Positions 1-55,589 of a stretch of DNA of 55,589 nt are shown here, piece after piece. The stretch lies in IMG/VR virus record IMGVR_UViG_3300021090_000026, positions 1-55,589 of that record, one strand, 5' to 3'. Origin of the DNA: a virus. The notes under the pieces were generated by a model. That model did not search any database, was not told where the DNA came from, and saw nothing but the letters and a program-made list of their open reading frames with translations. The translations under genes and the position numbers were made by a program. Position 1 is the first letter of the stretch. The number at the start of each line of letters is the position of its first letter.

Positions 1-1
1 C

Positions 2-484
2 GGAAACACCGAGACTAAGAAGGACGTTACGAACGAAAATGTGGACGAAGGAAACCCTGACCTAGAGTTCGACCTCGGAAGAATCTACATTTCGATGAAG
101 TCCGATGCGGACGAGAATTTCAACGTTCAACTCAAGGGCATTTCGAAAGATCCTGCTGGACCGTACGCGGTCATCAAGGTTGATCACGTCCGTATCATTG
201 CGAGGAAGTCCATCAAGTACTTGCTCCAACCGACGAAAGATACTCCAGAAAGCGACTGTGCAGGTATCGTCATAAAGGATGGTAACATAATCTTCATTCC
301 TTCGACGAGTGGATACGTTAAATTAGGCGGAGAAGACGCCAGCGCCGCTATTCTGTGTACACCGTTGGCAGCTCCCGCAGGCGGGACTGTATCAGCTCCG
401 CCGATCGTAAGTACGATTGGAAGTACAGTGGGCTCTGGTGGGGCAAACGGAACGTTTTCGACGAAAGTACTAATAAAAGCGTGA
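2..484 (+). CDS. Hypothetical virion/baseplate-region protein, 5' end outside window
   Basis: The reading frame is open to the first bases of the window, so the visible 160 codons are the C-terminal part of a longer protein; a GTG at position 41 is only one possible internal start. The middle is beta-rich (IIFIPSTSGYVKLGG) and the last 45 residues are rich in Ala, Gly, Pro and Ser (VSTIGSTVGSGGANG). Its stop (TGA 482-484) overlaps the start of the following endonuclease. Position directly upstream of baseplate genes suggests a structural or baseplate role; I do not recognise the family. Confidence 0.75.
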   Translation, partial: GNTETKKDVTNENVDEGNPDLEFDLGRIYISMKSDADENFNVQLKGISKDPAGPYAVIKVDHVRIIARKSIKYLLQPTKDTPESDCAGIVIKDGNIIFIPSTSGYVKLGGEDASAAILCTPLAAPAGGTVSAPPIVSTIGSTVGSGGANGTFSTKVLIKA

Positions 485-1335
485 GCTTCTTGTTCGTCGA
501 AATACATCATTCTTATTGGACAAGAAGCCGGAGATCTACCCAAAGAACGGCTCACCTAGAATGTGATGAATGCTGTCAAAATTACACAAAACCCTTTACA
601 ATAAGCGCTTCTTATAACAAATCTAAAATGACGTTTTGTTCAGTCGCGTGTCAAAATTCATCGCAGCAATTGGGTGGAACGCTTGACGAACTAAAAAGAA
701 AAGTGTTTCAAGAAAACATGGGTGTCGGCAACCCTTCAAAGGTTCCTGAAACATTAGAAAAAATACGAGCAACAACTTTCAAGAACTATGGAGTCGAGTA
801 CTGTTTACAAAGCCCCAAGATCAAAGAAAAACAGATCAAAACGTGTCTCCAAAATCTGGAGGTGACGAATCCTTCCAAATCAGATTTTGTCAAACAAAGA
901 AAAGTTGAAACGTGTTTGACAAGATATGGTGTAGATAATCCTATGAAAATTCCCCATGTGAAAGAAGTATTCCCATGGAAAGAAGTAGCACAAAAAGCCA
1001 GTAAAAGTCGAACTCTGAACGGAGTGCAACGAAGCTCTAGACATGAAGACCGTTTCTACGAACGTTTGGTCGAAGAATTTTCAGAAGAAAATGTTCTTCG
1101 TTGGGTCGCTATCAATGGTTGGACGATTGATTTTTACATCAAAAATCTTGATAGGTTCGTTGAATTTGATGGCGTTTATTGGCATACAATCACAGATTCA
1201 TCATCTGTCCAGTCGAAAGCAATCAATGAACAAGTAGCAAGAGACCGAAGGAAGGATCAATGGTTTAGAGAACGTGGATTTATCCTCGAGAGAATAACTG
1301 ATCTCGAATTTGAGAATTTTGCGAGGAACGACTAA
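481..1335 (+). CDS. Free-standing homing endonuclease, Vsr/EDxHD-like
   Basis: 284 aa from a GTG start that overlaps the previous stop as GTGA. An N-terminal zinc finger is visible (C28-x2-C31, C53-x3-C57). Residues 80-165 hold three repeats around NPSK / GVEYC / GVDNP followed by charged helices, a pattern typical of DNA-binding modules in phage homing enzymes. The C-terminal nuclease part has HEDRFYERL (189-197), TIDFYI (D217), VEFDGVYWH (E229, D230, H235) and a final RDRRKDQWFRERGF helix, as in Vsr-like EDxHD homing endonucleases. Codon use is more AT-rich than in the neighbours, which fits a mobile gene inserted between virion genes. Neither neighbour seems interrupted, so it is intergenic rather than intronic. 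Confidence 0.85.
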   Translation: MSFLFVEIHHSYWTRSRRSTQRTAHLECDECCQNYTKPFTISASYNKSKMTFCSVACQNSSQQLGGTLDELKRKVFQENMGVGNPSKVPETLEKIRATTFKNYGVEYCLQSPKIKEKQIKTCLQNLEVTNPSKSDFVKQRKVETCLTRYGVDNPMKIPHVKEVFPWKEVAQKASKSRTLNGVQRSSRHEDRFYERLVEEFSEENVLRWVAINGWTIDFYIKNLDRFVEFDGVYWHTITDSSSVQSKAINEQVARDRRKDQWFRERGFILERITDLEFENFARND

Positions 1336-1337
1336 CA

Positions 1338-2276
1338 ATGTCCTTCAATTCGCCAATCCTCGGACCCAAGGGCATCGGAATGGTCGACGACGACGGGAAG
1401 TTGACTGACGATGCTCGGAATGCATTCACAGCGCAAGTACTTCTCCTTCTCGCCGGAGGAAACAGGGACGGTAAGGGTCCCAAGATATCGTCCCTCCTCG
1501 GATTTCCATTTCCGCCCATGCCAGGACCGAAGCTGGTGGATCCGGACAAGCTGCTGTTGAATCCTCTAGACCCGCTTGGGGACCTATTCTGGTTCGAACC
1601 ATCTCCGTTGGCTCTTATGATGACTCCTGTGATAATCGATCCGGAGAAAGCGTATCAAAAGATCATAGTGACCAATCTTTACGAACCCATAGTAAAAATG
1701 TTGAACATGGACGGGAACCTCAACGCTCCCCCTCTGTTCGATCCAACGGCATTTTTTGACGTGGAGGTCAAGATACCCCAGTTCTTGATAGAACTGAATG
1801 CGGCATTGTTAGACCCTAAACTTCAGACCGCATTCGATATCAAGTACAAGGTTGGAGTTCCGAAACTCGTGGACCTTGCTTTGAAACTTCCGAAGCTCTT
1901 CAAAGCGCCTCCCATTCCTCCCGCTGTTCCTATCCCACCCATCCCAGATTTCAACTTCCTCATATTCCCGGACCTGTTCACGGGAATCCTAAGCATTCCT
2001 CTAGAGGTTCTGAAACCCAGTCTTGTGATCAAGTTGATCAGCATGCCACCGTCACCACCCGATCTCTTTTTGAAGATCGGATCGATCGTGCTGGATCTCT
2101 TTCTCAAGCTTCTAGAAAATCTCGGGCTTTTGGTCATCCTTCCTAAGCTGCTCGTCGCTACGATAATTGTCATTCTGCAGAACATGGTTTCAATGCTGGT
2201 TTGCGACATGATAGGCGTCATATTGGGAACAGGTCAGCTAGTTAAAGCAGCAGGAACAGTTCTAGGACTGTCATGA
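1338..2276 (+). CDS. Hypothetical Pro/Leu-rich virion protein
   Basis: 312 aa, ATG start two bases after the endonuclease stop. The sequence is very rich in Pro, Leu, Ile and Lys, with repeated short hydrophobic segments broken by prolines (IPPAVPIPPIPDF around 198-210) and a hydrophobic C-terminal third (residues 250-312). No catalytic motif is visible. Its place just before the gp25-like gene suggests a baseplate or tail-tube-associated structural protein, possibly membrane-active during injection; that role is inference. Confidence 0.7.
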   Translation: MSFNSPILGPKGIGMVDDDGKLTDDARNAFTAQVLLLLAGGNRDGKGPKISSLLGFPFPPMPGPKLVDPDKLLLNPLDPLGDLFWFEPSPLALMMTPVIIDPEKAYQKIIVTNLYEPIVKMLNMDGNLNAPPLFDPTAFFDVEVKIPQFLIELNAALLDPKLQTAFDIKYKVGVPKLVDLALKLPKLFKAPPIPPAVPIPPIPDFNFLIFPDLFTGILSIPLEVLKPSLVIKLISMPPSPPDLFLKIGSIVLDLFLKLLENLGLLVILPKLLVATIIVILQNMVSMLVCDMIGVILGTGQLVKAAGTVLGLS

Positions 2277-2277
2277 C

Positions 2278-2751
2278 ATGGCTGTAATTTCCTTCAAAAG
2301 CGTCGGTAAAACCACGGCAACGATTCAGAATGAAAATCTGGATTCGTCTCCGATCCCTATCGGTATTAGAACTCCCGTTCGAGCAGGTATCGTCGAAGTG
2401 GATGGAGTCTTTGCCATGCATTACGACATCCCAGACCAAGTGAACGACAACATCAGAAATCTCATTGAGACGAACCATGGCGAACGTCTCGGACTGTACG
2501 ATTACGGTGCTAATTTGCGAGAACTAACCTTCGAAATCACGGCTAAAGAGGATTTTGAGTCCGAAGTCATGCTCAGGATCAAACGAGCTATTGAAAAATG
2601 GATGCCGTACGTTTCCCTCAAAGGATTTGAAATGTCAAACGAGTTAGAAGAAATAGACAAAACTGGTGTTGTCAAATTCTCTATAACCTACGATCTTCCC
2701 ATTTTAAACGTTTCTGACCAAGCTGTCGACATAATTCTCTACGTCTCCTGA
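2278..2751 (+). CDS. Baseplate wedge protein, T4 gp25 / P2 gpW family
   Basis: 157 aa, close to the usual family length of about 130-150. The hallmark is IPIGIRTPVRAG (27-38), then YDIPDQVNDNIRNLI (50-64), TNHGERLGLYDYGANLREL (67-85), and a C-terminal strand pair. In T4-type phages gp25 joins the wedge to the sheath and is needed for baseplate assembly and sheath contraction. The stop overlaps the start of the GIY-YIG gene (TGATG), and the gp6-like gene follows that insert, so the normal gp25-gp6 order is preserved. Confidence 0.9.
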   Translation: MAVISFKSVGKTTATIQNENLDSSPIPIGIRTPVRAGIVEVDGVFAMHYDIPDQVNDNIRNLIETNHGERLGLYDYGANLRELTFEITAKEDFESEVMLRIKRAIEKWMPYVSLKGFEMSNELEEIDKTGVVKFSITYDLPILNVSDQAVDIILYVS

Positions 2752-3386
2752 TGCTATTTTACGTCTACATAGATTGGACTCTTGAACAGATCCCTAGACG
2801 GTTCTACGTTGGCAAGGGAGATGCTGGGAGGGTGAAGTTTATTCGTCGAAACAAACGGCATCGTGCTATCTCTAAAGCTTACGGGCAACGCAGAGAGGTA
2901 GTATTCTCCACCGATTCTGAAGTTGAAGCTCTACAGATAGAAAAGAAGTTGATCGCAGAATTCAAGACTCGTGGAGATGTCAAAGGTCAGTGGGGAGCGA
3001 ATTTCACCGAGGGTGGGGATGGTGTCTGCGGGAGGCTTCATGACGAGAAGACTAAACGACAGATTAGCCAAAAGATGGCCGGTATACCGAAGTCGGAAGA
3101 AACTCGCATGAAGATGCGAGTTCGTAAAGTCAACAAGCGTGTTGTTCAATATGATTTGAACGGAAAAGAGATCGCAAAGTTTCCTTCTATCAGTGAAACT
3201 ATTCATCAAACAGGAATAAGCTCGATTAGTCTCTGTTGCCGTCGGGTAATTAAGTCTGCTGGAAAATCTGTTTGGAGGTACGAAGGAGATCATTTCGATC
3301 CCAAAACTCCGTATGTCTGTACACCAGAGCATCGACAAAAGCTGAGCAAAGCTAAGTTGAAACAGAAAGAATATCATGGCGTCTAG
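2751..3386 (+). CDS. GIY-YIG homing endonuclease with NUMOD modules (Seg-like)
   Basis: 211 aa. GIY-YIG catalytic domain at residues 1-90: FYVYIDW (GIY equivalent), RRFYVGKGDAGR (YIG equivalent with the conserved Arg), and E62 in SEVEALQIEK as the metal-binding Glu. After it come a NUMOD3-like segment (HDEKTKRQISQKMAG, 98-112), a NUMOD1-like DNA-binding segment (VVQYDLNGKEIAKFPSI, 131-147) and a second short NUMOD3-like tail (TPEHRQKLSKAKL). It starts on the gp25 stop (TGATG) and its end overlaps the gp6-like start by 11 bp, so it sits between two essential genes without breaking them, as Seg enzymes do in T4. Confidence 0.93.
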   Translation: MLFYVYIDWTLEQIPRRFYVGKGDAGRVKFIRRNKRHRAISKAYGQRREVVFSTDSEVEALQIEKKLIAEFKTRGDVKGQWGANFTEGGDGVCGRLHDEKTKRQISQKMAGIPKSEETRMKMRVRKVNKRVVQYDLNGKEIAKFPSISETIHQTGISSISLCCRRVIKSAGKSVWRYEGDHFDPKTPYVCTPEHRQKLSKAKLKQKEYHGV

Positions 3387-5223
3387 CACAAAAAACGATG
3401 CGCTCAAAGCTGTACGACAAAGGCAATACCTCAATAAGGATTTTGACGGGCTTCGAGCTGATCTGATCGAATACGCTCGGACATTCTACGGAGAGAACGT
3501 GAATAACGACTTCTCTGAATCGAGCCTTGGAGGTCTGATGGTGGATATGGCAGCCTATGTTGGCGACGTCATGTCATTCTACCTAGATCATCAATTCACA
3601 GAGATGGATCCGAATCTCGCTGTGGAAACTGACAACATCGAACGGTTGCTTCGGCGTGCAGGAGTTGAGATCACCGGTGCATCGCCAGCCGTGGTTATGC
3701 AATCGTTCTTCGTGGAAGTTCCTGCTGTATCGGTCAACGGAGTGAGCATTCCAGATTCCTCTGCCATTCCGATCATCGATGCTGGAACGATCGTCACTTC
3801 TGATGGCGGTATCGAATACCTTCTTTTAGACAGGATCGATTACACTCTACAAGATGTCGACGGCAACTTGAAGTGCGATATCCAGGTGGGAGATGCTTCA
3901 ACGGACGGAACTCCCAAAAGCTTCATCCTCAAGGGTACGAGCATCTGTATTTCGGGAAGGCAGACCCAAGAAAGCTTCACGATTGGTTCGTTCGTCGCCT
4001 TTAGGGAAATCACGTTGTCCAGCCCGAATGTCACAGAGATCCAATCGGTCTACGATTCCTTGGGAAACAGTTACTACGAGGTCGGAAGTCTGTCGCAGGA
4101 CACAGTTTACTCCAGACGTCCGAATGTGGGTAATGACTCTGATCTGGTTCCTGAACTGCTCGAACTTAAACCAGCTCCCTACAGATACACGAAGGCCACG
4201 AACCTCGACAACCGAACTACGACTCTTGTATTCGGAGGAGGATCGGCTGAGACGATAGAGGATGATGTCATTCCTGATCCGAGTGAATTCGCTCTACCGT
4301 TGTACGGAAGAACGACATTCTCTAGGATTAGCATCGATCCGCAGCAACTCATCACCACAAGGACCCTGGGTGTAGCTTCGTCCAACGTAACCTTGACCAT
4401 TAGCTACAGGTATGGAGGAGGTCTGAACCACAATGCCGAGCCCGGAACCATAAGAAATGTCAAGGCTATGGCCATGACTTTCCCATCGAACGTAACTTCG
4501 GATGTCGCAGCAAGAGTTCGTTCGTCTGCTGAGACCAAGAATGTCAAGAGAGCTTCCGGCGGAGAAGATCCCCCTGATATCGATGAACTCAAGACCCTCA
4601 TTCCGAATGCCAGAAATTCCCAAAGTCGAATCGTCACCAAACCTGACCTCATCTCTCGTATCTATTTGATGCCCGCGAACTTCGGCAGGGTGTTCAGGGC
4701 TGCTACCAGGCAGAATGCTAACAATCCGTTAGCATCTATCCTGTACATCATCAGCAGAGATGAAAATTCTAACCTGATCGTTGCTCCAGATGCTTTGAAG
4801 GATAACCTTCGCAAGTATCTGAACGACTACAGAATGATCTCCGATGCTATCGACATCGTCGATGCTCAGGTCATCAATGTTCGAGTTATCTTCGAAACTA
4901 CCGTCGATAACTCGATGAACAAGAAGATCGTGCTTCAGAATGTCATCCAGAAGATCCAGAAGTACTTCAACATCAAGAACTTCCAGATTGACCAACCTCT
5001 CATCCTTTCTGACCTGCATAACATCATCTACAACAGCATCGGTGTCCTGTCCGTCAACAAGCTGAAGATTGATAACGTCTTCGGAGCTGTCGGGAACAGG
5101 GTTTACAGCGATGCTTTCTTCGACATAGATTCGAACACCACCCGCGGAATGGTCGTTCCATCTCCGGGAGCCATCTTCGAACTCCGGTTTCCCGAGAACG
5201 ATATTGTGGGAAAAGCAGTTTGA
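3376..5223 (+). CDS. Baseplate wedge protein, T4 gp6 / P2 gpJ-like
   Basis: 615 aa, near the 660 of T4 gp6. The N-terminus carries the typical YLNKDFDGLRADLIEYAR (20-37) and FSESSLGGLMVDMAAYVGDV (51-70) region of gp6/J-like proteins, followed by a long beta-rich body and a C-terminal alpha/beta region with RTFSRISID..., LISRIYLMPANFGRV and DALKDNLRKYLNDYRM. In contractile phages this protein dimerises into the ring that holds the wedges together. It is the strongest marker that the virion has a contractile tail. Confidence 0.9.
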   Translation: MASSTKNDALKAVRQRQYLNKDFDGLRADLIEYARTFYGENVNNDFSESSLGGLMVDMAAYVGDVMSFYLDHQFTEMDPNLAVETDNIERLLRRAGVEITGASPAVVMQSFFVEVPAVSVNGVSIPDSSAIPIIDAGTIVTSDGGIEYLLLDRIDYTLQDVDGNLKCDIQVGDASTDGTPKSFILKGTSICISGRQTQESFTIGSFVAFREITLSSPNVTEIQSVYDSLGNSYYEVGSLSQDTVYSRRPNVGNDSDLVPELLELKPAPYRYTKATNLDNRTTTLVFGGGSAETIEDDVIPDPSEFALPLYGRTTFSRISIDPQQLITTRTLGVASSNVTLTISYRYGGGLNHNAEPGTIRNVKAMAMTFPSNVTSDVAARVRSSAETKNVKRASGGEDPPDIDELKTLIPNARNSQSRIVTKPDLISRIYLMPANFGRVFRAATRQNANNPLASILYIISRDENSNLIVAPDALKDNLRKYLNDYRMISDAIDIVDAQVINVRVIFETTVDNSMNKKIVLQNVIQKIQKYFNIKNFQIDQPLILSDLHNIIYNSIGVLSVNKLKIDNVFGAVGNRVYSDAFFDIDSNTTRGMVVPSPGAIFELRFPENDIVGKAV

Positions 5224-5274
5224 GCTTCGGTTCAGTATCGGGTACTTACTTAGAGAAGTCCCCGAGGCAGAACA

Positions 5275-6819
5275 TTGTATCGAATCTTCAAACCAAGTAG
5301 CGACACGTACATCACTGACAAGATCGTCAAACGCCTGCACAAAACTACGGCCAACGTAGGATTAGCTGCGAGCATCGATCTGTTCGTTCTCTATGGAATA
5401 ACCTTCTCAGGTTCAGTTCCTAATCACGAACTTTCTCGAGCTCTTATCAAGTTCGACCTGACTGATCTACACGCAGATTACGCTGCGGGCAAGTTTGACA
5501 TCACAAATCCGACTTTCAACTGCACGTTGAAGATGTTCGATGTCTACGGTGGACAGTCCACTCCGGACAATTTTAGCCTGCAAGTGTACCCTTTGTCTCG
5601 ATCCTTTCAAGAAGGTATCGGAAGGGATGTTATCTTCTTTCAAGATTCAGATGCTTCGAACTTCATCACAGCAACTTTTGATGGATCTACACCCAGCGTA
5701 TGGTTTCTTAGCGGAGCGAATGCTAAGGGAGCTCTGGGAAATTCCAGCATCGACGTGATCTCGACCGCTGATCTCGGAGCAGGGACTGTCAGCTTGACAG
5801 TGAGCCAGTCCTTCGTGGTTGGAGATGAAAATTTGAGCGTGGATGTCACAAGAATTGTTTCTGCCACGCTGGCAGGGCTAATTCCCGACAAAGGATTCAG
5901 AGTTTCCTTCAGCGAAACAGACGAAAATGCGTTGGCAACGAAGTTCGTCAAACGTTTCGGGTCTTCGAATGCGAGCAATCCTTACATCAGACCTCAGCTG
6001 ATAATGAGGTACAACGATGCTATCAACAGCCATGAATCTAACTTCTTGTTCGATGTGACTGGAACTCTCGTTCTCTACAACTACGTTAGAGGAGAGTTGA
6101 GAAATTTCGTCTCTGGATCGTCGAATACTGCCCTAACGGGGCAGAATAGTATGCTTGTGAAGTTGACAACGCCCGTTTCTACCAGCAATGGATTCATCCG
6201 GTACGAAACACATGCGTCCGCTTCTCAGCACAGAATTGGATCTAGCAACGTCACTGGCATCTATTCTTCGACTTTCGCGCTGTCGTCAAACGATCCATTT
6301 CTTCGCACAAAACTTCAGCAATCTGGATCGATAATGTTTCAGCAGGTTTGGACGTCAACGGATAGACAAGTTCCGTACTTCAGTGGATCTCTCACGGTCT
6401 ATCCGAATTTCGGAACAACGGGTCCGGCCACGCCCAAACGTTACAATATCAACATCACGAACATGGCAGAAGAGTACACAATCACTGACATTGCTCGCAT
6501 GCGATTGTTTATATTTGACTATTCATCTCCGATGTTTAAATTGGTCAAAACACCTCTCGAAACACCTTCGGTGGTTCTAGAAAATGTCTTCTACTCAGTT
6601 AGAGATGCGATCACCAATACCGTTCTTGTACCTTTCGATCGAATCTACTCGTCTACCAAGTTGTCATCGGATAGTGAGGGGATGTACTTCGACATCTGGA
6701 TGACATCTTTACTTGATGGTCGAGCTTACGTTGTAGACATAATGCTTGTGGAAGGTTCTAAAGAAACCATCTACAGGAATGTCGGTCCGGCATTTAGAGT
6801 TCTCACAGCAGGTGCTTGA
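5275..6819 (+). CDS. Virion protein with DNRLRE-like N-terminal domain
   Basis: 514 aa from a TTG start placed 8 bases after a GAGG ribosome-binding site (cccgaggcagaacaTTG); no upstream ATG fits. Residues 1-65 (YRIFKPSSDTYITD, NVGLAASIDLFVLYG, SRALIKFDL) follow the DNRLRE domain pattern found in phage and secreted beta-sandwich proteins. The rest is Ser/Thr/Asn-rich and beta-structured, without Cys clusters or catalytic motifs. Its position after gp6 suggests a baseplate spoke, neck or fibre-attachment protein. Confidence 0.75.
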   Translation: MYRIFKPSSDTYITDKIVKRLHKTTANVGLAASIDLFVLYGITFSGSVPNHELSRALIKFDLTDLHADYAAGKFDITNPTFNCTLKMFDVYGGQSTPDNFSLQVYPLSRSFQEGIGRDVIFFQDSDASNFITATFDGSTPSVWFLSGANAKGALGNSSIDVISTADLGAGTVSLTVSQSFVVGDENLSVDVTRIVSATLAGLIPDKGFRVSFSETDENALATKFVKRFGSSNASNPYIRPQLIMRYNDAINSHESNFLFDVTGTLVLYNYVRGELRNFVSGSSNTALTGQNSMLVKLTTPVSTSNGFIRYETHASASQHRIGSSNVTGIYSSTFALSSNDPFLRTKLQQSGSIMFQQVWTSTDRQVPYFSGSLTVYPNFGTTGPATPKRYNINITNMAEEYTITDIARMRLFIFDYSSPMFKLVKTPLETPSVVLENVFYSVRDAITNTVLVPFDRIYSSTKLSSDSEGMYFDIWMTSLLDGRAYVVDIMLVEGSKETIYRNVGPAFRVLTAGA

Positions 6820-6829
6820 AAGTTAGCCA

Positions 6830-9800
6830 ATGACGTTTCGCAATCCACTCATCCCGACAAATGTCGATCAGGGAGACTTGATCGACATCGTTAAAAACGG
6901 TCGAAGCGTTACCATGCGTGGATCGGATTTCTCTGACACGAATTCGAATTCGACCTCATCATTCGCATACGACCCGCCTTCCCAAGGTCTCAAATCGACG
7001 CAGCAGCTGAATGTCGATTGGAGTCGCTTCGAAAACCACACGTTCTTTAACTCTGCAGAAGTCAATACCAACGTTGCATTCGACAAGATGATCAATTTCT
7101 TTCCGTTCGACGGAACAAGAAGCGAAGTTGAGAGTTTCTTCGAAAAGATGACTGGTTTCGAAAAGTACATCTACGATCGTTTTCCCAAGAACAACGGATT
7201 TCTCTTCTTCAGCAGCAGCTACATCGTCGTCAAAGACTACACCGGAGGATTGTTTCCAGAAATTTCAAAAACGAGAAGCGGACAATCGGTCCTAGCTCCT
7301 GACAGTTCTTTCACAGTCGAGTTCCAGCTCTACATTCCAACAGTCACGAATGATGTCCAAGTTGTCTTTCAAAAGATAGTTGGAAGCGACGGCATAACGT
7401 CATTCCTGACCCAGTCTACGAACGTGACGTCCGCTCTCGTCGGGATGTGTGTTACTTCAGGTTCAGCGACAACATCCACCAGCGCATCGTTCGAAAAAGG
7501 TAGATTCCATCACGTTGCTTTCGTCTATAACAAGAACGACGGAACAAACTACCTGACTCTTTACAAGAACGGAAGCCCAATTTCTGTATCTTCTGCGAAT
7601 GACATAAATAGGATCGCCATGGATTCTGCTCCGCTAACTATCGGAAGCGGATCACAATTCAGAATTGGAACTCAAACATTCCTTCCAAAAGAAATTCTCT
7701 CAGGAGCGATGGACGAATTTCGCTTTTTTCATTCTGCAAGAACGTCAGAACAACTTACAAAGAACGCCTACAAGAGCATCTTCCCAACAGACGATCTGAA
7801 GTTGTACTACAAATTCAACGAGCCCACCGGTTCGTTCGGTGCCAGCGAAGCCGACTCTATCAATGGAATCGTTCTCGATAGCTCTGGTAAATCCCTTCAT
7901 TCTTTTGTGACGAACTTTACTCAAGGGCTTCGATCGACAGGCAGTCTTTCCGTACCGATGACTTACGAGAAAATTACTCTCTGCCCAATTCTCTTTCCAG
8001 GGCATCCCGACGTCGTGAATTTGAACACGAGCTTACTCAACTCTGCGAGCATCTACGATTCTATCAATCCAAATCTCATAACCAAACTGCTGCCAGCTCA
8101 CTACATCATGCAAGGTCGAGAGCACGCAGGGTTGGATAGCGACATGGGTCCAATTTCCAACGCGTACGGAGGAACTAACATCCCTGGAAAGGGTAAGCTC
8201 GGCCAGACCCAACTGCTTCTTTCTATGCTCTACGTTTGGGGTAAGTTCTTCGATGAGATGAAACTCTACATCGATGCATTCGCTAAATCAGAAGATGTCG
8301 ATTACGATCCGAACAAGAGTGCAGCCGACCATTTTCTCCCGTTGTTATTTCAAAAGTGGGGAGTCAAAATCCCGTCGTTCTTCGTAGATTCTACGATAGA
8401 ACAGTTCATCGATGCAGAAAATCTGAGACCGGCGATTAGCACAGATAGGAACTCTCTCCAGTACATTCAGAATCAAATCCTTCGTCGTGTCCTTGTCAAC
8501 TTGAACGAGATCATCAAGTCAAAAGGAACGCAACACAGCGTTCGTTCGTTCCTTCGATCCATGGGATTCGATCCAGACAACAGCTTCAGAATCAAAGAGT
8601 ATGGAGGACCGACACGTCGTAACCTTTCATTCTCTAGAGAATCAAAAAGCGAAATCGGAAAAATGCTTGACTTCGTATCTGGAGGATACGTGCAAACCCA
8701 GGGATTCTTCAGTTCTTCTAAGTTAGAAACTGGATTTCCAGAGTCGCGAGTGACGCATACGTTCAAATCTGTTTTCCCTCCCCATGGTATTTCTGCCAAC
8801 GTGAACGATGGTCTTTGGACATCTGGGTCATGGTCTTACGAAGGACTCTATCGTTTTCCGCAAGGTAGACCGACCCCCGCGACCCAGAGCTTAGTTCGTC
8901 TTCAGACGACAGGTGCATTGGCCTCTGCACTCCCTGGCGTCATCTTCAATTTGCTAGCTATCAGCGGAACGACCGCAGCGAACACTCGCATCGTCCTGTA
9001 CGGTCGCACTGGATTCCAACCCAGCATTACAGGTGTGCCTCTTCTAACGATGCAACTAACAGGGTCTAATATCTTCGATGGAGAAAACTGGAACGTGTCA
9101 TTCGGAATGAGCCGAAACGATGAAGCCCAGTCGTTGTCATCTTCGTATTACCTTCGAGCTGCCAAACACAACGTCGGGCAAATAACATCTTACGTTACTC
9201 AAACGTACTTCAAAGAACTACAAGGAGGATTTAATCCTGCTGCGAGTGCTCTTTGCACAATCACAGGTTCGTATAACGCATCGGGAACATTCCTCGCAAT
9301 CGGATCAGCTTCTCTTCCTTTGGGAACTAACGCCGCAGCATACGTTTATCTCAACACATCCGACGCTACGATACCATCAGAAGTTAGATCGACACACTTC
9401 AACGGGCAAGTAGCTCAGATGAGATTTTGGTCTAAGAATGTGTCCAACGTTGAATGGAATGAGCACATCAAAAATCCGAAATCATTTGGAGTCCAAGATC
9501 CCTCAGCAAACTTTAATTTCGCAATCACTCCTACGGGTTCGTTCAGTCGATTGAGAAATGACATCTCGATGGACCAGCAGGGTCGAACGACTAATGCAAC
9601 TGGAGAAATACTTCTGCAAGACTATTCTCAGAATAATCGTCACATGACAGCAACAAGTTTTCCGGTGAATAAACAAATTTTCTCTCCAGTCATCTGGAAC
9701 TACGACTTTATTTCTCCGAACTTCGATGATGGAATCACGAATGAAAAGATTCGAATCAGAGGATACCAGTCGTACAACAAAGTTCTAGAAACGCCCTGGG

Positions 9801-10276
9801 CGCAAGTTTCACCCGTTTACCAAATAGATCCAAGCGAAGCTCCCATGGACGATTCAAGATTTTCTATAGAATTCTCTCTGATAGATTCTCTGAACAAGGA
9901 TATCATCAATATCTTTTCCACTTTGGATGCTATCGACAACGCTCTAGGGTCACCAAACCTTGCTTTCGGTACCGACTATCCTGACCTCGAAGCGATCAGA
10001 ACGGTCTATTTCAATAGGTTGACTGAAAAGATCAATCTGAACAAATTCTTCGATATGTACAGATGGTTCGATGCATCTATCAGTTCATTTATCGAAAACA
10101 TCGTTCCTCGTAAGACAAAATACCTGGGAAGTAACTTCATCATCGAATCTCACATGCTAGAACGTCACAAAAAAGAATACTTTCACTCTGACATCTACGT
10201 GGGAGCGAACGACAGACATTCGATTACAAATGTCTTATTGCTACAGGAGATTTTCGGAACAATCGTGAAACACTAA
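6830..10276 (+). CDS. Large tail/baseplate protein with two LamG-like domains
   Basis: 1148 aa. Residues about 155-335 form a LamG/concanavalin-type domain: SSFTVEFQLYIP, GRFHHVAFVYNKNDG, YLTLYKNGSPI, GAMDEFRFFHSART and LKLYYKFNE. A second, weaker copy appears at about 660-895, ending in FNGQVAQMRFWSKNVSNVEW (856-875) and an aspartate/asparagine-rich turn. Between them is a helical stretch (520-600) with conserved-looking RVLVNLNEIIKSKGTQHSV. Such domains bind glycans in phage adhesins, so host-surface recognition or baseplate scaffolding is likely. The C-terminus is helical and charged (NIVPRKTKYLG). It is translated directly after the DNRLRE protein. Confidence 0.75.
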   Translation: MTFRNPLIPTNVDQGDLIDIVKNGRSVTMRGSDFSDTNSNSTSSFAYDPPSQGLKSTQQLNVDWSRFENHTFFNSAEVNTNVAFDKMINFFPFDGTRSEVESFFEKMTGFEKYIYDRFPKNNGFLFFSSSYIVVKDYTGGLFPEISKTRSGQSVLAPDSSFTVEFQLYIPTVTNDVQVVFQKIVGSDGITSFLTQSTNVTSALVGMCVTSGSATTSTSASFEKGRFHHVAFVYNKNDGTNYLTLYKNGSPISVSSANDINRIAMDSAPLTIGSGSQFRIGTQTFLPKEILSGAMDEFRFFHSARTSEQLTKNAYKSIFPTDDLKLYYKFNEPTGSFGASEADSINGIVLDSSGKSLHSFVTNFTQGLRSTGSLSVPMTYEKITLCPILFPGHPDVVNLNTSLLNSASIYDSINPNLITKLLPAHYIMQGREHAGLDSDMGPISNAYGGTNIPGKGKLGQTQLLLSMLYVWGKFFDEMKLYIDAFAKSEDVDYDPNKSAADHFLPLLFQKWGVKIPSFFVDSTIEQFIDAENLRPAISTDRNSLQYIQNQILRRVLVNLNEIIKSKGTQHSVRSFLRSMGFDPDNSFRIKEYGGPTRRNLSFSRESKSEIGKMLDFVSGGYVQTQGFFSSSKLETGFPESRVTHTFKSVFPPHGISANVNDGLWTSGSWSYEGLYRFPQGRPTPATQSLVRLQTTGALASALPGVIFNLLAISGTTAANTRIVLYGRTGFQPSITGVPLLTMQLTGSNIFDGENWNVSFGMSRNDEAQSLSSSYYLRAAKHNVGQITSYVTQTYFKELQGGFNPAASALCTITGSYNASGTFLAIGSASLPLGTNAAAYVYLNTSDATIPSEVRSTHFNGQVAQMRFWSKNVSNVEWNEHIKNPKSFGVQDPSANFNFAITPTGSFSRLRNDISMDQQGRTTNATGEILLQDYSQNNRHMTATSFPVNKQIFSPVIWNYDFISPNFDDGITNEKIRIRGYQSYNKVLETPWAQVSPVYQIDPSEAPMDDSRFSIEFSLIDSLNKDIINIFSTLDAIDNALGSPNLAFGTDYPDLEAIRTVYFNRLTEKINLNKFFDMYRWFDASISSFIENIVPRKTKYLGSNFIIESHMLERHKKEYFHSDIYVGANDRHSITNVLLLQEIFGTIVKH

Positions 10277-10277
10277 C

Positions 10278-11066
10278 ATGACTACTATTCCGTTTCTAGA
10301 AGGAAAAAATCCTCTCGACACTCCTGTTAGGACATATGTTTCTAACAGCATGAACACGTCAGCAGTCGATCCTTTTCGTCAAGGAATCGAACTGACGCAG
10401 GACAAACATTTTCAACAGGGAATCGCAAAAATCTGGTCGGGTATGCCAGGGCATGTTGTTGACTTGAACCAATACGGGCAAAGAGACGATGAGATTTTTC
10501 CGAATCAGAGATACTTCGAAGAGATCGCTAAGTTCAATCCTGTGCTCTATTTGACGGACTATTACTCTAACCAGCCCGTCGTCATAGATTCTGCTGTCAA
10601 TACAAACGAACATGGGTTCGACGGAATTATAGAACCCCTGACGATCAGAAAGGTAATAGCGTTCACATCTATCGATGCACCGTTCGAACCACATGGTACG
10701 AAAGCCAACCTAGAAAGTGGAAATTTCAACCTATTCAGAAATGCTGACCAGATCATCAGCAAATACAACTTCAAAGAAGTCTCTCTTGGTGATCATTGGT
10801 ACGAAGACAATGTCGACATGGTCGGTAGTATTCCAACGAACTTGGGATTCTGGCCCACGATTACGACGAGATTGTTAGGATTTGACGACTCTCAAATAAG
10901 GGATGGAGTTATACTTCCTATCTCTGCTAGTTTGGATATGCAGGAAGCTTTGAAAGGCATGCGACCACCGACAGAAAACTATTTGCCCACAAATATTTTC
11001 AGCACCGCGGCTTCCTTATATGATTATCGAGACTGGATCTACCCTGATCCCGTGAAGGTTACGTGA
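10278..11066 (+). CDS. Hypothetical tail/baseplate protein
   Basis: 262 aa; ATG one base after the stop of the LamG protein. Mixed alpha/beta composition with many aromatic residues and Asp (WYEDNVDMVGSIP, YDYRDWIYPDP). No recognised motif. The tight spacing with long structural neighbours on both sides argues for a virion component assembled with them. Confidence 0.65.
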   Translation: MTTIPFLEGKNPLDTPVRTYVSNSMNTSAVDPFRQGIELTQDKHFQQGIAKIWSGMPGHVVDLNQYGQRDDEIFPNQRYFEEIAKFNPVLYLTDYYSNQPVVIDSAVNTNEHGFDGIIEPLTIRKVIAFTSIDAPFEPHGTKANLESGNFNLFRNADQIISKYNFKEVSLGDHWYEDNVDMVGSIPTNLGFWPTITTRLLGFDDSQIRDGVILPISASLDMQEALKGMRPPTENYLPTNIFSTAASLYDYRDWIYPDPVKVT

Positions 11067-11072
11067 GACTAA

Positions 11073-14006
11073 ATGACGCTTAGGGACATTCGTACTAGAA
11101 AGAGATTACATGAACTCGATCGCACGAAAGCGAGCTATCCCACAGTAGCACGTACAGGAGACAAGAACAGAAATGGGAAATTTCCTCTCGTCTTCGACGA
11201 TACCAACACGGTCATTTTCAAATCAAATGCTTCGATCAGCTATCCCACCACATTCGAAACAGGAAGCAAATACCTTACAAGCGACCTACGAAGCGATATC
11301 ACAATTTTACGAACAGGAACTGTCAATCCATCTGCGGTCGATCCGTGGTTGGTAAGATCGTACACGTCAGAACCGCATGCCGCATTCAACGAAAACAAGA
11401 TTTTCGAATATGATATGCAAAATTCTAAGTTCTTTCTTACGGGATCTAAGAATGAAGATGTGGGGATGGGATTTACATCAAATCTTTCTAGCAAAACTAT
11501 AATTCGTTTTGATCTACCCATGGCATCGAGATATACATTGCTAGACACAACGGCTAGTGCGTACTACTACGACGTCTCTAGCCGAACGTTTGTCAGGATT
11601 CCCAATACGAACCAATATTCACCGGGTGGGGGACTCGGATTTAATGGCGACACTGTGAACCACCCACGAAATATTCCGCAACCTAGAGAAGAACTTCTTT
11701 TTGGACCTTTGGGGAAATATAGTTCGAATGTATTGAACATAGGAACGGTGTTGTCGCAAGCGCCTCCACCCCTGCGAGTTACAGAAGTATTCTTCAACAA
11801 TCTTGCTACAACAAATCTGAATCTAAGCACTACAACACCTAGCGCAAGTCACCAAATTTCTCTCAATACGATGATTAACCAACCATTTCTTCTTGAGAAA
11901 TGTGTTATTGAACTTCCTTTTGAAGCGGGACCTGGATGGTTCAACGACAGGACGATGGTTTCTTGTATCGACGAAAATGTCATTGATCCAGACTACTATA
12001 CAGATATCGGAGGTCCTGCGATCACTGTCGGATTATTCAATTCTTTCGGTACGACAAAAGATCTAATCTTGTCAGCGACTATCGTACCGTCTCCGGACAA
12101 CGTAAAAAGTCTAACTCTAAACAACGTCCACAATCCTCCTTTTTCGTCTTCTATCAGTAGAGTCATTAGAACTCCAAGCGGATTTGCTACCTTTTCGACG
12201 CCTGGTGTTGTTGTTAATCGTCCAAATACAACCACCCAGCAATTCAGCGGATCAGTCAAAATAGAAATTGAACCGTTCGCTTCTACGGGAATTAGCACGT
12301 TATTCCATCGATTAGCACCAGGGTTCGTAGAACAACTGTACTTTAATTCTTCGTTTGAAAGAAGCAGCATCTTCATCCAAACAGTATGTGGAAGAAGTAA
12401 AGTGGGTGGACTAGAAAACCTCACTGGAAGAACAATCTTTGGAAGAACAACCTCTACTCCCTCTTTTGTAGAAATTCCAAATCCAAGCCTTAGCCTTCAC
12501 GTCGCTTCAGGAACATCTGGAGTGAATGAAGACATCGTTTATTACACAACAGAAAAACACTCAAAAGCTCCGTACTTGCTATTTCCGCAAGACAAGTTGT
12601 TTCTGACCTTGTCGAAATATCGATCTGCGTTCGTCAGCTCATCCAATTTTTCTAATCCTCCATCTAGATCCCAAGCGACAAATGAACCAAACGCTTTGTA
12701 TTGGTTCTATCATTCGTCATCTCACGATGTCTCAATTCCCACCGGTACCATTCGGCTTACGCTTTACGGCAGCCTTGTACGAGAGAATTCAGAATTCCAT
12801 GACACGTTGAATTCTCGTCTTGATACCGAACAGATCCATGAGATGATTGGATCAGAACCGATAGTAGACGTGTTCGACGTATTCTATTCTACGGAACTTT
12901 CGGGTTCGACAATCGATCGATTCATGACGGGAAGTATTTTAACTAAAACTAGCCTCGCCCGACAAAGGGTGTTTAGTCTTTCTGGTATCGACGATACCAG
13001 AAAGACCTTGGTGAATGGAGAGAAGGGAGTTCCATTCGACGATGTTTCTTTAAGCAAGATGCTTACTCCTCGTGCTGAAATTGCCACAAATTTCAGAAAT
13101 ATCCAGTGTTCATCTTCCGAAGAAAGATTCTGGGATTCCATGGTCCCTAATATCATTGACATTACACGGATCAACAATGGCACGATTCAAGTGAACAGTT
13201 CTTTCGCTTCCACGCAGGTTTCGAACGAGATCAGCCTAGACACAGAATCAGCATCATGCGACAAAGTTTGGACGAAGTCCTTTCCTTTCGAATCGAAGTA
13301 TTCAACCGTTGCCCGAGTTAATCAGGACAAACTTAGATTCAAAATTTCGAATGATACAGTGTTCAGAAGTGTGGAAAACCAATTCACAATTGGTTTGCGT
13401 CCTGGAGTGGTCGGCGGAAGTCCAGCGGGAACTAACTTTTCTGACACATCACCGGCGAATTTTAGGGACCATAAAGACACGACGGGATATTCCACTCTTC
13501 AAACTGGATTGTTGACAACAGATCTGTTCAAAATCTACTTTGGTATTGGTGATCTCAATACAATGTATTCGTCATCGCTAGGGGCAGGATACATCGGCTC
13601 TACTCAACTCGCGTCATATCGAGTGAAAGCTCACGATCAAACTCAAAACTGGGACTATCTCCACAAACCCCTGATCAGAGGATGGAAATATGGTCTTGCT
13701 TCAGGTTTACCCTTATTCACGAAGGCAGTTTTCGCAAGAAACAGATACGGATTCATGAGAGACATGCTTGAACAAAGAATTGATACGAAATTCTTAGCTC
13801 AAGGAATGAACATTAGAGCAACTGACTCTGTCATTAGGGTCCGCTTCGTAAATTCTAGCGGGGACTCCGTTCGTCCAGAAGAAACATTCTCTTCCAATCT
13901 CAGTTTGGAAGTGACTTCATCTTTGCCGTATTTCGACGACGAAGTTAGAAACAGAGAAGAACCCATTGCATTCGCAAGGGCTAACCAAAGCATCGTGGTG
14001 ATCTGA
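11073..14006 (+). CDS. Large beta-rich tail protein of unknown family
   Basis: 977 aa, Ser/Thr/Asn/Phe-rich and almost free of cysteine, as in trimeric fibre or baseplate proteins. N-terminal 40 residues are charged (LRDIRTRKRLHELDRTKAS) and could anchor it; the C-terminal 130 residues (KPLIRGWKYGLASG, FARNRYGFMRDMLEQRID) resemble a conserved structural end module. The stop overlaps the fibre gene start by one base (TGATG), so the two are translationally coupled. No enzymatic motif is seen. Confidence 0.7.
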   Translation: MTLRDIRTRKRLHELDRTKASYPTVARTGDKNRNGKFPLVFDDTNTVIFKSNASISYPTTFETGSKYLTSDLRSDITILRTGTVNPSAVDPWLVRSYTSEPHAAFNENKIFEYDMQNSKFFLTGSKNEDVGMGFTSNLSSKTIIRFDLPMASRYTLLDTTASAYYYDVSSRTFVRIPNTNQYSPGGGLGFNGDTVNHPRNIPQPREELLFGPLGKYSSNVLNIGTVLSQAPPPLRVTEVFFNNLATTNLNLSTTTPSASHQISLNTMINQPFLLEKCVIELPFEAGPGWFNDRTMVSCIDENVIDPDYYTDIGGPAITVGLFNSFGTTKDLILSATIVPSPDNVKSLTLNNVHNPPFSSSISRVIRTPSGFATFSTPGVVVNRPNTTTQQFSGSVKIEIEPFASTGISTLFHRLAPGFVEQLYFNSSFERSSIFIQTVCGRSKVGGLENLTGRTIFGRTTSTPSFVEIPNPSLSLHVASGTSGVNEDIVYYTTEKHSKAPYLLFPQDKLFLTLSKYRSAFVSSSNFSNPPSRSQATNEPNALYWFYHSSSHDVSIPTGTIRLTLYGSLVRENSEFHDTLNSRLDTEQIHEMIGSEPIVDVFDVFYSTELSGSTIDRFMTGSILTKTSLARQRVFSLSGIDDTRKTLVNGEKGVPFDDVSLSKMLTPRAEIATNFRNIQCSSSEERFWDSMVPNIIDITRINNGTIQVNSSFASTQVSNEISLDTESASCDKVWTKSFPFESKYSTVARVNQDKLRFKISNDTVFRSVENQFTIGLRPGVVGGSPAGTNFSDTSPANFRDHKDTTGYSTLQTGLLTTDLFKIYFGIGDLNTMYSSSLGAGYIGSTQLASYRVKAHDQTQNWDYLHKPLIRGWKYGLASGLPLFTKAVFARNRYGFMRDMLEQRIDTKFLAQGMNIRATDSVIRVRFVNSSGDSVRPEETFSSNLSLEVTSSLPYFDDEVRNREEPIAFARANQSIVVI

Positions 14007-15058
14007 TGGTTCTTCGAGTTGAAGATATCAAGAAAAATCTCTGGATCATTGTCAAAGATAATCGTAGCGGCGAAGTCCAAACTGTTGTACATCTTAATGA
14101 TACAAAAATCGGAACGACATCTAGTTCTAGGGATTTTGAAGTCACAGGAGAACTAACTTCTAGAGATGTCACAGTTGCAAGAGACATATCTGTCGCCGGT
14201 AGGAGCATGGGGTCTTTAGACTTCGTTCCCATCGTTTCCACAGGAAGGCTGACTCTAACATCTGCTGTTCCCATCACGACTACCGACGTTGTTTCAGGCA
14301 GTACGTTGTACTACACCCCGTCTGCCGGAGCTCAGATCACATTATGGGATGGTTCTGCGTGGAGATTGATTTCTTTCGAAGAAAAATCTCTTCCGGTCAA
14401 CACGTTAGCAGCTAACACCAATGTCGATATCTTCGGATACTTCAACGACACTACACTTAGTTTAGAATACGGAAGTGCTTGGACTAGTAATACATTAAGA
14501 TCAGAGGAAATTAGTCTTTTCAATGGGGTTATGTGTAAAACAACAAACCCAACACGTAGATACATTGGATCTATCAGAACTACCGCATCTGGATTTTTTG
14601 AAGATTCAATCTCTAAGAGATTTGTTTGGAATGCCTACAATCAAGTTCCAAGGATTCTTCAAATTTTTGAATCGACAGATTCATGGACTTATAACACAGC
14701 AGCATTCAGACCCTCGCGCGGCACGACAAATAATTGTTTTGAATACATTGCTGGTGATGTTGCGACCGCTCTTCGTGCGCAAGCTTTTTCGCTGGCGTCA
14801 TGTACAGCTGGGCTTTCGTACGCAGCTTCTGGCATCGGAATAGATTCTACCACAGTGAACAGCGCACAAACGTGGGGAGCAAACGTAACGACCGTAGCAT
14901 TCGTACTAATTTCAACGTATAAAGGATATCTGTCTGCCGGCTATCATACTATTACATGGCTCGAATGTGGTGGTGGTGTTGCCACCCTGTCTTTCTATGG
15001 AGATGTTGGGCAACCTACGTTATACCAGTTTGGGATGTACGGCGAAATTATGGGTTGA
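14006..15058 (+). CDS. Tail fibre / receptor-binding protein
   Basis: 350 aa. The N-terminus (VLRVEDIKKNLWIIVKDNRSG) looks like an attachment domain. The middle has repeated VTGELTSRDVTVARDISVAG, then the segment LWDGSAWR (113-120) leading to TTNPTRRYIGSIRTTASGFF (172-191) and RFVWNAYNQVPR. The order 'liquid-like strand, DGSAWR, NTNxD, TRRYxGTIRTT, KRFVWNxYN' is a recurrent C-terminal fibre module that I recall from many phage receptor-binding proteins. It is the last gene of the virion run, as expected for a fibre tip. Confidence 0.75.
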   Translation: MVLRVEDIKKNLWIIVKDNRSGEVQTVVHLNDTKIGTTSSSRDFEVTGELTSRDVTVARDISVAGRSMGSLDFVPIVSTGRLTLTSAVPITTTDVVSGSTLYYTPSAGAQITLWDGSAWRLISFEEKSLPVNTLAANTNVDIFGYFNDTTLSLEYGSAWTSNTLRSEEISLFNGVMCKTTNPTRRYIGSIRTTASGFFEDSISKRFVWNAYNQVPRILQIFESTDSWTYNTAAFRPSRGTTNNCFEYIAGDVATALRAQAFSLASCTAGLSYAASGIGIDSTTVNSAQTWGANVTTVAFVLISTYKGYLSAGYHTITWLECGGGVATLSFYGDVGQPTLYQFGMYGEIMG

Positions 15059-15073
15059 AAAAACCCATAAAAA
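15050..15073 (+). terminator. Hairpin at the end of the virion operon
   Basis: Stem TATGGGTT / AACCCATA with an A-rich loop spans the fibre stop codon. It has no following U tract on the plus strand, so it may be an RNA 3'-end stabiliser or weak terminator rather than a classical one. Confidence 0.35.
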
Positions 15074-15136
15074 TGCCCTCTGGCGTCTGATACATCATAT
15101 CGCGCCATAGCTATTATCTAATAGAGGGACTTCTAA

Positions 15137-15931
15137 ATGAATCGATACGTTACATTGCTTCTGCTTGCCTGGGTTTCTGTCGTCGGAGGGTGCATGCACC
15201 ATACCGAAGTCCGGGTCCCTCTCCCCACCCAGACGAAATCTCAGACAGTGGCCTTGGTAGAAACCATCGAAGGCCACGTTCAGGTGGGTTGCACCGGAGT
15301 GTGGGTCAACGAAGATACGATCCTCACAGCTCGCCACTGCATTGAAGGTTCAGCCAAATTGCACTGGTTGCTCAAGATTGAAGACCCTGTCGACCGATTC
15401 ATCGCGATGTTGACACATCAAGTTCCGGAGTTCGAAGACAAGCAACTCGTTGGAGAAAACGCTTACTACATTGTCGAGAGCGAAGTTACCAACGTGGGAG
15501 AGAATCCGAAGACCACGCATGCTGGGAAGGTCATAGCGGTCAGCAAAGAAAAAGATCTTGCCATCATCAAGACGGTTGGACCTCATCCTGTCCATCTCTC
15601 TGCGGCAATAGTGACATCCGTTCCCGAAACGGGAGCAGATGTTGTAGTCGTCGGCCATACTAGGGGGCTGTACTACACGTACATGAAGGGAACCGTCTCC
15701 AATGTGAGGCAGTCTCTGTCAGATGAGGAAGAGATTTTGGGACCGTACGTCCAGATCATCGCTCCGATCTGGTACGGCAATTCTGGTGGTGGAGCATTTA
15801 CCACGTCGGGGGATCTGATTGGCATCGCATCGTTCATGGTCGAGGCGCCGAACCAAGGATTCTTCATTCACCCAGAAACCATCAGGAAGTTCCTCGAGGC
15901 GAGTAAGATCACGTACAAAGTTTCCCGGTGA
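15137..15931 (+). CDS. Lipoprotein trypsin-like serine protease (S1/HtrA-type fold)
   Basis: 264 aa with its own ribosome-binding site (GAGGG, 9 bases upstream). A signal peptide MNRYVTLLLLAWVSVVGG ends at a lipobox Cys (residue 19), predicting lipid anchoring in the host envelope. The catalytic triad is visible: His in LTARHCIEG, Asp in KEKDLAIIK, Ser in WYGNSGGGAF; the oxyanion glycines are intact. There is no PDZ domain. It stands alone on the plus strand between the virion operon and a terminator cluster, and so could act in the infected cell (envelope remodelling, degradation of a host surface or defence protein) rather than in the virion. Confidence 0.85.
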   Translation: MNRYVTLLLLAWVSVVGGCMHHTEVRVPLPTQTKSQTVALVETIEGHVQVGCTGVWVNEDTILTARHCIEGSAKLHWLLKIEDPVDRFIAMLTHQVPEFEDKQLVGENAYYIVESEVTNVGENPKTTHAGKVIAVSKEKDLAIIKTVGPHPVHLSAAIVTSVPETGADVVVVGHTRGLYYTYMKGTVSNVRQSLSDEEEILGPYVQIIAPIWYGNSGGGAFTTSGDLIGIASFMVEAPNQGFFIHPETIRKFLEASKITYKVSR

Positions 15932-15952
15932 ATGACATCAGATCACCTCAAA

Positions 15953-16007
15953 TTCATACCATGTAAAAACCAATGTTTCATGGTATGGAAGGGCCTGGAA
16001 GGCCTTC
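15953..16007 (+). terminator. Two adjacent hairpins after the protease gene
   Basis: First hairpin: CATACCATG / CATGGTATG (15955-15963 with 15979-15987). Second: GAAGG(g)CC / GGCCTTC (15988-16007). Neither is followed by a long T run; together they probably protect or end the protease transcript. Confidence 0.45.
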
Positions 16008-16019
16008 AGGGTGGCATGG

Positions 16020-16050
16020 TTGACAATCAAAACCTAATTCCTGGTATACT
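16020..16050 (+). promoter_or_regulatory. Candidate promoter of a small RNA
   Basis: Consensus -35 TTGACA (16020-16025) and extended -10 TGGTATACT (hexamer 16045-16050). The 19-bp spacer is long, but the extended -10 would compensate. No open reading frame follows before the terminator. Confidence 0.5.
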
Positions 16051-16056
16051 CAGATA

Positions 16057-16147
16057 ACCCAAAAATATTTCCGTAGATACAGAAGGTTTGGTAGGTTAAA
16101 GTACAAACGTCCGAGCAGGAGAACCCTGCTCGGACGTTTCGTTTTTC
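16057..16147 (+). ncRNA. Candidate phage small RNA
   Basis: From the predicted start near 16057 to the terminator the transcript would be about 90 nt. It has no start codon with a ribosome-binding site and no reading frame of useful length. The 5' half is A/U-rich and unpaired; the 3' half is the terminator stem. Existence is inferred only from the promoter-terminator pair. The alternative is a simple boundary element that stops stray plus-strand transcription. Confidence 0.4.
16105..16147 (+). terminator. Strong rho-independent terminator
   Basis: Perfect 15-bp stem AAACGTCCGAGCAGG / CCTGCTCGGACGTTT with a 5-nt loop, followed by CGTTTTTC. It separates the plus-strand virion side from the minus-strand genes that start to end here at 16157. 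Confidence 0.9.
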
Positions 16148-16156
16148 TTGGTGCAG

Positions 16157-16785
16157 CTACTTGATGATGACTCTGTTTCTTCTTTGTTTGTTCATCGTAG
16201 TCATACGTTCACTAAGAGTTTTTCTATGTTCTGGAGACATGCCTCTCGCAAGATGTGTTGTTCTAATAGCTTCTTTAGATTTTTCTGAATGTTTCCAGCC
16301 CTTTCGGGCTCTATTTGCCGCGCGGATTTTTTCTTTACCTTCTGGACTTTGTTCTTTACCAAACCGAGGATTGTTTTCTCCACTAAGCAATTTAGACAAT
16401 AGCATTTTATGTTCAACACTTAGTGCCCCGCGAACGCATCTCAATTTATTTTTTGATTCTTCTGTGTGGTAGTGCCCTTTAAATCCTAAAGAAATCCGAC
16501 CGCCGGGTTCTTGGTTGTATCCTACAGAATAATTTTGACTGTTCAACAGTTTGATCAATACAGTTTCTGTATCGTTAGCTGTTTGTACATTATCACAAAC
16601 AGCAAGTAATTCTATTCGAAGTTGAAATTTTTGTATTTTCGAATTGCGCAGTAAAATCGTCGCTTAAGATCTCTACGAGCAGAATAGAAATGTTCCTGTA
16701 GACGCTTGCGAATTGTTTTCTTTGTTGCGCCAACGTATATTTTTCCATTAGCGACGTTCGTGATCAGGTAAATCGAATAGATCAT
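16157..16785 (-). pseudogene. Frameshifted GIY-YIG homing endonuclease
   Basis: The ATG at 16785 opens a GIY-YIG domain: IYSIYLITNVANGKIYVGAT, RKRLQEHF and a short helix, ending at TAG (16612-16614) after 57 codons. The natural continuation is in another frame from 16612: ELLAVCDNVQT, TVLIKLLNSQ, VGYNQEPGGR, then two NUMOD3-like repeats (HTEESKNKLRCVRG and SPEGKEKIRAANRARKG). Joining the two frames gives a typical full-length enzyme of about 209 aa, so one base has been lost near 16612-16620. The 5' end overlaps the upstream gene by 38 bp. It may be decaying, or the base may be a sequencing error. Confidence 0.8.
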
Positions 16786-17170
16786 TCTTGACAGCCTTTA
16801 TAACTTCAAAAATGACCTCCGGTAAACTATCAGCTAACGTTTTATATACTGGCCATGATTTTCCAATCAATCGAAAACATGTCCCGTACGAAAGACGTCC
16901 TAGTTCTTCGACAACAGAATAGTTCATAGAAGAATAAAAAATCGAACAGTAAAAAAGAGACCAATCACCGATTTTGAGGAACTCAAAAAAATCTCCAGAC
17001 TGGATTGCGTTCGCGTAAGTTAGCACAATAGAGTCTTTCGAAAGATCTTTTGCAGAGGGCTTGTGCATTTCGTAAAGCACATTCGCCACGTACGCACGCA
17101 GCGTCTCGTCGAACGGTGTCGTTCTCAGTACGTGGTAAACCCAATCTTTCGAAGGACAAAAAACCGTCAT
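16748..17170 (-). CDS. Hypothetical protein, complete copy of a partly duplicated gene
   Basis: 140 aa; the ATG at 17170 overlaps the stop of the preceding short gene as ATGA and is preferred over an upstream GTG. It is helical and has KDWVYHVLRT, RAYVANVLYEM, IVLTYANAI and LKIGDWSLFYCSIF. The order 'LGDxSLFxSxxF ... VxELGRLxY ... VxxxLADxxPEV' resembles a family of uncharacterised bacterial/phage helical proteins, a weak recollection. The first half repeats the upstream 60-aa gene. Confidence 0.6.
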   Translation of the reverse strand: MTVFCPSKDWVYHVLRTTPFDETLRAYVANVLYEMHKPSAKDLSKDSIVLTYANAIQSGDFFEFLKIGDWSLFYCSIFYSSMNYSVVEELGRLSYGTCFRLIGKSWPVYKTLADSLPEVIFEVIKAVKNDLFDLPDHERR

Positions 17171-17349
17171 GGGGTAGGTCTGCTTGCGCACGAGCACGCG
17201 TATGCGAGAACAGTCGAATTAATCTGAAATTCTTGCGAACGCAATAAAGAAACGAACACGCCCACAACGTAGGCCTTTGTCGTTTCTCGAATCGAAAGTG
17301 GATTTACTATCTGGACGAACCAGTCAGTGGATTCCCGAAGAAGGATCAC
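17167..17349 (-). CDS. Truncated tandem copy of the downstream helical gene
   Basis: 60 aa. STDWFVQIVNPLSIRETTKA and AYVVGV ... NSTVLAYACSCAS align with SKDWVYHVLRTTPFDETLRA and AYVANV ... KDSIVLTYANAIQS of the next gene, and the rest of that protein is missing. The overlaps at both ends (26 bp upstream, ATGA downstream) suggest it is still translated. It may be a remnant of an incomplete duplication or a one-domain version. Confidence 0.5.
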   Translation of the reverse strand: MILLRESTDWFVQIVNPLSIRETTKAYVVGVFVSLLRSQEFQINSTVLAYACSCASRPTP

Positions 17350-17653
17350 TTTCCTCTTTCTTCGAGTACTGCTTGGTCTTTTTCTCCACGGGTTTTTCTT
17401 CTACTGCTGCCGTGCCCATCGTATTGTCAGGCACGTTTGGTACTACCGTCGCTGGATCGATGCGAACTTGGGTGGGAGCATCGGCCCGTGTATGAGCTTT
17501 CGGTAGAGGGATATCAACCACTCCATCGTTCTTCTCACACCACGCGTGAATTTCATTCAGAGATGTCATTCCCATCTGGGACATCCACTCCTGCAGCGTT
17601 TGCTTTCTCCTTCTCAGGAGCTCTGCCAGTGATGTTTTTGCTTTCCAAACCAT
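17324..17653 (-). CDS. Hypothetical protein with helical N-terminus and acidic/lysine tail
   Basis: 109 aa. Residues 1-45 are a helix-turn-like segment (KTSLAELLRRRKQTLQEWMS, EIHAWCEKN); the remainder is Pro/Thr/Lys-rich and probably unstructured. It overlaps by 101 bp the downstream-frame end of the sigma factor region, an unusually long overlap that makes one of the two frames suspect near 17600. Confidence 0.5.
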   Translation of the reverse strand: MVWKAKTSLAELLRRRKQTLQEWMSQMGMTSLNEIHAWCEKNDGVVDIPLPKAHTRADAPTQVRIDPATVVPNVPDNTMGTAAVEEKPVEKKTKQYSKKEESDPSSGIH

Positions 17654-18702
17654 CTTTATACCTATGCGCCTTTTCTAAGAGATCACCCACCGCCGACTGG
17701 AACAGCGAACTCCGAGCCATCTCTTCGATCTGGGACTCTGTCAGATTTGCCCCTGTCGCCTGAGAGAGCTCTCGGGCCATCTTTCTCATGCCCCGCAAGA
17801 GCCAGTTCCTCGCTGAGGAATAGTTCATTTTCCAACCCCGGAGAGCTACTGTCTCCGTAATCCTCTTGAACTCCATCCCATCTCGGTCCGTCACAGTCGA
17901 ATAAGTCTGTCTCTTCTTCACTTTCATCCACGTCTCCAAGTAAGTTATCATCTGTCATTGGATAAGATGCTGAATCGCTGGGGTCATCGGAAAGACCATA
18001 TCGCAACCTCAGAACGACGCTCTCCTTCGGAGAAAGCTCTTCTTCCATGACCTTCCGAACGATACCCACCAGCTGTTTCTCAGAGATGCAATCGATGGGG
18101 TTCGATCCGAGTGACATGTCCGCAAGCACATCCATCCATCGTTGCTCGTACTCTCCTCCCGATGAAGAACCTGACTTTCTGGGAGCATCGAGAGAAACGA
18201 TGGTTCCACTGGCGTCGTTTGCCGCCTTGACAAGGCGGGTAGAAGCACCGGTGGCGCTGGACAGTTCATCCAGGGTCATGCTATCGTCCTTATCCATCGC
18301 ATTCTTCATCTTCTTGCAAAGACCGACGATGTGAGCGGGCATTCTGACGATTCTCTTGTTCTTCGTAAGATGCTGTCCGATGGCCTGCCTGATCCACCAG
18401 ATAGCGTAGGTGCTGAACCGGAATCCTTTCTTCCAGTCGAAGCGTTCCACGGCTCTCATGAGGCCGATGTTACCTTCTTGGATGATGTCGTCCATGGGGA
18501 TTCCGCGTGTTGCGTACCCCTTGGCGACCGAAATGACCAATCGAAGGTTAGAGTTGATAATCTTCTTGCGTGCGGTGGAAGAACCTTCTTCCATCTCTTG
18601 AAATAGCTTTGTGCTGTCCGCATGAGCGAGAACAGGCCATTTCTTGAGCTCACGCATATACTTCGAGAGAAGGCTCTCGCTTTCAGCGTCTAAGAAACCC
18701 AT
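17553..18702 (-). CDS. RpoD-like sigma factor with region 4.2 in the +1 frame
   Basis: The first frame (18702 to stop 17683, 339 aa) contains region 1.2 (LLSKYMRELKKWPVLAHAD, 11-29), region 2 (NLRLVISVAKGYATRGIPMD; IQEGNIGLMRAVERFDW; FRFSTYAIWWIRQAIGQHL), region 3 (142-170) and region 4.1 (LSPKESVVLRLRYGLSDD, 223-240). After an acidic stretch it runs into noise. Region 4.2 is found in the +1 frame (open 17951-17553): ITETVALRGWKMNYSSARN and WLLRGMRKMAREL, where the -35-contacting helix-turn-helix is expected. That frame's own ATG (17951) has no ribosome-binding site. The options are a programmed +1 shift between about 17951 and 17890, two separate polypeptides, or a one-base sequence error. 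It would direct host RNA polymerase to phage promoters. Confidence 0.8.
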
Positions 18703-18738
18703 AAGTTACCGATCTAAGTTAAGGTTAGAAACAGATAA

Positions 18739-18754
18739 TCACTCTTGCGAGTGA
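18739..18754 (-). terminator. GNRA-capped hairpin upstream of the sigma gene
   Basis: On the minus strand TCACTC-GCAA-GAGTGA then TTATCTGTTT. It lies between the end of the small membrane gene and the sigma start, and may be a weak terminator or leader structure. Confidence 0.4.
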
Positions 18755-18760
18755 AGTACA

Positions 18761-18925
18761 CTACTGTGATCGTTGTTTACGATCTACAATGATTAGCAAT
18801 ATTCCTGCAACGAAGGCAAGAGTCGAGAACACGATCCATGAAACTACATTCGAAGTCGTAAGCGCAACAATCCCAGATAGAACAACGAGTACAGCTAACG
18901 CGTTCATCCACCTGGGATTGGGCAT
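18761..18925 (-). CDS. Small two-helix membrane protein
   Basis: 54 aa from ATG 18925. Two hydrophobic segments (ALAVLVVLSGIVALTTS and WIVFSTLAFVAGILLIIV) flanked by a basic tail DRKQRSQ. The arrangement resembles small phage inner-membrane proteins (holin-like or superinfection-type), but nothing specific links it to lysis. Confidence 0.6.
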   Translation of the reverse strand: MPNPRWMNALAVLVVLSGIVALTTSNVVSWIVFSTLAFVAGILLIIVDRKQRSQ

Positions 18926-18927
18926 GA

Positions 18928-19035
18928 TTAAGAACCTTTTAGAACACGTGCACTGATGACGACCACAAACATGAGAAGTGCTCCGATTGTCAAGCCTGCA
19001 AAAAACCACTCTCTCACGATAGCAGTTTCACACAT
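18928..19035 (-). CDS. Single-pass membrane micropeptide
   Basis: 35 aa: CETAIVREWF, then a hydrophobic span FAGLTIGALLMFVVVISA, then RVLKGS. The ATG begins one base after the previous gene's stop, and the gene ends three bases before the next start, which supports translation as part of the operon. Confidence 0.55.
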   Translation of the reverse strand: MCETAIVREWFFAGLTIGALLMFVVVISARVLKGS

Positions 19036-19365
19036 TTAGTTCCACCAGCGCTTAGGCGGAGGTTCGGGTTTGTACTCTGGAAGATGGTGTTCTCTCAAGT
19101 ACTCTTGCCGATCCTCTTCGGTGCAACGCTGTTGATACGCGTAATGGGCGTACCCTCTCGCATCTCTCACCTGGTACTCGCGCTGCAAGTAGCAGAAATC
19201 CATCTCAAGATGGAGGGCATAGTCTCCTCGAGACCTAATCCGTTCGATTTCTGAATGAAGACGATCTAACCTCATGCGAAGGTCATCGTCCGACATCATG
19301 ATGATTTCGTCGACAGTGATGCAGTCCGTCTTCGTGATCGGTCTGCGAAGCTTCTTCTTGTCCAT
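19036..19365 (-). CDS. Hypothetical charged helical protein
   Basis: 109 aa, rich in Arg, Glu and Tyr (DDDLRMRLDRLHSEIERIR; HYAYQQRCTEEDRQEYLRE), predicted coiled-coil in residues 25-60, ending in a proline-rich PEPPPKRWWN tail. It is the first gene after the 19370-19550 spacer. No family recognised. Confidence 0.65.
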   Translation of the reverse strand: MDKKKLRRPITKTDCITVDEIIMMSDDDLRMRLDRLHSEIERIRSRGDYALHLEMDFCYLQREYQVRDARGYAHYAYQQRCTEEDRQEYLREHHLPEYKPEPPPKRWWN

Positions 19366-19421
19366 GGACTAAGAACCGTTGCGCTAAGTGGTCAGGGGAA
19401 ATCCCCAACCTTCTAAGTTAG

Positions 19422-19450
19422 AATGTACATTTTTTTGCGTACTATTGCAA
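19422..19450 (-). promoter_or_regulatory. Candidate promoter in the AT-rich spacer
   Basis: On the minus strand -35 TTGCAA, 17 bp, extended -10 (ATG)TACATT, about 60 bp before the 19365 start. The rest of the 19366-19552 spacer is AT-rich with no open frame or strong hairpin. Confidence 0.45.
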
Positions 19451-19552
19451 ATTTTTGAAATCAATAAGATGTTAATGTTGGTGAAAATCGATCTTAGCAA
19501 ACATCATAATGATATCGTACGTTTATACATCGATGAAAATCTATCTCTTCAA

Positions 19553-20350
19553 TCAAGCTGCTGAACCAATCTCGTTGATCGACTCTCTCACAGTGTGAGG
19601 AATTGCAAGCGCGAGGAGACGTTCCGTTGTCACGCGAATCGCATCAGGATTTTCGTCGCCGACGATGAACTTTCTACCCGCGAGAGTGGCGGCGACAGCA
19701 GTCGTGCCAGATCCAACGAATGGATCTAAGATGATGCCCCCGACTGGAGAAGAAGCGACGATGGTCCTCTGCACGAGTTTGACAGGTTTTTGCGTTGGAT
19801 ACGCAGTTCTCTCGCGTGACTGAGTGCCTACGATGGACATCCACCAGACATCTGTAGGAACTTTACCCCTAGCTGCTTTGACCTTGTCCTTCTGAAGACC
19901 GGGAGCCATGTAAGGAATTCTGTCGATATCATCCCAATTGAAGACGTGTGATTTCATCTGTTTAGCGTATGAAAGTACGACCTCATGTTTTTTGGGGAAT
20001 ATTTTTTTCCCCCGCCCTCCGTAGTCGAAACTCCAGATGATCGTGTTGAGGTGGTTCTTCTCTCCGAAGATAGGATCCATCACGAGGACGCGCGCGTAGG
20101 CTGCAGCTTTCTCGTTGAGATGCAAGTAGATCGTGCCGGTCTTTTTCAGAACTCGATGGCACTCTTGCATGTGTTCCTTGAGCCACTCGTAGTAGTCTTC
20201 TCTGTTGTCGATGTACGATAGACCCTTCGAACTCTTACGAACACGACGTGTATTGAAGGGAGGATCCGTGAAGATCATATCGACGCTCTCGTCGGGCAAG
20301 CTCTTCAAGAGTTCGAGCGCCTTCGCGAGATAAACAACGTTCTCTTCCAT
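19553..20350 (-). CDS. DNA N6-adenine or N4-cytosine methyltransferase, beta class
   Basis: 265 aa from ATG 20350 (a TTG at 20389 directly after the previous stop and an ATG at 20365 are alternatives). Catalytic motif IV TDPPFNT (28-34) precedes the target-recognition part, and the SAM-binding motif LDPFVGSGTTAVAA is near the C-terminus (208-221), the order of the beta class. AYPTQKP (183-189) is the usual motif before the SAM site. No restriction partner is adjacent. It probably protects phage DNA from host nucleases or alters its regulation. Dam-like and CcrM-like (GANTC) enzymes cannot be told apart here. Confidence 0.93.
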   Translation of the reverse strand: MEENVVYLAKALELLKSLPDESVDMIFTDPPFNTRRVRKSSKGLSYIDNREDYYEWLKEHMQECHRVLKKTGTIYLHLNEKAAAYARVLVMDPIFGEKNHLNTIIWSFDYGGRGKKIFPKKHEVVLSYAKQMKSHVFNWDDIDRIPYMAPGLQKDKVKAARGKVPTDVWWMSIVGTQSRERTAYPTQKPVKLVQRTIVASSPVGGIILDPFVGSGTTAVAATLAGRKFIVGDENPDAIRVTTERLLALAIPHTVRESINEIGSAA

Positions 20351-20389
20351 GGGAGTAAAATACATCGCAACCCAGAGAATGTTTAACAA

Positions 20390-20602
20390 CTAAAGGATTT
20401 CCCATCCAACATCTATCCATCTACTTCTAAGATGTGAATGGGAGAAAGTCTCGATAGTCGACGTAGTCTTACCATCAACAATCATTGTTCTAAGCATGAT
20501 AGCATTATGCCCCGATAACCCAAGAACAACGTACACGTAGGTAGGTGGAGATAGTCTCTGCATAGACAGAACATCACCAACTTTGATCCAGTCTTCGACC
20601 AT
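20390..20602 (-). CDS. Small array-type protein (type B)
   Basis: 70 aa: WIKVGDVLSMQR (5-16), strand YVYVVLGLSG (22-31), then IMLRTMIVDGK. The KxGxVL - Y(x)VxLG pattern recurs in 32800, 33236 and 42235, so I place it as an outlying member of the paralogous array. Its stop is directly followed by the TTG that could start the methyltransferase. Confidence 0.5.
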   Translation of the reverse strand: MVEDWIKVGDVLSMQRLSPPTYVYVVLGLSGHNAIMLRTMIVDGKTTSTIETFSHSHLRSRWIDVGWEIL

Positions 20603-20611
20603 TAGAACGTC

Positions 20612-20640
20612 AAAAAGCCCCCAGAATCACTTCTGGAAGC
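20612..20640 (-). terminator. Rho-independent terminator
   Basis: Minus strand stem GCTTCCAGAA / TTCTGGGGGC (two G-U pairs) with a GTGA tetraloop, then TTTTTGACG. It ends the 20772-21334 transcript just before the 20602 gene. Confidence 0.8.
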
Positions 20641-20663
20641 CCTCGTAGGAGTGTAAGACTCGG

Positions 20664-20771
20664 TTATTTCTTTTGGATGATCCGTTTGTAGCTGACTTCT
20701 TCGACCGCGGCAAAAATGAAAACGACGTCTGGTACCTTTCTCCCTTGGTGGGGAGAAAGGTCATAGAACTT
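20664..20771 (-). other. Open frame in phase after the 20772 stop
   Basis: Directly after the TAG that ends the 119-aa gene, the same frame stays open for 35 codons (KFYDLSPHQGRKVPD, VVFIFAAVEEVSYKR) before TAA. The composition looks coding but no start codon is present; it may be an extension lost to an amber mutation, a readthrough product, or chance. Confidence 0.25.
20734..20761. repeat. Perfect 11-bp inverted repeat
   Basis: ACCTTTCTCCC / GGGAGAAAGGT with a 6-nt loop, starting 11 bases after the stop of the 20772 gene on the minus strand. There is no T run; probably an RNA 3' structure. Confidence 0.55.
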
Positions 20772-21131
20772 CTACAAAGTGTTTCTGGGGCAGTCTGGTG
20801 ACTCCTCTTCCATGAGAGCGATCATCATCTTGAGGTACATACCCATTGCACGGTAGAATTGATTCCCGAAGTGTTGGGACATCGATTTTCCAACATAGAC
20901 GAGATCTTTCATCGCCGGAGCCTCTCCGGGAGATCGAAACTTGTTCACGTACTCGATGAACAATTTACACGACTTCTTCAATTCAGCCTGCTGGCTGGGA
21001 TCGTTTCCAACCTTCTCAGCGTACTCGATAGCTTTGTGAGGATATGTCGCGCATGCGAGCATCAAAAATCCGGCCTTCGTCATGTATTTGTCGCACGAAG
21101 AATCATCGTCCAAAAACTTACGGCCTTCCAT
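20772..21131 (-). CDS. Hypothetical alpha-helical protein
   Basis: 119 aa; ATG 21131 overlaps the upstream stop (TAATG) and is favoured over a longer frame whose first 31 residues look like translated noise. Helical with KYMTKAGFLMLACATYPHKA, KKSCKLFIEYVNKF and FYRAMGMYLKMMIALMEEE. No motif recognised. Confidence 0.65.
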   Translation of the reverse strand: MEGRKFLDDDSSCDKYMTKAGFLMLACATYPHKAIEYAEKVGNDPSQQAELKKSCKLFIEYVNKFRSPGEAPAMKDLVYVGKSMSQHFGNQFYRAMGMYLKMMIALMEEESPDCPRNTL

Positions 21132-21334
21132 TAAGATGACCTCTTGTTGTCGGTTCCTCGAATGTTGTCTTTGACCAATTCCCAGTACAACATGGGTACG
21201 ATGGCAGGAGAGATCACGAAGCACATGATCCGAAATGGGAGAGCGTCAGAACCAAGATGGTTTCTCTTCAGGAAGAAGAAGTACGCTCCCGAGATATAGA
21301 AAAAAGATACGATGATGAAAAAAATTGTTGACAC
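21131..21334 (-). CDS. Small membrane protein
   Basis: 67 aa with two hydrophobic segments (TIFFIIVSFFYISGAYFFFL and IMCFVISPAIVPMLYW) and a basic C-terminal tail (NIRGTDNKRSS). It starts the operon that follows the tRNA on the minus strand. Confidence 0.6.
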   Translation of the reverse strand: MSTIFFIIVSFFYISGAYFFFLKRNHLGSDALPFRIMCFVISPAIVPMLYWELVKDNIRGTDNKRSS

Positions 21335-21380
21335 GTTACCTCATTACTTTCGTAGTTGTTTCACTTCTGAGCGGGCGCAG

Positions 21381-21461
21381 AGCGAGAGATGGGGGTCGAA
21401 CCCACGATGGATTTCTCCGCTAGCTTGGAAGGCTAGTGCCATACCACTTGGCGACTCTCGC
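21381..21461 (-). tRNA. tRNA-Gly (anticodon TCC)
   Basis: Acceptor GCGAGAG / CTCTCGC, D-arm GCCA...TGGC with GTGGTA loop, anticodon stem CTAGC / GCTAG with loop CTTCCAA (anticodon TCC), T-arm GTGGG-TTCGACC-CCCAT and discriminator U. G1-C72, C2-G71, C35, C36 and U73 are the bacterial glycine identity elements. The variable region is 14 nt (with a possible GGA-GAAA-TCC mini-stem) instead of the usual 4-5. CCA is not encoded. Likely supplies GGA codons, which are frequent in the virion genes. Confidence 0.9.
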
Positions 21462-21467
21462 AGTATA

Positions 21468-22250
21468 ATGAATCTTGTGAATACTTGTCCTCATTGTTTG
21501 TTTTCTTTTCCCTACGGAAGATCTTTTGGAGCTCATAAAACGAATTGCAGATCCAATCCGAACTACGAACGCAGACAAGAGCTCATTCGGCAAAAGAGGA
21601 AAGTAGAAAAAATCTCTTACAAACTTTGTTGTCATACTTGTTGTTCTTCTTTTGAAGAAGAGATGACGCTGACAACGTTTTCTAAGAAAACGAATTTCTT
21701 CTGTTCTAGATCTTGCGCAAATACTAGAGCACATTCGCTTGCTACAAGAGCAAAAACATCTCGAAGTCTTGCAGGAAGAAAAATTGCTCCCGAATTTGTC
21801 ACCACGCAATGCGTAGTTTGCAGTAAAACTTTCCAGAAAAAACGCAAATCAGCCGCGGCTACCTGTTCGTTAGCTTGTAGAGGTACTTTGATTTCTACAA
21901 AAGTGACTGGCAAAACTGGTGGATATCGAACTAGGTCCGGAAAGAGCAAATTTCATGGAGCTGACTACAATGGAACGTGGTTGGACAGTGGTTGGGAAGT
22001 CCGACTCGCACGACATCTTGATAAACTCAACATCAAATGGTCACGAGGAAATTTCATCCCTTACAGATTGGGAGAGAAACAGAGAAAATACTACCCTGAT
22101 TTCTATCTAAATGACTTTGACTCGTACATCGAGGTGAAAGGATACTGGACTGACGAGTCGAGAACAAAGATCTCTGCTGTCATTTCACAAAACCCTATCA
22201 CTTTGATCATTCTCAACTCTATTGAGGAGATAGACAATTTCTCTATCTGA
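21468..22250 (+). CDS. Homing-type nuclease with zinc fingers and PD-(D/E)XK domain
   Basis: 260 aa, plus strand inside a minus-strand region and seven bases from the tRNA-Gly gene. Three zinc-binding segments precede the nuclease: NTCPHC...H..NC (6-26), CCHTCCSSF...FCSRSC and CVVCSKTF...TCSLAC. The C-terminal domain has GTWLDSGWEVRLARHLD, then YYPDFYL (D) and SYIEVKGYW (E-x-K), the PD-(D/E)XK core. The adenine-rich codon use differs from the neighbours. tRNA-adjacent insertion and isolated orientation suggest a mobile homing nuclease. Confidence 0.8.
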   Translation: MNLVNTCPHCLFSFPYGRSFGAHKTNCRSNPNYERRQELIRQKRKVEKISYKLCCHTCCSSFEEEMTLTTFSKKTNFFCSRSCANTRAHSLATRAKTSRSLAGRKIAPEFVTTQCVVCSKTFQKKRKSAAATCSLACRGTLISTKVTGKTGGYRTRSGKSKFHGADYNGTWLDSGWEVRLARHLDKLNIKWSRGNFIPYRLGEKQRKYYPDFYLNDFDSYIEVKGYWTDESRTKISAVISQNPITLIILNSIEEIDNFSI

Positions 22251-22255
22251 GAACT

Positions 22256-22723
22256 TCATTCGATGAACTTCTCCTCGAGCTCAGGAATTTCGATTTCGAC
22301 AGAATTGGCCGCACTCATTCGTCCTCGAAGGGTCGATGCCTCGGTTGCTGACTTTTTCGCCTTCTCGATGGCAAGAGCTGAATCGAACTTTCCCTGCATC
22401 ACACTCGCAGTCTCTATGCTCGATTGGCTCATGAGACTACGCCAGTGGGCGGAGACCCTTTCGATTCCACCGATCCGTTTGACAGCCTCGGCCATCGAAA
22501 TTTTCTCGACTCCCACGGCGACCACAACCTCGAGGTTGTAGCGCGACTGGAACGCCTGGAGGCTTGCGATGTTCTTTTCGCAAGTTTCGATCTTCACCAT
22601 GAGCTCCTCGGTGGAGAATCCTCCCTGCCCTCGAAGGGATTGCGAAAGCAACGCGATCGCACCATCACGTTCGGTCTCACGGTTGCGGATGGCGGTGCGA
22701 AGCGTGTATCCATTGATCTTCAT
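22256..22723 (-). CDS. Conserved-looking coiled-coil hypothetical protein
   Basis: 155 aa. Begins KINGYTLRTAIRNRETERD, then EELMVKIETCEKNIASLQ, FQSRYNLEVVVAV, and SMAEAVKRIGGIERVSAHWR. I recall proteins with this 'INGYTLREAI ... QxxYN ... EAVKRIGGxxR' pattern in bacteria and phages, but not a function. Start overlaps the SGNH gene stop (ATGA). Confidence 0.6.
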   Translation of the reverse strand: MKINGYTLRTAIRNRETERDGAIALLSQSLRGQGGFSTEELMVKIETCEKNIASLQAFQSRYNLEVVVAVGVEKISMAEAVKRIGGIERVSAHWRSLMSQSSIETASVMQGKFDSALAIEKAKKSATEASTLRGRMSAANSVEIEIPELEEKFIE

Positions 22724-23262
22724 GGTGATACCTCAGATAGTAGGGGTTGAGATTCCTGACGAAGCATATTCTTTAGTCTCCATGCTTCGACGAGCCACTT
22801 GACCGCACCTGCGCTGGTCGGATGGACACCGTCGGAAAGGGAAATGTTCAGAGCTTGCGTGTCGAGGTAGACGCAGGGAGCGACTCTCGTTTTGAGGTAA
22901 TCGTTGGTCACCGACTTTTGTCCTCGAACAAGAGGGGGACCGACCCAGACGCAACCCGCTCCGGTGGACTTGATCTGAGAAACGATCTTCGTGGGATCTG
23001 GTTTGATACCGTAGTCGTTGGTACCGAGAAACACGATCACCGAATCGTACTTGCCGGTCGAGAGAGCAGTTTCCATCTTCTCCCCCTCCCAATATGCGGT
23101 CCGAGTGCCGCTTTTGCAGATCGTGTTTACCATCTCACCCGGCTGCCTCACAGCAGAGATCGCACCGTAGTTCATGGAGCATGCTTCCGAATCTCCTACG
23201 ATAAGGATATTCTGGGAGAGCAGCAAAAAATAAATGATCTTCAACAAAGTAAGAGCGTTCAT
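22720..23262 (-). CDS. SGNH/GDSL-family hydrolase, probably exported
   Basis: 180 aa. Hydrophobic N-terminus (LLKIIYFLLLSQN), then block I LIVGDSEACS (nucleophile Ser in GDS), block III IVFLGTNDYG (oxyanion Gly/Asn) and block V SDGVHPTSAGA (Asp and His of the catalytic set). Length matches single-domain SGNH esterases. Such enzymes deacylate sugars or lipids; a surface-polysaccharide or cell-wall acetyl esterase role in infection is inferred. It is co-translated with the coiled-coil gene. Confidence 0.85.
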   Translation of the reverse strand: MNALTLLKIIYFLLLSQNILIVGDSEACSMNYGAISAVRQPGEMVNTICKSGTRTAYWEGEKMETALSTGKYDSVIVFLGTNDYGIKPDPTKIVSQIKSTGAGCVWVGPPLVRGQKSVTNDYLKTRVAPCVYLDTQALNISLSDGVHPTSAGAVKWLVEAWRLKNMLRQESQPLLSEVSP

Positions 23263-23475
23263 TCACTTCATCCTGTAGAATTGGTCTCCGGGGAGCATGT
23301 TGTCCCGTGTGCCCTTCATGGGTTCTAGCAGAACCATTCCCCGCGTATCCCATCCAACAACTAACCAACATCCCAGATTGGTTCCGTGCTCGGTCGGTCT
23401 CGCCTGCAAAAGCACTGTCTGTACGGAGAGCTCCCATTCTTGAGCTGAGAGATTGACCACCCACGCTCGTTTCAA
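23263..23475 (-). CDS. Small array-type protein after the ATP-grasp gene
   Basis: 70 aa from a TTG at 23475 just past the ATP-grasp stop; a longer form from TTG 23529 would overlap it by 53 bp. The core GCWLVVGWDTRGMVLLEP (34-51) is the closing strand pair of the array proteins. Stop and next start are adjacent. Confidence 0.45.
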   Translation of the reverse strand: MKRAWVVNLSAQEWELSVQTVLLQARPTEHGTNLGCWLVVGWDTRGMVLLEPMKGTRDNMLPGDQFYRMK

Positions 23476-23476
23476 C

Positions 23477-24343
23477 CTATGATGTGGGAAGCACTGTAGA
23501 ACGTTGTACGTTCTCGTCGCCGGCGACAATTTTCTCTAAAGACCTCATCCTCTCACGGAAGAAATTTCGGGGAAGATCTCCGAGGAAATCATCGCCGAGG
23601 CCCGGAAACTGGTTAGTCTCCAGGAAGTGGAAAGAACCATCATCGCAGAGGATGTAGTCGTTTCCACACACGTCCAACCCGAAGTGGGTTGCGACCTTAC
23701 GAGAATGCTCGATCATTTCGATCGGAACATTCTTCGCGTTCATTTGCACGTTCTCTCCTCCCGGAGAGTTCTTGATCCACGACTCTTCGTGGACAGTTTC
23801 GATGAAGAAAACTTCCTCCTCGATGTGGAGGATTCGGACCGATCGACCCACGAAGAAGGGTTGGATAGTCGCTTGGCCGGCCCACTCCATGAATCCAATT
23901 CCTGGCCGGAAGAGAACTTTACCCTCGCCCGAATGTTCGTTACCGAACTTGACGACGGTTCCGTTCTTTGGGCTCCACCCGAAATAGTCTTCGTTCTTCA
24001 TGAGATCCTGCCAGGTTGCCACCACGCAAGAATCGTTTCCGAAGAATCCTTGATCTATACACTCCTGAGCGACGACATGCCGATCGACCATTCGAAGGAG
24101 CGTCTTGGGATCGGGCCAACATGGCAGGGAAGAGAGAATTTTGAGTAAGCTGACAGTCCGGTCGGTGTCAGGATCCGCAGCGTAATAGATTCCGCCCTTC
24201 CACTCCTGGTACATTCCCTCGAGCTTGAATCCTCCCTCGATAGCACTTGCCCGTCGAGGGTTCCGAGAGAATCCCCAGTCCGACGTGATGGCAAGCTGAC
24301 CCACCACCGAGAGCTGACCTGACATGAAGATTAGTGGTTTCAA
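23477..24343 (-). CDS. ATP-grasp fold ligase-like enzyme
   Basis: 288 aa. The ATP-grasp signature is spread over VVKFGNEHSGEGKVLF (129-144, glycine loop and nucleotide Lys), IQPFFVGRSVRILHIEEEV (central strands) and the metal-binding end ILCDDGSFHFLETNQFPGLG (233-252, with E-x-N). ATP-grasp enzymes link a carboxylate to an amine or thiol through an acylphosphate; the substrate is unknown. The neighbours, an esterase and a deacetylase-fold enzyme, hint at a small metabolite or modification pathway. Confidence 0.8.
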   Translation of the reverse strand: MKPLIFMSGQLSVVGQLAITSDWGFSRNPRRASAIEGGFKLEGMYQEWKGGIYYAADPDTDRTVSLLKILSSLPCWPDPKTLLRMVDRHVVAQECIDQGFFGNDSCVVATWQDLMKNEDYFGWSPKNGTVVKFGNEHSGEGKVLFRPGIGFMEWAGQATIQPFFVGRSVRILHIEEEVFFIETVHEESWIKNSPGGENVQMNAKNVPIEMIEHSRKVATHFGLDVCGNDYILCDDGSFHFLETNQFPGLGDDFLGDLPRNFFRERMRSLEKIVAGDENVQRSTVLPTS

Positions 24344-24594
24344 AATTCTGCTCCAAGAAAGCTAACGTGCTCCATCTTGAGCAGGACGCGGGCTATGTAG
24401 TAGACCCATCCTTTCTTTCCGCAGGTTGTCATGACCTTGATTGACGCTGATGTTTCATCGTCTATCACAATGAGAATATCACCGTGGACGACTCGAGCGA
24501 TCTCTTTTCCGAGCTCCCTGTCCCAAATGACTAGAGAATAGTCACGGTTGGTATATTGAAGGACCTCACCACGTTTCAGATACGTTTCGAGCAT
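24340..24594 (-). CDS. Array protein: first clear type A member
   Basis: 84 aa. LKRGEVLQY (6-14), central strand HGDILIVIDDE (37-47) and closing MTTCGKKGWVYYIARVL (55-71) are the three blocks that define the type A array family. Overlaps the ATP-grasp start by 4 bp (ATGA). Confidence 0.7.
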   Translation of the reverse strand: MLETYLKRGEVLQYTNRDYSLVIWDRELGKEIARVVHGDILIVIDDETSASIKVMTTCGKKGWVYYIARVLLKMEHVSFLGAEF

Positions 24595-24620
24595 TTAGCC
24601 CTTTCAATAGATATGAAGTT

Positions 24621-24857
24621 TCAGATTAGATGGATAGAACGAAGTCGTGAACTTAGAACCCATCCGAGTCCTGTTTCACCGGTCGACGAATCGACCCAGA
24701 GAACATACGTCATTGGATATCGAGTATCCAATTGTTCGTCTAATTTGATACAGGTAGAATCTTTACGAACGAAGATAGATTCATCGCGAGGGCGAGCTCT
24801 GTTTGGAATTCTGCAGACACGATCTCCGCGAGTCATGATGAAGATGTCATTCTTCAT
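24621..24857 (-). CDS. Array protein, type A
   Basis: 78 aa from ATG 24857, which overlaps the lipoprotein stop (ATGA); the longer upstream frame is a shadow of that gene. MTRGDRVCRIP (8-18), DSTCIKLDE (33-41), YVLWVDSSTGETGLGWVLSS (51-70). Confidence 0.65.
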   Translation of the reverse strand: MKNDIFIMTRGDRVCRIPNRARPRDESIFVRKDSTCIKLDEQLDTRYPMTYVLWVDSSTGETGLGWVLSSRLRSIHLI

Positions 24858-25333
24858 CGATGAAACTCCAAAGAGGAAATCATCGATTTGCAGGTTATTT
24901 CGACCTGGGCCGCTGCCTTCGTGTCCCCTTCGCAGACGAAGGTCCAAAAACATTCGTTCTGCGGAATTTTTGCCGTAAAGAACAGGGAAGAACTTCCATC
25001 TGGTCGGCTCTTCAACACCCACGTTGCCTGCAGTTCTCCTAAACGACCACCGATCCACTTCGTGGCAAGACCGACGAGCTCATCATGATGAGCGATTCCA
25101 TCGGATGTCAATTCACGTTCTTCTCCACAAATCTTGTAGACCGAAACTGTCATCGGACGAGATCCAACGTTCATCAAGCTCGTACCAACGATCGTCGAAC
25201 CTTCCGTGAATTGCCAACCAATGCCCGGTGCTTCGAAACTCCAATCGTCTCCCTGGACCGTCTGTGGCATGTACGTGAATCGGGCGCATCCTAGATATAC
25301 GACCATGAGTGCGACGAGCCCAAGTTTTTTCAT
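24854..25333 (-). CDS. Lipoprotein of unknown function
   Basis: 159 aa from ATG 25333. Signal peptide KKLGLVALMVVYLG followed by the lipobox Cys (residue 16). The mature part is beta-rich with repeated polar strands (WVLKSRPDGSSSLFFTAK) and three further Cys. It starts on the stop of the deacetylase-fold gene (ATGA) and could be an envelope protein blocking superinfection, though nothing proves that. Confidence 0.7.
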   Translation of the reverse strand: MKKLGLVALMVVYLGCARFTYMPQTVQGDDWSFEAPGIGWQFTEGSTIVGTSLMNVGSRPMTVSVYKICGEERELTSDGIAHHDELVGLATKWIGGRLGELQATWVLKSRPDGSSSLFFTAKIPQNECFWTFVCEGDTKAAAQVEITCKSMISSLEFHR

Positions 25334-26178
25334 CCGTACACCCGAACGCATTCGAACATCGTGTTGTCGTGGATTTCGAGAACTTTCGGAATTGACCCGT
25401 CGGGCTCGACCTGGTATCCCCCGGCAAGGTTCCAGGCGACCGGCATTTCCAGCGCTTTGAGCCCATCGAAGACGATGGCATCCCGCATGCGAAGTTGCTC
25501 AGTCGTCAACCATCCTCCATAGGGATCGTTGATGTGAGGATCGGCACCGGCTTGGTACAGGACGATGTCGCATTCTGACATTCCTGCTACGATCAGCGGT
25601 AGCTCTTGGAAGAACTCGACTACTTGCTCAGCTTCAGTGTACTTTTTCCCGCCCGTGTAGTGTTTGATCCAAGCCTGGGCACCAAGCTTTTGGATGATAT
25701 TATCCGTTCCATTGCCGTAATGCATGTCGAGATCGAGGATCCCGACCCGGCTGACTCCCATTTCTTTCGGAGCGAGGGCGGTCACCATCAATCCGTTGAA
25801 GGTGCAAAATCCCTCTCCCGAATAGTAACCAGCATGATGGAATCCAGAACACGGTGCTGCGACCGCAGATTTCGTTTTGATCGCATACTTGGCTGCTGAA
25901 AGCATCGCTCCCGAAGTATAAGGGAGAGACATCGCAACATCGAGAGAACAGTTTCCAAATCCGTTGGCAGTCGAACCTGTTAGGACGTTATCGACATAAT
26001 CGAGATCATGAGCCCGAGCGAGCTCTTCAAAAGAAACGGGGACGGGTTCGATGATTTCGATTGCGAACTTCTGTTGCCAGGATTCGACCACCTTCACCGG
26101 TTTTGCCGCGCTGGGTGAAGCGCTCTGAGAGTCTGCCACCATCTTGGATGAGTAGAAAACGGGGATGGCGGAAGGCAT
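25330..26178 (-). CDS. Histone-deacetylase / acetylpolyamine amidohydrolase-fold enzyme
   Basis: 282 aa, shorter than the 340-370 of most family members. The zinc site is complete: LDLDMHYGNGT supplies Asp151 and His153, and YQAGADPHINDP supplies Asp213. The charge-relay histidine pair is SGFHHAGYYSGEGFCTFNG (His114-His115), and the loop with the transition-state Tyr is LAGGYQ. Substrates of this fold are acetylated lysines, polyamines or acetoin-type compounds. It has a good ribosome-binding site and its own promoter at 26205-26233. A host-protein or polyamine deacetylase is plausible. Confidence 0.9.
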   Translation of the reverse strand: MPSAIPVFYSSKMVADSQSASPSAAKPVKVVESWQQKFAIEIIEPVPVSFEELARAHDLDYVDNVLTGSTANGFGNCSLDVAMSLPYTSGAMLSAAKYAIKTKSAVAAPCSGFHHAGYYSGEGFCTFNGLMVTALAPKEMGVSRVGILDLDMHYGNGTDNIIQKLGAQAWIKHYTGGKKYTEAEQVVEFFQELPLIVAGMSECDIVLYQAGADPHINDPYGGWLTTEQLRMRDAIVFDGLKALEMPVAWNLAGGYQVEPDGSIPKVLEIHDNTMFECVRVYG

Positions 26179-26204
26179 TAATTTCTAATTCCTGTTACTA
26201 GATT

Positions 26205-26233
26205 ATTATAATACACGCAAACTAAAGTTTCAT
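26205..26233 (-). promoter_or_regulatory. Phage promoter of the HDAC-lipoprotein operon
   Basis: Minus strand -35 ATGAAA, 17 bp, -10 TATAAT, then an AGGAA ribosome-binding site before the 26178 ATG. It overlaps the end of the 26565 gene. Confidence 0.8.
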
Positions 26234-26565
26234 CACGTGACAATTTTTCTGGCCCGTTTGTTTGTTGGGGAGAAAAATCCTCGCATGTCTTCCTTCAACG
26301 CCTTATCAATGTTCTTGGCGTGTTTGTAGGTGATTGTGTGAAGGTAGAACTCTGTCACACTACCGTCAGGTAGCAAAAATGACCACACGTACACCTTACC
26401 GGCGCCGGTAGTCTTGATTGATCTCTTGCTAGTTTCTTCTAAGGGAATTAGAACATTCCCTGCATCGAGCTCTAAAGTTGTCCCTTTCCGAAGGAAGGAA
26501 CAGGGCTTTTGGAGAGTTACTGGCTCTCCTTTATCCCATACACCACCGGAATCTTTTGATTCCAT
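26233..26565 (-). CDS. Array protein, longer variant with basic tail
   Basis: 110 aa. VWDKGEPVTLQ (9-19), GNVLIPLEE (36-44), VYVWSFLLPDGSVTEFYL (58-75), then an extra basic helical C-terminus (KHAKNIDKALKEDMRG ... NKRARK) absent from most members, possibly nucleic-acid-contacting. Confidence 0.6.
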   Translation of the reverse strand: MESKDSGGVWDKGEPVTLQKPCSFLRKGTTLELDAGNVLIPLEETSKRSIKTTGAGKVYVWSFLLPDGSVTEFYLHTITYKHAKNIDKALKEDMRGFFSPTNKRARKIVT

Positions 26566-26598
26566 TCGTCACCGGTCCAATATCGTATGAGTCCTAGC

Positions 26599-26622
26599 GT
26601 GGGGGAGGCTCACCTCCCCCAC
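26599..26622. repeat. Perfect 10-bp GC-rich hairpin
   Basis: GTGGGGGAGG / CCTCCCCCAC with a 4-nt loop, between the micropeptide gene (26651) and the 26565 gene. No T run on either side; likely a terminator-like 3' structure. Confidence 0.6.
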
Positions 26623-26650
26623 CATATCGTGTGGCATTTGCCGGTGCTGA

Positions 26651-26767
26651 CTAGCTTCTGAAGAAGCGATTGCGAACCGTTCGGATCGCCAGGTCGAGTG
26701 AGCGAGAGACGATCACCGTGATGACGGCAACGGTGACGCTACGAGTCAGTTGTTCTTTGAGAGTCAT
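26651..26767 (-). CDS. Amphipathic/membrane micropeptide
   Basis: 38 aa starting seven bases after a strong AGGAG site. TLKEQLTRS, hydrophobic VTVAVITVIVS, then a basic end (RSLDLAIRTVRNRFFRS). May be membrane-active. Confidence 0.6.
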   Translation of the reverse strand: MTLKEQLTRSVTVAVITVIVSRSLDLAIRTVRNRFFRS

Positions 26768-26802
26768 GATTAGCTCCTGAGTAAAAAGTACAATGTTAGA
26801 TG

Positions 26803-27072
26803 TTACGTTGCAAGTTCAGATATCGTTTCGAAACCCTGGGGGTGGTCCTTGTTCCACGCGCAAACCCATCCAAACTTCCCATGGAAGAGAACGAGCCAGC
26901 TGTGCAACACTTCTCCACCGTATCGTTGACTTCTTTCAACCTCTTCTATCCAGACCACGTCGTCGAAAAACAGAACGACATCGCCGACTTCCAATTCTCC
27001 GCAATACGTTCCGCTGTTGTTTTGCGGATACTCGTAGAGCCACTGCGCAAGAACGGTGCAAAGGATCTTCAT
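26803..27072 (-). CDS. Array protein, type A
   Basis: 89 aa. GELEVGDVVLFFDDVVW (25-41), HSWLVLFHGKFGWVCAW (57-73). Clean example of the closing 'SWLVL..GxxGWV' block. ATGA overlap with the upstream member. Confidence 0.7.
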   Translation of the reverse strand: MKILCTVLAQWLYEYPQNNSGTYCGELEVGDVVLFFDDVVWIEEVERSQRYGGEVLHSWLVLFHGKFGWVCAWNKDHPQGFETISELAT

Positions 27073-27335
27073 GCGATCCTAGATCGGCGCACTTTTTCGA
27101 GAACTCCGATTCGTCCATCGGGTGACAGGACGATCTCTTCGAAGACTTTCGAAAATGTTCGACCGGCGAACTCTGACTTGACCGTTCGTCCTCGACGAAG
27201 AGCCAGGAAGAGGGACCCGATTGGATAATCGTTTTTCCCGGAGGGAAATGACACTACAAATCGCGGGTACTTCTCGTTGTACTCGTCCTCAACGACGATC
27301 TCCCTCGTCTTCAGCACGTCGACATCGTCCACCAT
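27069..27335 (-). CDS. Array protein, type A, diverged
   Basis: 88 aa. Acidic N-terminus (VDDVDVLKTREIVVEDEY), PIGSLFLALRRG (38-49), EEIVLSPDGRIGVLEKVRR (66-84): strand, turn with PDG, strand. Confidence 0.65.
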   Translation of the reverse strand: MVDDVDVLKTREIVVEDEYNEKYPRFVVSFPSGKNDYPIGSLFLALRRGRTVKSEFAGRTFSKVFEEIVLSPDGRIGVLEKVRRSRIA

Positions 27336-27347
27336 GAAAACTCCTGC

Positions 27348-27599
27348 CTAGATGATCTTTCCCAATTCTGACGCTGCGACACTCGGTATTACAACGCATC
27401 CCGCACCCGGAACGATGATAATTTGGCCCATCATCTGGCCGAATGTCGTCGGCTCTATGAAAATGACGATGGACTCTCGCTCAACCCGACCGGAGTTCTT
27501 GATATCTTCATTGAATCCACGATGGGACACGGAAACAAATAACCACGGAGCTCTCACTCGGATCAAATCTCCTTTTACGGGATCTCGTCGCGAACTCAT
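27348..27599 (-). CDS. Array protein, type A
   Basis: 83 aa from ATG 27599 (ATGA with the next upstream gene). DPVKGDLIRVRAPW (6-19), ESIVIFIEPTTFG (42-54, here the conserved 'hhhhxEP' block), IIVPGAGCVVIP (61-72). Confidence 0.7.
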   Translation of the reverse strand: MSSRRDPVKGDLIRVRAPWLFVSVSHRGFNEDIKNSGRVERESIVIFIEPTTFGQMMGQIIIVPGAGCVVIPSVAASELGKII

Positions 27600-27856
27600 G
27601 ATACGACTTCGTCCACCCAACCCAAGAGTTTGATGTATCCGATCGTGGTATTGTAGAGGACGAAGGCTACCCAAGACGTTCGTGTCCCGAGCATGAAAGG
27701 ATCCGAAAGCACTACTACCTGGTCTCCCACAGAGAGTGCACCCTTTTCGGTAGAACTATTGTGTTCGAACCATCTGGCCCTGCCGAGAATGACGATGTCG
27801 CCCTGCTTGAAGCAATTCTGCTTGGGTTCGTAGGGGTAGCTGATGGGATACATCAT
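27596..27856 (-). CDS. Array protein, type A, consensus-like
   Basis: 86 aa. NCFKQGDIVILGRARWF (14-30), SVGDQVVVLSDPFMLG (42-57) with the LSDP signature, TSWVAFVLYNTTIGYIKLL (60-78). One of the members closest to the family consensus. Confidence 0.75.
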   Translation of the reverse strand: MMYPISYPYEPKQNCFKQGDIVILGRARWFEHNSSTEKGALSVGDQVVVLSDPFMLGTRTSWVAFVLYNTTIGYIKLLGWVDEVVS

Positions 27857-28089
27857 TGATGTTCGAGCTTGGGAACGATCTGTTCCTCTAGAACCTTCTT
27901 GAGCTCATCGTGATCGATCGGACAGGAAGCGATAGCGATGCACTTTCCAAAATCGATTCCGAACCGGCGAGTTTCGTCCCACGACTTGACCTCCATCGTT
28001 CCGAGAGACTTTCCCGGACCGTAGATGACGCGGACTCCCGTCCACCCCTCTGAGAATTTCAGGAATGAGATATCGAGTTCTTTATTCAC
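27853..28089 (-). CDS. Hypothetical protein within the array, different fold
   Basis: 78 aa without the array motifs: TGVRVIYGPGKSLGTMEV, RRFGIDFGKCIAIAS, then an amphipathic helix DHDELKKVLEEQIVPKLEH. Coupled to the 27856 gene by ATGA. Confidence 0.6.
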   Translation of the reverse strand: MNKELDISFLKFSEGWTGVRVIYGPGKSLGTMEVKSWDETRRFGIDFGKCIAIASCPIDHDELKKVLEEQIVPKLEHQ

Positions 28090-28092
28090 GAC

Positions 28093-28329
28093 TTACTCTA
28101 CAACTTCGAAGACATTATGCATCGGTTGGAACGTGATGTACATCGCAACTATTCCTTTGGAGATCAAAAATTGACCGAACCCGAATCCTGGAAGCGGACC
28201 TTCGAAGTTCATTTTCGTCAGAACAAGAAGAACACGTCCCTTGGGGATCGTGAACAAGGTCGTACCCGCGCAAAAGGTAGCTTCCACCAATAGACGAACG
28301 ATCTGCCCGGGATAAAGATCGTCAACCAT
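28093..28329 (-). CDS. Array protein, type A with GFGFG insert
   Basis: 78 aa from ATG 28329; an upstream start would overlap the previous gene. LYPGQIVRLL (5-14), IPKGRVLLVLTKM (28-40), then LPGFGFGQFLISKGIVAMYI (46-65). The GFGFG insert links it to the 30382 protein. Confidence 0.65.
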   Translation of the reverse strand: MVDDLYPGQIVRLLVEATFCAGTTLFTIPKGRVLLVLTKMNFEGPLPGFGFGQFLISKGIVAMYITFQPMHNVFEVVE

Positions 28330-28340
28330 GCATTTTCTGC

Positions 28341-28616
28341 TCAAATCAATTCCTGGAGGAGAAGGCAACATCCGACTCCTCGGGATGTCAGAAGAATGAT
28401 GATCCTCTCTTCTCCCCGGGGCCCGCTGTATCCGAGAACAGCGAAGTGTTCCTTTTCAGGAACAACGATTCTTTCTCCCGACTTCGTGGTCAGAAGGACC
28501 GTTTTGGTCGTTGCACAAAGTTCGGGAAGTAACTTCAGAAGGGTTTCGAAGACGAGGCAAGCGCTCGGTGCGAGGAATTTATCGAACCGATCGACGATGA
28601 AATCATGAACATTCAT
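28341..28616 (-). CDS. Array protein, helical N-terminal extension
   Basis: 91 aa. Residues 1-37 form a helix (FIVDRFDKFL, LVFETLLKLLPELC); the array core is KTVLLTTKSGERIVVPEKEH and EERIIILLTSRGVGCCLLL. The first 'GD' block has become SGERIVV. Confidence 0.6.
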   Translation of the reverse strand: MNVHDFIVDRFDKFLAPSACLVFETLLKLLPELCATTKTVLLTTKSGERIVVPEKEHFAVLGYSGPRGEERIIILLTSRGVGCCLLLQELI

Positions 28617-28863
28617 AGAAGTAATCCGTAATCCTCTTCCTGAGTTCGTAGAGGTAGAAGTACGAGTACCCTTCGTTGGTGAGAACTAACCAAGATCTTT
28701 CTCCGAGCACATCACCGATCGCAGGTTCGAAGACGACCACAATCTCTCCCTCGGAGAGCCTATGGATTCCTTTGCACGGAGACGTGGGAAGATCCCATGT
28801 CCATTGGCTGAAAACGTCGTCCGAGTCGAGAGCTTTCGCCTTGAAAATCCGAACTGTCAACAT
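28603..28863 (-). CDS. Array protein, type A
   Basis: 86 aa from ATG 28863. RLSEGEIVVVFEPAIGD (35-51) and RSWLVLTNEGYSYFYLYEL (56-74), ending in a charged helix. Overlaps its neighbours by 14 and 7 bp. Confidence 0.65.
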   Translation of the reverse strand: MLTVRIFKAKALDSDDVFSQWTWDLPTSPCKGIHRLSEGEIVVVFEPAIGDVLGERSWLVLTNEGYSYFYLYELRKRITDYFYECS

Positions 28864-29138
28864 AGTTCGATGAATCTGCGAGAGGGATTCCATCGACCTC
28901 GGACGGTGAAGAACAACACGCTCATTCTGTTCGAAAGAACGACCGTTCCCATTCCTCGCAAGTTAGGAATCTCGCTGGGAATGTATTCTTTCACGATGAA
29001 AATCAGACCGGGAGATACTCCCGAGTGTTTTCTATAGTGGCCCAACCAGGAGTCGTACTTTGGTTCAAACACCATCGTGTGCCTGATTAATTTCCCTACG
29101 AAGGGTGCAGTCAAAAGATCCCAACGAGACGGAAGCAT
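28857..29138 (-). CDS. Array protein, diverged
   Basis: 93 aa starting on the Pth2 stop (TGATG). VSPGLIFIVKEYIPSEIP (41-58), MGTVVLSNRMSVLFFTVRG (63-81). The first block is displaced by a basic/aromatic insert (KYDSWLGHYRKH). Confidence 0.55.
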   Translation of the reverse strand: MLPSRWDLLTAPFVGKLIRHTMVFEPKYDSWLGHYRKHSGVSPGLIFIVKEYIPSEIPNLRGMGTVVLSNRMSVLFFTVRGRWNPSRRFIELC

Positions 29139-29521
29139 CAGAGCAGCGGAAGTTCGCCCGTGATGGGATCCAACTTCTCAGCCTCGTCTGGACCGAATGC
29201 TGCGCACGTTAAAGTCGCTACACCATGGAATTCTGTCTTTCCAGAATCGATGATGTGACACACTTGTATGCCTGCCTTCCGAGCCTTGTTCATCAGCTCA
29301 CCGAGCTCTTTCTCAGAATTGACGCTCACGGTGATCTTAGCAAATCCCTCTTTGAACCACCGTTGCTCTGCAGCAGTGAGATTGATTTCCATCCTGGACG
29401 GATCATTCGATGTGTTACGATCGGAAAGGAACTTCATGGACGCATGCGAAGCCTGCGCACACATCTTTCCCTTTCGCATCAAAAGATCTTTTCTAATGAC
29501 GATAACTTGCTTAACACTCAT
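29138..29521 (-). CDS. Peptidyl-tRNA hydrolase, Pth2 family
   Basis: 127 aa, the usual Pth2 length of about 115-130. KQVIVIRKDLLMRKGKMCAQ (4-23) with ASHASMKFL, then KITVSVNSEKELGELMNKA, AGIQVCHIIDSGKTEF, GVATLTCAAFGPDEAE and LDPITGELPLL. Pth2 is the archaeal/eukaryal type of enzyme that frees tRNA from peptidyl-tRNA; it also occurs in phages. It could recycle tRNAs during fast phage translation with many short, coupled cistrons. Confidence 0.92.
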   Translation of the reverse strand: MSVKQVIVIRKDLLMRKGKMCAQASHASMKFLSDRNTSNDPSRMEINLTAAEQRWFKEGFAKITVSVNSEKELGELMNKARKAGIQVCHIIDSGKTEFHGVATLTCAAFGPDEAEKLDPITGELPLL

Positions 29522-29531
29522 TTTCTATGGC

Positions 29532-29768
29532 TCAATATGAATTTTTCTCTAGACGAATGTTGTCAGCATTTCGCAATTCAGCTCCACGATCGTGGTTCAC
29601 CAATGTCTCAACACAGTCACCACAACAAAGCTGCGTTTTCGCGTAATTGTACGCTCCCCACCCATGGGTCTTAACAAGCTTCCATGTAGAAGGAGCGTCT
29701 ACATGATCATCGAATGTGTAAACTTCGAAACTTGCCGCGTGGCAGTAGTCGCAAGTGAAACGACACAT
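29532..29768 (-). CDS. Small zinc-ribbon protein
   Basis: 78 aa from ATG 29768. Two CxxC knuckles: CRFTCDYCHAASF (2-14) and LCCGDCVETLVNH (46-58). Otherwise acidic. Possible nucleic-acid or protein-binding ribbon. Confidence 0.6.
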   Translation of the reverse strand: MCRFTCDYCHAASFEVYTFDDHVDAPSTWKLVKTHGWGAYNYAKTQLCCGDCVETLVNHDRGAELRNADNIRLEKNSY

Positions 29769-29782
29769 TTTAAAGAAATGGA

Positions 29783-29977
29783 TCAAAATCTACCACCCGA
29801 GCGACGAGGTTCGTTTCCCAGAGGGAACATTTCCTTCTCGAAAGCGTCCAGCATTTCTGCGAGCTCTTCAAGACGATGACCTTCCGGAGTTCCCATTTCA
29901 GAATCCCATAACGTTTCGAGCTCTGTAAGGAGCACGTAGTACTCCTCAACGGTTTGTATTCGATGCTTCTCTGCCAT
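29783..29977 (-). CDS. HigA-type antitoxin N-terminal domain, no DNA-binding domain
   Basis: 64 aa from ATG 29977, which overlaps the upstream stop. RIQTVEEYYVLLTELETLW, GTPEGHRLEELAEML, DAFEKEMFPLG matches the oligomerisation helices of HigA-like antitoxins (xTxxEYxxxLxEIExL...GTPEGDRLExLxxLVExYE). The XRE helix-turn-helix that normally follows is missing and no toxin gene is adjacent. It could bind a host HigB-type toxin complex, an inference. Confidence 0.6.
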   Translation of the reverse strand: MAEKHRIQTVEEYYVLLTELETLWDSEMGTPEGHRLEELAEMLDAFEKEMFPLGNEPRRSGGRF

Positions 29978-30309
29978 TAGATCTTCTTGAACATGTAGTC
30001 GAAATCCAACGTAATTCTCTTGATATACACCGGTCCGTACTTGAAACTGTACAAGAGCCACGAACTACCGTTGTCACCTGTTCGATGTTGACCGTTCGGT
30101 AGAGGTCCTCTGTAGACGATTACCGACTCTCCAGTATCGAGTCGAACGTACTGCGATAACGAGACGTCGAGTGCATCTTTGTGGTAGCCTGCGATGTGCG
30201 CGTACTGGGTGAAGTTGATTTGACACAGGACGGGTCCGGAATACGCAAATTCCCTGGCCAGCTCGTTGAAATACTGTTTTCGACTCTTTTTCGCCATCTT
30301 CGATCGCAC
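29977..30309 (-). CDS. Array protein with helical N-terminus
   Basis: 110 aa from a GTG four bases after GGAGG (ATG 30297 is the alternative). Basic helix AKKSRKQYFNELAREFAYSG, then SQYVRLDTGESVIVYRGPLP (52-71) and SSWLLYSFKYGPVYIKRI (82-99). First gene after a promoter. Confidence 0.6.
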   Translation of the reverse strand: MRSKMAKKSRKQYFNELAREFAYSGPVLCQINFTQYAHIAGYHKDALDVSLSQYVRLDTGESVIVYRGPLPNGQHRTGDNGSSWLLYSFKYGPVYIKRITLDFDYMFKKI

Positions 30310-30333
30310 AGTGCCTCCAGACCTACCAATACA

Positions 30334-30362
30334 GTTATACCATATGATGTCCCACGATTCAT
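30334..30362 (-). promoter_or_regulatory. Phage promoter inside the array
   Basis: Minus strand -35 ATGAAT, 17 bp, extended -10 TGGTATAAC; start about 18 bp before the GTG of the 30309 gene. The -35 ends in T rather than A/C. Confidence 0.7.
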
Positions 30363-30381
30363 CTTCTGGACCTGCCAGGTG

Positions 30382-30783
30382 TCACTCAGAAGCACCGTCG
30401 GGGAAACACATGCTGCACCCTCCTCCACATCGAGTGCCGGTCTCTTGGTTGTAGAGAGCGTGCTTCAAGGGATCCTGCTCGTTATCGGTGATCGCGCTGT
30501 CTAAAAGAGACATGAAGTACTTCTTCACACGCTCGAGGCTCATGCATTCTGTATCGATGAACAGGCCTGCCGGAGTCTGGATAAGTGACACCTCTCCGAA
30601 CCCGAATCCTGGTTCGCTGAATGACAGCACGACGACGGCCTTCTTGGGCACTTCGAGGTCACATCCCAGAACAACTTCCCCTTCGGCCTCGGGAAGCTCG
30701 GATTGCATCTCGCACGAGGCGTGCCGAATTTCTATCTTCGTGGGCAGACCCTGGAGTACCTCGACAAATTTATCATCGTTCAT
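30382..30783 (-). CDS. Array-related protein with C-terminal cysteine cluster
   Basis: 133 aa from ATG 30783. VPKKAVVVLSFSEPGFGFGE (45-64) and SLIQTPAGLFIDTE (66-79) match the core of the 28093 protein. A unique tail ends RCGGGCSMCFPDG (118-130), a possible metal site. Confidence 0.6.
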   Translation of the reverse strand: MNDDKFVEVLQGLPTKIEIRHASCEMQSELPEAEGEVVLGCDLEVPKKAVVVLSFSEPGFGFGEVSLIQTPAGLFIDTECMSLERVKKYFMSLLDSAITDNEQDPLKHALYNQETGTRCGGGCSMCFPDGASE

Positions 30784-30797
30784 ATCGGTATCGTCTC

Positions 30798-31106
30798 CTA
30801 CAGGTACATTTCGTCCCACTGAGTACCATCCGTCGCCGCGAGCTTATTGATGATGTGAAACATGGTCACAATGCCGGATGGGGTCAGAAGAATCCAGCAA
30901 TTGTATGCATTGTGGATTGATTGTTGAAACGGGTCGGTGAGAAATACGCAGATGGATTGAGCATCGTCTGGGCCTAAGCATCCCACCATGTCGGACAACG
31001 GATTTCCGTTCTCATCGTGGAAGACATCGTCCAAGAGATAGGCGACATCTCCCTTACGACCGGACCCATAAGATTTTCGCTGCGTAGTTTCTAGTCCTGT
31101 TCGCAT
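30798..31106 (-). CDS. Array protein, type A
   Basis: 102 aa. SGRKGDVAYLLDDVF (15-29), QSICVFLTDPF (50-60, the LTDP signature) and NCWILLTPSGIVTMFHI (69-85). Overlaps the next member by 16 bp. Confidence 0.7.
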   Translation of the reverse strand: MRTGLETTQRKSYGSGRKGDVAYLLDDVFHDENGNPLSDMVGCLGPDDAQSICVFLTDPFQQSIHNAYNCWILLTPSGIVTMFHIINKLAATDGTQWDEMYL

Positions 31107-31342
31107 TCTTTGATATCTCTCCCTTCTATCCAGACGATGCCCTTCGAAGAAAGGCAGAGGTGATCTCCGTATTCGGGATTCCTCAAACCTAGATCTATGA
31201 AAAATTCTCCCGGGAGAAGAATCACCGAAAGACCGTCGTGGTAATCTTCCATTACGTAGGTGTGGACAGGATCATCTGAGACCTGAATCACACGTCCGAC
31301 CCTCCACGGGAGGGAGAGCGAATTCACCGGCAAGGGGTACAT
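31091..31342 (-). CDS. Array protein, type A
   Basis: 83 aa from ATG 31342. PWRVGRVIQVSDD (12-24), GLSVILLPGEF (37-47), YGDHLCLSSKGIVWIEGRDI (58-77). Confidence 0.65.
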   Translation of the reverse strand: MYPLPVNSLSLPWRVGRVIQVSDDPVHTYVMEDYHDGLSVILLPGEFFIDLGLRNPEYGDHLCLSSKGIVWIEGRDIKECEQD

Positions 31343-31695
31343 TTCTCCTCCCAATCATTCTCAGAAAAGACGAAATATCCCTTACGCATGTACCTCGTCC
31401 AGATCATCGTTTCGCTGGCAGCGTCGACGAATATGAAAAAATCGAGATCCTTCGGGTCGTAGAGGACCTTCTTATTCGCACGGGACTTACGGGTCCTGAA
31501 GACCAATTTTTCATCCTGCGCGCCACGAGTCGTCTTCACCTGGATCTTCACCCAACGTGTTCCTCGTTTCCTGATGGCAACGTCGTAGGGGAGGGTGTTG
31601 TCACGTTTAGTAACATCATCAACTTCCCAACCACGGCCCTTGCAGAAATTCTCTACGAGTTTTTGACCCTTCTCCGCCACAGCATTGTTCCGCAT
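31324..31695 (-). CDS. PD-(D/E)XK nuclease-fold protein
   Basis: 123 aa. Core EKGQKLVENFCKGRGWEV (8-25), PYDVAIRK (Asp38) and WVKIQVKTTRG (Gln52, Lys54), with Q in place of E as in the restriction-endonuclease-like QVKT families. The second half (KDLDFFIFVD, TMIWTRYMRKGYFV) fits the remaining strands and helix. Could be a Holliday-junction or host-DNA nuclease, or an inactive DNA-binding derivative. Confidence 0.75.
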   Translation of the reverse strand: MRNNAVAEKGQKLVENFCKGRGWEVDDVTKRDNTLPYDVAIRKRGTRWVKIQVKTTRGAQDEKLVFRTRKSRANKKVLYDPKDLDFFIFVDAASETMIWTRYMRKGYFVFSENDWEEKCTPCR

Positions 31696-31731
31696 CGAAA
31701 AAGCTAAGCTCCGTATCTTAAGAATAAGTGA

Positions 31732-31977
31732 TCAGATGATAGAAAATAGTTCGTCGAAAGTTCGATCTTCGTCGTCGCCCCATATCACCATGGGTAGATC
31801 AGTTTTGGAGAAAAGAAGAACGATGTACCACGTGTGATTTCTGCCGCGCACCGGCCTCGTCGCAGAACTGAGTATGATCATTTTCGTCCCGGCGGGAAGG
31901 TACTTCGCCAGGACACGGTGGGACTGTTCGTCCAACGTGGATGCTGTGAGCAGTGATATTTTGGATTGAACGATCAA
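31732..31977 (-). CDS. Array protein, compact
   Basis: 81 aa. YLPAGTKMIILSSATRPVRG (26-45) and HTWYIVLLFSKTDLPMVIWG (48-67), ending in an acidic FDELF helix. The first GD block is shortened. Confidence 0.6.
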   Translation of the reverse strand: MIVQSKISLLTASTLDEQSHRVLAKYLPAGTKMIILSSATRPVRGRNHTWYIVLLFSKTDLPMVIWGDDEDRTFDELFSII

Positions 31978-32336
31978 TGGGAGACGTCCAGCATTCTTTT
32001 GACGCGAGGCAAGATACCCCCGTCACCCGGACACGTTTGAAACGTGATCCATCCCGTCCCACGAGACGTGTGAAGGATGAACTTCGTTATCGATCTGAAG
32101 TTGTCGATTCCGATTTCTATCACTCCTGGGATGATGTCCAGCAGGATCACGTGTTCACCTCGTGAAACCAACCCTCGAGCAGCGTAGTTGTTGACTGGCA
32201 ACCCCCACAGTGCAAACAACTCGCTGGTCTTGTACACTCCAGGGCAGTCGTTGAGTTTGAGAAACTCTTCAATGTCTCTCTGGGATTCTTGGAGCTTCCA
32301 GCCGTAGTGTTTCCACTGTCTCTTCTTGCTATTCAT
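31974..32336 (-). CDS. Array protein, longest single-domain form
   Basis: 120 aa. Basic/aromatic N-terminus (KKRQWKHYGWKLQESQ), VYKTSELFALWG (34-45), SRGEHVILLDIIPG (58-71), SITKFILHTSRGTGWITF (82-99). Couples the Nudix gene to the array (one-base overlap). Confidence 0.6.
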   Translation of the reverse strand: MNSKKRQWKHYGWKLQESQRDIEEFLKLNDCPGVYKTSELFALWGLPVNNYAARGLVSRGEHVILLDIIPGVIEIGIDNFRSITKFILHTSRGTGWITFQTCPGDGGILPRVKRMLDVSH

Positions 32337-32803
32337 TACATCGACGGCATCGTCGTGCTCTGATCCCTGACGAGGAGAGACGTCATTGTATTTCTCAAAT
32401 CATTGAGAACTTCAGGATGAGTCTTTTCCAGATATTCGAAGACCTGGGAGTTGAATTCGGGATATCCGCTGCGAGTTCTGGTGATCTCATCGAGGTTCAA
32501 CCATTCCAGCTCGCCCTCATCCGAAGCTCTAGGATCGCCCTCCCATTCAGTGGCGAACCAGCAGCGAGTGAAGAAGGGCTCTCCGCCCTTCACCCTGATC
32601 GGTTCCTCACGTTCGTAAACGTGGATCATCTTCTTCACGATTAATCCGGTCTCTTCGAGCACTTCACGAATCGCTCCCTCTTCGGGAGTTTCACCGGGTT
32701 CTCTCTTGCCTCCAGGAATTCCGAACTTCGTTCTGTCTTCTTTGCGCTCAACAGCAAGGATCTTTCCATCCTTGATGATAATAACGACGCCAGCTTCCCT
32801 CAT
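32336..32803 (-). CDS. Nudix hydrolase
   Basis: 155 aa. The Nudix box begins at IPGGKREPGE (29-38) and continues through GAIREVLEETGL (43-54), so all residues of Gx5Ex7REUxEExGU are present. The N-terminus AGVVIIIKDGKILAVERK is MutT-like. It hydrolyses a nucleoside diphosphate linked to another moiety. With short length and no extra domain, an oxidised nucleotide or NAD/dinucleotide substrate cannot be decided. In phages such enzymes clean nucleotide pools or decap host RNA. Confidence 0.93.
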   Translation of the reverse strand: MREAGVVIIIKDGKILAVERKEDRTKFGIPGGKREPGETPEEGAIREVLEETGLIVKKMIHVYEREEPIRVKGGEPFFTRCWFATEWEGDPRASDEGELEWLNLDEITRTRSGYPEFNSQVFEYLEKTHPEVLNDLRNTMTSLLVRDQSTTMPSM

Positions 32804-32991
32804 TTTACTTCGATCACAGTGAGTTCACCGCACCTCAGTCTATAATTCGCTTCATCGACGATCGCGCTCGCAGGACCCAAAATTTGTCCGCTGGTGCAGA
32901 GCAAATGTTGACCATCTAAGACAACGTAGAAGAATCGTCTTTCATTTTTAACTTCGGTGAGAATCGTTCCGAGCTTGAGTTGGCCTAACAT
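32800..32991 (-). CDS. Array protein, type B
   Basis: 63 aa. GQLKLGTILTEVKNE (3-17), RFFYVVLDGQHLLC (19-32), YRLRCGELTVIEV (50-62). The KxGxxL, YVxL and YRL blocks are shared with the 33236 protein. Confidence 0.6.
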   Translation of the reverse strand: MLGQLKLGTILTEVKNERRFFYVVLDGQHLLCTSGQILGPASAIVDEANYRLRCGELTVIEVK

Positions 32992-33731
32992 AGACGTTGG
33001 GTTTCTGCGTCGTAGAACACGGCATCTTCTGGTAAGCCAACGAGTCCGTGGGAGGTCAGGTAGAGCATGTCTCCGTCAGAATGACGGGTGCCCATCGACA
33101 TCACTATTTCACCCGGATGGAGCCAAATTCCCCATCCGTCGTTTTCTGCAATCCAACTCATCGAATGAACTTCTTCGAGTATTACGAAGATGTCTCCTAT
33201 CACAGACGGGGTGAATTCTCTTCCTCTCTCGTCCTTCATTCGTCCTGCAATACTCTGAGTTTCTGGGAATTGATCTCTATTTCTAGACGGTACGCCGGGG
33301 CCATTACGACGAGTCCTGTTCGATTGAAGAGGAACACCATCGGTTTGCGAGAACCCACCAAGATGTATGCCATCTCCCAACGACCTGTACGAGTGTTCTT
33401 GCGTTGTAGCACGCTTCCAATTTTGGGCAATGGCAACGTCGTTCTTCTCCGAGTCGAACGGTTTCAAAGCTACGTTTATGTCGTGTTTATACACTCCGAT
33501 TATGCCAATTCCGAACTTCGAAAATCCGAACAACCAAATCATGTTGTATTCGTCGTCGGGTTTTTCCCATCGAAAGAATTCCATGAAAAGATCTCCGCAA
33601 TCTAACCACACACCACCCTTACCGGAGGGAGAGAACCAGGTCCCTACTTCGAACCATGTTCTTCCGTCGAAGCGAGGCGAGATCGTCCAAATCTTGCTAG
33701 CAAAGTCATCCTTGTATTTGTATTCTACCAT
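32985..33731 (-). CDS. Two array domains joined by loss of a stop codon
   Basis: 248 aa. Residues 1-98 are one array protein (VWLDCGDLFMEFFRWEKPD, YNMIWLFGFSKFGIGIIGVY); residues 165-248 are another (FTPSVIGDIFVILEEV, LHPGEIVMSMGTRHSDGDML, YLTSHGLVGL). The 66 residues between them are out-of-frame sequence of the 33236 gene and look random. An internal ATG at 33239 (ATGA with the 33236 stop) probably also starts the second domain alone. The first gene has apparently lost its stop. Confidence 0.6.
   Translation of the reverse strand: MVEYKYKDDFASKIWTISPRFDGRTWFEVGTWFSPSGKGGVWLDCGDLFMEFFRWEKPDDEYNMIWLFGFSKFGIGIIGVYKHDINVALKPFDSEKNDVAIAQNWKRATTQEHSYRSLGDGIHLGGFSQTDGVPLQSNRTRRNGPGVPSRNRDQFPETQSIAGRMKDERGREFTPSVIGDIFVILEEVHSMSWIAENDGWGIWLHPGEIVMSMGTRHSDGDMLYLTSHGLVGLPEDAVFYDAETQRLC
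33236..33436 (-). CDS. Array protein, type B, nested in another frame
   Basis: 66 aa from a TTG eight bases after GGAG. LPKIGSVLQRKNTRTGRWE (3-21), YILVGSRKPMVFLFNRTGLV (24-43), YRLEIEINSQKLRVL (49-63). It lies wholly inside the 248-aa frame, but its composition, start site and ATGA junction mark it as the real gene there. Confidence 0.65.
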   Translation of the reverse strand: MPLPKIGSVLQRKNTRTGRWEMAYILVGSRKPMVFLFNRTGLVVMAPAYRLEIEINSQKLRVLQDE

Positions 33732-33735
33732 AGGA

Positions 33736-33972
33736 TCACCGCGGGTTCATCGGAGAAAATTCCACAGATGCTTCAAGTCCTTCGAACACCCACACCACGA
33801 TTCCACCGATGAAGAAAAGGTCGAAGCTCCCATCTTCACCATCCGGGCCAAGCAAGACAGATTCATTCATGAAGATACCGATATCACCGTAGCGGATCAG
33901 GTAGACGATCTTTTCGAAGACTTCGGGTTTGGCACACCCCACTCGCTGTCGCATCATTCTGCGTAAGCTCAT
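33736..33972 (-). CDS. Array protein, type A
   Basis: 78 aa from ATG 33972 on the upstream stop. EVFEKIVYLIRYGDIGIFMN (17-36), GSFDLFFIGGIVVWVFEGL (48-66). Confidence 0.6.
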   Translation of the reverse strand: MSLRRMMRQRVGCAKPEVFEKIVYLIRYGDIGIFMNESVLLGPDGEDGSFDLFFIGGIVVWVFEGLEASVEFSPMNPR

Positions 33973-34244
33973 CAGAGCTCTTCGATCCAAGGATGCCATC
34001 CACCTGGAGCGCAGACAGCCCATGCTCCCGTTCCATCTTCCATGATGAGAGCAACGACATCTTTCGGACCGTTATCGCCGGGGTCGAGCACATTTTCGAA
34101 AATGTCTCCCACAGGAGGTCTGTGAACAACATCACCCACTTGTAGTGCGATGGTACCCGGCTCGATCCAAAATCTGTTGGAAAAGTAGTCGAGATAGGGT
34201 ACTCTCGACAAACTGCCCATCTGTTTGAAGCGAATAATCTTCAT
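33972..34244 (-). CDS. Array protein, type A
   Basis: 90 aa. ALQVGDVVHRPPVGD (33-47), KDVVALIMEDGTGAWAVCAP (61-80), C-terminus WHPWIEEL. The N-terminal 30 residues add RFWIEPGTI. Confidence 0.65.
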   Translation of the reverse strand: MKIIRFKQMGSLSRVPYLDYFSNRFWIEPGTIALQVGDVVHRPPVGDIFENVLDPGDNGPKDVVALIMEDGTGAWAVCAPGGWHPWIEEL

Positions 34245-34265
34245 CGTACTTGAACTATTCTATCT

Positions 34266-34541
34266 TCACTCGACGAGGGTTAGGTAACCGCTGATCAGTT
34301 GTTGGCTAGAAGCTTTCGCGATTCGTATCCATCCAACACCAGCACACGAAAGAACGAGAAACGATAGGATGTCATCGAAAAGACACGTTTGAAACAGAGG
34401 ATCACTCAAAATTACCATCGTGCTCCCTTTTGGAATTATGAACGTTCCACCGCCGCGCATAAGAGTTTTGTCGTAATTGGAAACTACGATATCCTGCTTT
34501 TTGATCTTGTGTTGGAAGCCCCACACTTCGTCAAGGTTCAT
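34266..34541 (-). CDS. Array protein, type A, best consensus example
   Basis: 91 aa. KIKKQDIVVSNYDK (12-25), FIIPKGSTMVILSDPLFQ (34-51), ILSFLVLSCAGVGWIRIAK (58-76). It has every block of the family: basic-GD strand, 'IPxGS', 'VILSDP', 'LVLSxxGVGWI'. Confidence 0.78.
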   Translation of the reverse strand: MNLDEVWGFQHKIKKQDIVVSNYDKTLMRGGGTFIIPKGSTMVILSDPLFQTCLFDDILSFLVLSCAGVGWIRIAKASSQQLISGYLTLVE

Positions 34542-34583
34542 CGTAGACTTCTTCCATTGCTTACGAGCAAGAGAATAATTTAT

Positions 34584-34847
34584 TCAGTTGCTCGATTGAA
34601 GTGCAGCCTCTCTTTTCATTTCGTGCAAAAAGTTGAGGAGATACTCGGCGTATCCTTTGTCTGTGCTTCCGTCCTTTTCTATCTCTTCCATACAGGTCTT
34701 TTCGACCAACTTGTAGACGGCCTCGGTACCGAATGTTTTCTCGTAGTCTTCGAGCGCTCGGGCAGCCACTCGAACCACGTCAGGGATCTCTTCTCCCTTT
34801 TCGGTCAGCTTTTTCTTGGCGAAATCTGCGAACTTCTTGACGGACAT
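34584..34847 (-). CDS. Hypothetical helical protein
   Basis: 87 aa, charged and helical (KKFADFAKKKLTEKGEEIP; VVRVAARALEDYEKTFG; AEYLLNFLHEMKREAAL). Not an array member. No motif recognised. Confidence 0.6.
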   Translation of the reverse strand: MSVKKFADFAKKKLTEKGEEIPDVVRVAARALEDYEKTFGTEAVYKLVEKTCMEEIEKDGSTDKGYAEYLLNFLHEMKREAALQSSN

Positions 34848-34850
34848 TTG

Positions 34851-35336
34851 CTAAGCAACTTTCTTTCGAACTACGTGAAACGTGCAATTTCTTGCGTTAT
34901 GACCCACACCTATAACGAGCTCTCCGTCCTTGCGCATCTCGAATCGACCCGTGGCAACAGCGTCGGTTAAACATTGGGAGAACGCTGCTCGGGAGATGGG
35001 TTTATCGAGAGGTCCGAAGTTTTCGTCCTCTGCGATGGAAAATAGCTCTTCCAGATCGAACCCGTCAGCATGACGAAGAATTTCAGAGACGTACTGGGCT
35101 CGAGTGACGGTTCCTTGAAACGGGTTGAATGATCCCCTTTTGTCGAAGTACCAATCCCACCTGCTCGAGACATGATTCGTGATGTCATGGACGTTTCCTG
35201 TGACGATGTCAACGAGCCTACGATCCTCTCCGGTTTTGAATGTATCCCCCTTGTTGATGAGGATGAGGAAGTCGTTCGTATCGAATGTTGTGAATGTTCT
35301 GCGTGCTACAAAGGTATCGTTTTTACTGAAAGTCAT
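34851..35336 (-). CDS. Hypothetical two-part protein
   Basis: 161 aa. N-terminal beta part with INKGDTFKTGEDRRLVDIV (28-46), then a helical part (TRAQYVSEILRHADGFDLEE; ISRAAFSQCLTDAVATGRF) and a final strand pair. The N-terminal 'KGDTF' strand could be a distant array domain fused to a helical module. Confidence 0.55.
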   Translation of the reverse strand: MTFSKNDTFVARRTFTTFDTNDFLILINKGDTFKTGEDRRLVDIVTGNVHDITNHVSSRWDWYFDKRGSFNPFQGTVTRAQYVSEILRHADGFDLEELFSIAEDENFGPLDKPISRAAFSQCLTDAVATGRFEMRKDGELVIGVGHNARNCTFHVVRKKVA

Positions 35337-35363
35337 CTAAGATGAGCCTCGGACGAAGAAAGG

Positions 35364-35585
35364 TTAGAAGATCGAAGAAACGCAAATCACGGAGGAACTA
35401 GCGTACGTGTAGTGTTCGATCTTTCCTTCGGAATCGAGCCAAAAGACCCGCACCCTATTCGTCTCTAAGTGTTCAACAGATACCACTATGTGAAACACTA
35501 GAGGGGGAAGAAAGGGACCCGCGAACACATCTCCCGCCTTCATCGTCTCGGCCAGAAACTCCCTCCTCGCGGCGGGCATCGTCAT
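35364..35585 (-). CDS. Array protein, type C-like
   Basis: 73 aa from ATG 35585. ETMKAGDVFAGPFLPP (13-28), VFHIVVSVEHLETN (30-43), RVFWLDSEGKIEHYTYAS (46-63): the 'SEGKI' turn is typical of the type C subgroup. Confidence 0.6.
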   Translation of the reverse strand: MTMPAARREFLAETMKAGDVFAGPFLPPLVFHIVVSVEHLETNRVRVFWLDSEGKIEHYTYASSSVICVSSIF

Positions 35586-35800
35586 AGAACGACTTGCCAC
35601 CATTTACGCTTGATGTAAAGCAGGACTAGACGATGGAAATTTTGACTACTCGTCACACGACCAGAGGGTTCGAACCATTTGTTTTTACCGAGGTACAGGT
35701 GAGGACCAACGACTAAATAGTTTTGTCCCAGCGACGCTGGGACACCTCCGTCAATCGGAATTACAACGTCCCCTCTCGAGACGATTTTTTTGCTGACCAT
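35582..35800 (-). CDS. Array protein with rearranged blocks
   Basis: 72 aa. KKIVSRGDVVIPIDGG (4-19) at the N-terminus, then QNYLVVGPHLYLGKNKWFEP (26-45) and HRLVLLYIKRKW. The closing 'GxGW' turn is missing. Confidence 0.55.
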   Translation of the reverse strand: MVSKKIVSRGDVVIPIDGGVPASLGQNYLVVGPHLYLGKNKWFEPSGRVTSSQNFHRLVLLYIKRKWWQVVL

Positions 35801-35803
35801 TTA

Positions 35804-36034
35804 TCAGTCCATCACTCCGACCTTGCGGGCGAAGTCTCGGAACCCTCTCTTCGCGGCGGCGGCGATGTTCTTTTCCACGTGTCTCTCGTACTGCCACCAG
35901 TCGAAGAAATCGCAGCGTTCCTCCTCGGACATCTTCACCACGATTTTTGCGATTTTGACGTAGTCCCGAGCGTGGTCGATCATATCTCCGACGGACCGAG
36001 ACTTCTTCAGCGAGACCGGTTTCTTTTCATCCAT
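35804..36034 (-). CDS. Hypothetical basic helical protein
   Basis: 76 aa. SVGDMIDHARDYVKIAKIVV, SEEERCDFFDWWQYERH, NIAAAAKRGFRDFARKVG. All-helical, not an array member; it overlaps the upstream gene by 28 bp. Confidence 0.55.
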   Translation of the reverse strand: MDEKKPVSLKKSRSVGDMIDHARDYVKIAKIVVKMSEEERCDFFDWWQYERHVEKNIAAAAKRGFRDFARKVGVMD

Positions 36035-36252
36035 TGTTCGTAATCCTCCAGAGCATCATTTGATGCGTGGGAAATCCATCCCACACCGAGACTACACAAG
36101 ACAAGAGTCTTCGCACCCCGCGAGGTGCTGCAGGATATTGGTTCGCAAAGGACAATCACTATCATTCCTCTCATCGCAGAATATTTCATATACATTCCGC
36201 TAGAAAAGAACAAGTCACGGGTGATTCTGTAGATCGAATCGACTACGATCAA
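36007..36252 (-). CDS. Array protein, type A
   Basis: 81 aa. MRGMIVIVLCEPISC (27-41, the 'VLCEP' signature) and KTLVLCSLGVGWISHAS (48-64), ending in an acidic-basic helix. The GD block is replaced by IYRITRDLFFSSG. Confidence 0.65.
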   Translation of the reverse strand: MIVVDSIYRITRDLFFSSGMYMKYSAMRGMIVIVLCEPISCSTSRGAKTLVLCSLGVGWISHASNDALEDYEQWMKRNRSR

Positions 36253-36548
36253 AGTGCCTGCTCTTCAGAGTGATGGCAATGAATACCACCTTCAGGGCAA
36301 GTTTTCACAGAAACCCTGTGCCCGTGGCGACAGCAGTCAGGACATGGAATGTACCCAACCAAAGCCATTCCCCAACGGGTCATCATCTTCTGATGTCTTC
36401 GTCTGAAATCGCGTCCCTCTTCAGCGAACATCCAATCCATGACGTAAAAACGGATGCAACACCGTGGAATTCCTGAGTGGAGCCCACAGTCGATCGTTTG
36501 CGGTAGATGACGCATACGTCGAAGCATGCCATCGTAAGATATTTTCAT
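36249..36548 (-). CDS. Cysteine/histidine-rich conserved-looking protein
   Basis: 99 aa from ATG 36548. DCGLHSGIPRCCIRFYVMDW (20-39), then GYIPCPDCCRHGHRVSV (65-81), KTCPEGGIHCHHSE (82-95). Six to eight Cys/His could hold one or two metals. The 'LHSGxPxCCIxFF' segment resembles hypothetical phage proteins I have seen, function unknown. Confidence 0.6.
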   Translation of the reverse strand: MKISYDGMLRRMRHLPQTIDCGLHSGIPRCCIRFYVMDWMFAEEGRDFRRRHQKMMTRWGMALVGYIPCPDCCRHGHRVSVKTCPEGGIHCHHSEEQAL

Positions 36549-36552
36549 GAGA

Positions 36553-36777
36553 TCACAATCCAAGCTTCGATGATCGTCGTCTAGTTAGCTCGGCAGTGTA
36601 GACGTTCGCTGTCGTTTTGACCTCCTCAGCGAAGCACTTCTCCTCGTAGGAGGCATCGCCGCGTGTAAGGTACTCGATCACCTCCCTGATATCGCTGACC
36701 GCATTCTCAAGCTCTTTTTCCGTCATCTCAACGGATTTTTTCACTCCGGCAGTCGAAACAATCTGCATTCTACCCAT
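36553..36777 (-). CDS. Hypothetical helical protein, first gene of a promoter
   Basis: 74 aa, with GAGGTG seven bases before the ATG. KKSVEMTEKELENAVSDIRE, EVIEYLTRGDASYEEKCF, AELTRRRSSKLGL. Predicted two-helix protein. Confidence 0.6.
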   Translation of the reverse strand: MGRMQIVSTAGVKKSVEMTEKELENAVSDIREVIEYLTRGDASYEEKCFAEEVKTTANVYTAELTRRRSSKLGL

Positions 36778-36794
36778 ACAACACCTCTATCTTA

Positions 36795-36823
36795 ATTTTA
36801 CCACAAGATCCACACACGTTCAT
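36795..36823 (-). promoter_or_regulatory. Phage promoter inside the array
   Basis: Minus strand -35 ATGAAC, 17 bp, extended -10 TGGTAAAAT; leader of about 11 nt containing the ribosome-binding site of the 36777 gene. Confidence 0.85.
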
Positions 36824-36831
36824 CGAATGAA

Positions 36832-37026
36832 TTAGAGAAGGATCCAACCAGATTTGGTCCAAATTTTTCTCTCCGCAAGAAAGTGGCTGGGACCATTGTA
36901 ACGCTTACTCCAGCATATGACGACAGGATCATGTTCAGGGTCAAACATGTCAGTTAATACGATTCGTATTTCGTAGTTTGCGTGATACCAAATCTCTCCC
37001 TTCTGGAGAAACTCTGGATCAGACAT
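36832..37026 (-). CDS. Array protein, type C, short
   Basis: 64 aa from ATG 37026. FLQKGEIWYHANYEIRIVLT (6-25), VVICWSKRYN (35-44), ERKIWTKSGWILL (52-64). 'FLQKGEIW' matches FLQGEVW of the 39045 gene. Its stop abuts a promoter. Confidence 0.6.
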   Translation of the reverse strand: MSDPEFLQKGEIWYHANYEIRIVLTDMFDPEHDPVVICWSKRYNGPSHFLAERKIWTKSGWILL

Positions 37027-37270
37027 CGGGCTGTTCCATGATGGGAAGATCCTCGAATTCAAGGTGTAGTCTGCCGAGTGCTGTCAATCGAAATATTCTC
37101 GGGTAATCTCCGTCGTAATCAAGTTCTTCCGCGATGCCGTACTTGCATATATCGCGTACCACGTCATGTTGCAGTTGGTAGATTCCGTAGGACGTCGTGG
37201 CGGGCCTCCACGATTCGCAGGCTCCTAACATTTGAACGATCTTTCGTTCGAACACTCCCAGCAATTTCAT
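37019..37270 (-). CDS. Winged-helix-like small protein
   Basis: 83 aa from ATG 37270 (ATGA). FERKIVQMLGACE, TSYGIYQLQHDVVRDICKYG, then a strand-turn-strand (YPRIFRLTALGRLHLEF). Helix-helix-wing order suggests DNA binding; weak evidence. Confidence 0.5.
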   Translation of the reverse strand: MKLLGVFERKIVQMLGACESWRPATTSYGIYQLQHDVVRDICKYGIAEELDYDGDYPRIFRLTALGRLHLEFEDLPIMEQPDV

Positions 37271-37524
37271 GAGGGATCCTCGATGAGGTCGTAGAATGAA
37301 TTGAACACGAGACCCACACCGTTCGTCGTCCAGCACATCGCGGACGTAAACGATCCATTCGCCTCACCACAAAATGATACTATTGGCAAAGCCGGGTTAA
37401 CGATTTCGAGAACGATGACAACACCGGGAGAAATTTTGTAGAGCTCGTTGTCACCAGAATCAACGGCGCACTGAGTGGGATACACGCAGAAAGAGTGAAG
37501 AATCTTTACTACAAAGGGTGTCAT
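37267..37524 (-). CDS. Array protein, type A
   Basis: 85 aa. ELYKISPGVVIVLEIVNPA (27-45) and SAMCWTTNGVGLVFNSFYDL (61-80). Confidence 0.6.
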   Translation of the reverse strand: MTPFVVKILHSFCVYPTQCAVDSGDNELYKISPGVVIVLEIVNPALPIVSFCGEANGSFTSAMCWTTNGVGLVFNSFYDLIEDPS

Positions 37525-37595
37525 TAGACTACGCTACGGAGGTCTGGATTATCGATCCACAGGACCCGTCTACGGGTGAGACGAAAGACCATCAT
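37524..37595 (-). pseudogene. Remnant of an array gene C-terminus
   Basis: A 23-codon frame (MVFRLTRRRVLWIDNPDLRS then VV) ends in TAATG on the next start. It matches only the last strand and tail of array proteins, so it is probably what is left after a deletion. Confidence 0.35.
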
Positions 37596-37602
37596 GTCAC
37601 CA

Positions 37603-37875
37603 TTATTTTTCGATCTTCAAAGAGAAGACGTGTTCGGGAAAATCCACGACCCCAACACCGAGGCGGGTGATCACGATCGCACGATGCGTGAACGGCCCAT
37701 ATGACATAAGGTTCGTAGGAATGACATTCATAACGACGACGAATTCTCCGGCAGCGAGATACCCAAGCATGTTGGGAGTGTTTGGACCGAATCCCGCATG
37801 GTCGTTCACCCGGCGAAGGGGATCGTACACCGGAACGAGCCAATCAACTTTTGTTTGGCAAAGATAAGGAATCAC
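37603..37875 (-). CDS. Array protein, type A
   Basis: 90 aa. YLAAGEFVVVMNVIPTNLM (39-57), HRAIVITRLGVGVVDFPE (64-81). The N-terminal block is VDWLVPVYDPLRR. Confidence 0.65.
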   Translation of the reverse strand: MIPYLCQTKVDWLVPVYDPLRRVNDHAGFGPNTPNMLGYLAAGEFVVVMNVIPTNLMSYGPFTHRAIVITRLGVGVVDFPEHVFSLKIEK

Positions 37876-38147
37876 ACCGATGTTCCGATAAAGTATTTGG
37901 TCGTGAACACGATCTTTCCTTCAGGGGAGATGACCATGTAGACCATTCCTCCCTTGATATCCCACGAACGACCGCCAGCGATCCGCTCGAAGAAAGTGCC
38001 ATCGTTACGAAATTCATCCATGATGATGACGAAGTCGGACGCATTCCGAGAGATCCAGAAATCGTGGGTATGATATCCGACACGGCGGATGTTAGACACG
38101 CTGTATCCACCCCATGGACTGACAGTTCTGACAAGATCGTAGATCAT
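37872..38147 (-). CDS. Array protein, type A
   Basis: 91 aa from ATG 38147. IYDLVRTVSPWGG (2-14), ASDFVIIMDEFRNDG (36-50), GGMVYMVISPEGKIVFTTKY (66-85). A longer frame upstream belongs to the interrupted gene before it. Confidence 0.65.
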   Translation of the reverse strand: MIYDLVRTVSPWGGYSVSNIRRVGYHTHDFWISRNASDFVIIMDEFRNDGTFFERIAGGRSWDIKGGMVYMVISPEGKIVFTTKYFIGTSV

Positions 38148-38380
38148 TTCACCATCTCGAACATGTCGGAGGCTGACACGAACACCTCTCCCGCAGGAGA
38201 AGGAGGCTGTTCCAAATGACGTCACCGTCGAAGCAGATTCCACGCCACACGCCGAGTCAGAAAAATGGTGCCCTTGGGATATCCGTTTCCCACGTGGAAT
38301 CCGTAGTGGAAGAACTTTCCTGCGATTTCAACGTCTTCGTGATGGATATCGATTGAGACTCTAGAATAAGCGAGCGTCAT
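38144..38380 (-). pseudogene. Array gene interrupted by an in-frame TGA
   Basis: From ATG 38380 (ATGA with the upstream stop): VEIAGKFFHYGFHVGNG, YPKGTIFLTRRVAW, then TGA at 38222-38224, then in the same frame HLEQPPSPAGEVFVSASDMF up to a TGA overlapping the next ATG. The second part matches the C-terminus of the 38377 protein (FTPAGQIYFFDMF). It looks like one 78-aa gene with a nonsense mutation (CGA to TGA would do) or a readthrough site. Confidence 0.7.
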
Positions 38381-38562
38381 TTGTAGATCTGATCAAAGAG
38401 TTTGAACATGTCGAAGAAGTAAATCTGCCCCGCCGGGGTGAACCCGTAGAACTTCAACTCGTGATAATTTTGAGCGTAGACGGGTTCATCTATGATGAGA
38501 ACGGCACCGAAAAAAGCATGTTGGATGAAATCTCCCCTTTTGTACCTCAAAATTCGTTCCAC
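38377..38562 (-). CDS. Array protein, type A, close pair with 39224
   Basis: 61 aa from GTG 38562 (TTG 38550, overlapping the previous stop, is possible). RGDFIQHAFFGAVLIIDEP (9-27) is very similar to GDRIEHKFFGTLLVLDEP of the 39224 gene. Closing block YGFTPAGQIYFFDMFKL (39-55). Confidence 0.65.
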   Translation of the reverse strand: MERILRYKRGDFIQHAFFGAVLIIDEPVYAQNYHELKFYGFTPAGQIYFFDMFKLFDQIYK

Positions 38563-38798
38563 CAGTCGCTCTCATGCCATCCGCCCAGAATCCAACCAGT
38601 TCTACCGTCACAAAAGAGAAGAAATGCGCAGAATTCCTCTCCATCGATGGAGCGCACCAGAGTTTCCTTCGCCAGAACCAAGACCGGTTCCCCGCAGACA
38701 GCATTGTACGAGTGCTTCAGATTTCTTCCCACGATGCAAAAAACGTTCCAAAATCCCCTTCCGGGAAGGGGATACACTCCGCCGACCATGGGTATCAC
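38547..38798 (-). CDS. Array protein, type A
   Basis: 83 aa. MVGGVYPLPGRGFWNVFCI (4-22), CGEPVLVLAKET (35-46), FCAFLLFCDGRTGWILGGW (56-74). The first block is VGGVYPL instead of KGDIVRL. Confidence 0.65.
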   Translation of the reverse strand: MIPMVGGVYPLPGRGFWNVFCIVGRNLKHSYNAVCGEPVLVLAKETLVRSIDGEEFCAFLLFCDGRTGWILGGWHESDWWNEF

Positions 38799-39043
38799 AA
38801 GATCTCCTCGAAACGAACGGGTTCATAGCGACGCAACCACCCGATATCACCGTTCACCATGACGAGAAACATGCGTTCGCTCTGCCTCCAACCGACAGCG
38901 AGGACGACACAACGATCCGGGCTTTCCAATTCGTAGACCTTCGGCCAGACGGTCTGATCATCGTTACTGAAGCTCTTCCACAAGAGCCACGGGTAACCAT
39001 GACCGAGGAGCTTGTAGATCCCACCGACCTTCAGATTGGGCAT
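38795..39043 (-). CDS. Array protein, type A
   Basis: 82 aa. NLKVGGIYKLLGHGYPW (3-19), PDRCVVLAVGWRQS (42-55), MFLVMVNGDIGWLRRYEPV (58-76). Sister of the 38547 gene (VGGIY/VGGVY). Confidence 0.65.
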   Translation of the reverse strand: MPNLKVGGIYKLLGHGYPWLLWKSFSNDDQTVWPKVYELESPDRCVVLAVGWRQSERMFLVMVNGDIGWLRRYEPVRFEEIL

Positions 39044-39044
39044 G

Positions 39045-39224
39045 TCAATCTCCTACCCTCACTCGAACGACACGCGATATCCCCCATCGCAAGACCTCTC
39101 CCTTTTCGGACATGACCCAACACGTCGAATTGAAAGAGTCTTCCAAGATCAGGGCCACGTTGGGTGCCCGTTCTTTGTAGGATATTCCGGATGTATAGAC
39201 CCAAACTTCACCTTGCAAGAACAT
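39045..39224 (-). CDS. Array protein, type C
   Basis: 59 aa from ATG 39224 (TGATG). MFLQGEVWVYTSG (1-13), NVALILEDSFNST (22-34), CWVMSEKGEVLRWGISRVV (35-53). Confidence 0.65.
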   Translation of the reverse strand: MFLQGEVWVYTSGISYKERAPNVALILEDSFNSTCWVMSEKGEVLRWGISRVVRVRVGD

Positions 39225-39457
39225 CAATCTATCCATCTGATCCTGTTGATCTTCAACCAAAGAATGGTACCAGTTCTCTCGGCCAAACAGTGGAACTCAT
39301 GGTACACGATCACTTCTCTATCGTAGAGAGCACGTTCGATGATGATCGGTTCATCGAGCACGAGGAGAGTGCCAAAGAACTTGTGTTCGATCCGATCACC
39401 AATGCAGAGAGCTCGGGTCGACCTACGCAGGACGGGCTTGCGAAAGAACGAAAGCAC
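39224..39457 (-). CDS. Array protein, type A, close pair with 38377
   Basis: 77 aa. LCIGDRIEHKFFGTLLVLDE (17-36), EFHCLAERTGTILWLKINRI (54-73). The N-terminus adds a basic FRKPVLRRSTR segment. Confidence 0.65.
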   Translation of the reverse strand: MLSFFRKPVLRRSTRALCIGDRIEHKFFGTLLVLDEPIIIERALYDREVIVYHEFHCLAERTGTILWLKINRIRWID

Positions 39458-39655
39458 CTATGTTTCGTCCCCGAGTGGAGTGCGCTTCTTATAATCTAGA
39501 CACCATTGCATGATCCTTCCCTTTTCGGAGAGAACCCAGTACCACCCTTCATGGTTGGGCGTATCATCCAGCACCAGCGCGAAGATGGGTCGCTCGCGGT
39601 TGATGTAATTTCCGTTCACGTGCCGATAAACGACACCCTTTCTAAAATAGTTCAT
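39458..39655 (-). CDS. Array protein, type C
   Basis: 65 aa from ATG 39655 (ATGA). NYFRKGVVYRHVNG (2-15), PIFALVLDDTPN (23-34), GWYWVLSEKGRIMQWCLDY (37-55). Confidence 0.68.
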   Translation of the reverse strand: MNYFRKGVVYRHVNGNYINRERPIFALVLDDTPNHEGWYWVLSEKGRIMQWCLDYKKRTPLGDET

Positions 39656-39852
39656 TCGACTAACTTCCGGCAACCCTCTATGAGAAACCACGACTTGATC
39701 TCTCCCATATCGGTCAGAACCCACCAGCGCTTGTCGTGAGTCCGGTCCCTTCCAAGCACGAGGACGTACAGAGACGCGTTGTCATCTTCGGGGCGAAGAT
39801 GCTTATAGACGAAACCGGTGAAAACATTTCCGGGACAGAATCTCACGGGCAT
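39652..39852 (-). CDS. Array protein, type C
   Basis: 66 aa from ATG 39852. CPGNVFTGFVYKHLRPED (6-23), LYVLVLGRDRTHDK (28-41), RWWVLTDMGEIKSWFLI (42-58). Alternates with 39458 and 39045 as the type C cluster. Confidence 0.65.
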   Translation of the reverse strand: MPVRFCPGNVFTGFVYKHLRPEDDNASLYVLVLGRDRTHDKRWWVLTDMGEIKSWFLIEGCRKLVE

Positions 39853-40070
39853 TTCACAGCTCCACCGAAGACGACACCCACACCGAACCGGCTCATGACG
39901 AGCGCCACTCCCGATGGATTCAACCACGGGCTCGAAGATTCGAATCGTCCAAGGACGAGCACAGGTTCACCAACATTTAGAACCCCAACATGTGCACCGC
40001 AGGACAAGTAGTCCCTCGGCGAATATTGGTAATGAGAGCTTTCCAAGATAAGAGACATGTAAGGTACCAC
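39843..40070 (-). CDS. Array protein, type A, possibly leaderless
   Basis: 75 aa from GTG 40070; ATG 40058 is the other option. LNVGEPVLVLGRFESSS (31-47), VALVMSRFGVGVVFGGA (55-71). The -10 element ends seven bases before the GTG, so the transcript would begin at or next to the start codon. Confidence 0.6.
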   Translation of the reverse strand: MVPYMSLILESSHYQYSPRDYLSCGAHVGVLNVGEPVLVLGRFESSSPWLNPSGVALVMSRFGVGVVFGGAVKCP

Positions 40071-40076
40071 GATATT

Positions 40077-40105
40077 ATTTTACCATGGGATCCACACAGG
40101 TTCAA
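40077..40105 (-). promoter_or_regulatory. Phage promoter of the 40070-and-following array block
   Basis: Minus strand -35 TTGAAC, 17 bp, extended -10 TGGTAAAAT, a textbook member of the promoter family. The stretch 40106-40207 upstream holds only a 17-codon frame without a ribosome-binding site. Confidence 0.88.
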
Positions 40106-40207
40106 CGAAAGGAACGTCAGAGAATTTCTTTGGGTGGCGGAAGAGCGTCCGCGATCTTATCGATCGTCATGACGGTTCAACTTACGAGAGAGAAAAGTTA
40201 GTTCGCT

Positions 40208-40531
40208 TCAGATCTTCGGGAGCTGTGCTTTGGCACTCGTGGCGAAGTGGATCACTTTGTCCAACCAACGAAGAGCTTCTGGAGTGTTTGCGTTAGCGAC
40301 GGCTGCCTGGACCTTCTGCGCAGCATCGGCCGCCATGTTGATATCGGCCTTGAATTTATTCAGGGCGCCCGGAGCAGGGAGCCCGGCGGAAGCTGGAGGA
40401 GGGGTGCGCCCGGAAGCTCCGGGTGGAAGCGGCGGAGGACCGCCCATTCCCTGCGAAATCTCTTCTTCGAGGAGCTCGATGACGAGCCTGCGGAGGTCGG
40501 AGATACCCAATTCACTCTTCTTCGTCTTCAT
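40208..40531 (-). CDS. MK-leader protein with proline-rich linker
   Basis: 107 aa. N-terminal helix KKSELGISDLRRLVIELLEE (4-23), then a Gly/Pro/Ala linker (GGPPPLPPGASGRTPPPASA), then a helical C-terminus (DINMAADAAQKVQAAVANAN). The leader helix is shared with three unrelated proteins. Looks like a small structural or packaged protein. Confidence 0.65.
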   Translation of the reverse strand: MKTKKSELGISDLRRLVIELLEEEISQGMGGPPPLPPGASGRTPPPASAGLPAPGALNKFKADINMAADAAQKVQAAVANANTPEALRWLDKVIHFATSAKAQLPKI

Positions 40532-40582
40532 GGTGCTACGGATAAGTAGTAGTTCTCATCTCGATGCTAAACGAAAAATCAG

Positions 40583-41500
40583 TCATTCGAATAAGCCGGG
40601 ATCGACAACGACAAAGTCGCCGGTTGCCCGTCGGACCATGAAATTACCGGTGTGGAGATCGTCCCACATCATGCCCGCCTCGTCAAGAGCATGCAAAAAC
40701 TCAACGAACTCCCGAACCTTGCGAGACGGATGTTTACCAGCAAGGCTCTTACGACCAAGAGTCATGGGAACGATCTCCCGTCGAATGGCTTGGGTGATCT
40801 CGTTTTCGAGATACGATCCAATGCCTCTCATGTTCGTGAGAGCTCTATCGAGAAGGGACTTGAGAGCCATGAGCGTGAGCTTTTCGGCAGCAGCTTTCTC
40901 TAGAATAGGCACAACGACACCAGTGTAGACCTTACGAATTTGGTCGTCTGAGATTGATCCCATCCGAGAAGCGGAGGCGATGATGCTCTCCTGCGCATCG
41001 AAGTCCTGCAAAAACATATCGATTCGACCTGGTGGAAGTTTCCACTCGTATTTGGTGTATTGGAGATCGTGTTCGAGTGCCGCGGGCATCGGGTCTAAGA
41101 GCTCCATCAGAGTTCCGTAGATCATGCTCAAACCTTCGTGGAATTGAACTTCGGTTTCGAAGGTGTCAATGAGCTCCGGAAAGTGTTTAGCGTACTTTGG
41201 GTCCATCATGCGGGCGAAGTCGACGAAATCGATCATGGCTTTCTGTTCGTTTTGTTCGACAGAGTACCGGGCGACGCAATGGCGATCCTTGTACAGGACT
41301 TCCTTGACCGTGTTATATGATCCCGATCCCACAGTTGAGTTGCCACGTTCGCCGCTAGGGATCGGAAATATTCCGATGTGAGCCAAGGCAACCTCGACAG
41401 CGTCTTTAGAACCGGTACCCCAACGGTGGAGGGTAGACTCCTCTCCCTGCTCAAGGAGTGATCGAACTAGAACCTTCAGTTCGGTGAGATGTAACTTCAC
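40583..41500 (-). CDS. MK-leader protein-kinase-like enzyme
   Basis: 305 aa from a GTG (41500). Leader KLHLTELKVLVRSLLEQ (2-18). Kinase-fold features: glycine loop VGSGSYNTVKEVLYK (57-71), RYSVEQNEQKAM, and the catalytic region MMWDDLHTGNFMVRR (277-291, D and N of the catalytic loop) followed by DFVVVDPGLFE (295-305), where DPG replaces DFG and the protein ends. The usual VAIK lysine is unclear (CVARYS). Could phosphorylate host protein or be a pseudokinase carried in the virion. Confidence 0.7.
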   Translation of the reverse strand: MKLHLTELKVLVRSLLEQGEESTLHRWGTGSKDAVEVALAHIGIFPIPSGERGNSTVGSGSYNTVKEVLYKDRHCVARYSVEQNEQKAMIDFVDFARMMDPKYAKHFPELIDTFETEVQFHEGLSMIYGTLMELLDPMPAALEHDLQYTKYEWKLPPGRIDMFLQDFDAQESIIASASRMGSISDDQIRKVYTGVVVPILEKAAAEKLTLMALKSLLDRALTNMRGIGSYLENEITQAIRREIVPMTLGRKSLAGKHPSRKVREFVEFLHALDEAGMMWDDLHTGNFMVRRATGDFVVVDPGLFE

Positions 41501-41536
41501 GAGTTAAATAGGGGCGGGGCGGGCCCCGTTCTTCCG

Positions 41537-41842
41537 TTACAACGCTTCTACCCCATCGAACGGGGCCAGGGCCGGGGCCTGAAGTATCTGACAGCCGGAA
41601 CAGTCCATTGAACAGAGTCCGAGAGAGCTGATGACCAAGACCTCCCGGTACGGCTCGTTCTTCACGGGAAATTCGATCTCTGGCTCCCAAGGATCGGACA
41701 CCACCACAGCGACACCACTGGGAACAATTTCTATGCACCGGTGATTGCACCGGAGATGAACCTCTAGGATGTGAGCCATTGTGTAAGGTTTGAAGCGAAC
41801 GACGTCACCGGGTCTAAGGTCTTTCAACACATCTCCTGACAC
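41537..41842 (-). CDS. Array protein, type A, longer
   Basis: 101 aa. DLRPGDVVRFKPY (8-20), IVPSGVAVVVSDPWEP (39-54), REVLVISSLGLCSMDCSGC (66-84). The C-terminal CxxxCSGC is unique and may bind metal. Confidence 0.7.
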   Translation of the reverse strand: MSGDVLKDLRPGDVVRFKPYTMAHILEVHLRCNHRCIEIVPSGVAVVVSDPWEPEIEFPVKNEPYREVLVISSLGLCSMDCSGCQILQAPALAPFDGVEAL

Positions 41843-42038
41843 AAGTAGAACGCAACCATCCGATTCCCAGATGCGTCAGAACGAGGACGTAGGGATCGGA
41901 GACCCACAGCTCCTCACCGGTTACCAGGATGATCATCGCACCGTCCCTGGGAAACAATCGACCGAGGTACTTTCCGCCGAACCACAACGACACGGACTCT
42001 TGCAGAAAAACAACGTCGCCCTTTACAAGATCTTTCAC
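41814..42038 (-). CDS. Array protein, type A
   Basis: 74 aa. DLVKGDVVFLQE (3-14), FPRDGAMIILVTGEE (29-43), YVLVLTHLGIGWLRSTCV (50-67). Confidence 0.72.
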   Translation of the reverse strand: MKDLVKGDVVFLQESVSLWFGGKYLGRLFPRDGAMIILVTGEELWVSDPYVLVLTHLGIGWLRSTCVRRCVERP

Positions 42039-42238
42039 TTCAGTTCCTCGAAACGATCATCCATCCATGTGGAGGGCAACGATCCGCAGCCATGTTTAGA
42101 AGAGAGCATAGTGTAATACTTTTCCGACGACAGGATCACCAACACCGAACCCACCGCCTGCCGGATCCAGCAACCTTGAAACTCGATGAACACGCTTGAC
42201 TTCGTTCGAACGATGTCCCCCGAGAAGAATTTTTTCAT
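42035..42238 (-). CDS. Array protein, type A, short
   Basis: 67 aa. KKFFSGDIVRTKSSVF (2-17), QAVGSVLVILSSEK (27-40), YYTMLSSKHGCGSLPST (41-57). The last block ends in GCGSL rather than GVGWI. Confidence 0.7.
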   Translation of the reverse strand: MKKFFSGDIVRTKSSVFIEFQGCWIRQAVGSVLVILSSEKYYTMLSSKHGCGSLPSTWMDDRFEELK

Positions 42239-42435
42239 AGCCTTTTGAAACGATGAAACCGCCCACCCTTGCCTTTGGCAAGTTCAACGGCGATCTTGTG
42301 GAGCTTCTTCCGGTTGCGGAAGACCTTACCTTCTCGGAAGTAAAATCCATCCCCCAGGCAGACCATGTAGCAAGATCTTTCCGGATCGTTGGAGTCGTAC
42401 CTGATGATGTCACCGACCTTAAGTTCTATCCTCAC
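42235..42435 (-). CDS. Array protein, type B
   Basis: 66 aa from GTG 42435, overlapping the upstream stop as GTGA; a longer ATG-like frame would overlap by 73 bp. IELKVGDIIRYDSND (3-17), CYMVCLGDGFYFREGKVF (22-39), then a very basic C-terminus (KGKGGRFHRFKRL) that could touch nucleic acid. Confidence 0.65.
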   Translation of the reverse strand: MRIELKVGDIIRYDSNDPERSCYMVCLGDGFYFREGKVFRNRKKLHKIAVELAKGKGGRFHRFKRL

Positions 42436-42671
42436 CGCAGGATCCGAATCGGTGTGACGTTGCGCATGTTTTTCGTTTCGAACGTGCTTCGAATGACGCG
42501 GCAATTCTCCATGAGGGTGAAGACGATCTTGGTGTCAACATCGACAACTTCGACCTGCAGGCACGTGAGAATGAAGTTCCTTCGAGCGTGGGCAGGAAGA
42601 TGGCTGAACATCTCGTGGGTGTAATCGGGCCCGTAGCTGTCTCCCGGTTCGAGATCCATGTAAGTGCTCAT
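42432..42671 (-). CDS. Array protein, type B-like
   Basis: 79 aa from ATG 42671. DLEPGDSYGPDYTHE (6-20), NFILTCLQVEVVDVDTKIVF (32-51), CRVIRSTFETKN (57-68). Confidence 0.55.
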   Translation of the reverse strand: MSTYMDLEPGDSYGPDYTHEMFSHLPAHARRNFILTCLQVEVVDVDTKIVFTLMENCRVIRSTFETKNMRNVTPIRILR

Positions 42672-42904
42672 AGAACAGTGACCCCACGTCCAAGGGAGAC
42701 GGAAAGCCGACAGACTCCCACGCCGGAGAGCACGTGGTAGAAGGTGACGTCGCAGAGATCTTCGGCCAGGATTACTACTATCGCACCGATGGGCAGAACG
42801 ACCCATCCATCATCGTTCGATGGGTCGAGAAAAAGCTCATTTTTTACGTTCACGGCCCGAACGGTGTTCAAGCACAGGACGGTGCCGGGGGTAAGATCCA
42901 TCAT
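42668..42904 (-). CDS. Array protein, type A
   Basis: 78 aa from ATG 42904 (ATGA). DLTPGTVLCLN (3-13), GWVVLPIGAIVVILAEDL (33-50), FYHVLSGVGVCRLSVSL (55-71). A longer upstream frame is a shadow of the next gene. Confidence 0.7.
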   Translation of the reverse strand: MMDLTPGTVLCLNTVRAVNVKNELFLDPSNDDGWVVLPIGAIVVILAEDLCDVTFYHVLSGVGVCRLSVSLGRGVTVL

Positions 42905-43110
42905 AAGAGCGTCGCTCCCTCTAGGTTGTCCACGATCCCGACGAGGCACTTTCCGATGGAAGGAGCGAGGGCCTCGTAGACATTCCCAAAACCCTGTCTT
43001 TCTCCCAGGATCAGCACGACGCTTCCGACCGGGATCACGGTCCAGCCCCGCTCGCTCCACCCTGTGAGATTGGTCTCCAGGCGGACGACATCTCCGGAGA
43101 CCAATCTCAC
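42901..43110 (-). CDS. Array protein, type A, canonical
   Basis: 69 aa. RLVSGDVVRLETN (2-14), WTVIPVGSVVLILGER (23-38), YEALAPSIGKCLVGIVDNL (45-63). Sister of 42668 (IPVGSVVLIL / LPIGAIVVIL). Confidence 0.72.
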   Translation of the reverse strand: MRLVSGDVVRLETNLTGWSERGWTVIPVGSVVLILGERQGFGNVYEALAPSIGKCLVGIVDNLEGATLL

Positions 43111-43418
43111 AGGTACGTGTATCTGACAGCCGCGACTCCGATCATGAGCACGAGAAGGCCCAGTCCGACGAGGGGCAGGGGGACGACGACCGGTTCCGGA
43201 GCGGGGTGCTTGGCGACGAACGCTGCGAAGATGATCTCGACCATCCCACGCGCCGGGAAGATCGATCCGTTGTCCAGATCTTCCAGCTCCTCCCGGGTGA
43301 AATCCGCGCGCATGAGGCAGGCAGTCTCCTCCTTCGTGAGCTCTCGTCCGAGCTTACGTTCCAGGACGAAGCACATCCCACCACGGTACATCTGGAAGCT
43401 CATCATCTTTCTATGCAT
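43107..43418 (-). CDS. Tail-anchored membrane protein
   Basis: 103 aa from ATG 43418; the longer frame upstream is noise from the next gene. Soluble helical part (MCFVLERKLGRELTKEE; FTREELEDLDNGSIFPA) and one C-terminal membrane span (VVVPLPLVGLGLLVLMIGV) with a five-residue tail after it. Confidence 0.65.
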   Translation of the reverse strand: MHRKMMSFQMYRGGMCFVLERKLGRELTKEETACLMRADFTREELEDLDNGSIFPARGMVEIIFAAFVAKHPAPEPVVVPLPLVGLGLLVLMIGVAAVRYTYL

Positions 43419-43423
43419 GATGT

Positions 43424-43798
43424 TTACCAGCTCACCTTGAGCACGCCGGTGGGGGTGTACTCGACAGTGTACTTGGAGCCCAAGATTTTTTGAATGACTC
43501 TCATAATGCACTCGAACGCCAGCTTCTGGTGGGTCGGATCGTTGTTGATCCACGGGCTGATGTACTTCGAAGGATCCATCGTGAACGATGTCTGCTTCGC
43601 ACCGATCGCGACCGCGGTGGGGATCACGTCGTGCTTCAGGTACAGAACCTGAGCCTCCACCACCTTCGCGCACATCAACGAGTGTTCGAAGTCTTCGACG
43701 AAGGTTTCGTGCTTCACACTTTCCAAAATGTCCTGCTTTTCCTTGCAACGCAGCTGGTGATCGGCGATGGCCTCGGGAGTCGTCATTGTGATCTTCAT
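43424..43798 (-). CDS. Hypothetical alpha/beta protein
   Basis: 124 aa from ATG 43798, seven bases after AAGGA. TPEAIADHQLRCKEKQDILE, HSLMCAKVVEAQVLYLKH, then QKLAFECIMRVIQKILGSKY and a C-terminal strand pair. First gene of the promoter at 43832-43860. Confidence 0.65.
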   Translation of the reverse strand: MKITMTTPEAIADHQLRCKEKQDILESVKHETFVEDFEHSLMCAKVVEAQVLYLKHDVIPTAVAIGAKQTSFTMDPSKYISPWINNDPTHQKLAFECIMRVIQKILGSKYTVEYTPTGVLKVSW

Positions 43799-43831
43799 CT
43801 TCATTCCTTTCGATAACACGTTACCATTTTA

Positions 43832-43860
43832 ATTCTACCATCCGACCCATAAGGGTTCAA
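43832..43860 (-). promoter_or_regulatory. Phage promoter
   Basis: Minus strand -35 TTGAAC, 17 bp, -10 TAGAAT (TGG extension). About 27 nt of leader to the 43798 ATG. Confidence 0.83.
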
Positions 43861-44126
43861 CGCACTGAAGGGAGCTTCTGAATTCCAGCTTCGATGAGAG
43901 CGACACGCGAAGGTGCGGCGAGCACCTCCAGATCGGTCCCGACGTGGAGGCACCCGCGACAGAGCTGTCCGTCGTCTCCAATGAAGGAGATCGTAATCAA
44001 ATCACGGTGGAACTCTTCCATCTTCGAATAGAGGAAGATCTTCCAACCGATGCTGAAGGGAGTGATTCCACCGTGGCGCCTGTAGATCATACCAAACTTG
44101 AGATCCGTCGGTTTGATGAGTTGCAA
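43857..44126 (-). CDS. Array-like protein at the right edge
   Basis: 89 aa from TTG 44126, seven bases after AGGA (TTG 44132 is closer but badly spaced). DLKFGMIYRRHGG (8-20), GWKIFLYSKM (27-36), LITISFIGDDGQLCRGCL (43-60). The strand-turn-strand ends resemble types B and C. Confidence 0.5.
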   Translation of the reverse strand: MQLIKPTDLKFGMIYRRHGGITPFSIGWKIFLYSKMEEFHRDLITISFIGDDGQLCRGCLHVGTDLEVLAAPSRVALIEAGIQKLPSVR

Positions 44127-44143
44127 AGTCAAATCCTATTTTC

Positions 44144-44172
44144 ATTTTACCACATGGGAAACGTGGGTTCAA
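44144..44172 (-). promoter_or_regulatory. Phage promoter
   Basis: Minus strand -35 TTGAAC, 17 bp, extended -10 TGGTAAAAT; short leader with AGGA before the 44126 TTG. The 44173-44287 stretch upstream shows no convincing gene. Confidence 0.88.
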
Positions 44173-44287
44173 CGATGGAGTTTTGATTTTTGCCCCCGCT
44201 TCGCGTGACGGAGCTAAGAGCGTTCTGAACGCTGCGGCGAGCTCGAAGTCGTCGTATCGACGATGAGCTCGATGACGAGGTACACCT

Positions 44288-44368
44288 TCAATTCTCGGCA
44301 CCCAGAGATTCGATCCGGTCGGCCAGGTTGTGGAAGTCGCTCACCCAATCGAGAAAATCAAGACCCAT
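44288..44368 (-). CDS. Possible 26-aa micropeptide
   Basis: GLDFLDWVSDFHNLADRIES then LGAEN; ATG overlaps the end of the upstream gene by 11 bp. Amphipath-like acidic helix. No ribosome-binding site, so tentative. Confidence 0.3.
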   Translation of the reverse strand: MGLDFLDWVSDFHNLADRIESLGAEN

Positions 44369-44666
44369 CGATCACACTTTCGGGTCCTTTCACCTGCTCG
44401 CACAACCCCCACTCGGCGTTCTCCTCCAGGAGGTCCTTGAAGGCGGTTTTGGACTCGCCGAGGATCTTATGCATGGAGCGGGCGACGTTCACGTCCTTGA
44501 AAAGGTAGCTGGGATGGGTCGGTGCGAACATCATGATGTTGCCCTTCCTGTCCTCGATGGAGATTCCGATGGCGGCCTTGCCGCGGGCTTCGAGCAGTTC
44601 GAACTGCCAGTTTGCGAAGTTCTCCTTGGCCAACTCTGCGAATCGATATTTTTTCTGGGGTGTCAT
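44358..44666 (-). CDS. Hypothetical alpha/beta protein
   Basis: 102 aa from ATG 44666. KKYRFAELAKENFANWQFEL, GKAAIGISIEDRKGNIMMF, MHKILGESKTAFKDLLEE. No family recognised. ATGA with the 44932 gene's end. Confidence 0.6.
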   Translation of the reverse strand: MTPQKKYRFAELAKENFANWQFELLEARGKAAIGISIEDRKGNIMMFAPTHPSYLFKDVNVARSMHKILGESKTAFKDLLEENAEWGLCEQVKGPESVIDGS

Positions 44667-44932
44667 TCGAAATTCTTTAGAAGTTCTCTCGCCTGGTCCA
44701 GACGTCCCTGGACCTCGCAGTCCTGATCGTCGGCTTCGCTGAGCTCCATGATCGCCGGCCTTATCTTTCTCAGAAGCTCCTTGAGTCCATCTATTTCTTG
44801 ACCGCAATATCGAAGGGCGGCATCGTAGACGTCATTGCAAGTGGGGCAGATCCTCCGCAGGAACCCGTCGAACTTGCGGTGCTTCAGCTCTTCCAGGGTG
44901 ACCCTGCTGCAGCGATCGCAGTGCTGGTACAT
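44663..44932 (-). CDS. Zinc-ribbon protein with coiled coil
   Basis: 89 aa from ATG 44932. CDRCSRVTLEELKHRK (5-20) and RRICPTCNDVYDAALRYCGQ (26-45) make a CxxC-CxxC ribbon; residues 45-89 are helical and acidic. Confidence 0.65.
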   Translation of the reverse strand: MYQHCDRCSRVTLEELKHRKFDGFLRRICPTCNDVYDAALRYCGQEIDGLKELLRKIRPAIMELSEADDQDCEVQGRLDQARELLKNFE

Positions 44933-44937
44933 GGGAC

Positions 44938-45150
44938 TCACGGTCTGCCCATGATCTCCAGCACCTTGATCTCCGACATTCCCGCCGCTTCCAGCAGAGC
45001 CTTCACGCGGTAGAACTCCGCCAGGCTTCCTCGGTTGATCCCGTCGTGGAAGCAATCCCGACAGTTCTTGCACGCCTCTTCCACGGCTCCGTTCGCCAGA
45101 TGGACCTGTCCCACCGTCCGATTGCTCTTGCACCTGTAGCATGTACTCAT
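44938..45150 (-). CDS. Small zinc-ribbon protein
   Basis: 70 aa from ATG 45150. TCYRCKSNRTV (3-13) and EACKNCRDCF (24-33) form the metal site; then a helix EFYRVKALLEAAGMSEIKVL. Sister of the 44663 protein in design. Confidence 0.65.
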   Translation of the reverse strand: MSTCYRCKSNRTVGQVHLANGAVEEACKNCRDCFHDGINRGSLAEFYRVKALLEAAGMSEIKVLEIMGRP

Positions 45151-45208
45151 GGTACATCGTACAATATTCCTTGGCTGGGATGCACTGGAAGTGGTTCTAA
45201 AGGTGCGC

Positions 45209-45634
45209 TTAGAGCTCTTCCCACCACCATCGTAGCGAACCAGCGCTACGATCCAAAAGGAAGTTGACAGTGTAGTAGCCACCTTCGGTGGATTGGGACC
45301 AGCACAGTGAACCGGGTCCTGGCCGCGGTTCGATCATTGGATGGTCGTCCGTGACGAATTTCTCCGCGACGGTCCAGTCCTTGTTTGGATCTTCGACGGA
45401 GCTGCTGGTCACTTCACGGTCGAGGATTCTTTCGACGGCATCGAGTTCACTCGGAGACAGATGGACCTCGTTTTTTGGCACCAGCTCATCCAAGAGATTC
45501 ATCCGGATCGGGAGGAGCCCGACGATCCTTTTCACGATCATCCTAACCTCCCTTTCGTCGTCTTCTAGTCTAACACCCTCGTCCAACAAAGCGATTCGGA
45601 CGAGTCGTCTAAGTTCCGTCAGTGCTAACTTCAT
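45209..45634 (-). CDS. MK-leader hypothetical protein
   Basis: 141 aa from ATG 45634. Leader KLALTELRRLVRIALLDEG (2-20), helical middle (REVRMIVKRIVGLLPIRM; LSPSELDAVERILDREV), then SLCWSQSTEGGYYTVNFLLD with a C-terminal aromatic end (WWWEEL). No enzymatic motif. Confidence 0.65.
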   Translation of the reverse strand: MKLALTELRRLVRIALLDEGVRLEDDEREVRMIVKRIVGLLPIRMNLLDELVPKNEVHLSPSELDAVERILDREVTSSSVEDPNKDWTVAEKFVTDDHPMIEPRPGPGSLCWSQSTEGGYYTVNFLLDRSAGSLRWWWEEL

Positions 45635-45754
45635 TACGGAACATAAGTAGGACTCGAAACACAGAAAATTTCCCGAGAGATTTTTAAAAAGAGGCCGGAG
45701 GTCCATCGTTCCATGGTACTCGGAATCACTTTGTATTCGAATTTGTTGCTGACG

Positions 45755-46279
45755 TCATTCGAAGTCCATCAGGACGAAACGACCATCATGCGTCCAACCC
45801 CATTCTTGATGGGTTTCCAGGGAGTGGGTGTCAAGTCTGTTTGCACGCACGAAAACCTTGAGGTCCTCTATGAAGCTTTTCTGTTCGGGCGTGATATCGA
45901 ATTCTCCCACCGTCTCGTACCAGTCGCGTCCGTCCAAGAACTCTCCGAGGGCTCTCTCGCTCACACCCACGATTCGAAAAGCTTCTTCGGGCAAGACAGC
46001 TTTCAATCTCTCCACGAGGATCCACCAGAATTCTGGATGGTGGTCCAGCACTCTCGGAACGAATCGTCCATTCGCGGGATTCGAACCCACCCTCCACTCC
46101 GTCCTGTTGGGTTGGACGTCGTCCGTGACTATCTTAATCACTGTCGAATTGGAGACCGCGAACGCCGCCCGGGAGTTTCCTTCTCCAAGGTAGACGAAGC
46201 TACGTTCGCAGTAGTCCCATACCTCATCCAAAGTTGATAAGTTCTTGAGCGTTGCGACGATCTTGTGTTCGATCTTCAT
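45755..46279 (-). CDS. Protein-kinase-like protein
   Basis: 174 aa from ATG 46279. VYLGEGNSRAAFAV (29-42, glycine loop) and STVIKIVTDD (44-53, VxIK lysine), WWILVERLK in the hinge, and a terminal ETHQEWGWTHDGRFVLMDFE (155-174) where the catalytic and metal loops would be; it ends at DFE like the 40583 protein. It lacks the EL-type leader but begins MKIEHKIVATLKNL. Truncated kinase or pseudokinase. Confidence 0.6.
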   Translation of the reverse strand: MKIEHKIVATLKNLSTLDEVWDYCERSFVYLGEGNSRAAFAVSNSTVIKIVTDDVQPNRTEWRVGSNPANGRFVPRVLDHHPEFWWILVERLKAVLPEEAFRIVGVSERALGEFLDGRDWYETVGEFDITPEQKSFIEDLKVFVRANRLDTHSLETHQEWGWTHDGRFVLMDFE

Positions 46280-46326
46280 CTTCGGATAAGTAGGGTGAAA
46301 CGGCCCGAAAAAATTCCCGAGAGATT

Positions 46327-46500
46327 CTAGAAACCCAACGGGTTGTAGCCCACGAGCCCGCACCGGGAACATGCCTTGATCGTTGGTCTCCCTTCGATAC
46401 CAATGTCATGCTCGTCGTAGAAAAGGATCCAATCGTGCTTGCAGAGGCCGAAACAGGCCCGAATTTTTTCGGAGAGAATCGGGACGAGGGCCTTTGGCAA
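46327..46500 (-). CDS. Small Cys/His protein
   Basis: 57 aa from TTG 46500; no better start exists because TGA lies four codons upstream. ACFGLCKHDWILFYDEHD (15-32) and KACSRCGLVGY (42-52) form a C-x3-C..H...CxxC set. Fills the gap between two MK-leader genes. Confidence 0.45.
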   Translation of the reverse strand: MPKALVPILSEKIRACFGLCKHDWILFYDEHDIGIEGRPTIKACSRCGLVGYNPLGF

Positions 46501-46526
46501 GGATAATTGTCAGGTTTGGGAGAGAA

Positions 46527-47342
46527 TCAATCCACCACCAGCACGCAGATCATCTTGCCACGAACGAAGGATTCAAAAGCCGTGCGAGCTCCCGAGACGG
46601 CTTTTTCAATCTCCGCGAGAACCGCGTCGAACCTCCCAAATTCGGAATGAACGAAGCGAAACCCTCGAGAATCAAGAATCGCCTGCGTCATGATTTCCGC
46701 CACGGTGTCTCTCCCGAATTCATCGTGTGGCAACGCACCGGTCCGCGCGCTCTTGAACGTGAACGATTTCGAGAAATCGGGCGCGAGCTCCATGAGACTG
46801 CCAAGCCCGTCCATGGCGGCGACCTTGAGGTCGTGCATGAGACTCGTCACTCTTTCAAAGATCTCCGCGACCTGGTTCGCACCGCGAACATTCCCGATCG
46901 GAGAATCGAAGATCGCATGGACGAACATCCAAGGTGTCGGTAGAAGACCTTTTTCCATCCGGAATGCGTACGGACAAAAGATCGTTCCACCTGAAGACAA
47001 AAAGTGAGAAAGCTCGGAGGTGAGCGGGGACGGCAGGCCCAGGTCTTCGAGCGATGCTCCGGCGGTCTCCGGGTCGTACGACCCGACGCGCGCTCCGGGA
47101 CTTCCGAGGCTAGGAGATCCCCAGATAGGAACGATCCGAATGGGGACGGACAGATTGCCGTACAACCGCGTAGCTTGCTTGAAAAATTCGGGAGAAGCGA
47201 AGAAGCGCTCGGCCTGCTTCTGGTGCTTCGGTCGAGTGGTATCCTGAACAACGATGTCAGAAACTCCGTGTTCGGGTGTCATGGGAGACTCTGCCAAGCA
47301 TTTCCTGACGATGGACCTGAGTTCGAGTATACGCAGTTTCAT
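46527..47342 (-). CDS. MK-leader protein of unknown family
   Basis: 271 aa, ATG start. Leader KLRILELRSIVRKCLAES (2-19). The rest is globular alpha/beta: RFFASPEFFKQATRLYGN, GTIFCPYAFRMEKGLLPTPW, NQVAEIFERVTSLMHDLKV, and a C-terminal GARTAFESFVRGKMICVLVV. No motif recognised. Confidence 0.65.
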   Translation of the reverse strand: MKLRILELRSIVRKCLAESPMTPEHGVSDIVVQDTTRPKHQKQAERFFASPEFFKQATRLYGNLSVPIRIVPIWGSPSLGSPGARVGSYDPETAGASLEDLGLPSPLTSELSHFLSSGGTIFCPYAFRMEKGLLPTPWMFVHAIFDSPIGNVRGANQVAEIFERVTSLMHDLKVAAMDGLGSLMELAPDFSKSFTFKSARTGALPHDEFGRDTVAEIMTQAILDSRGFRFVHSEFGRFDAVLAEIEKAVSGARTAFESFVRGKMICVLVVD

Positions 47343-47717
47343 TTTTGGGGGCCGAATCTAAGTAGAAAAATTCCCGAGAGATTTTTGGGTTTTGGTCCGT
47401 GCAACCTTAATTGTAAGCTCCGGGAAACGCGAATTCAACGGTGTGAATCAGACGAGCAAACGAAAAGTGATCGAATTTTTCTCGAGAATTCACCGCGGGG
47501 CGTTGCGCCCGTGAACCCCCCGAAAAGGGCCCCATAAAGTAGCCTAGGCGGCCCCACCCATTTTTCAGGGGCCCTTTTTTAGGCCCCACTTTGAATCGAA
47601 CTTCGTTTTTGCCGGGCGGAACCGGTTTCGCCACGGGGTTATAATTGGTTTTACAAGGTGGGGAGGGGACGAAAAACCCCAACCCCAAACCACCCACCAA
47701 CCCGGAGTTTCACCACC
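47343..47717. other. Divergent spacer between minus and plus genes
   Basis: 375 bp without a convincing gene. It holds one copy of the AAATCTCTCGGGAATTTTT element (47366-47386), a GC-rich GGGCCCC/GGGGCCC inverted repeat followed by TTTTTT (about 47529-47580), and a candidate plus-strand promoter with TATAAT at 47640-47645 (poor -35 CGGAAC, 17 bp). Confidence 0.5.
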
Positions 47718-48182
47718 ATGCGTAAGTCCGTCCTCAAGGTCCTCGTCGGTTTCTCCTGCCTCCCGACCGCGACCAAGTTCCAGCCCCTGTCGCCCACCAC
47801 CTCGAACGCCTTCACGCCGAACCAGTACCAGTACATCCTCGAGTCCACCAGCGAGCTCGACCTGAAAGGTGGACCGGTCAGGGTGGTGCTCACGACCTTC
47901 GAACCCCTCATGGTCGGGGAAGGGGACGACGCGGAGATCGTCGATGTCGGATTCAACATCGCGACGAAGCACTTCTCCGAGAAGAAGAATCTCCCCTCTC
48001 GAAAGGTCATCACCATCATCGACCTCGCGGGAACGGTCCACGGTGAGCCGGTGGTCAAGGGGACCTCTCTTCCCCACTGGGAACTCATGGTCGAGGGGAT
48101 GACCAAGGAGTCGGTCCAGGCCCGAATCGAGGCGAATCGGTCGGGCAAGATGGCTCCCAAGCAGCTCGCGCTCTCCCTCTAA
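47718..48182 (+). CDS. Hypothetical protein, paralogue of 52448
   Basis: 154 aa. FQPLSPTTSNAFTPNQYQYI (23-42), VVLTTFEPLMV, VGFNIATKHFSEKKNLPSR, ITIIDLAGTVHGEPVVKG, TSLPHWELM. Aligns over most of its length with the 52448 protein (FQPGQFNYLL; AAIIDPEGNVDGS; GLPHWEF). Soluble, no cysteines of note; function unknown. Confidence 0.7.
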   Translation: MRKSVLKVLVGFSCLPTATKFQPLSPTTSNAFTPNQYQYILESTSELDLKGGPVRVVLTTFEPLMVGEGDDAEIVDVGFNIATKHFSEKKNLPSRKVITIIDLAGTVHGEPVVKGTSLPHWELMVEGMTKESVQARIEANRSGKMAPKQLALSL

Positions 48183-48225
48183 GGTTAGGGGTCATCGGAT
48201 CGGGAGGGATTCATCTCCCTCTCGG

Positions 48226-48293
48226 TCCCGATGAGACATCTTAAGTTGGCTCTCGTCGAAGAGACGAACGTCGCTCGAGATGTCTCATCGGGA
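48226..48293. repeat. 16-bp perfect inverted repeat with nested stem
   Basis: TCCCGATGAGACATCT (48226-48241) and AGATGTCTCATCGGGA (48278-48293), 36-nt loop with an inner TCGTC/GACGA stem. It sits in the leader of the 48331 gene and could be an RNA switch-like structure or an operator. Confidence 0.7.
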
Positions 48294-48330
48294 TCGAATC
48301 ATCGATCTCGTCTTCACGGAGAAAACGAAC

Positions 48331-48576
48331 ATGGCGGACGTCATCACGGTCTCTGCACCCGAGCTCAGCCTCTACAAGGGCAACCCCGTCCTCACCCTCA
48401 ACCCGGCCGGCCGGGTGAACATGGGCTTCGGCCTGGCGAAGGGAATGATCATCGTCGAGAATCTGGCCCCCCTGCTGGTCTTCCTCACCTCCCACGGGAA
48501 GGAGATCGGGGCGGGCGAGACCCTCCGGGCCCATGCCGCGGAGTTCCTGAAGATGGCCGGTTACCCGGCGAAGTGA
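48331..48576 (+). CDS. Hypothetical small protein
   Basis: 81 aa from ATG 48331, nine bases after GGAG. SLYKGNPVLTLNPAGRVNM, AKGMIIVENLAPLLVFLTS, TLRAHAAEFLKMAGYPAK. The N-terminal strands end in a helix; no family recognised. Confidence 0.65.
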   Translation: MADVITVSAPELSLYKGNPVLTLNPAGRVNMGFGLAKGMIIVENLAPLLVFLTSHGKEIGAGETLRAHAAEFLKMAGYPAK

Positions 48577-48658
48577 GGGGTTAGCTCCCCTGCTCCCCGG
48601 CTTTCCGAAAGGAGAGCTCGGGGGCGGGCGATCCAGCCCGACGGAGACGAATCGAATC

Positions 48659-48859
48659 ATGGGCCTGCTGGACCTCATCTTCAACCTCGGAGGATCGCGC
48701 GACTCGGGAGAGGGCTTCGACGAAGAAGAGCCCTCCCCTCCCTCTTACAGGCCGGCTCCCACCGTGTGCCAGTGCAACGGCTGCGGACGGACCTTCCACG
48801 AGACCTGGCTCCACTGCTACTGCCCCGCCCGATGCGGCGGAAGGATCTATCGCTCCTAG
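48659..48859 (+). CDS. Small zinc-finger protein
   Basis: 66 aa. Acidic linker then CQCNGCGRTFHETWLHCYC (37-55) and PARCGG: six Cys and two His in a compact C-terminal site. Confidence 0.6.
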   Translation: MGLLDLIFNLGGSRDSGEGFDEEEPSPPSYRPAPTVCQCNGCGRTFHETWLHCYCPARCGGRIYRS

Positions 48860-48883
48860 AGCGGTAGCGAAAGGACACATCAA

Positions 48884-49207
48884 ATGAAAATCGTCGACAC
48901 GGCCGCCCTGGCCTTCATCGTCACCGGGCTCTTGCTCTCCGGGATCTACGTCGAGGAAAAGAAGGTCATCCGACCCGAGCCCCGCACGGTGGCTCCCCAG
49001 CGCACTGACATGAACGTCCCCCTCCCCAGGGACAAGGAGATCACGATCACCCTGGGCGATACCGTCATCTCGGTGAAGCGCCCGGCTCGCCATGACGGGG
49101 AGACGATCATCGAGCTGGACGAGGAAGCTCCCCAGGCGAAGTGGGTCTGCTCGGCCTGGATGGAGAGCCAGGTGGGCGGAGCGTACCGGAAGTGCGGTCT
49201 CCAGTGA
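48884..49207 (+). CDS. Membrane-anchored or secreted small protein
   Basis: 107 aa, AAGGA eight bases upstream. N-terminal hydrophobic span AALAFIVTGLLLSGIYV, then a polar extracytoplasmic part with two Cys (KWVCSAWMESQVGGAYRKCG). Confidence 0.65.
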   Translation: MKIVDTAALAFIVTGLLLSGIYVEEKKVIRPEPRTVAPQRTDMNVPLPRDKEITITLGDTVISVKRPARHDGETIIELDEEAPQAKWVCSAWMESQVGGAYRKCGLQ

Positions 49208-49332
49208 ACACCATCAGGACCCTCTGGCTGCAATTCGGCGCGCCTGGGCAGAGCATGAAGGCATTCGCCAAGAGCCGCCCCGGGTGTGAGGTGTGTCAGG
49301 CCTGGCTCCTGAACAAGCGTGGCGTCCAGTGA
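49204..49332 (+). CDS. 42-aa protein with CxxC
   Basis: GTG start overlapping the previous stop (GTGA). RTLWLQFGAPGQSMKAFAKS, PGCEVCQAWLLNKRG. Coupled chain of GTGA junctions supports translation. Confidence 0.5.
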   Translation: MNTIRTLWLQFGAPGQSMKAFAKSRPGCEVCQAWLLNKRGVQ

Positions 49333-49397
49333 GAACGTTCCTCCGCCGGCTGGCCTGGCTCTTCGAGAGAGACACCCACCCGCTTCACGATTGGTAG
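49329..49397 (+). CDS. 22-aa micropeptide
   Basis: GTG start overlapping the 49332 stop (GTGA). RTFLRRLAWLFERDTHPLHD: basic amphipathic helix, third cistron in a GTGA-linked series. Confidence 0.35.
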   Translation: MRTFLRRLAWLFERDTHPLHDW

Positions 49398-49506
49398 TCT
49401 CCAGCATTGGTGTCCCCGCCCGGGCCGGAAGGTTCAGGCGGGGGAACGAACGCTCGAGAAAGCTCTATGGACAGTGAGCCCTCGATGGCCCAGGCGGGTC
49501 AGAGAG

Positions 49507-49535
49507 ATGAAACCTCGATGAGCGTGTGGTACAAT
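49507..49535 (+). promoter_or_regulatory. Phage promoter
   Basis: -35 ATGAAA, 17 bp, extended -10 TGGTACAAT. The next ATG is only six bases after the -10, so the 49541 mRNA would be leaderless. Confidence 0.85.
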
Positions 49536-49540
49536 AAACC

Positions 49541-49828
49541 ATGAAAATGGACTCCCGCCTCCTCGCCCGCGCTCTCCTCGGCTCCTCTCTGAACGAGGCC
49601 CGGCTCCCCCAAGGGGTTCGAGCGCAGGTCTCGGCGAAGGCATACCTCGCGGGAGGACCCTCCTTCGTGGACCTCGAACCGGGAGAATTCATCCTCCTGG
49701 GCTACAGGGTGGAAGGGACCGAGGTGGTTGTCGACATGATGACCAACGACGGGACGAAGCTCCCTCCCCTCGTCGCCGGCTCCGCCGCGGGCGCGACAGA
49801 TCTCGGGTCTGCCCTCGAAGCGAAGTGA
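49541..49828 (+). CDS. Hypothetical protein, probably leaderless mRNA
   Basis: 95 aa. KMDSRLLARALLGSSLNEAR, AKAYLAGGPSFVDLEPGEFI, LGYRVEGTEVVVDMMTNDG. Starts MKM, so ATG 49541 or 49547 could be used; neither has a ribosome-binding site. Confidence 0.6.
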   Translation: MKMDSRLLARALLGSSLNEARLPQGVRAQVSAKAYLAGGPSFVDLEPGEFILLGYRVEGTEVVVDMMTNDGTKLPPLVAGSAAGATDLGSALEAK

Positions 49829-49886
49829 GCGGCAATACCTCTATGCACAAGCTCTCTCCGATCCACCCTCTGACGCAGGAGATCAC

Positions 49887-50066
49887 TTGATCCGAAAACT
49901 CGTCTGGTTCTGCAGGGCCTGCAATCACCTCGAGGACGTCGGTTGCGACGACGAGGGCCCCATGGCCGAGATCGGAGAGCAGGACAATTGCGTCCACTGC
50001 CCCTCCGGCGTGGCGATCGTCATCGAGATCGAAGCCCTCTCCCCGCCCGACAAGACGGCGAACTAG
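49887..50066 (+). CDS. Small zinc-ribbon protein
   Basis: 59 aa from TTG 49887 preceded by AGGAG with ideal spacing. KLVWFCRACNHLEDVGC (4-20) and NCVHCPSGVAIVIEIEAL (35-52) give a CxxC-x7-C ... CxxC metal site. Too short for most gene callers. Confidence 0.65.
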   Translation: MIRKLVWFCRACNHLEDVGCDDEGPMAEIGEQDNCVHCPSGVAIVIEIEALSPPDKTAN

Positions 50067-50390
50067 AAGATGAGCCCGGGCCGGGAGGAAAGAATCATTT
50101 CCCATAGGGGAGTACCGTCCCCAGCCCAGGATTTCGCCTTCATGCCCTCCCCGTCCCCCAACGCGCAGACGAAGACGGCGCAAGTGATTGGTCGATTGTG
50201 CATGACCCCTCAGAACCCTCGGATTGCTCACCTGGACCGGGACATAAAGATTCCTTGCTACGAGGCCTGGGCTTCAACCCGTGTGTTCTGGAGCAATCCA
50301 GCGTGGTTCTCCGGCACCCTTGACATTTGCTGTTTAGGCTGGATGTAAACCAACCGAGTGTTTCTCCGACACGTTGAAAGGACCACCGAC
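50067..50390 (+). other. Untranslated structured stretch
   Basis: 324 bp without a convincing gene. A 9-bp helix GGATTGCTC (50221-50229) / GAGCAATCC (50291-50299) closes a 61-nt interior that can form further short stems. I tested it as a tRNA and it fails. May be a structured RNA or 5' leader for the 50391 gene. Confidence 0.35.
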
Positions 50391-50633
50391 ATGTTCGTCT
50401 GCTGCGATTGCAAGAAGGAGATTCCCGAGGCTCTGGCCTCCACCCACACGCTGCCGAACTCGGACGGGAGCGCCACGATCCAGTGCGTTCCCTGCCATGT
50501 GAATGGGCACGAGACGTCGAACGGCAAGCACGAACCCCTCTTCTCCGCGTTGAAAAAGAACAGGGCGGCCTGCTGGGCTTGCTCGGTTCCCCTGGAGAGA
50601 GGGAGGTCCGAAGACCTCTGGGACGATCTCTAG
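50391..50633 (+). CDS. Zinc-binding protein, paralogue of 51653
   Basis: 80 aa from ATG 50391 with AAGGA. FVCCDCKKEIPEALAS (2-17), LPNSDGSATIQCVPCHVNGH (22-41): the CCDC ... QCxPCH block is repeated almost exactly in the 51653 protein. The rest is polar with an extra CWAC near 62. Confidence 0.7.
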   Translation: MFVCCDCKKEIPEALASTHTLPNSDGSATIQCVPCHVNGHETSNGKHEPLFSALKKNRAACWACSVPLERGRSEDLWDDL

Positions 50634-50653
50634 CCTTACCGACTTCTCTACTA

Positions 50654-50686
50654 GAAGCGTGAGAGGAGTCGAACCTCTCACGCTTC
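50654..50686 (-). other. Hairpin with tRNA T-loop sequence
   Basis: Minus strand GAAGCGTGAGAGG / CCTCTCACGCTTC, a perfect 13-bp stem capped by TTCGACT, the consensus T-loop. As plus-strand RNA it follows the 50391 gene and may act as its terminator; as minus-strand RNA it would look like a tRNA acceptor/T minihelix. Confidence 0.45.
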
Positions 50687-50727
50687 CCGAGATTGTTTTC
50701 TGCTTGGCGCGGATCGAATCTCTCCGG

Positions 50728-50756
50728 ATGAACCGATGGGGTCACCGTGGTACAAT
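50728..50756 (+). promoter_or_regulatory. Phage promoter
   Basis: -35 ATGAAC, 17 bp, extended -10 TGGTACAAT; leader contains GGAGG before ATG 50780. Confidence 0.87.
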
Positions 50757-50779
50757 GAATTTCACTGGAGGCATCCACA

Positions 50780-51019
50780 ATGACGAGAACGGAATTCTCG
50801 AAGCGCCCGGGCATGACGTACACCTGCTTTGGCACTCTCTCCCAGGAGAAGGTGACCGATCTCATTTCTCGCTGGGAGGCTCTCGCTTTGGGCAACGTTG
50901 CCGTGAAGGTCAATGACTACTACGTCTTCCTTGACAAGGAGGAAGGGGACTCGGTTGGGTACGAGTTCATCAACGCCTTCCTCTCCACCATTCTCACGGT
51001 CGATGGAGAACTCCTGTAA
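50780..51019 (+). CDS. Hypothetical small protein
   Basis: 79 aa. TYTCFGTLSQEKVTDLISRW, LGNVAVKVNDYYVFLDKEEG, FINAFLSTILTVDGELL. Alpha/beta; no family recognised. Stop and next ATG abut. Confidence 0.65.
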   Translation: MTRTEFSKRPGMTYTCFGTLSQEKVTDLISRWEALALGNVAVKVNDYYVFLDKEEGDSVGYEFINAFLSTILTVDGELL

Positions 51020-51550
51020 ATGCGACACGTGATCCTCACCTGCAAGAATCATCCCGACCTGCGCTGGAGCTGCAAGTCCATCGCCATGGACGAGAATGCC
51101 AAACCCGGCAGTCCCGCCCGATACAACGGCTCGCGCTCCATCTTCTTCAACGGTACACCCACCGGCAAGGGGATGTACTCCGATGGAAGCGGTCTCGACT
51201 GCACCGAGGTCGACGAGCTGTCCGGAAGGCTTGTCAAAGAGTGCTCATGCCCCAACGGGGAGCTCATCATCGCAGAAGAAGATGCCCTGGTTCGTCGAGA
51301 GCCCGTCCTGCCGGTCAACGCAGAGGAGCAGGAGGAGGTGGATCCCGCTGACCCCACCATTGTTGTCGAACTCATGGGAATGCTGAGCTCGCCGGGTCAT
51401 AGCATCCTGGAAGTGGTCAGGCATCTCCGCCGGCGCACGGGACTGAGTCTGTTCGAGGCGTACCGAATGGTCACTAAACTCAGGCCCATAAAGGACAACC
51501 ATCAGCAAGATCCCAATCCCTGCGTGAACATCTCTATCCTCAAACGGTAA
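51020..51550 (+). CDS. Hypothetical zinc-site protein with helical C-terminus
   Basis: 176 aa. N-terminal half: LTCKNHPDLRWSCKSIAM (6-23), RYNGSRSIFFNGTP, DCTEVDELSGR, VKECSCPNGELIIAEED (72-88), a Cys/His set and YNGxRxIFF strand seen in hypothetical phage proteins. C-terminal half: VVELMGMLSSPGHSILEVV and LSLFEAYRMVTKLR helices. Confidence 0.65.
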   Translation: MRHVILTCKNHPDLRWSCKSIAMDENAKPGSPARYNGSRSIFFNGTPTGKGMYSDGSGLDCTEVDELSGRLVKECSCPNGELIIAEEDALVRREPVLPVNAEEQEEVDPADPTIVVELMGMLSSPGHSILEVVRHLRRRTGLSLFEAYRMVTKLRPIKDNHQQDPNPCVNISILKR

Positions 51551-51562
51551 GCTCTCTTCTAG

Positions 51563-51616
51563 AGACGGATCCCTATCGGAGGGATACTTTGGGTTCGAAT
51601 CCCTTTCCGTCTCCCA
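51563..51616 (+). other. tRNA-like element without anticodon arm
   Basis: AGACGGA (51563-51569) pairs fully with TCCGTCT (51606-51612), followed by C and an encoded CCA (51614-51616). A GGG-TTCGAAT-CCC arm with consensus T-loop precedes the 3' strand. Between them is one small hairpin (TCCC-TATCGGA-GGGA) instead of D and anticodon arms. About 54 nt. It may be a tRNA remnant or a functional tRNA mimic. Confidence 0.5.
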
Positions 51617-51652
51617 AATTTCTGCTTGGCGTCCCACCGAAGGAGATCGATC

Positions 51653-51976
51653 ATGTTCAAGTGCTGCGACTGCTCGACCACAATTCCGGAGAACGAGTCC
51701 GACAAGACCATGCCCAACGCGGACCGGAGCGCCACCATCCAGTGCCTCCCCTGCCACGAGATCGCTCTGGGCACACACTACGTCTACGGTACGAGAGACC
51801 TGCACCTCGTGGCGGCGCTCCTCGACTACCTGAACCAGATCTCCCGAGCGAAGTTCTCCACCCAGCCGAACGGTTCGACGGGTCGTACTGAGATCCTCTG
51901 CGACGAAACGGCCATCGGCCTCTCCATCTCGGCACGGTCATTCGCAGCCGGGTGGATCGCAAAGAGTCGGCAGTGA
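51653..51976 (+). CDS. Zinc-binding protein, paralogue of 50391
   Basis: 107 aa from ATG 51653 (AAGGAG upstream). FKCCDCSTTIPENESD (2-17), PNADRSATIQCLPCHEIALG (21-40), then a C-terminal globular part (LVAALLDYLNQISRAKFS; GLSISARSFAAGWIAKS) not found in its sister. Confidence 0.7.
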   Translation: MFKCCDCSTTIPENESDKTMPNADRSATIQCLPCHEIALGTHYVYGTRDLHLVAALLDYLNQISRAKFSTQPNGSTGRTEILCDETAIGLSISARSFAAGWIAKSRQ

Positions 51977-52014
51977 GACGGCGAAGTGCATCGGCCTGCC
52001 CACCCATCACGAAC

Positions 52015-52043
52015 CCTGACCTGCGGGGTCACCGTGGTACAAA
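52015..52043 (+). promoter_or_regulatory. Phage promoter, weaker -35
   Basis: -35 CCTGAC, 17 bp, extended -10 TGGTACAAA; the 12 bases GGTCACCGTGGT are identical in the 50728 promoter. Leader has GGAGG before ATG 52068. Confidence 0.68.
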
Positions 52044-52067
52044 ATGGAACCAATGGAGGAATCTGCG

Positions 52068-52289
52068 ATGAATCTCATCCAAGTCAAGGACAAGCGCTGG
52101 CTCGCACTCCGGCGGAGGAAGCCCCATGGCGAGGAGGAGGTCCTGTACTTCCCCGTCGTGGTCGAGGCTCTTCACAACTGCCCGCCCACCCCAGGTACTG
52201 TCCCTTCGATCAGGATCAAGTTGCGCCCGGGCGTCCGAGTCTGGGTCCAGCCTGAGGAACTTTTCATGAACTCTGACGGAAGCAAGTAG
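52068..52289 (+). CDS. Hypothetical basic beta protein
   Basis: 73 aa from ATG 52068 with GGAGG. KDKRWLALRRRKPHGEEEVL, YFPVVVEALHNCPPT, IRIKLRPGVRVWVQPEELFM. Strand-rich with 'RPGVRVWV', which could be a distant array-type barrel. Confidence 0.6.
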   Translation: MNLIQVKDKRWLALRRRKPHGEEEVLYFPVVVEALHNCPPTPGTVPSIRIKLRPGVRVWVQPEELFMNSDGSK

Positions 52290-52350
52290 TCCTTCGAAAG
52301 TTCTCGTAAGCTCCATCTAAGCTCAACCGGAAAACAAAGTTCCCTGCAGG

Positions 52351-52379
52351 ATGAAACTGCAGTGGTCACGTGATATAAT
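52351..52379 (+). promoter_or_regulatory. Phage promoter
   Basis: -35 ATGAAA, 17 bp, extended -10 TGATATAAT. CTGCAG repeats overlap the -35 and could form a hairpin or operator. Confidence 0.85.
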
Positions 52380-52447
52380 GTCTTAAGTGGTAAGGAAGAA
52401 TTTTTCTCCCCGAGCCGGTTTCCCACAACATCTGAAGAGGTTTCATC

Positions 52448-52948
52448 ATGATCCGGAAAAATAAGGCCACGAAGTCTCTCTCCGGCGTCTACGTCCTCCC
52501 CACATCTTCCAAGGCTCACGTCCACGAGCCCAAGCGCGGCACGGCGTTCCAGCCCGGACAGTTCAACTACCTCCTCACGGCGACCCAGTCGATCGACGAG
52601 GGCGGTTACCCCGCGCAGGTGGTGGTCTCCTCGGACGAGGCGATCGAGGGTTGGGAGGTCGACGCCGAGGTCGCAACCCAGCACGCCCAGGTCCGCAAGA
52701 ACCTCCCGCCCCGTGCCGTCGCGGCGATCATTGATCCGGAGGGCAACGTCGACGGTTCCCTCACCTCCGCCCCCAAGGGACTCGGCCTCCCGCACTGGGA
52801 GTTCATCTCCACCAACCCGGACGGTTCAGCCAACGTCGCCGACTGCAACGCCGTCGAGGAGCGCATCAAGCGTAACAAGGCGAACCTCAAGGCTGACAAG
52901 GACGCGGTCCGCGACGCCAAGAAAGGCACGACGGTCAAGACCGCATGA
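52448..52948 (+). CDS. Hypothetical protein, paralogue of 47718
   Basis: 166 aa with GAAGAGG upstream. AFQPGQFNYLLTATQSI (32-48), EVATQHAQVRKNLPPRAV, AAIIDPEGNVDGSLT, GLGLPHWEF; C-terminal basic helix (RIKRNKANLKADKDAVRD) not in its paralogue. Strong promoter and terminator suggest high expression. Confidence 0.7.
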   Translation: MIRKNKATKSLSGVYVLPTSSKAHVHEPKRGTAFQPGQFNYLLTATQSIDEGGYPAQVVVSSDEAIEGWEVDAEVATQHAQVRKNLPPRAVAAIIDPEGNVDGSLTSAPKGLGLPHWEFISTNPDGSANVADCNAVEERIKRNKANLKADKDAVRDAKKGTTVKTA

Positions 52949-52958
52949 TCTGAGGAGT

Positions 52959-53041
52959 GGGGCGAGGGGAATTCTCTCCGGGGTTCCCTCGCCCCTTTTC
53001 CCGTAAGCATTTTCGTCTACGTGCTTACGGGAAAAGGGGCG
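52959..53041. terminator. Overlapping terminator hairpins between convergent genes
   Basis: Hairpin 1: GGGGCGAGGG (52959-52968) / CCCTCGCCCC (52986-52995) then TTTT, for the plus gene. Hairpin 2: perfect 20-bp stem (52990-53009 with 53022-53041, 12-nt loop). Both use the CGCCCC segment at 52990-52995, so they exclude each other. Confidence 0.85.
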
Positions 53042-53570
53042 ATGTATCAAGCACCGTCGTTTTAGCAGCAGCAGACATTTTTGCTCTGGTTTCTGCAGAA
53101 GGAGATCGTCCGGTGAGTGCTGCAGAAACTTTAGCGATAGCTTCGGGAGTTTGCCGCTTGCCCATATGAGCGGCCGACATTTTGGCTCTTGCTTGGGTGG
53201 ATGGAGCAGATGGATTGCGAACAGCAGCAGACATTTTTGCTCGAGCTTCTGGAGTGTGGACGTAGCCGCTACGACTACTTGTTCCCTCTCCTCCGAGAGT
53301 GAAGTTACAGAAGATGTCGCCGTCTCCGTACTCTGTCGTGTAAGTCCCGAAGTGGGAGATGAGTTGGATCTCGTGAGCAAGAGCTGCTTGTTCGTCGTCA
53401 GTCCTCCATACGATCTCGACGATGCAACCATAGCGAGCTGCAACTCTCCGATGTTTGCTTCCTCGATGCTTCAGGTTCCACGCACACCTACGCGATCCCT
53501 TACCGACGTTGAAGACAATTCCGTCGTCTGTGGAGTGAGTGTAAACGTAGAACACAATCAAAAATATCAA
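53025..53570 (-). CDS. GIY-YIG homing endonuclease with NUMOD3 repeats
   Basis: 181 aa. VFYVYTHSTDDGIVFNVGKG (6-25) is the GIY-YIG core, ALAHEIQLISHFG carries the catalytic Glu, and four NUMOD3-type repeats follow (HTPEARAKMSAAV, STQARAKMSAAHMG, QTPEAIAKVSAALTG, SAETRAKMSAAAK). It opposes its neighbours and its 3' end lies in the 20-bp inverted repeat. Same architecture as 2751 but clearly a different lineage. Confidence 0.9.
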   Translation of the reverse strand: MIFLIVFYVYTHSTDDGIVFNVGKGSRRCAWNLKHRGSKHRRVAARYGCIVEIVWRTDDEQAALAHEIQLISHFGTYTTEYGDGDIFCNFTLGGEGTSSRSGYVHTPEARAKMSAAVRNPSAPSTQARAKMSAAHMGKRQTPEAIAKVSAALTGRSPSAETRAKMSAAAKTTVLDTSPLFP

Positions 53571-53607
53571 ACGTCCACGAAACGTTAAACATCAATCGAG
53601 GTCTTCG

Positions 53608-53781
53608 ATGAACGAGAACAAGCCCAAGTCGACTGCCAAGCCCGACCCCACCGCGATGGAACTCTGCTTCGAAGCGTTCTCCTGGCTCGCCCGAGAGATC
53701 AAGAAGAACAGGCTCCAGGGCACGGCGATCGTCCTCCACACCCTGCCCAACCGTCTTGCTCGCCGCTCGAAGGCAGCGTGA
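53608..53781 (+). CDS. Small basic helical protein
   Basis: 57 aa from ATG 53608 with GAGG. KPKSTAKPDPTAMELC, then helices FEAFSWLAREIKKNRLQG and VLHTLPNRLARRSKAA. Absent from long-ORF lists because of its size; junction TGATG with the next gene supports it. Confidence 0.6.
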   Translation: MNENKPKSTAKPDPTAMELCFEAFSWLAREIKKNRLQGTAIVLHTLPNRLARRSKAA

Positions 53782-54062
53782 TGAACTGCTCTATCTGCCT
53801 CGGGCCGTGCAAGGTTACATCGGCCCACCGGGTGGGTCACATCCGCCAGGCGCTCTCTCACGAGTGCGACGGTCCCATCACTCCCTTCGTCCTCATCTGC
53901 CGTGCGATGGAGGTCGCGTACAACGAGGGTCTCGGCAATGCCGAGGACTGCAGAGTCCATCCGGTGCCCGACAACGTCGCCAATGCACTCCATGAAGAGC
54001 TCTCTGCTCGAGGTTGGATCGTGCCCGATGAGGATGCGGGAATCATCGAGGTGGACTCGTGA
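53781..54062 (+). CDS. Hypothetical protein with Cys pair
   Basis: 93 aa from ATG 53781 (TGATG). NCSICLGPCKVTSAH (2-16), HIRQALSHECDGPI, FVLICRAMEVAYNEGLG. Four Cys in the N-terminal half may bind metal. Confidence 0.6.
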   Translation: MNCSICLGPCKVTSAHRVGHIRQALSHECDGPITPFVLICRAMEVAYNEGLGNAEDCRVHPVPDNVANALHEELSARGWIVPDEDAGIIEVDS

Positions 54063-54271
54063 AAGAACAGAAGAAAGCGCGCCGACTCTTCGATCGCTTA
54101 ACCCGCAAGTTGCGAATCGAACTCCTGCGGTCCGGAGCCTTCAAGGCTCTCAAGCGAAAGTCGCGTCCGAGAGATGGGTCATACAAGATCACGCACATCG
54201 ATGGGATGGAGTTCTTCATCCACGTCATCGGTCGTCACGTTCTCGTCAACTTGACAGCGAAGACTGCGTGA
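54059..54271 (+). CDS. Small basic protein
   Basis: 70 aa from GTG (GTGA junction). KEQKKARRLFDRLTRKLRIE is strongly basic; then a strand pair ITHIDGMEFFIHVIGRHVLV. Candidate nucleic-acid-binding protein. Confidence 0.55.
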   Translation: MKEQKKARRLFDRLTRKLRIELLRSGAFKALKRKSRPRDGSYKITHIDGMEFFIHVIGRHVLVNLTAKTA

Positions 54272-54465
54272 AAGCTATCTCCGACAAACGACGTCCTCCT
54301 ACTGAGAGACGAAAGCGAGATTGCGACCCCAACGGGATCATGTTCTTCGCTAATTGTCTCCGTGAGATGCTCGGCTTCGAGAAACTCTACGTCGACGGAC
54401 AGAATCGTGAAATCATTCGAGCAACTCCTCGTCGTCGACGAAGCCCTAAGAAGGAAATCGCATGA
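54268..54465 (+). CDS. FAN-LREMLGFEKLY protein, copy 1
   Basis: 65 aa from GTG 54268 (GTGA). Basic N-terminus, FFANCLREMLGFEKLYVDG (26-44), basic Arg/Lys-rich tail. The central segment is repeated in the next gene. Confidence 0.6.
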   Translation: MKAISDKRRPPTERRKRDCDPNGIMFFANCLREMLGFEKLYVDGQNREIIRATPRRRRSPKKEIA

Positions 54466-54662
54466 GCGAGGTCAATAAACGTCCGGGAATGAATGGGCTC
54501 AACACATTCGCCAACGCTCTTCGTGAGATGCTTGGTTTCGAGAAGCTCTACCACGAGAACGGAAAAGAACGAACCACGAGCCATCGACCGGAAGGTCCAA
54601 GTTTTCAGATTCATCCCGACTTCAGCACTGGGATGACTCATAAGAGAAAACAATCGTTCTAA
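54462..54662 (+). CDS. FAN-LREMLGFEKLY protein, copy 2
   Basis: 66 aa from ATG (ATGA). NTFANALREMLGFEKLYHEN (14-33), then a polar tail (FQIHPDFSTGMTHKRKQSF). Tandem duplicate of copy 1 with diverged ends. Confidence 0.6.
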   Translation: MSEVNKRPGMNGLNTFANALREMLGFEKLYHENGKERTTSHRPEGPSFQIHPDFSTGMTHKRKQSF

Positions 54663-54693
54663 ACGTTCGTTTAACCGAGCGAAGGAGAAACAC

Positions 54694-54996
54694 GTGATCA
54701 GCCAACGAACTCTCGACATGGTGGATATCGATCCCGTAACCGTTCGCAACCCTCCACCTCTTTTTCGCTACGATGCAGGCGACGGGGTCGTCCAGCCCAT
54801 CCACATCATCACAGATAATGTTCGGGAAATGTGGCCCAAAGCATCATACTCCATCAACGAAGAGGTCTTTGTGCGCCTCGAGTTGGGCGTCTACAGCAGC
54901 GGACCCATCATCCTCATTCTCCCGTCCGAACACGGCGAGACTGTTTATGTCGTCCGCCTCGGTCGCAAGCTTGTCATCCGAACCAAGGAAGCATGA
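54694..54996 (+). CDS. Hypothetical beta-rich protein
   Basis: 100 aa from GTG seven bases after AAGGAG. RYDAGDGVVQPIHII, EVFVRLELGVYSSGPIILIL (58-77), GETVYVVRLGRKLVIRTK. The last two strands resemble the array barrel. Confidence 0.6.
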   Translation: MISQRTLDMVDIDPVTVRNPPPLFRYDAGDGVVQPIHIITDNVREMWPKASYSINEEVFVRLELGVYSSGPIILILPSEHGETVYVVRLGRKLVIRTKEA

Positions 54997-55223
54997 TCCC
55001 GTACGATCCGACTAACATCGGTGAAGCGAGCAGGTCCATCCCGATTTGCCTTCCCGAGTTCAAGGTCGATCAGCACTTGGATCACAACGTTCCCCACGTC
55101 GTCGCTATCGATCCGTCCACTCCCGAAAAGTTGGAGATGTGGATCGTAGTCGAGGCTGACAGCCTGCTCGGTGCGGTGGTCACGGCGGCGGGCTTGCTCG
55201 CACAGATGAAGAACGAAGGTTGA
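54993..55223 (+). CDS. Hypothetical alpha/beta protein
   Basis: 76 aa from ATG 54993 (ATGA). IPYDPTNIGEASRSIPICLP, PHVVAIDPSTPEKLEMWIVV, GAVVTAAGLLAQMKNEG. No family recognised. Confidence 0.6.
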   Translation: MIPYDPTNIGEASRSIPICLPEFKVDQHLDHNVPHVVAIDPSTPEKLEMWIVVEADSLLGAVVTAAGLLAQMKNEG

Positions 55224-55224
55224 G

Positions 55225-55527
55225 ATGGCAACGTTCAAAGACTTCGAAGCCGCAGCGTCACGCTTACGGAATTTGATCTTGGTTGGACAGAAGAATGCTG
55301 CGCTCCTCGACAAGTACGGTGCGCTGCAACCATTCTTCAGTGAATGGTGTCAACACATGGATGTTGAAGAACGCCTCCTCAGACTAGGGCGTAGAAAGTT
55401 TCGCATCAGAAAAAACATCATCCAATTTCGAGGATCGATCACCGGATGTTGGTTCGAATTCGACAAGACCCGCTCCACCGGTCGTTGGTGGAAAGATGTC
55501 GAAAAAAAGGATGCACGCACCAAATAG
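55225..55527 (+). CDS. Hypothetical protein, last complete gene
   Basis: 100 aa, ATG one base after the previous stop. DFEAAASRLRNLILVGQKNA, FFSEWCQHMDVEERLLRLG, RKNIIQFRGSITGCWFEFDK. Helical N-terminus and beta C-terminus; no family recognised. The remaining 62 bases contain an AT-rich TGATATAAC and the start of the next region. Confidence 0.6.
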   Translation: MATFKDFEAAASRLRNLILVGQKNAALLDKYGALQPFFSEWCQHMDVEERLLRLGRRKFRIRKNIIQFRGSITGCWFEFDKTRSTGRWWKDVEKKDARTK

Positions 55528-55589
55528 TTCAACCAATCATTTTGATATAACAAAGTTCCCGCCTTGAGGAATCAAGTGGTGTCAAATGA

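Follow-up and report, generated by a model that had tools for sequence, protein, structure and literature searches.

Why do phage proteins with unrelated bodies begin with one and the same short helix? The question arises in an IMG/VR virus record of 55,589 bp, a fragment from a virus of bacteria that we analysed over its whole length and call the window. A myovirus tail and baseplate module lies at 1–15 kb, and the gp6-like baseplate wedge protein (3376..5223, plus strand) was used for placing the phage among T4-related and huge phages. By this protein, the nearest named records are LR756508, a 484-kb uncultured phage, Flavobacterium phage immuto and Microcystis phage Mel-JY01, all at 31–32% identity, and the IMG/VR contig G060 is a closer relative with a wedge 55% identical. 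Another IMG/VR contig, G002, is 100% identical to the window across 20,586 bp and adds 12.6 kb upstream, giving a 68-kb combined sequence in which we counted tags. Two regions of G002 beside the tail module (850–3629 and 7837–10271) hold sugar-nucleotide and glycosyltransferase-like genes by sequence appearance, and the minus strand of the window at 36–44 kb has a long run of small look-alike ORFs of about 60–105 aa, several of which open with a VGDVVR...VLI-type start and possibly form a repeated small-protein family.

A preliminary description of this DNA had reported a common N-terminal helix in four proteins. The four ORFs are present, all on the minus strand, with starts at 40531 (MKTKKSELGISDLRRLVIELLEEE), 41500 (MKLHLTELKVLVRSLLEQ, from a GTG start), 45634 (MKLALTELRRLVRIALLDE) and 47342 (MKLRILELRSIVRKCLAES), and they share the form M[KR]x(n)[ED]L[RK]x[LIV]Vx(3)L; the peptides quoted earlier were right in sequence but were listed in an order that does not match the coordinates. 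Among 1,597 candidate starts in the window and the 12.6-kb G002 extension, the strict pattern ^M.{2,10}[ED]L[RK].[LIV][VI][RK]..[LIVC] occurs at five, against a shuffle mean of 0.023 (maximum 1 in 300 shuffles). Two of the five (G002 6952, MRISLQELRLVVRKALVEA; G002 5065, MKKSVTILELRQLVKSIIVEL) lie in the extension, outside the sequence from which the motif was first read, and therefore constitute an out-of-sample success of the motif search at protein starts that had been proposed. The 40531 protein fits a looser pattern only, which brings the total to six tagged proteins. Across all ORFs of 60 aa or more (46,017 residues), the loose core turns up only 7 times, and six proteins start with it. 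As a helix, the tag is of unexceptional amphipathicity.

Past the tag, the six bodies have no mutual match at E<0.2, in agreement with the earlier statement that they are otherwise unrelated. The tag stands at the extreme N-terminus of these proteins, as in the capsid-targeting sequence (CTS) of T4 type. An origin of the shared start by chance or by homology of complete proteins, the latter having been named in advance as one part of the grounds for giving up the idea, is extremely improbable: elsewhere, some bodies do form small families (22 of about 118 have two to four members), but shuffles yield 0.02 starts and the bodies here are unrelated, and we rejected both.

The first tagged protein (46527..47342, 271 aa) begins with MKLRILELRSIVRKCLAE (47289..47342), which ends at an LAE site. 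The second (45209..45634, 141 aa) begins with MKLALTELRRLVRIALLDE (45578..45634) and an LDE site; its frame is also open to an upstream ATG at 45706, and the internal start is favoured because a TACTTAT element lies 15–16 nt before it. The third (40583..41500, 305 aa) has the tag MKLHLTELKVLVRSLLE (41450..41500) with an LLE site, and a kinase PHROG match in its C-terminal part (E 1.2e-5). The fourth (40208..40531, 107 aa) has the tag MKTKKSELGISDLRRLVIELLE (40466..40531), with an LLE or LEE site, followed by a Pro/Gly-rich linker and a C-terminal helical segment. Searches of Pfam, NCBIfam and PHROG with the four window proteins returned nothing of note apart from the kinase PHROG, and no close relatives of the 47342 and 41500 proteins were found among viral contigs and named phages. 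Structure predictions were poor (pLDDT 39 for the kinase-like protein and 46 for the 47342 family) and unfit for a fold search. We considered the Pro-rich body of the 40531 protein as a homologue of a Pro-rich tagged protein in contig G058; the two are alike by eye, and the likeness is not significant. Between the first two tagged genes lies a further kinase-like gene (45755..46279, minus strand, 174 aa) without a tag. Its G058 homologue (30599–31492) is likewise untagged at the N-terminus, and a late segment of that protein, LREFVNEVVQKC, resembles the tag.

The preliminary description had asked for a cleavage site after the helix, and one of consistent form is there: [LI]xE closes all six tags in nearly the same register (LAE, LDE, LLE, LVE, IVE and LLE/LEE). 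In shuffles of the residues after the core the mean was 0.39, and six were never obtained in 20,000. The T4 form of the prohead-protease cleavage motif is [LI]xE, and the terminal triplet of the tags looks like this signature. Cleavage by T4 gp21 and its relatives takes place on the C-terminal side of a glutamate that follows a short motif (PMC9026906; PMC5694885). The [AS]-x-E form of phiKZ and SPN3US is not what we see, the six in-register sites all being [LI]xE and the capsid sites described below [LIV]xE. Elsewhere, [LIV]xE occurs at +9 to +14 in 77 of 125 tagged proteins, against 12 in shuffles, and is mostly followed by G, A or S; about 38% of the tagged proteins in other phages have no such site at these positions, which counts against a targeting reading.

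The tagged genes also share an upstream element. TA[CTG]TTA lies about 10–23 nt before all six of them and before 2 of 91 others (p=3e-8), and the extended form TA[CTG]TTA[TAG] is rare in the window phage sequence, with 15 occurrences where equal base use would give about 75. In the window the elements, all on the minus strand, are CTACTTA at 47359..47365, 23 nt before the 47342 start and a late-promoter candidate, CTACTTA at 45644..45650 (16 nt before 45634), CTATTTA at 41505..41511 (11 nt before 41500) and CTACTTA at 40543..40549 (18 nt before 40531). The two untagged exceptions are the 46279 kinase-like neighbour (element at 46293–46287) and the next gene behind that of a gp55-like late sigma factor (G002 10548–11297; phrog_234, E 2.4e-5), a gene that starts just after TACTTAT. 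A second protein with sigma-70 region 2 is encoded at window 17683–18702. Three of the TACTTA elements (47365–47359, 46293–46287 and 45650–45644, minus strand) have in common a block AATCTCTCGGGAA[AT]TTTT about 15–45 nt upstream. The TA[CTG]TTA element looks like a late promoter, and in contigs G058 and G057 it is a general element, since many untagged genes there follow one.

The conserved piece could in principle be a DNA or RNA signal for transcription or translation at the start codon that is translated incidentally. The conserved upstream element and the want of a clear Shine-Dalgarno sequence would suit such a signal, but the conserved residues are written with many synonymous codons (six Leu and six Arg codons, for example, in the wider set), and the upstream element is separate from the tag and also precedes untagged genes. 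We regard this explanation as very improbable, the codon variety in particular disfavouring it.

Other large phages have similar starts, as the preliminary description had stated. A degenerate DNA pattern for the start M[KR]xxExxLRx[IV][IV][RK]EE, run against IMG/VR, matched 104 stretches that gave 181 tagged N-termini, 147 of them distinct, with the consensus MKLTESKLRKIIKEEIQKLNE up to the candidate cut; the reversed control pattern matched no record. The 144 usable bodies fall into about 118 families, of which 96 are singletons, and at the strictness used the maximum was 20 tagged genes per contig, reached in two contigs that are probably the same phage. Very few of 99 tagged proteins scanned against Pfam have a match (six families, five of them through one member each), and searches with the tag alignment or short consensus peptides gave no confirmed match. 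A profile built from LR756508 tags alone picks up the window proteins weakly, so the two types of tag are divergent; immuto and Mel-JY01 have few tags or none, those of immuto being starts of the form MKKSEL... or MKKSQLR... at 102250, 102836 and 113144. The two types appear to be bridged by contig G012, which encodes two homologues of the 47342 body (E 6e-15 and 5e-8) that both start with the other variant (MAIRLTESRLRRIVREEIERSLDE and MRIAEGQLRKIIREELSRIDE). For the G002 5065 protein, G060 encodes a weak homologue (E 6e-5 in a two-sequence comparison across tag and body).

Several features of phages with such tags point towards the head. Of the 31 motif contigs that reach 50 kb, not all of them independent phages, 16 encode the T4-type prohead protease PF03420 (Peptidase_S77), against 2 of 21 control contigs of the same size class drawn with a neutral DNA word (p=0.0025); the 15 motif contigs in which it was not found are all possibly incomplete. 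This gp21-like protease is present in LR756508, immuto and Mel-JY01, and no prohead protease, capsid or scaffold gene was found in the window or the G002 extension, both of which are fragments. In LR756508 (156.5–158.1 kb), G015 and G061 the protease profile match is split within one open frame of about 573–576 aa, as though an intein or a similar insert lay inside it.

In several phages, among them LR756508 and G009, tagged genes are the immediate neighbours of the protease gene, and in most the small proteins beside the protease open with a helix of the form xxLKxIVKECLxEIxxEG. When a profile of these protease-neighbour proteins, none of them from the window phage, was run against its ORFs, the top three were 40531, 47342 and G002 5065, with 0.07–0.27 chance hits expected per ORF; the reverse search, with a window-derived profile, finds protease-neighbour proteins in G056 and G058. 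No named phage with the same core protein was found. The capsid carries a matching site: in ten major capsid proteins from tagged phages, [LIV]xE followed by A, S, V or a similar residue stands just before the conserved core. By analogy, this position would correspond to the cut in T4 gp23, which loses a 65-residue propeptide (PMC9026906).

These associations bear on two further explanations, both of which accept the helix as a protein signal. In one, it is an assembly adaptor for another late structure, such as the tail, the baseplate or a membrane-bound assembly site, and the bodies are not head cargo. A late-type promoter element also stands on a tail-module gene, and the genes just before the baseplate wedge gene in Mel-JY01 and immuto begin with similar helices; yet the closest helices sit on proteins beside the prohead protease, and an [LI]xE site with a counterpart in the capsid is unexpected for a tail adaptor, which leaves an adaptor role unlikely. 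Two adjacent ORFs of Mel-JY01 (60276–60926 and 60923–61105) begin MIKLKSLL[QK]EIISDRVWHLTT, which may be one more T4-type start that targets the head. In the other explanation, the helix acts within the infected cell, where it takes proteins to a target of the host or of the phage (the membrane, host RNA polymerase or a phage compartment), and virions play no part. The kinase-like body would suit a host-directed role; however, the cleavage-type site, the protease association and the late promoter element are then left unexplained, and we consider this quite improbable.

The explanation that we hold to be probable is that the shared helix is a prohead-targeting propeptide which works like the T4 CTS, and that the bodies are packaged and probably ejected. 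This is what the preliminary description had proposed with reference to T4, and the proposal is now supported, though not proven, by the [LI]xE site, the helix of the protease neighbours, the protease enrichment, the capsid site, the promoter-like element and the spread of the tag over about 118 families. These sequence-level lines are partly independent of one another. Counting against the proposal are the lack of a protease gene in the window, which is a fragment, the motif contigs in which no protease was found, the tagged proteins elsewhere without the cleavage-type site, the divergence between the tag types, the scarcity of tags in immuto and Mel-JY01, and the ordinary amphipathicity of the helix. 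A model based on analogy with T4 would run as follows. The tagged proteins would be made late from a common promoter type, and the tag would dock each of them on the core or scaffold of the prohead, probably because it imitates the helix with which the phage's own core proteins begin. A T4-type prohead protease (Peptidase_S77), which we infer for the window phage as well, would cut after the terminal [LI]xE, the body would stay inside the head after the cut and so be present in the virion, and it would probably be ejected with the DNA.

We lean somewhat towards a broader reading as well, in which many different effectors are loaded into each head by means of a single exchangeable N-terminal label, used by a large group of T4-related and huge phages that has been little described. 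The label would be derived from prohead core proteins or mimic them, and its cargo here would include a kinase-like protein. The proteins that a phage injects are at work before the first of its genes is expressed, and factors for host takeover and against host defences are among them, but in uncultured phages they can be recognised only with great difficulty. Should the tag be a packaging label, it would point to a set of candidate injected proteins, nearly all without a known domain, and would provide a means of bringing proteins of choice into the heads of large phages; sequence alone could then suffice for reading the injected proteome of uncultured phages.

Two known systems invite comparison. 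SPN3US and phiKZ have ejection proteins in the head with N-terminal propeptides that are cut after x-x-Glu; gp53 and gp54, for example, have an identical 15-residue start, and short propeptides exist (gp45 and gp225, 20 and 24 residues; PMC10052503). However, cleavage there follows an A-x-E or S-x-E motif, the majority of the propeptides are longer than 100 residues, and no tag common to dozens of unrelated proteins is described in the literature searched. PHROG 7338, a family of 87 residues for which no role in targeting is described, matches the tag consensus weakly at positions 5–25 (E 0.006–0.13). Among the matches listed from a literature with few subscription papers, we found no description of the tag motif, which is weak evidence of absence; no virion proteomics of immuto or of any other of these phages was found in the material searched. 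The closer comparison is with the CTS of the T4 internal proteins IPI, IPII and IPIII and the Alt propeptide, cut by gp21. IPIII, too, starts with MK. In T4, a CTS of 10 residues is enough to package foreign proteins (PMC9026906; for CTS biology see also PMC5694885). Like it, the tag is short, lies at the very N-terminus of divergent proteins, is followed by hydrophobic-x-Glu and has variants in other phages with a Peptidase_S77 prohead protease. Unlike it, the tag is about 17–22 residues long, has the consensus [ED]LRxLV or TESKLRKIIKEE, resembles the phage's own core proteins, and is carried by up to 20 genes per contig rather than by a handful of internal proteins. Given these differences, and with no description found, we set the tag apart from the T4 CTS; the latter serves as its functional model, and what appears to be new here is the consensus, the length and the number of cargo genes.
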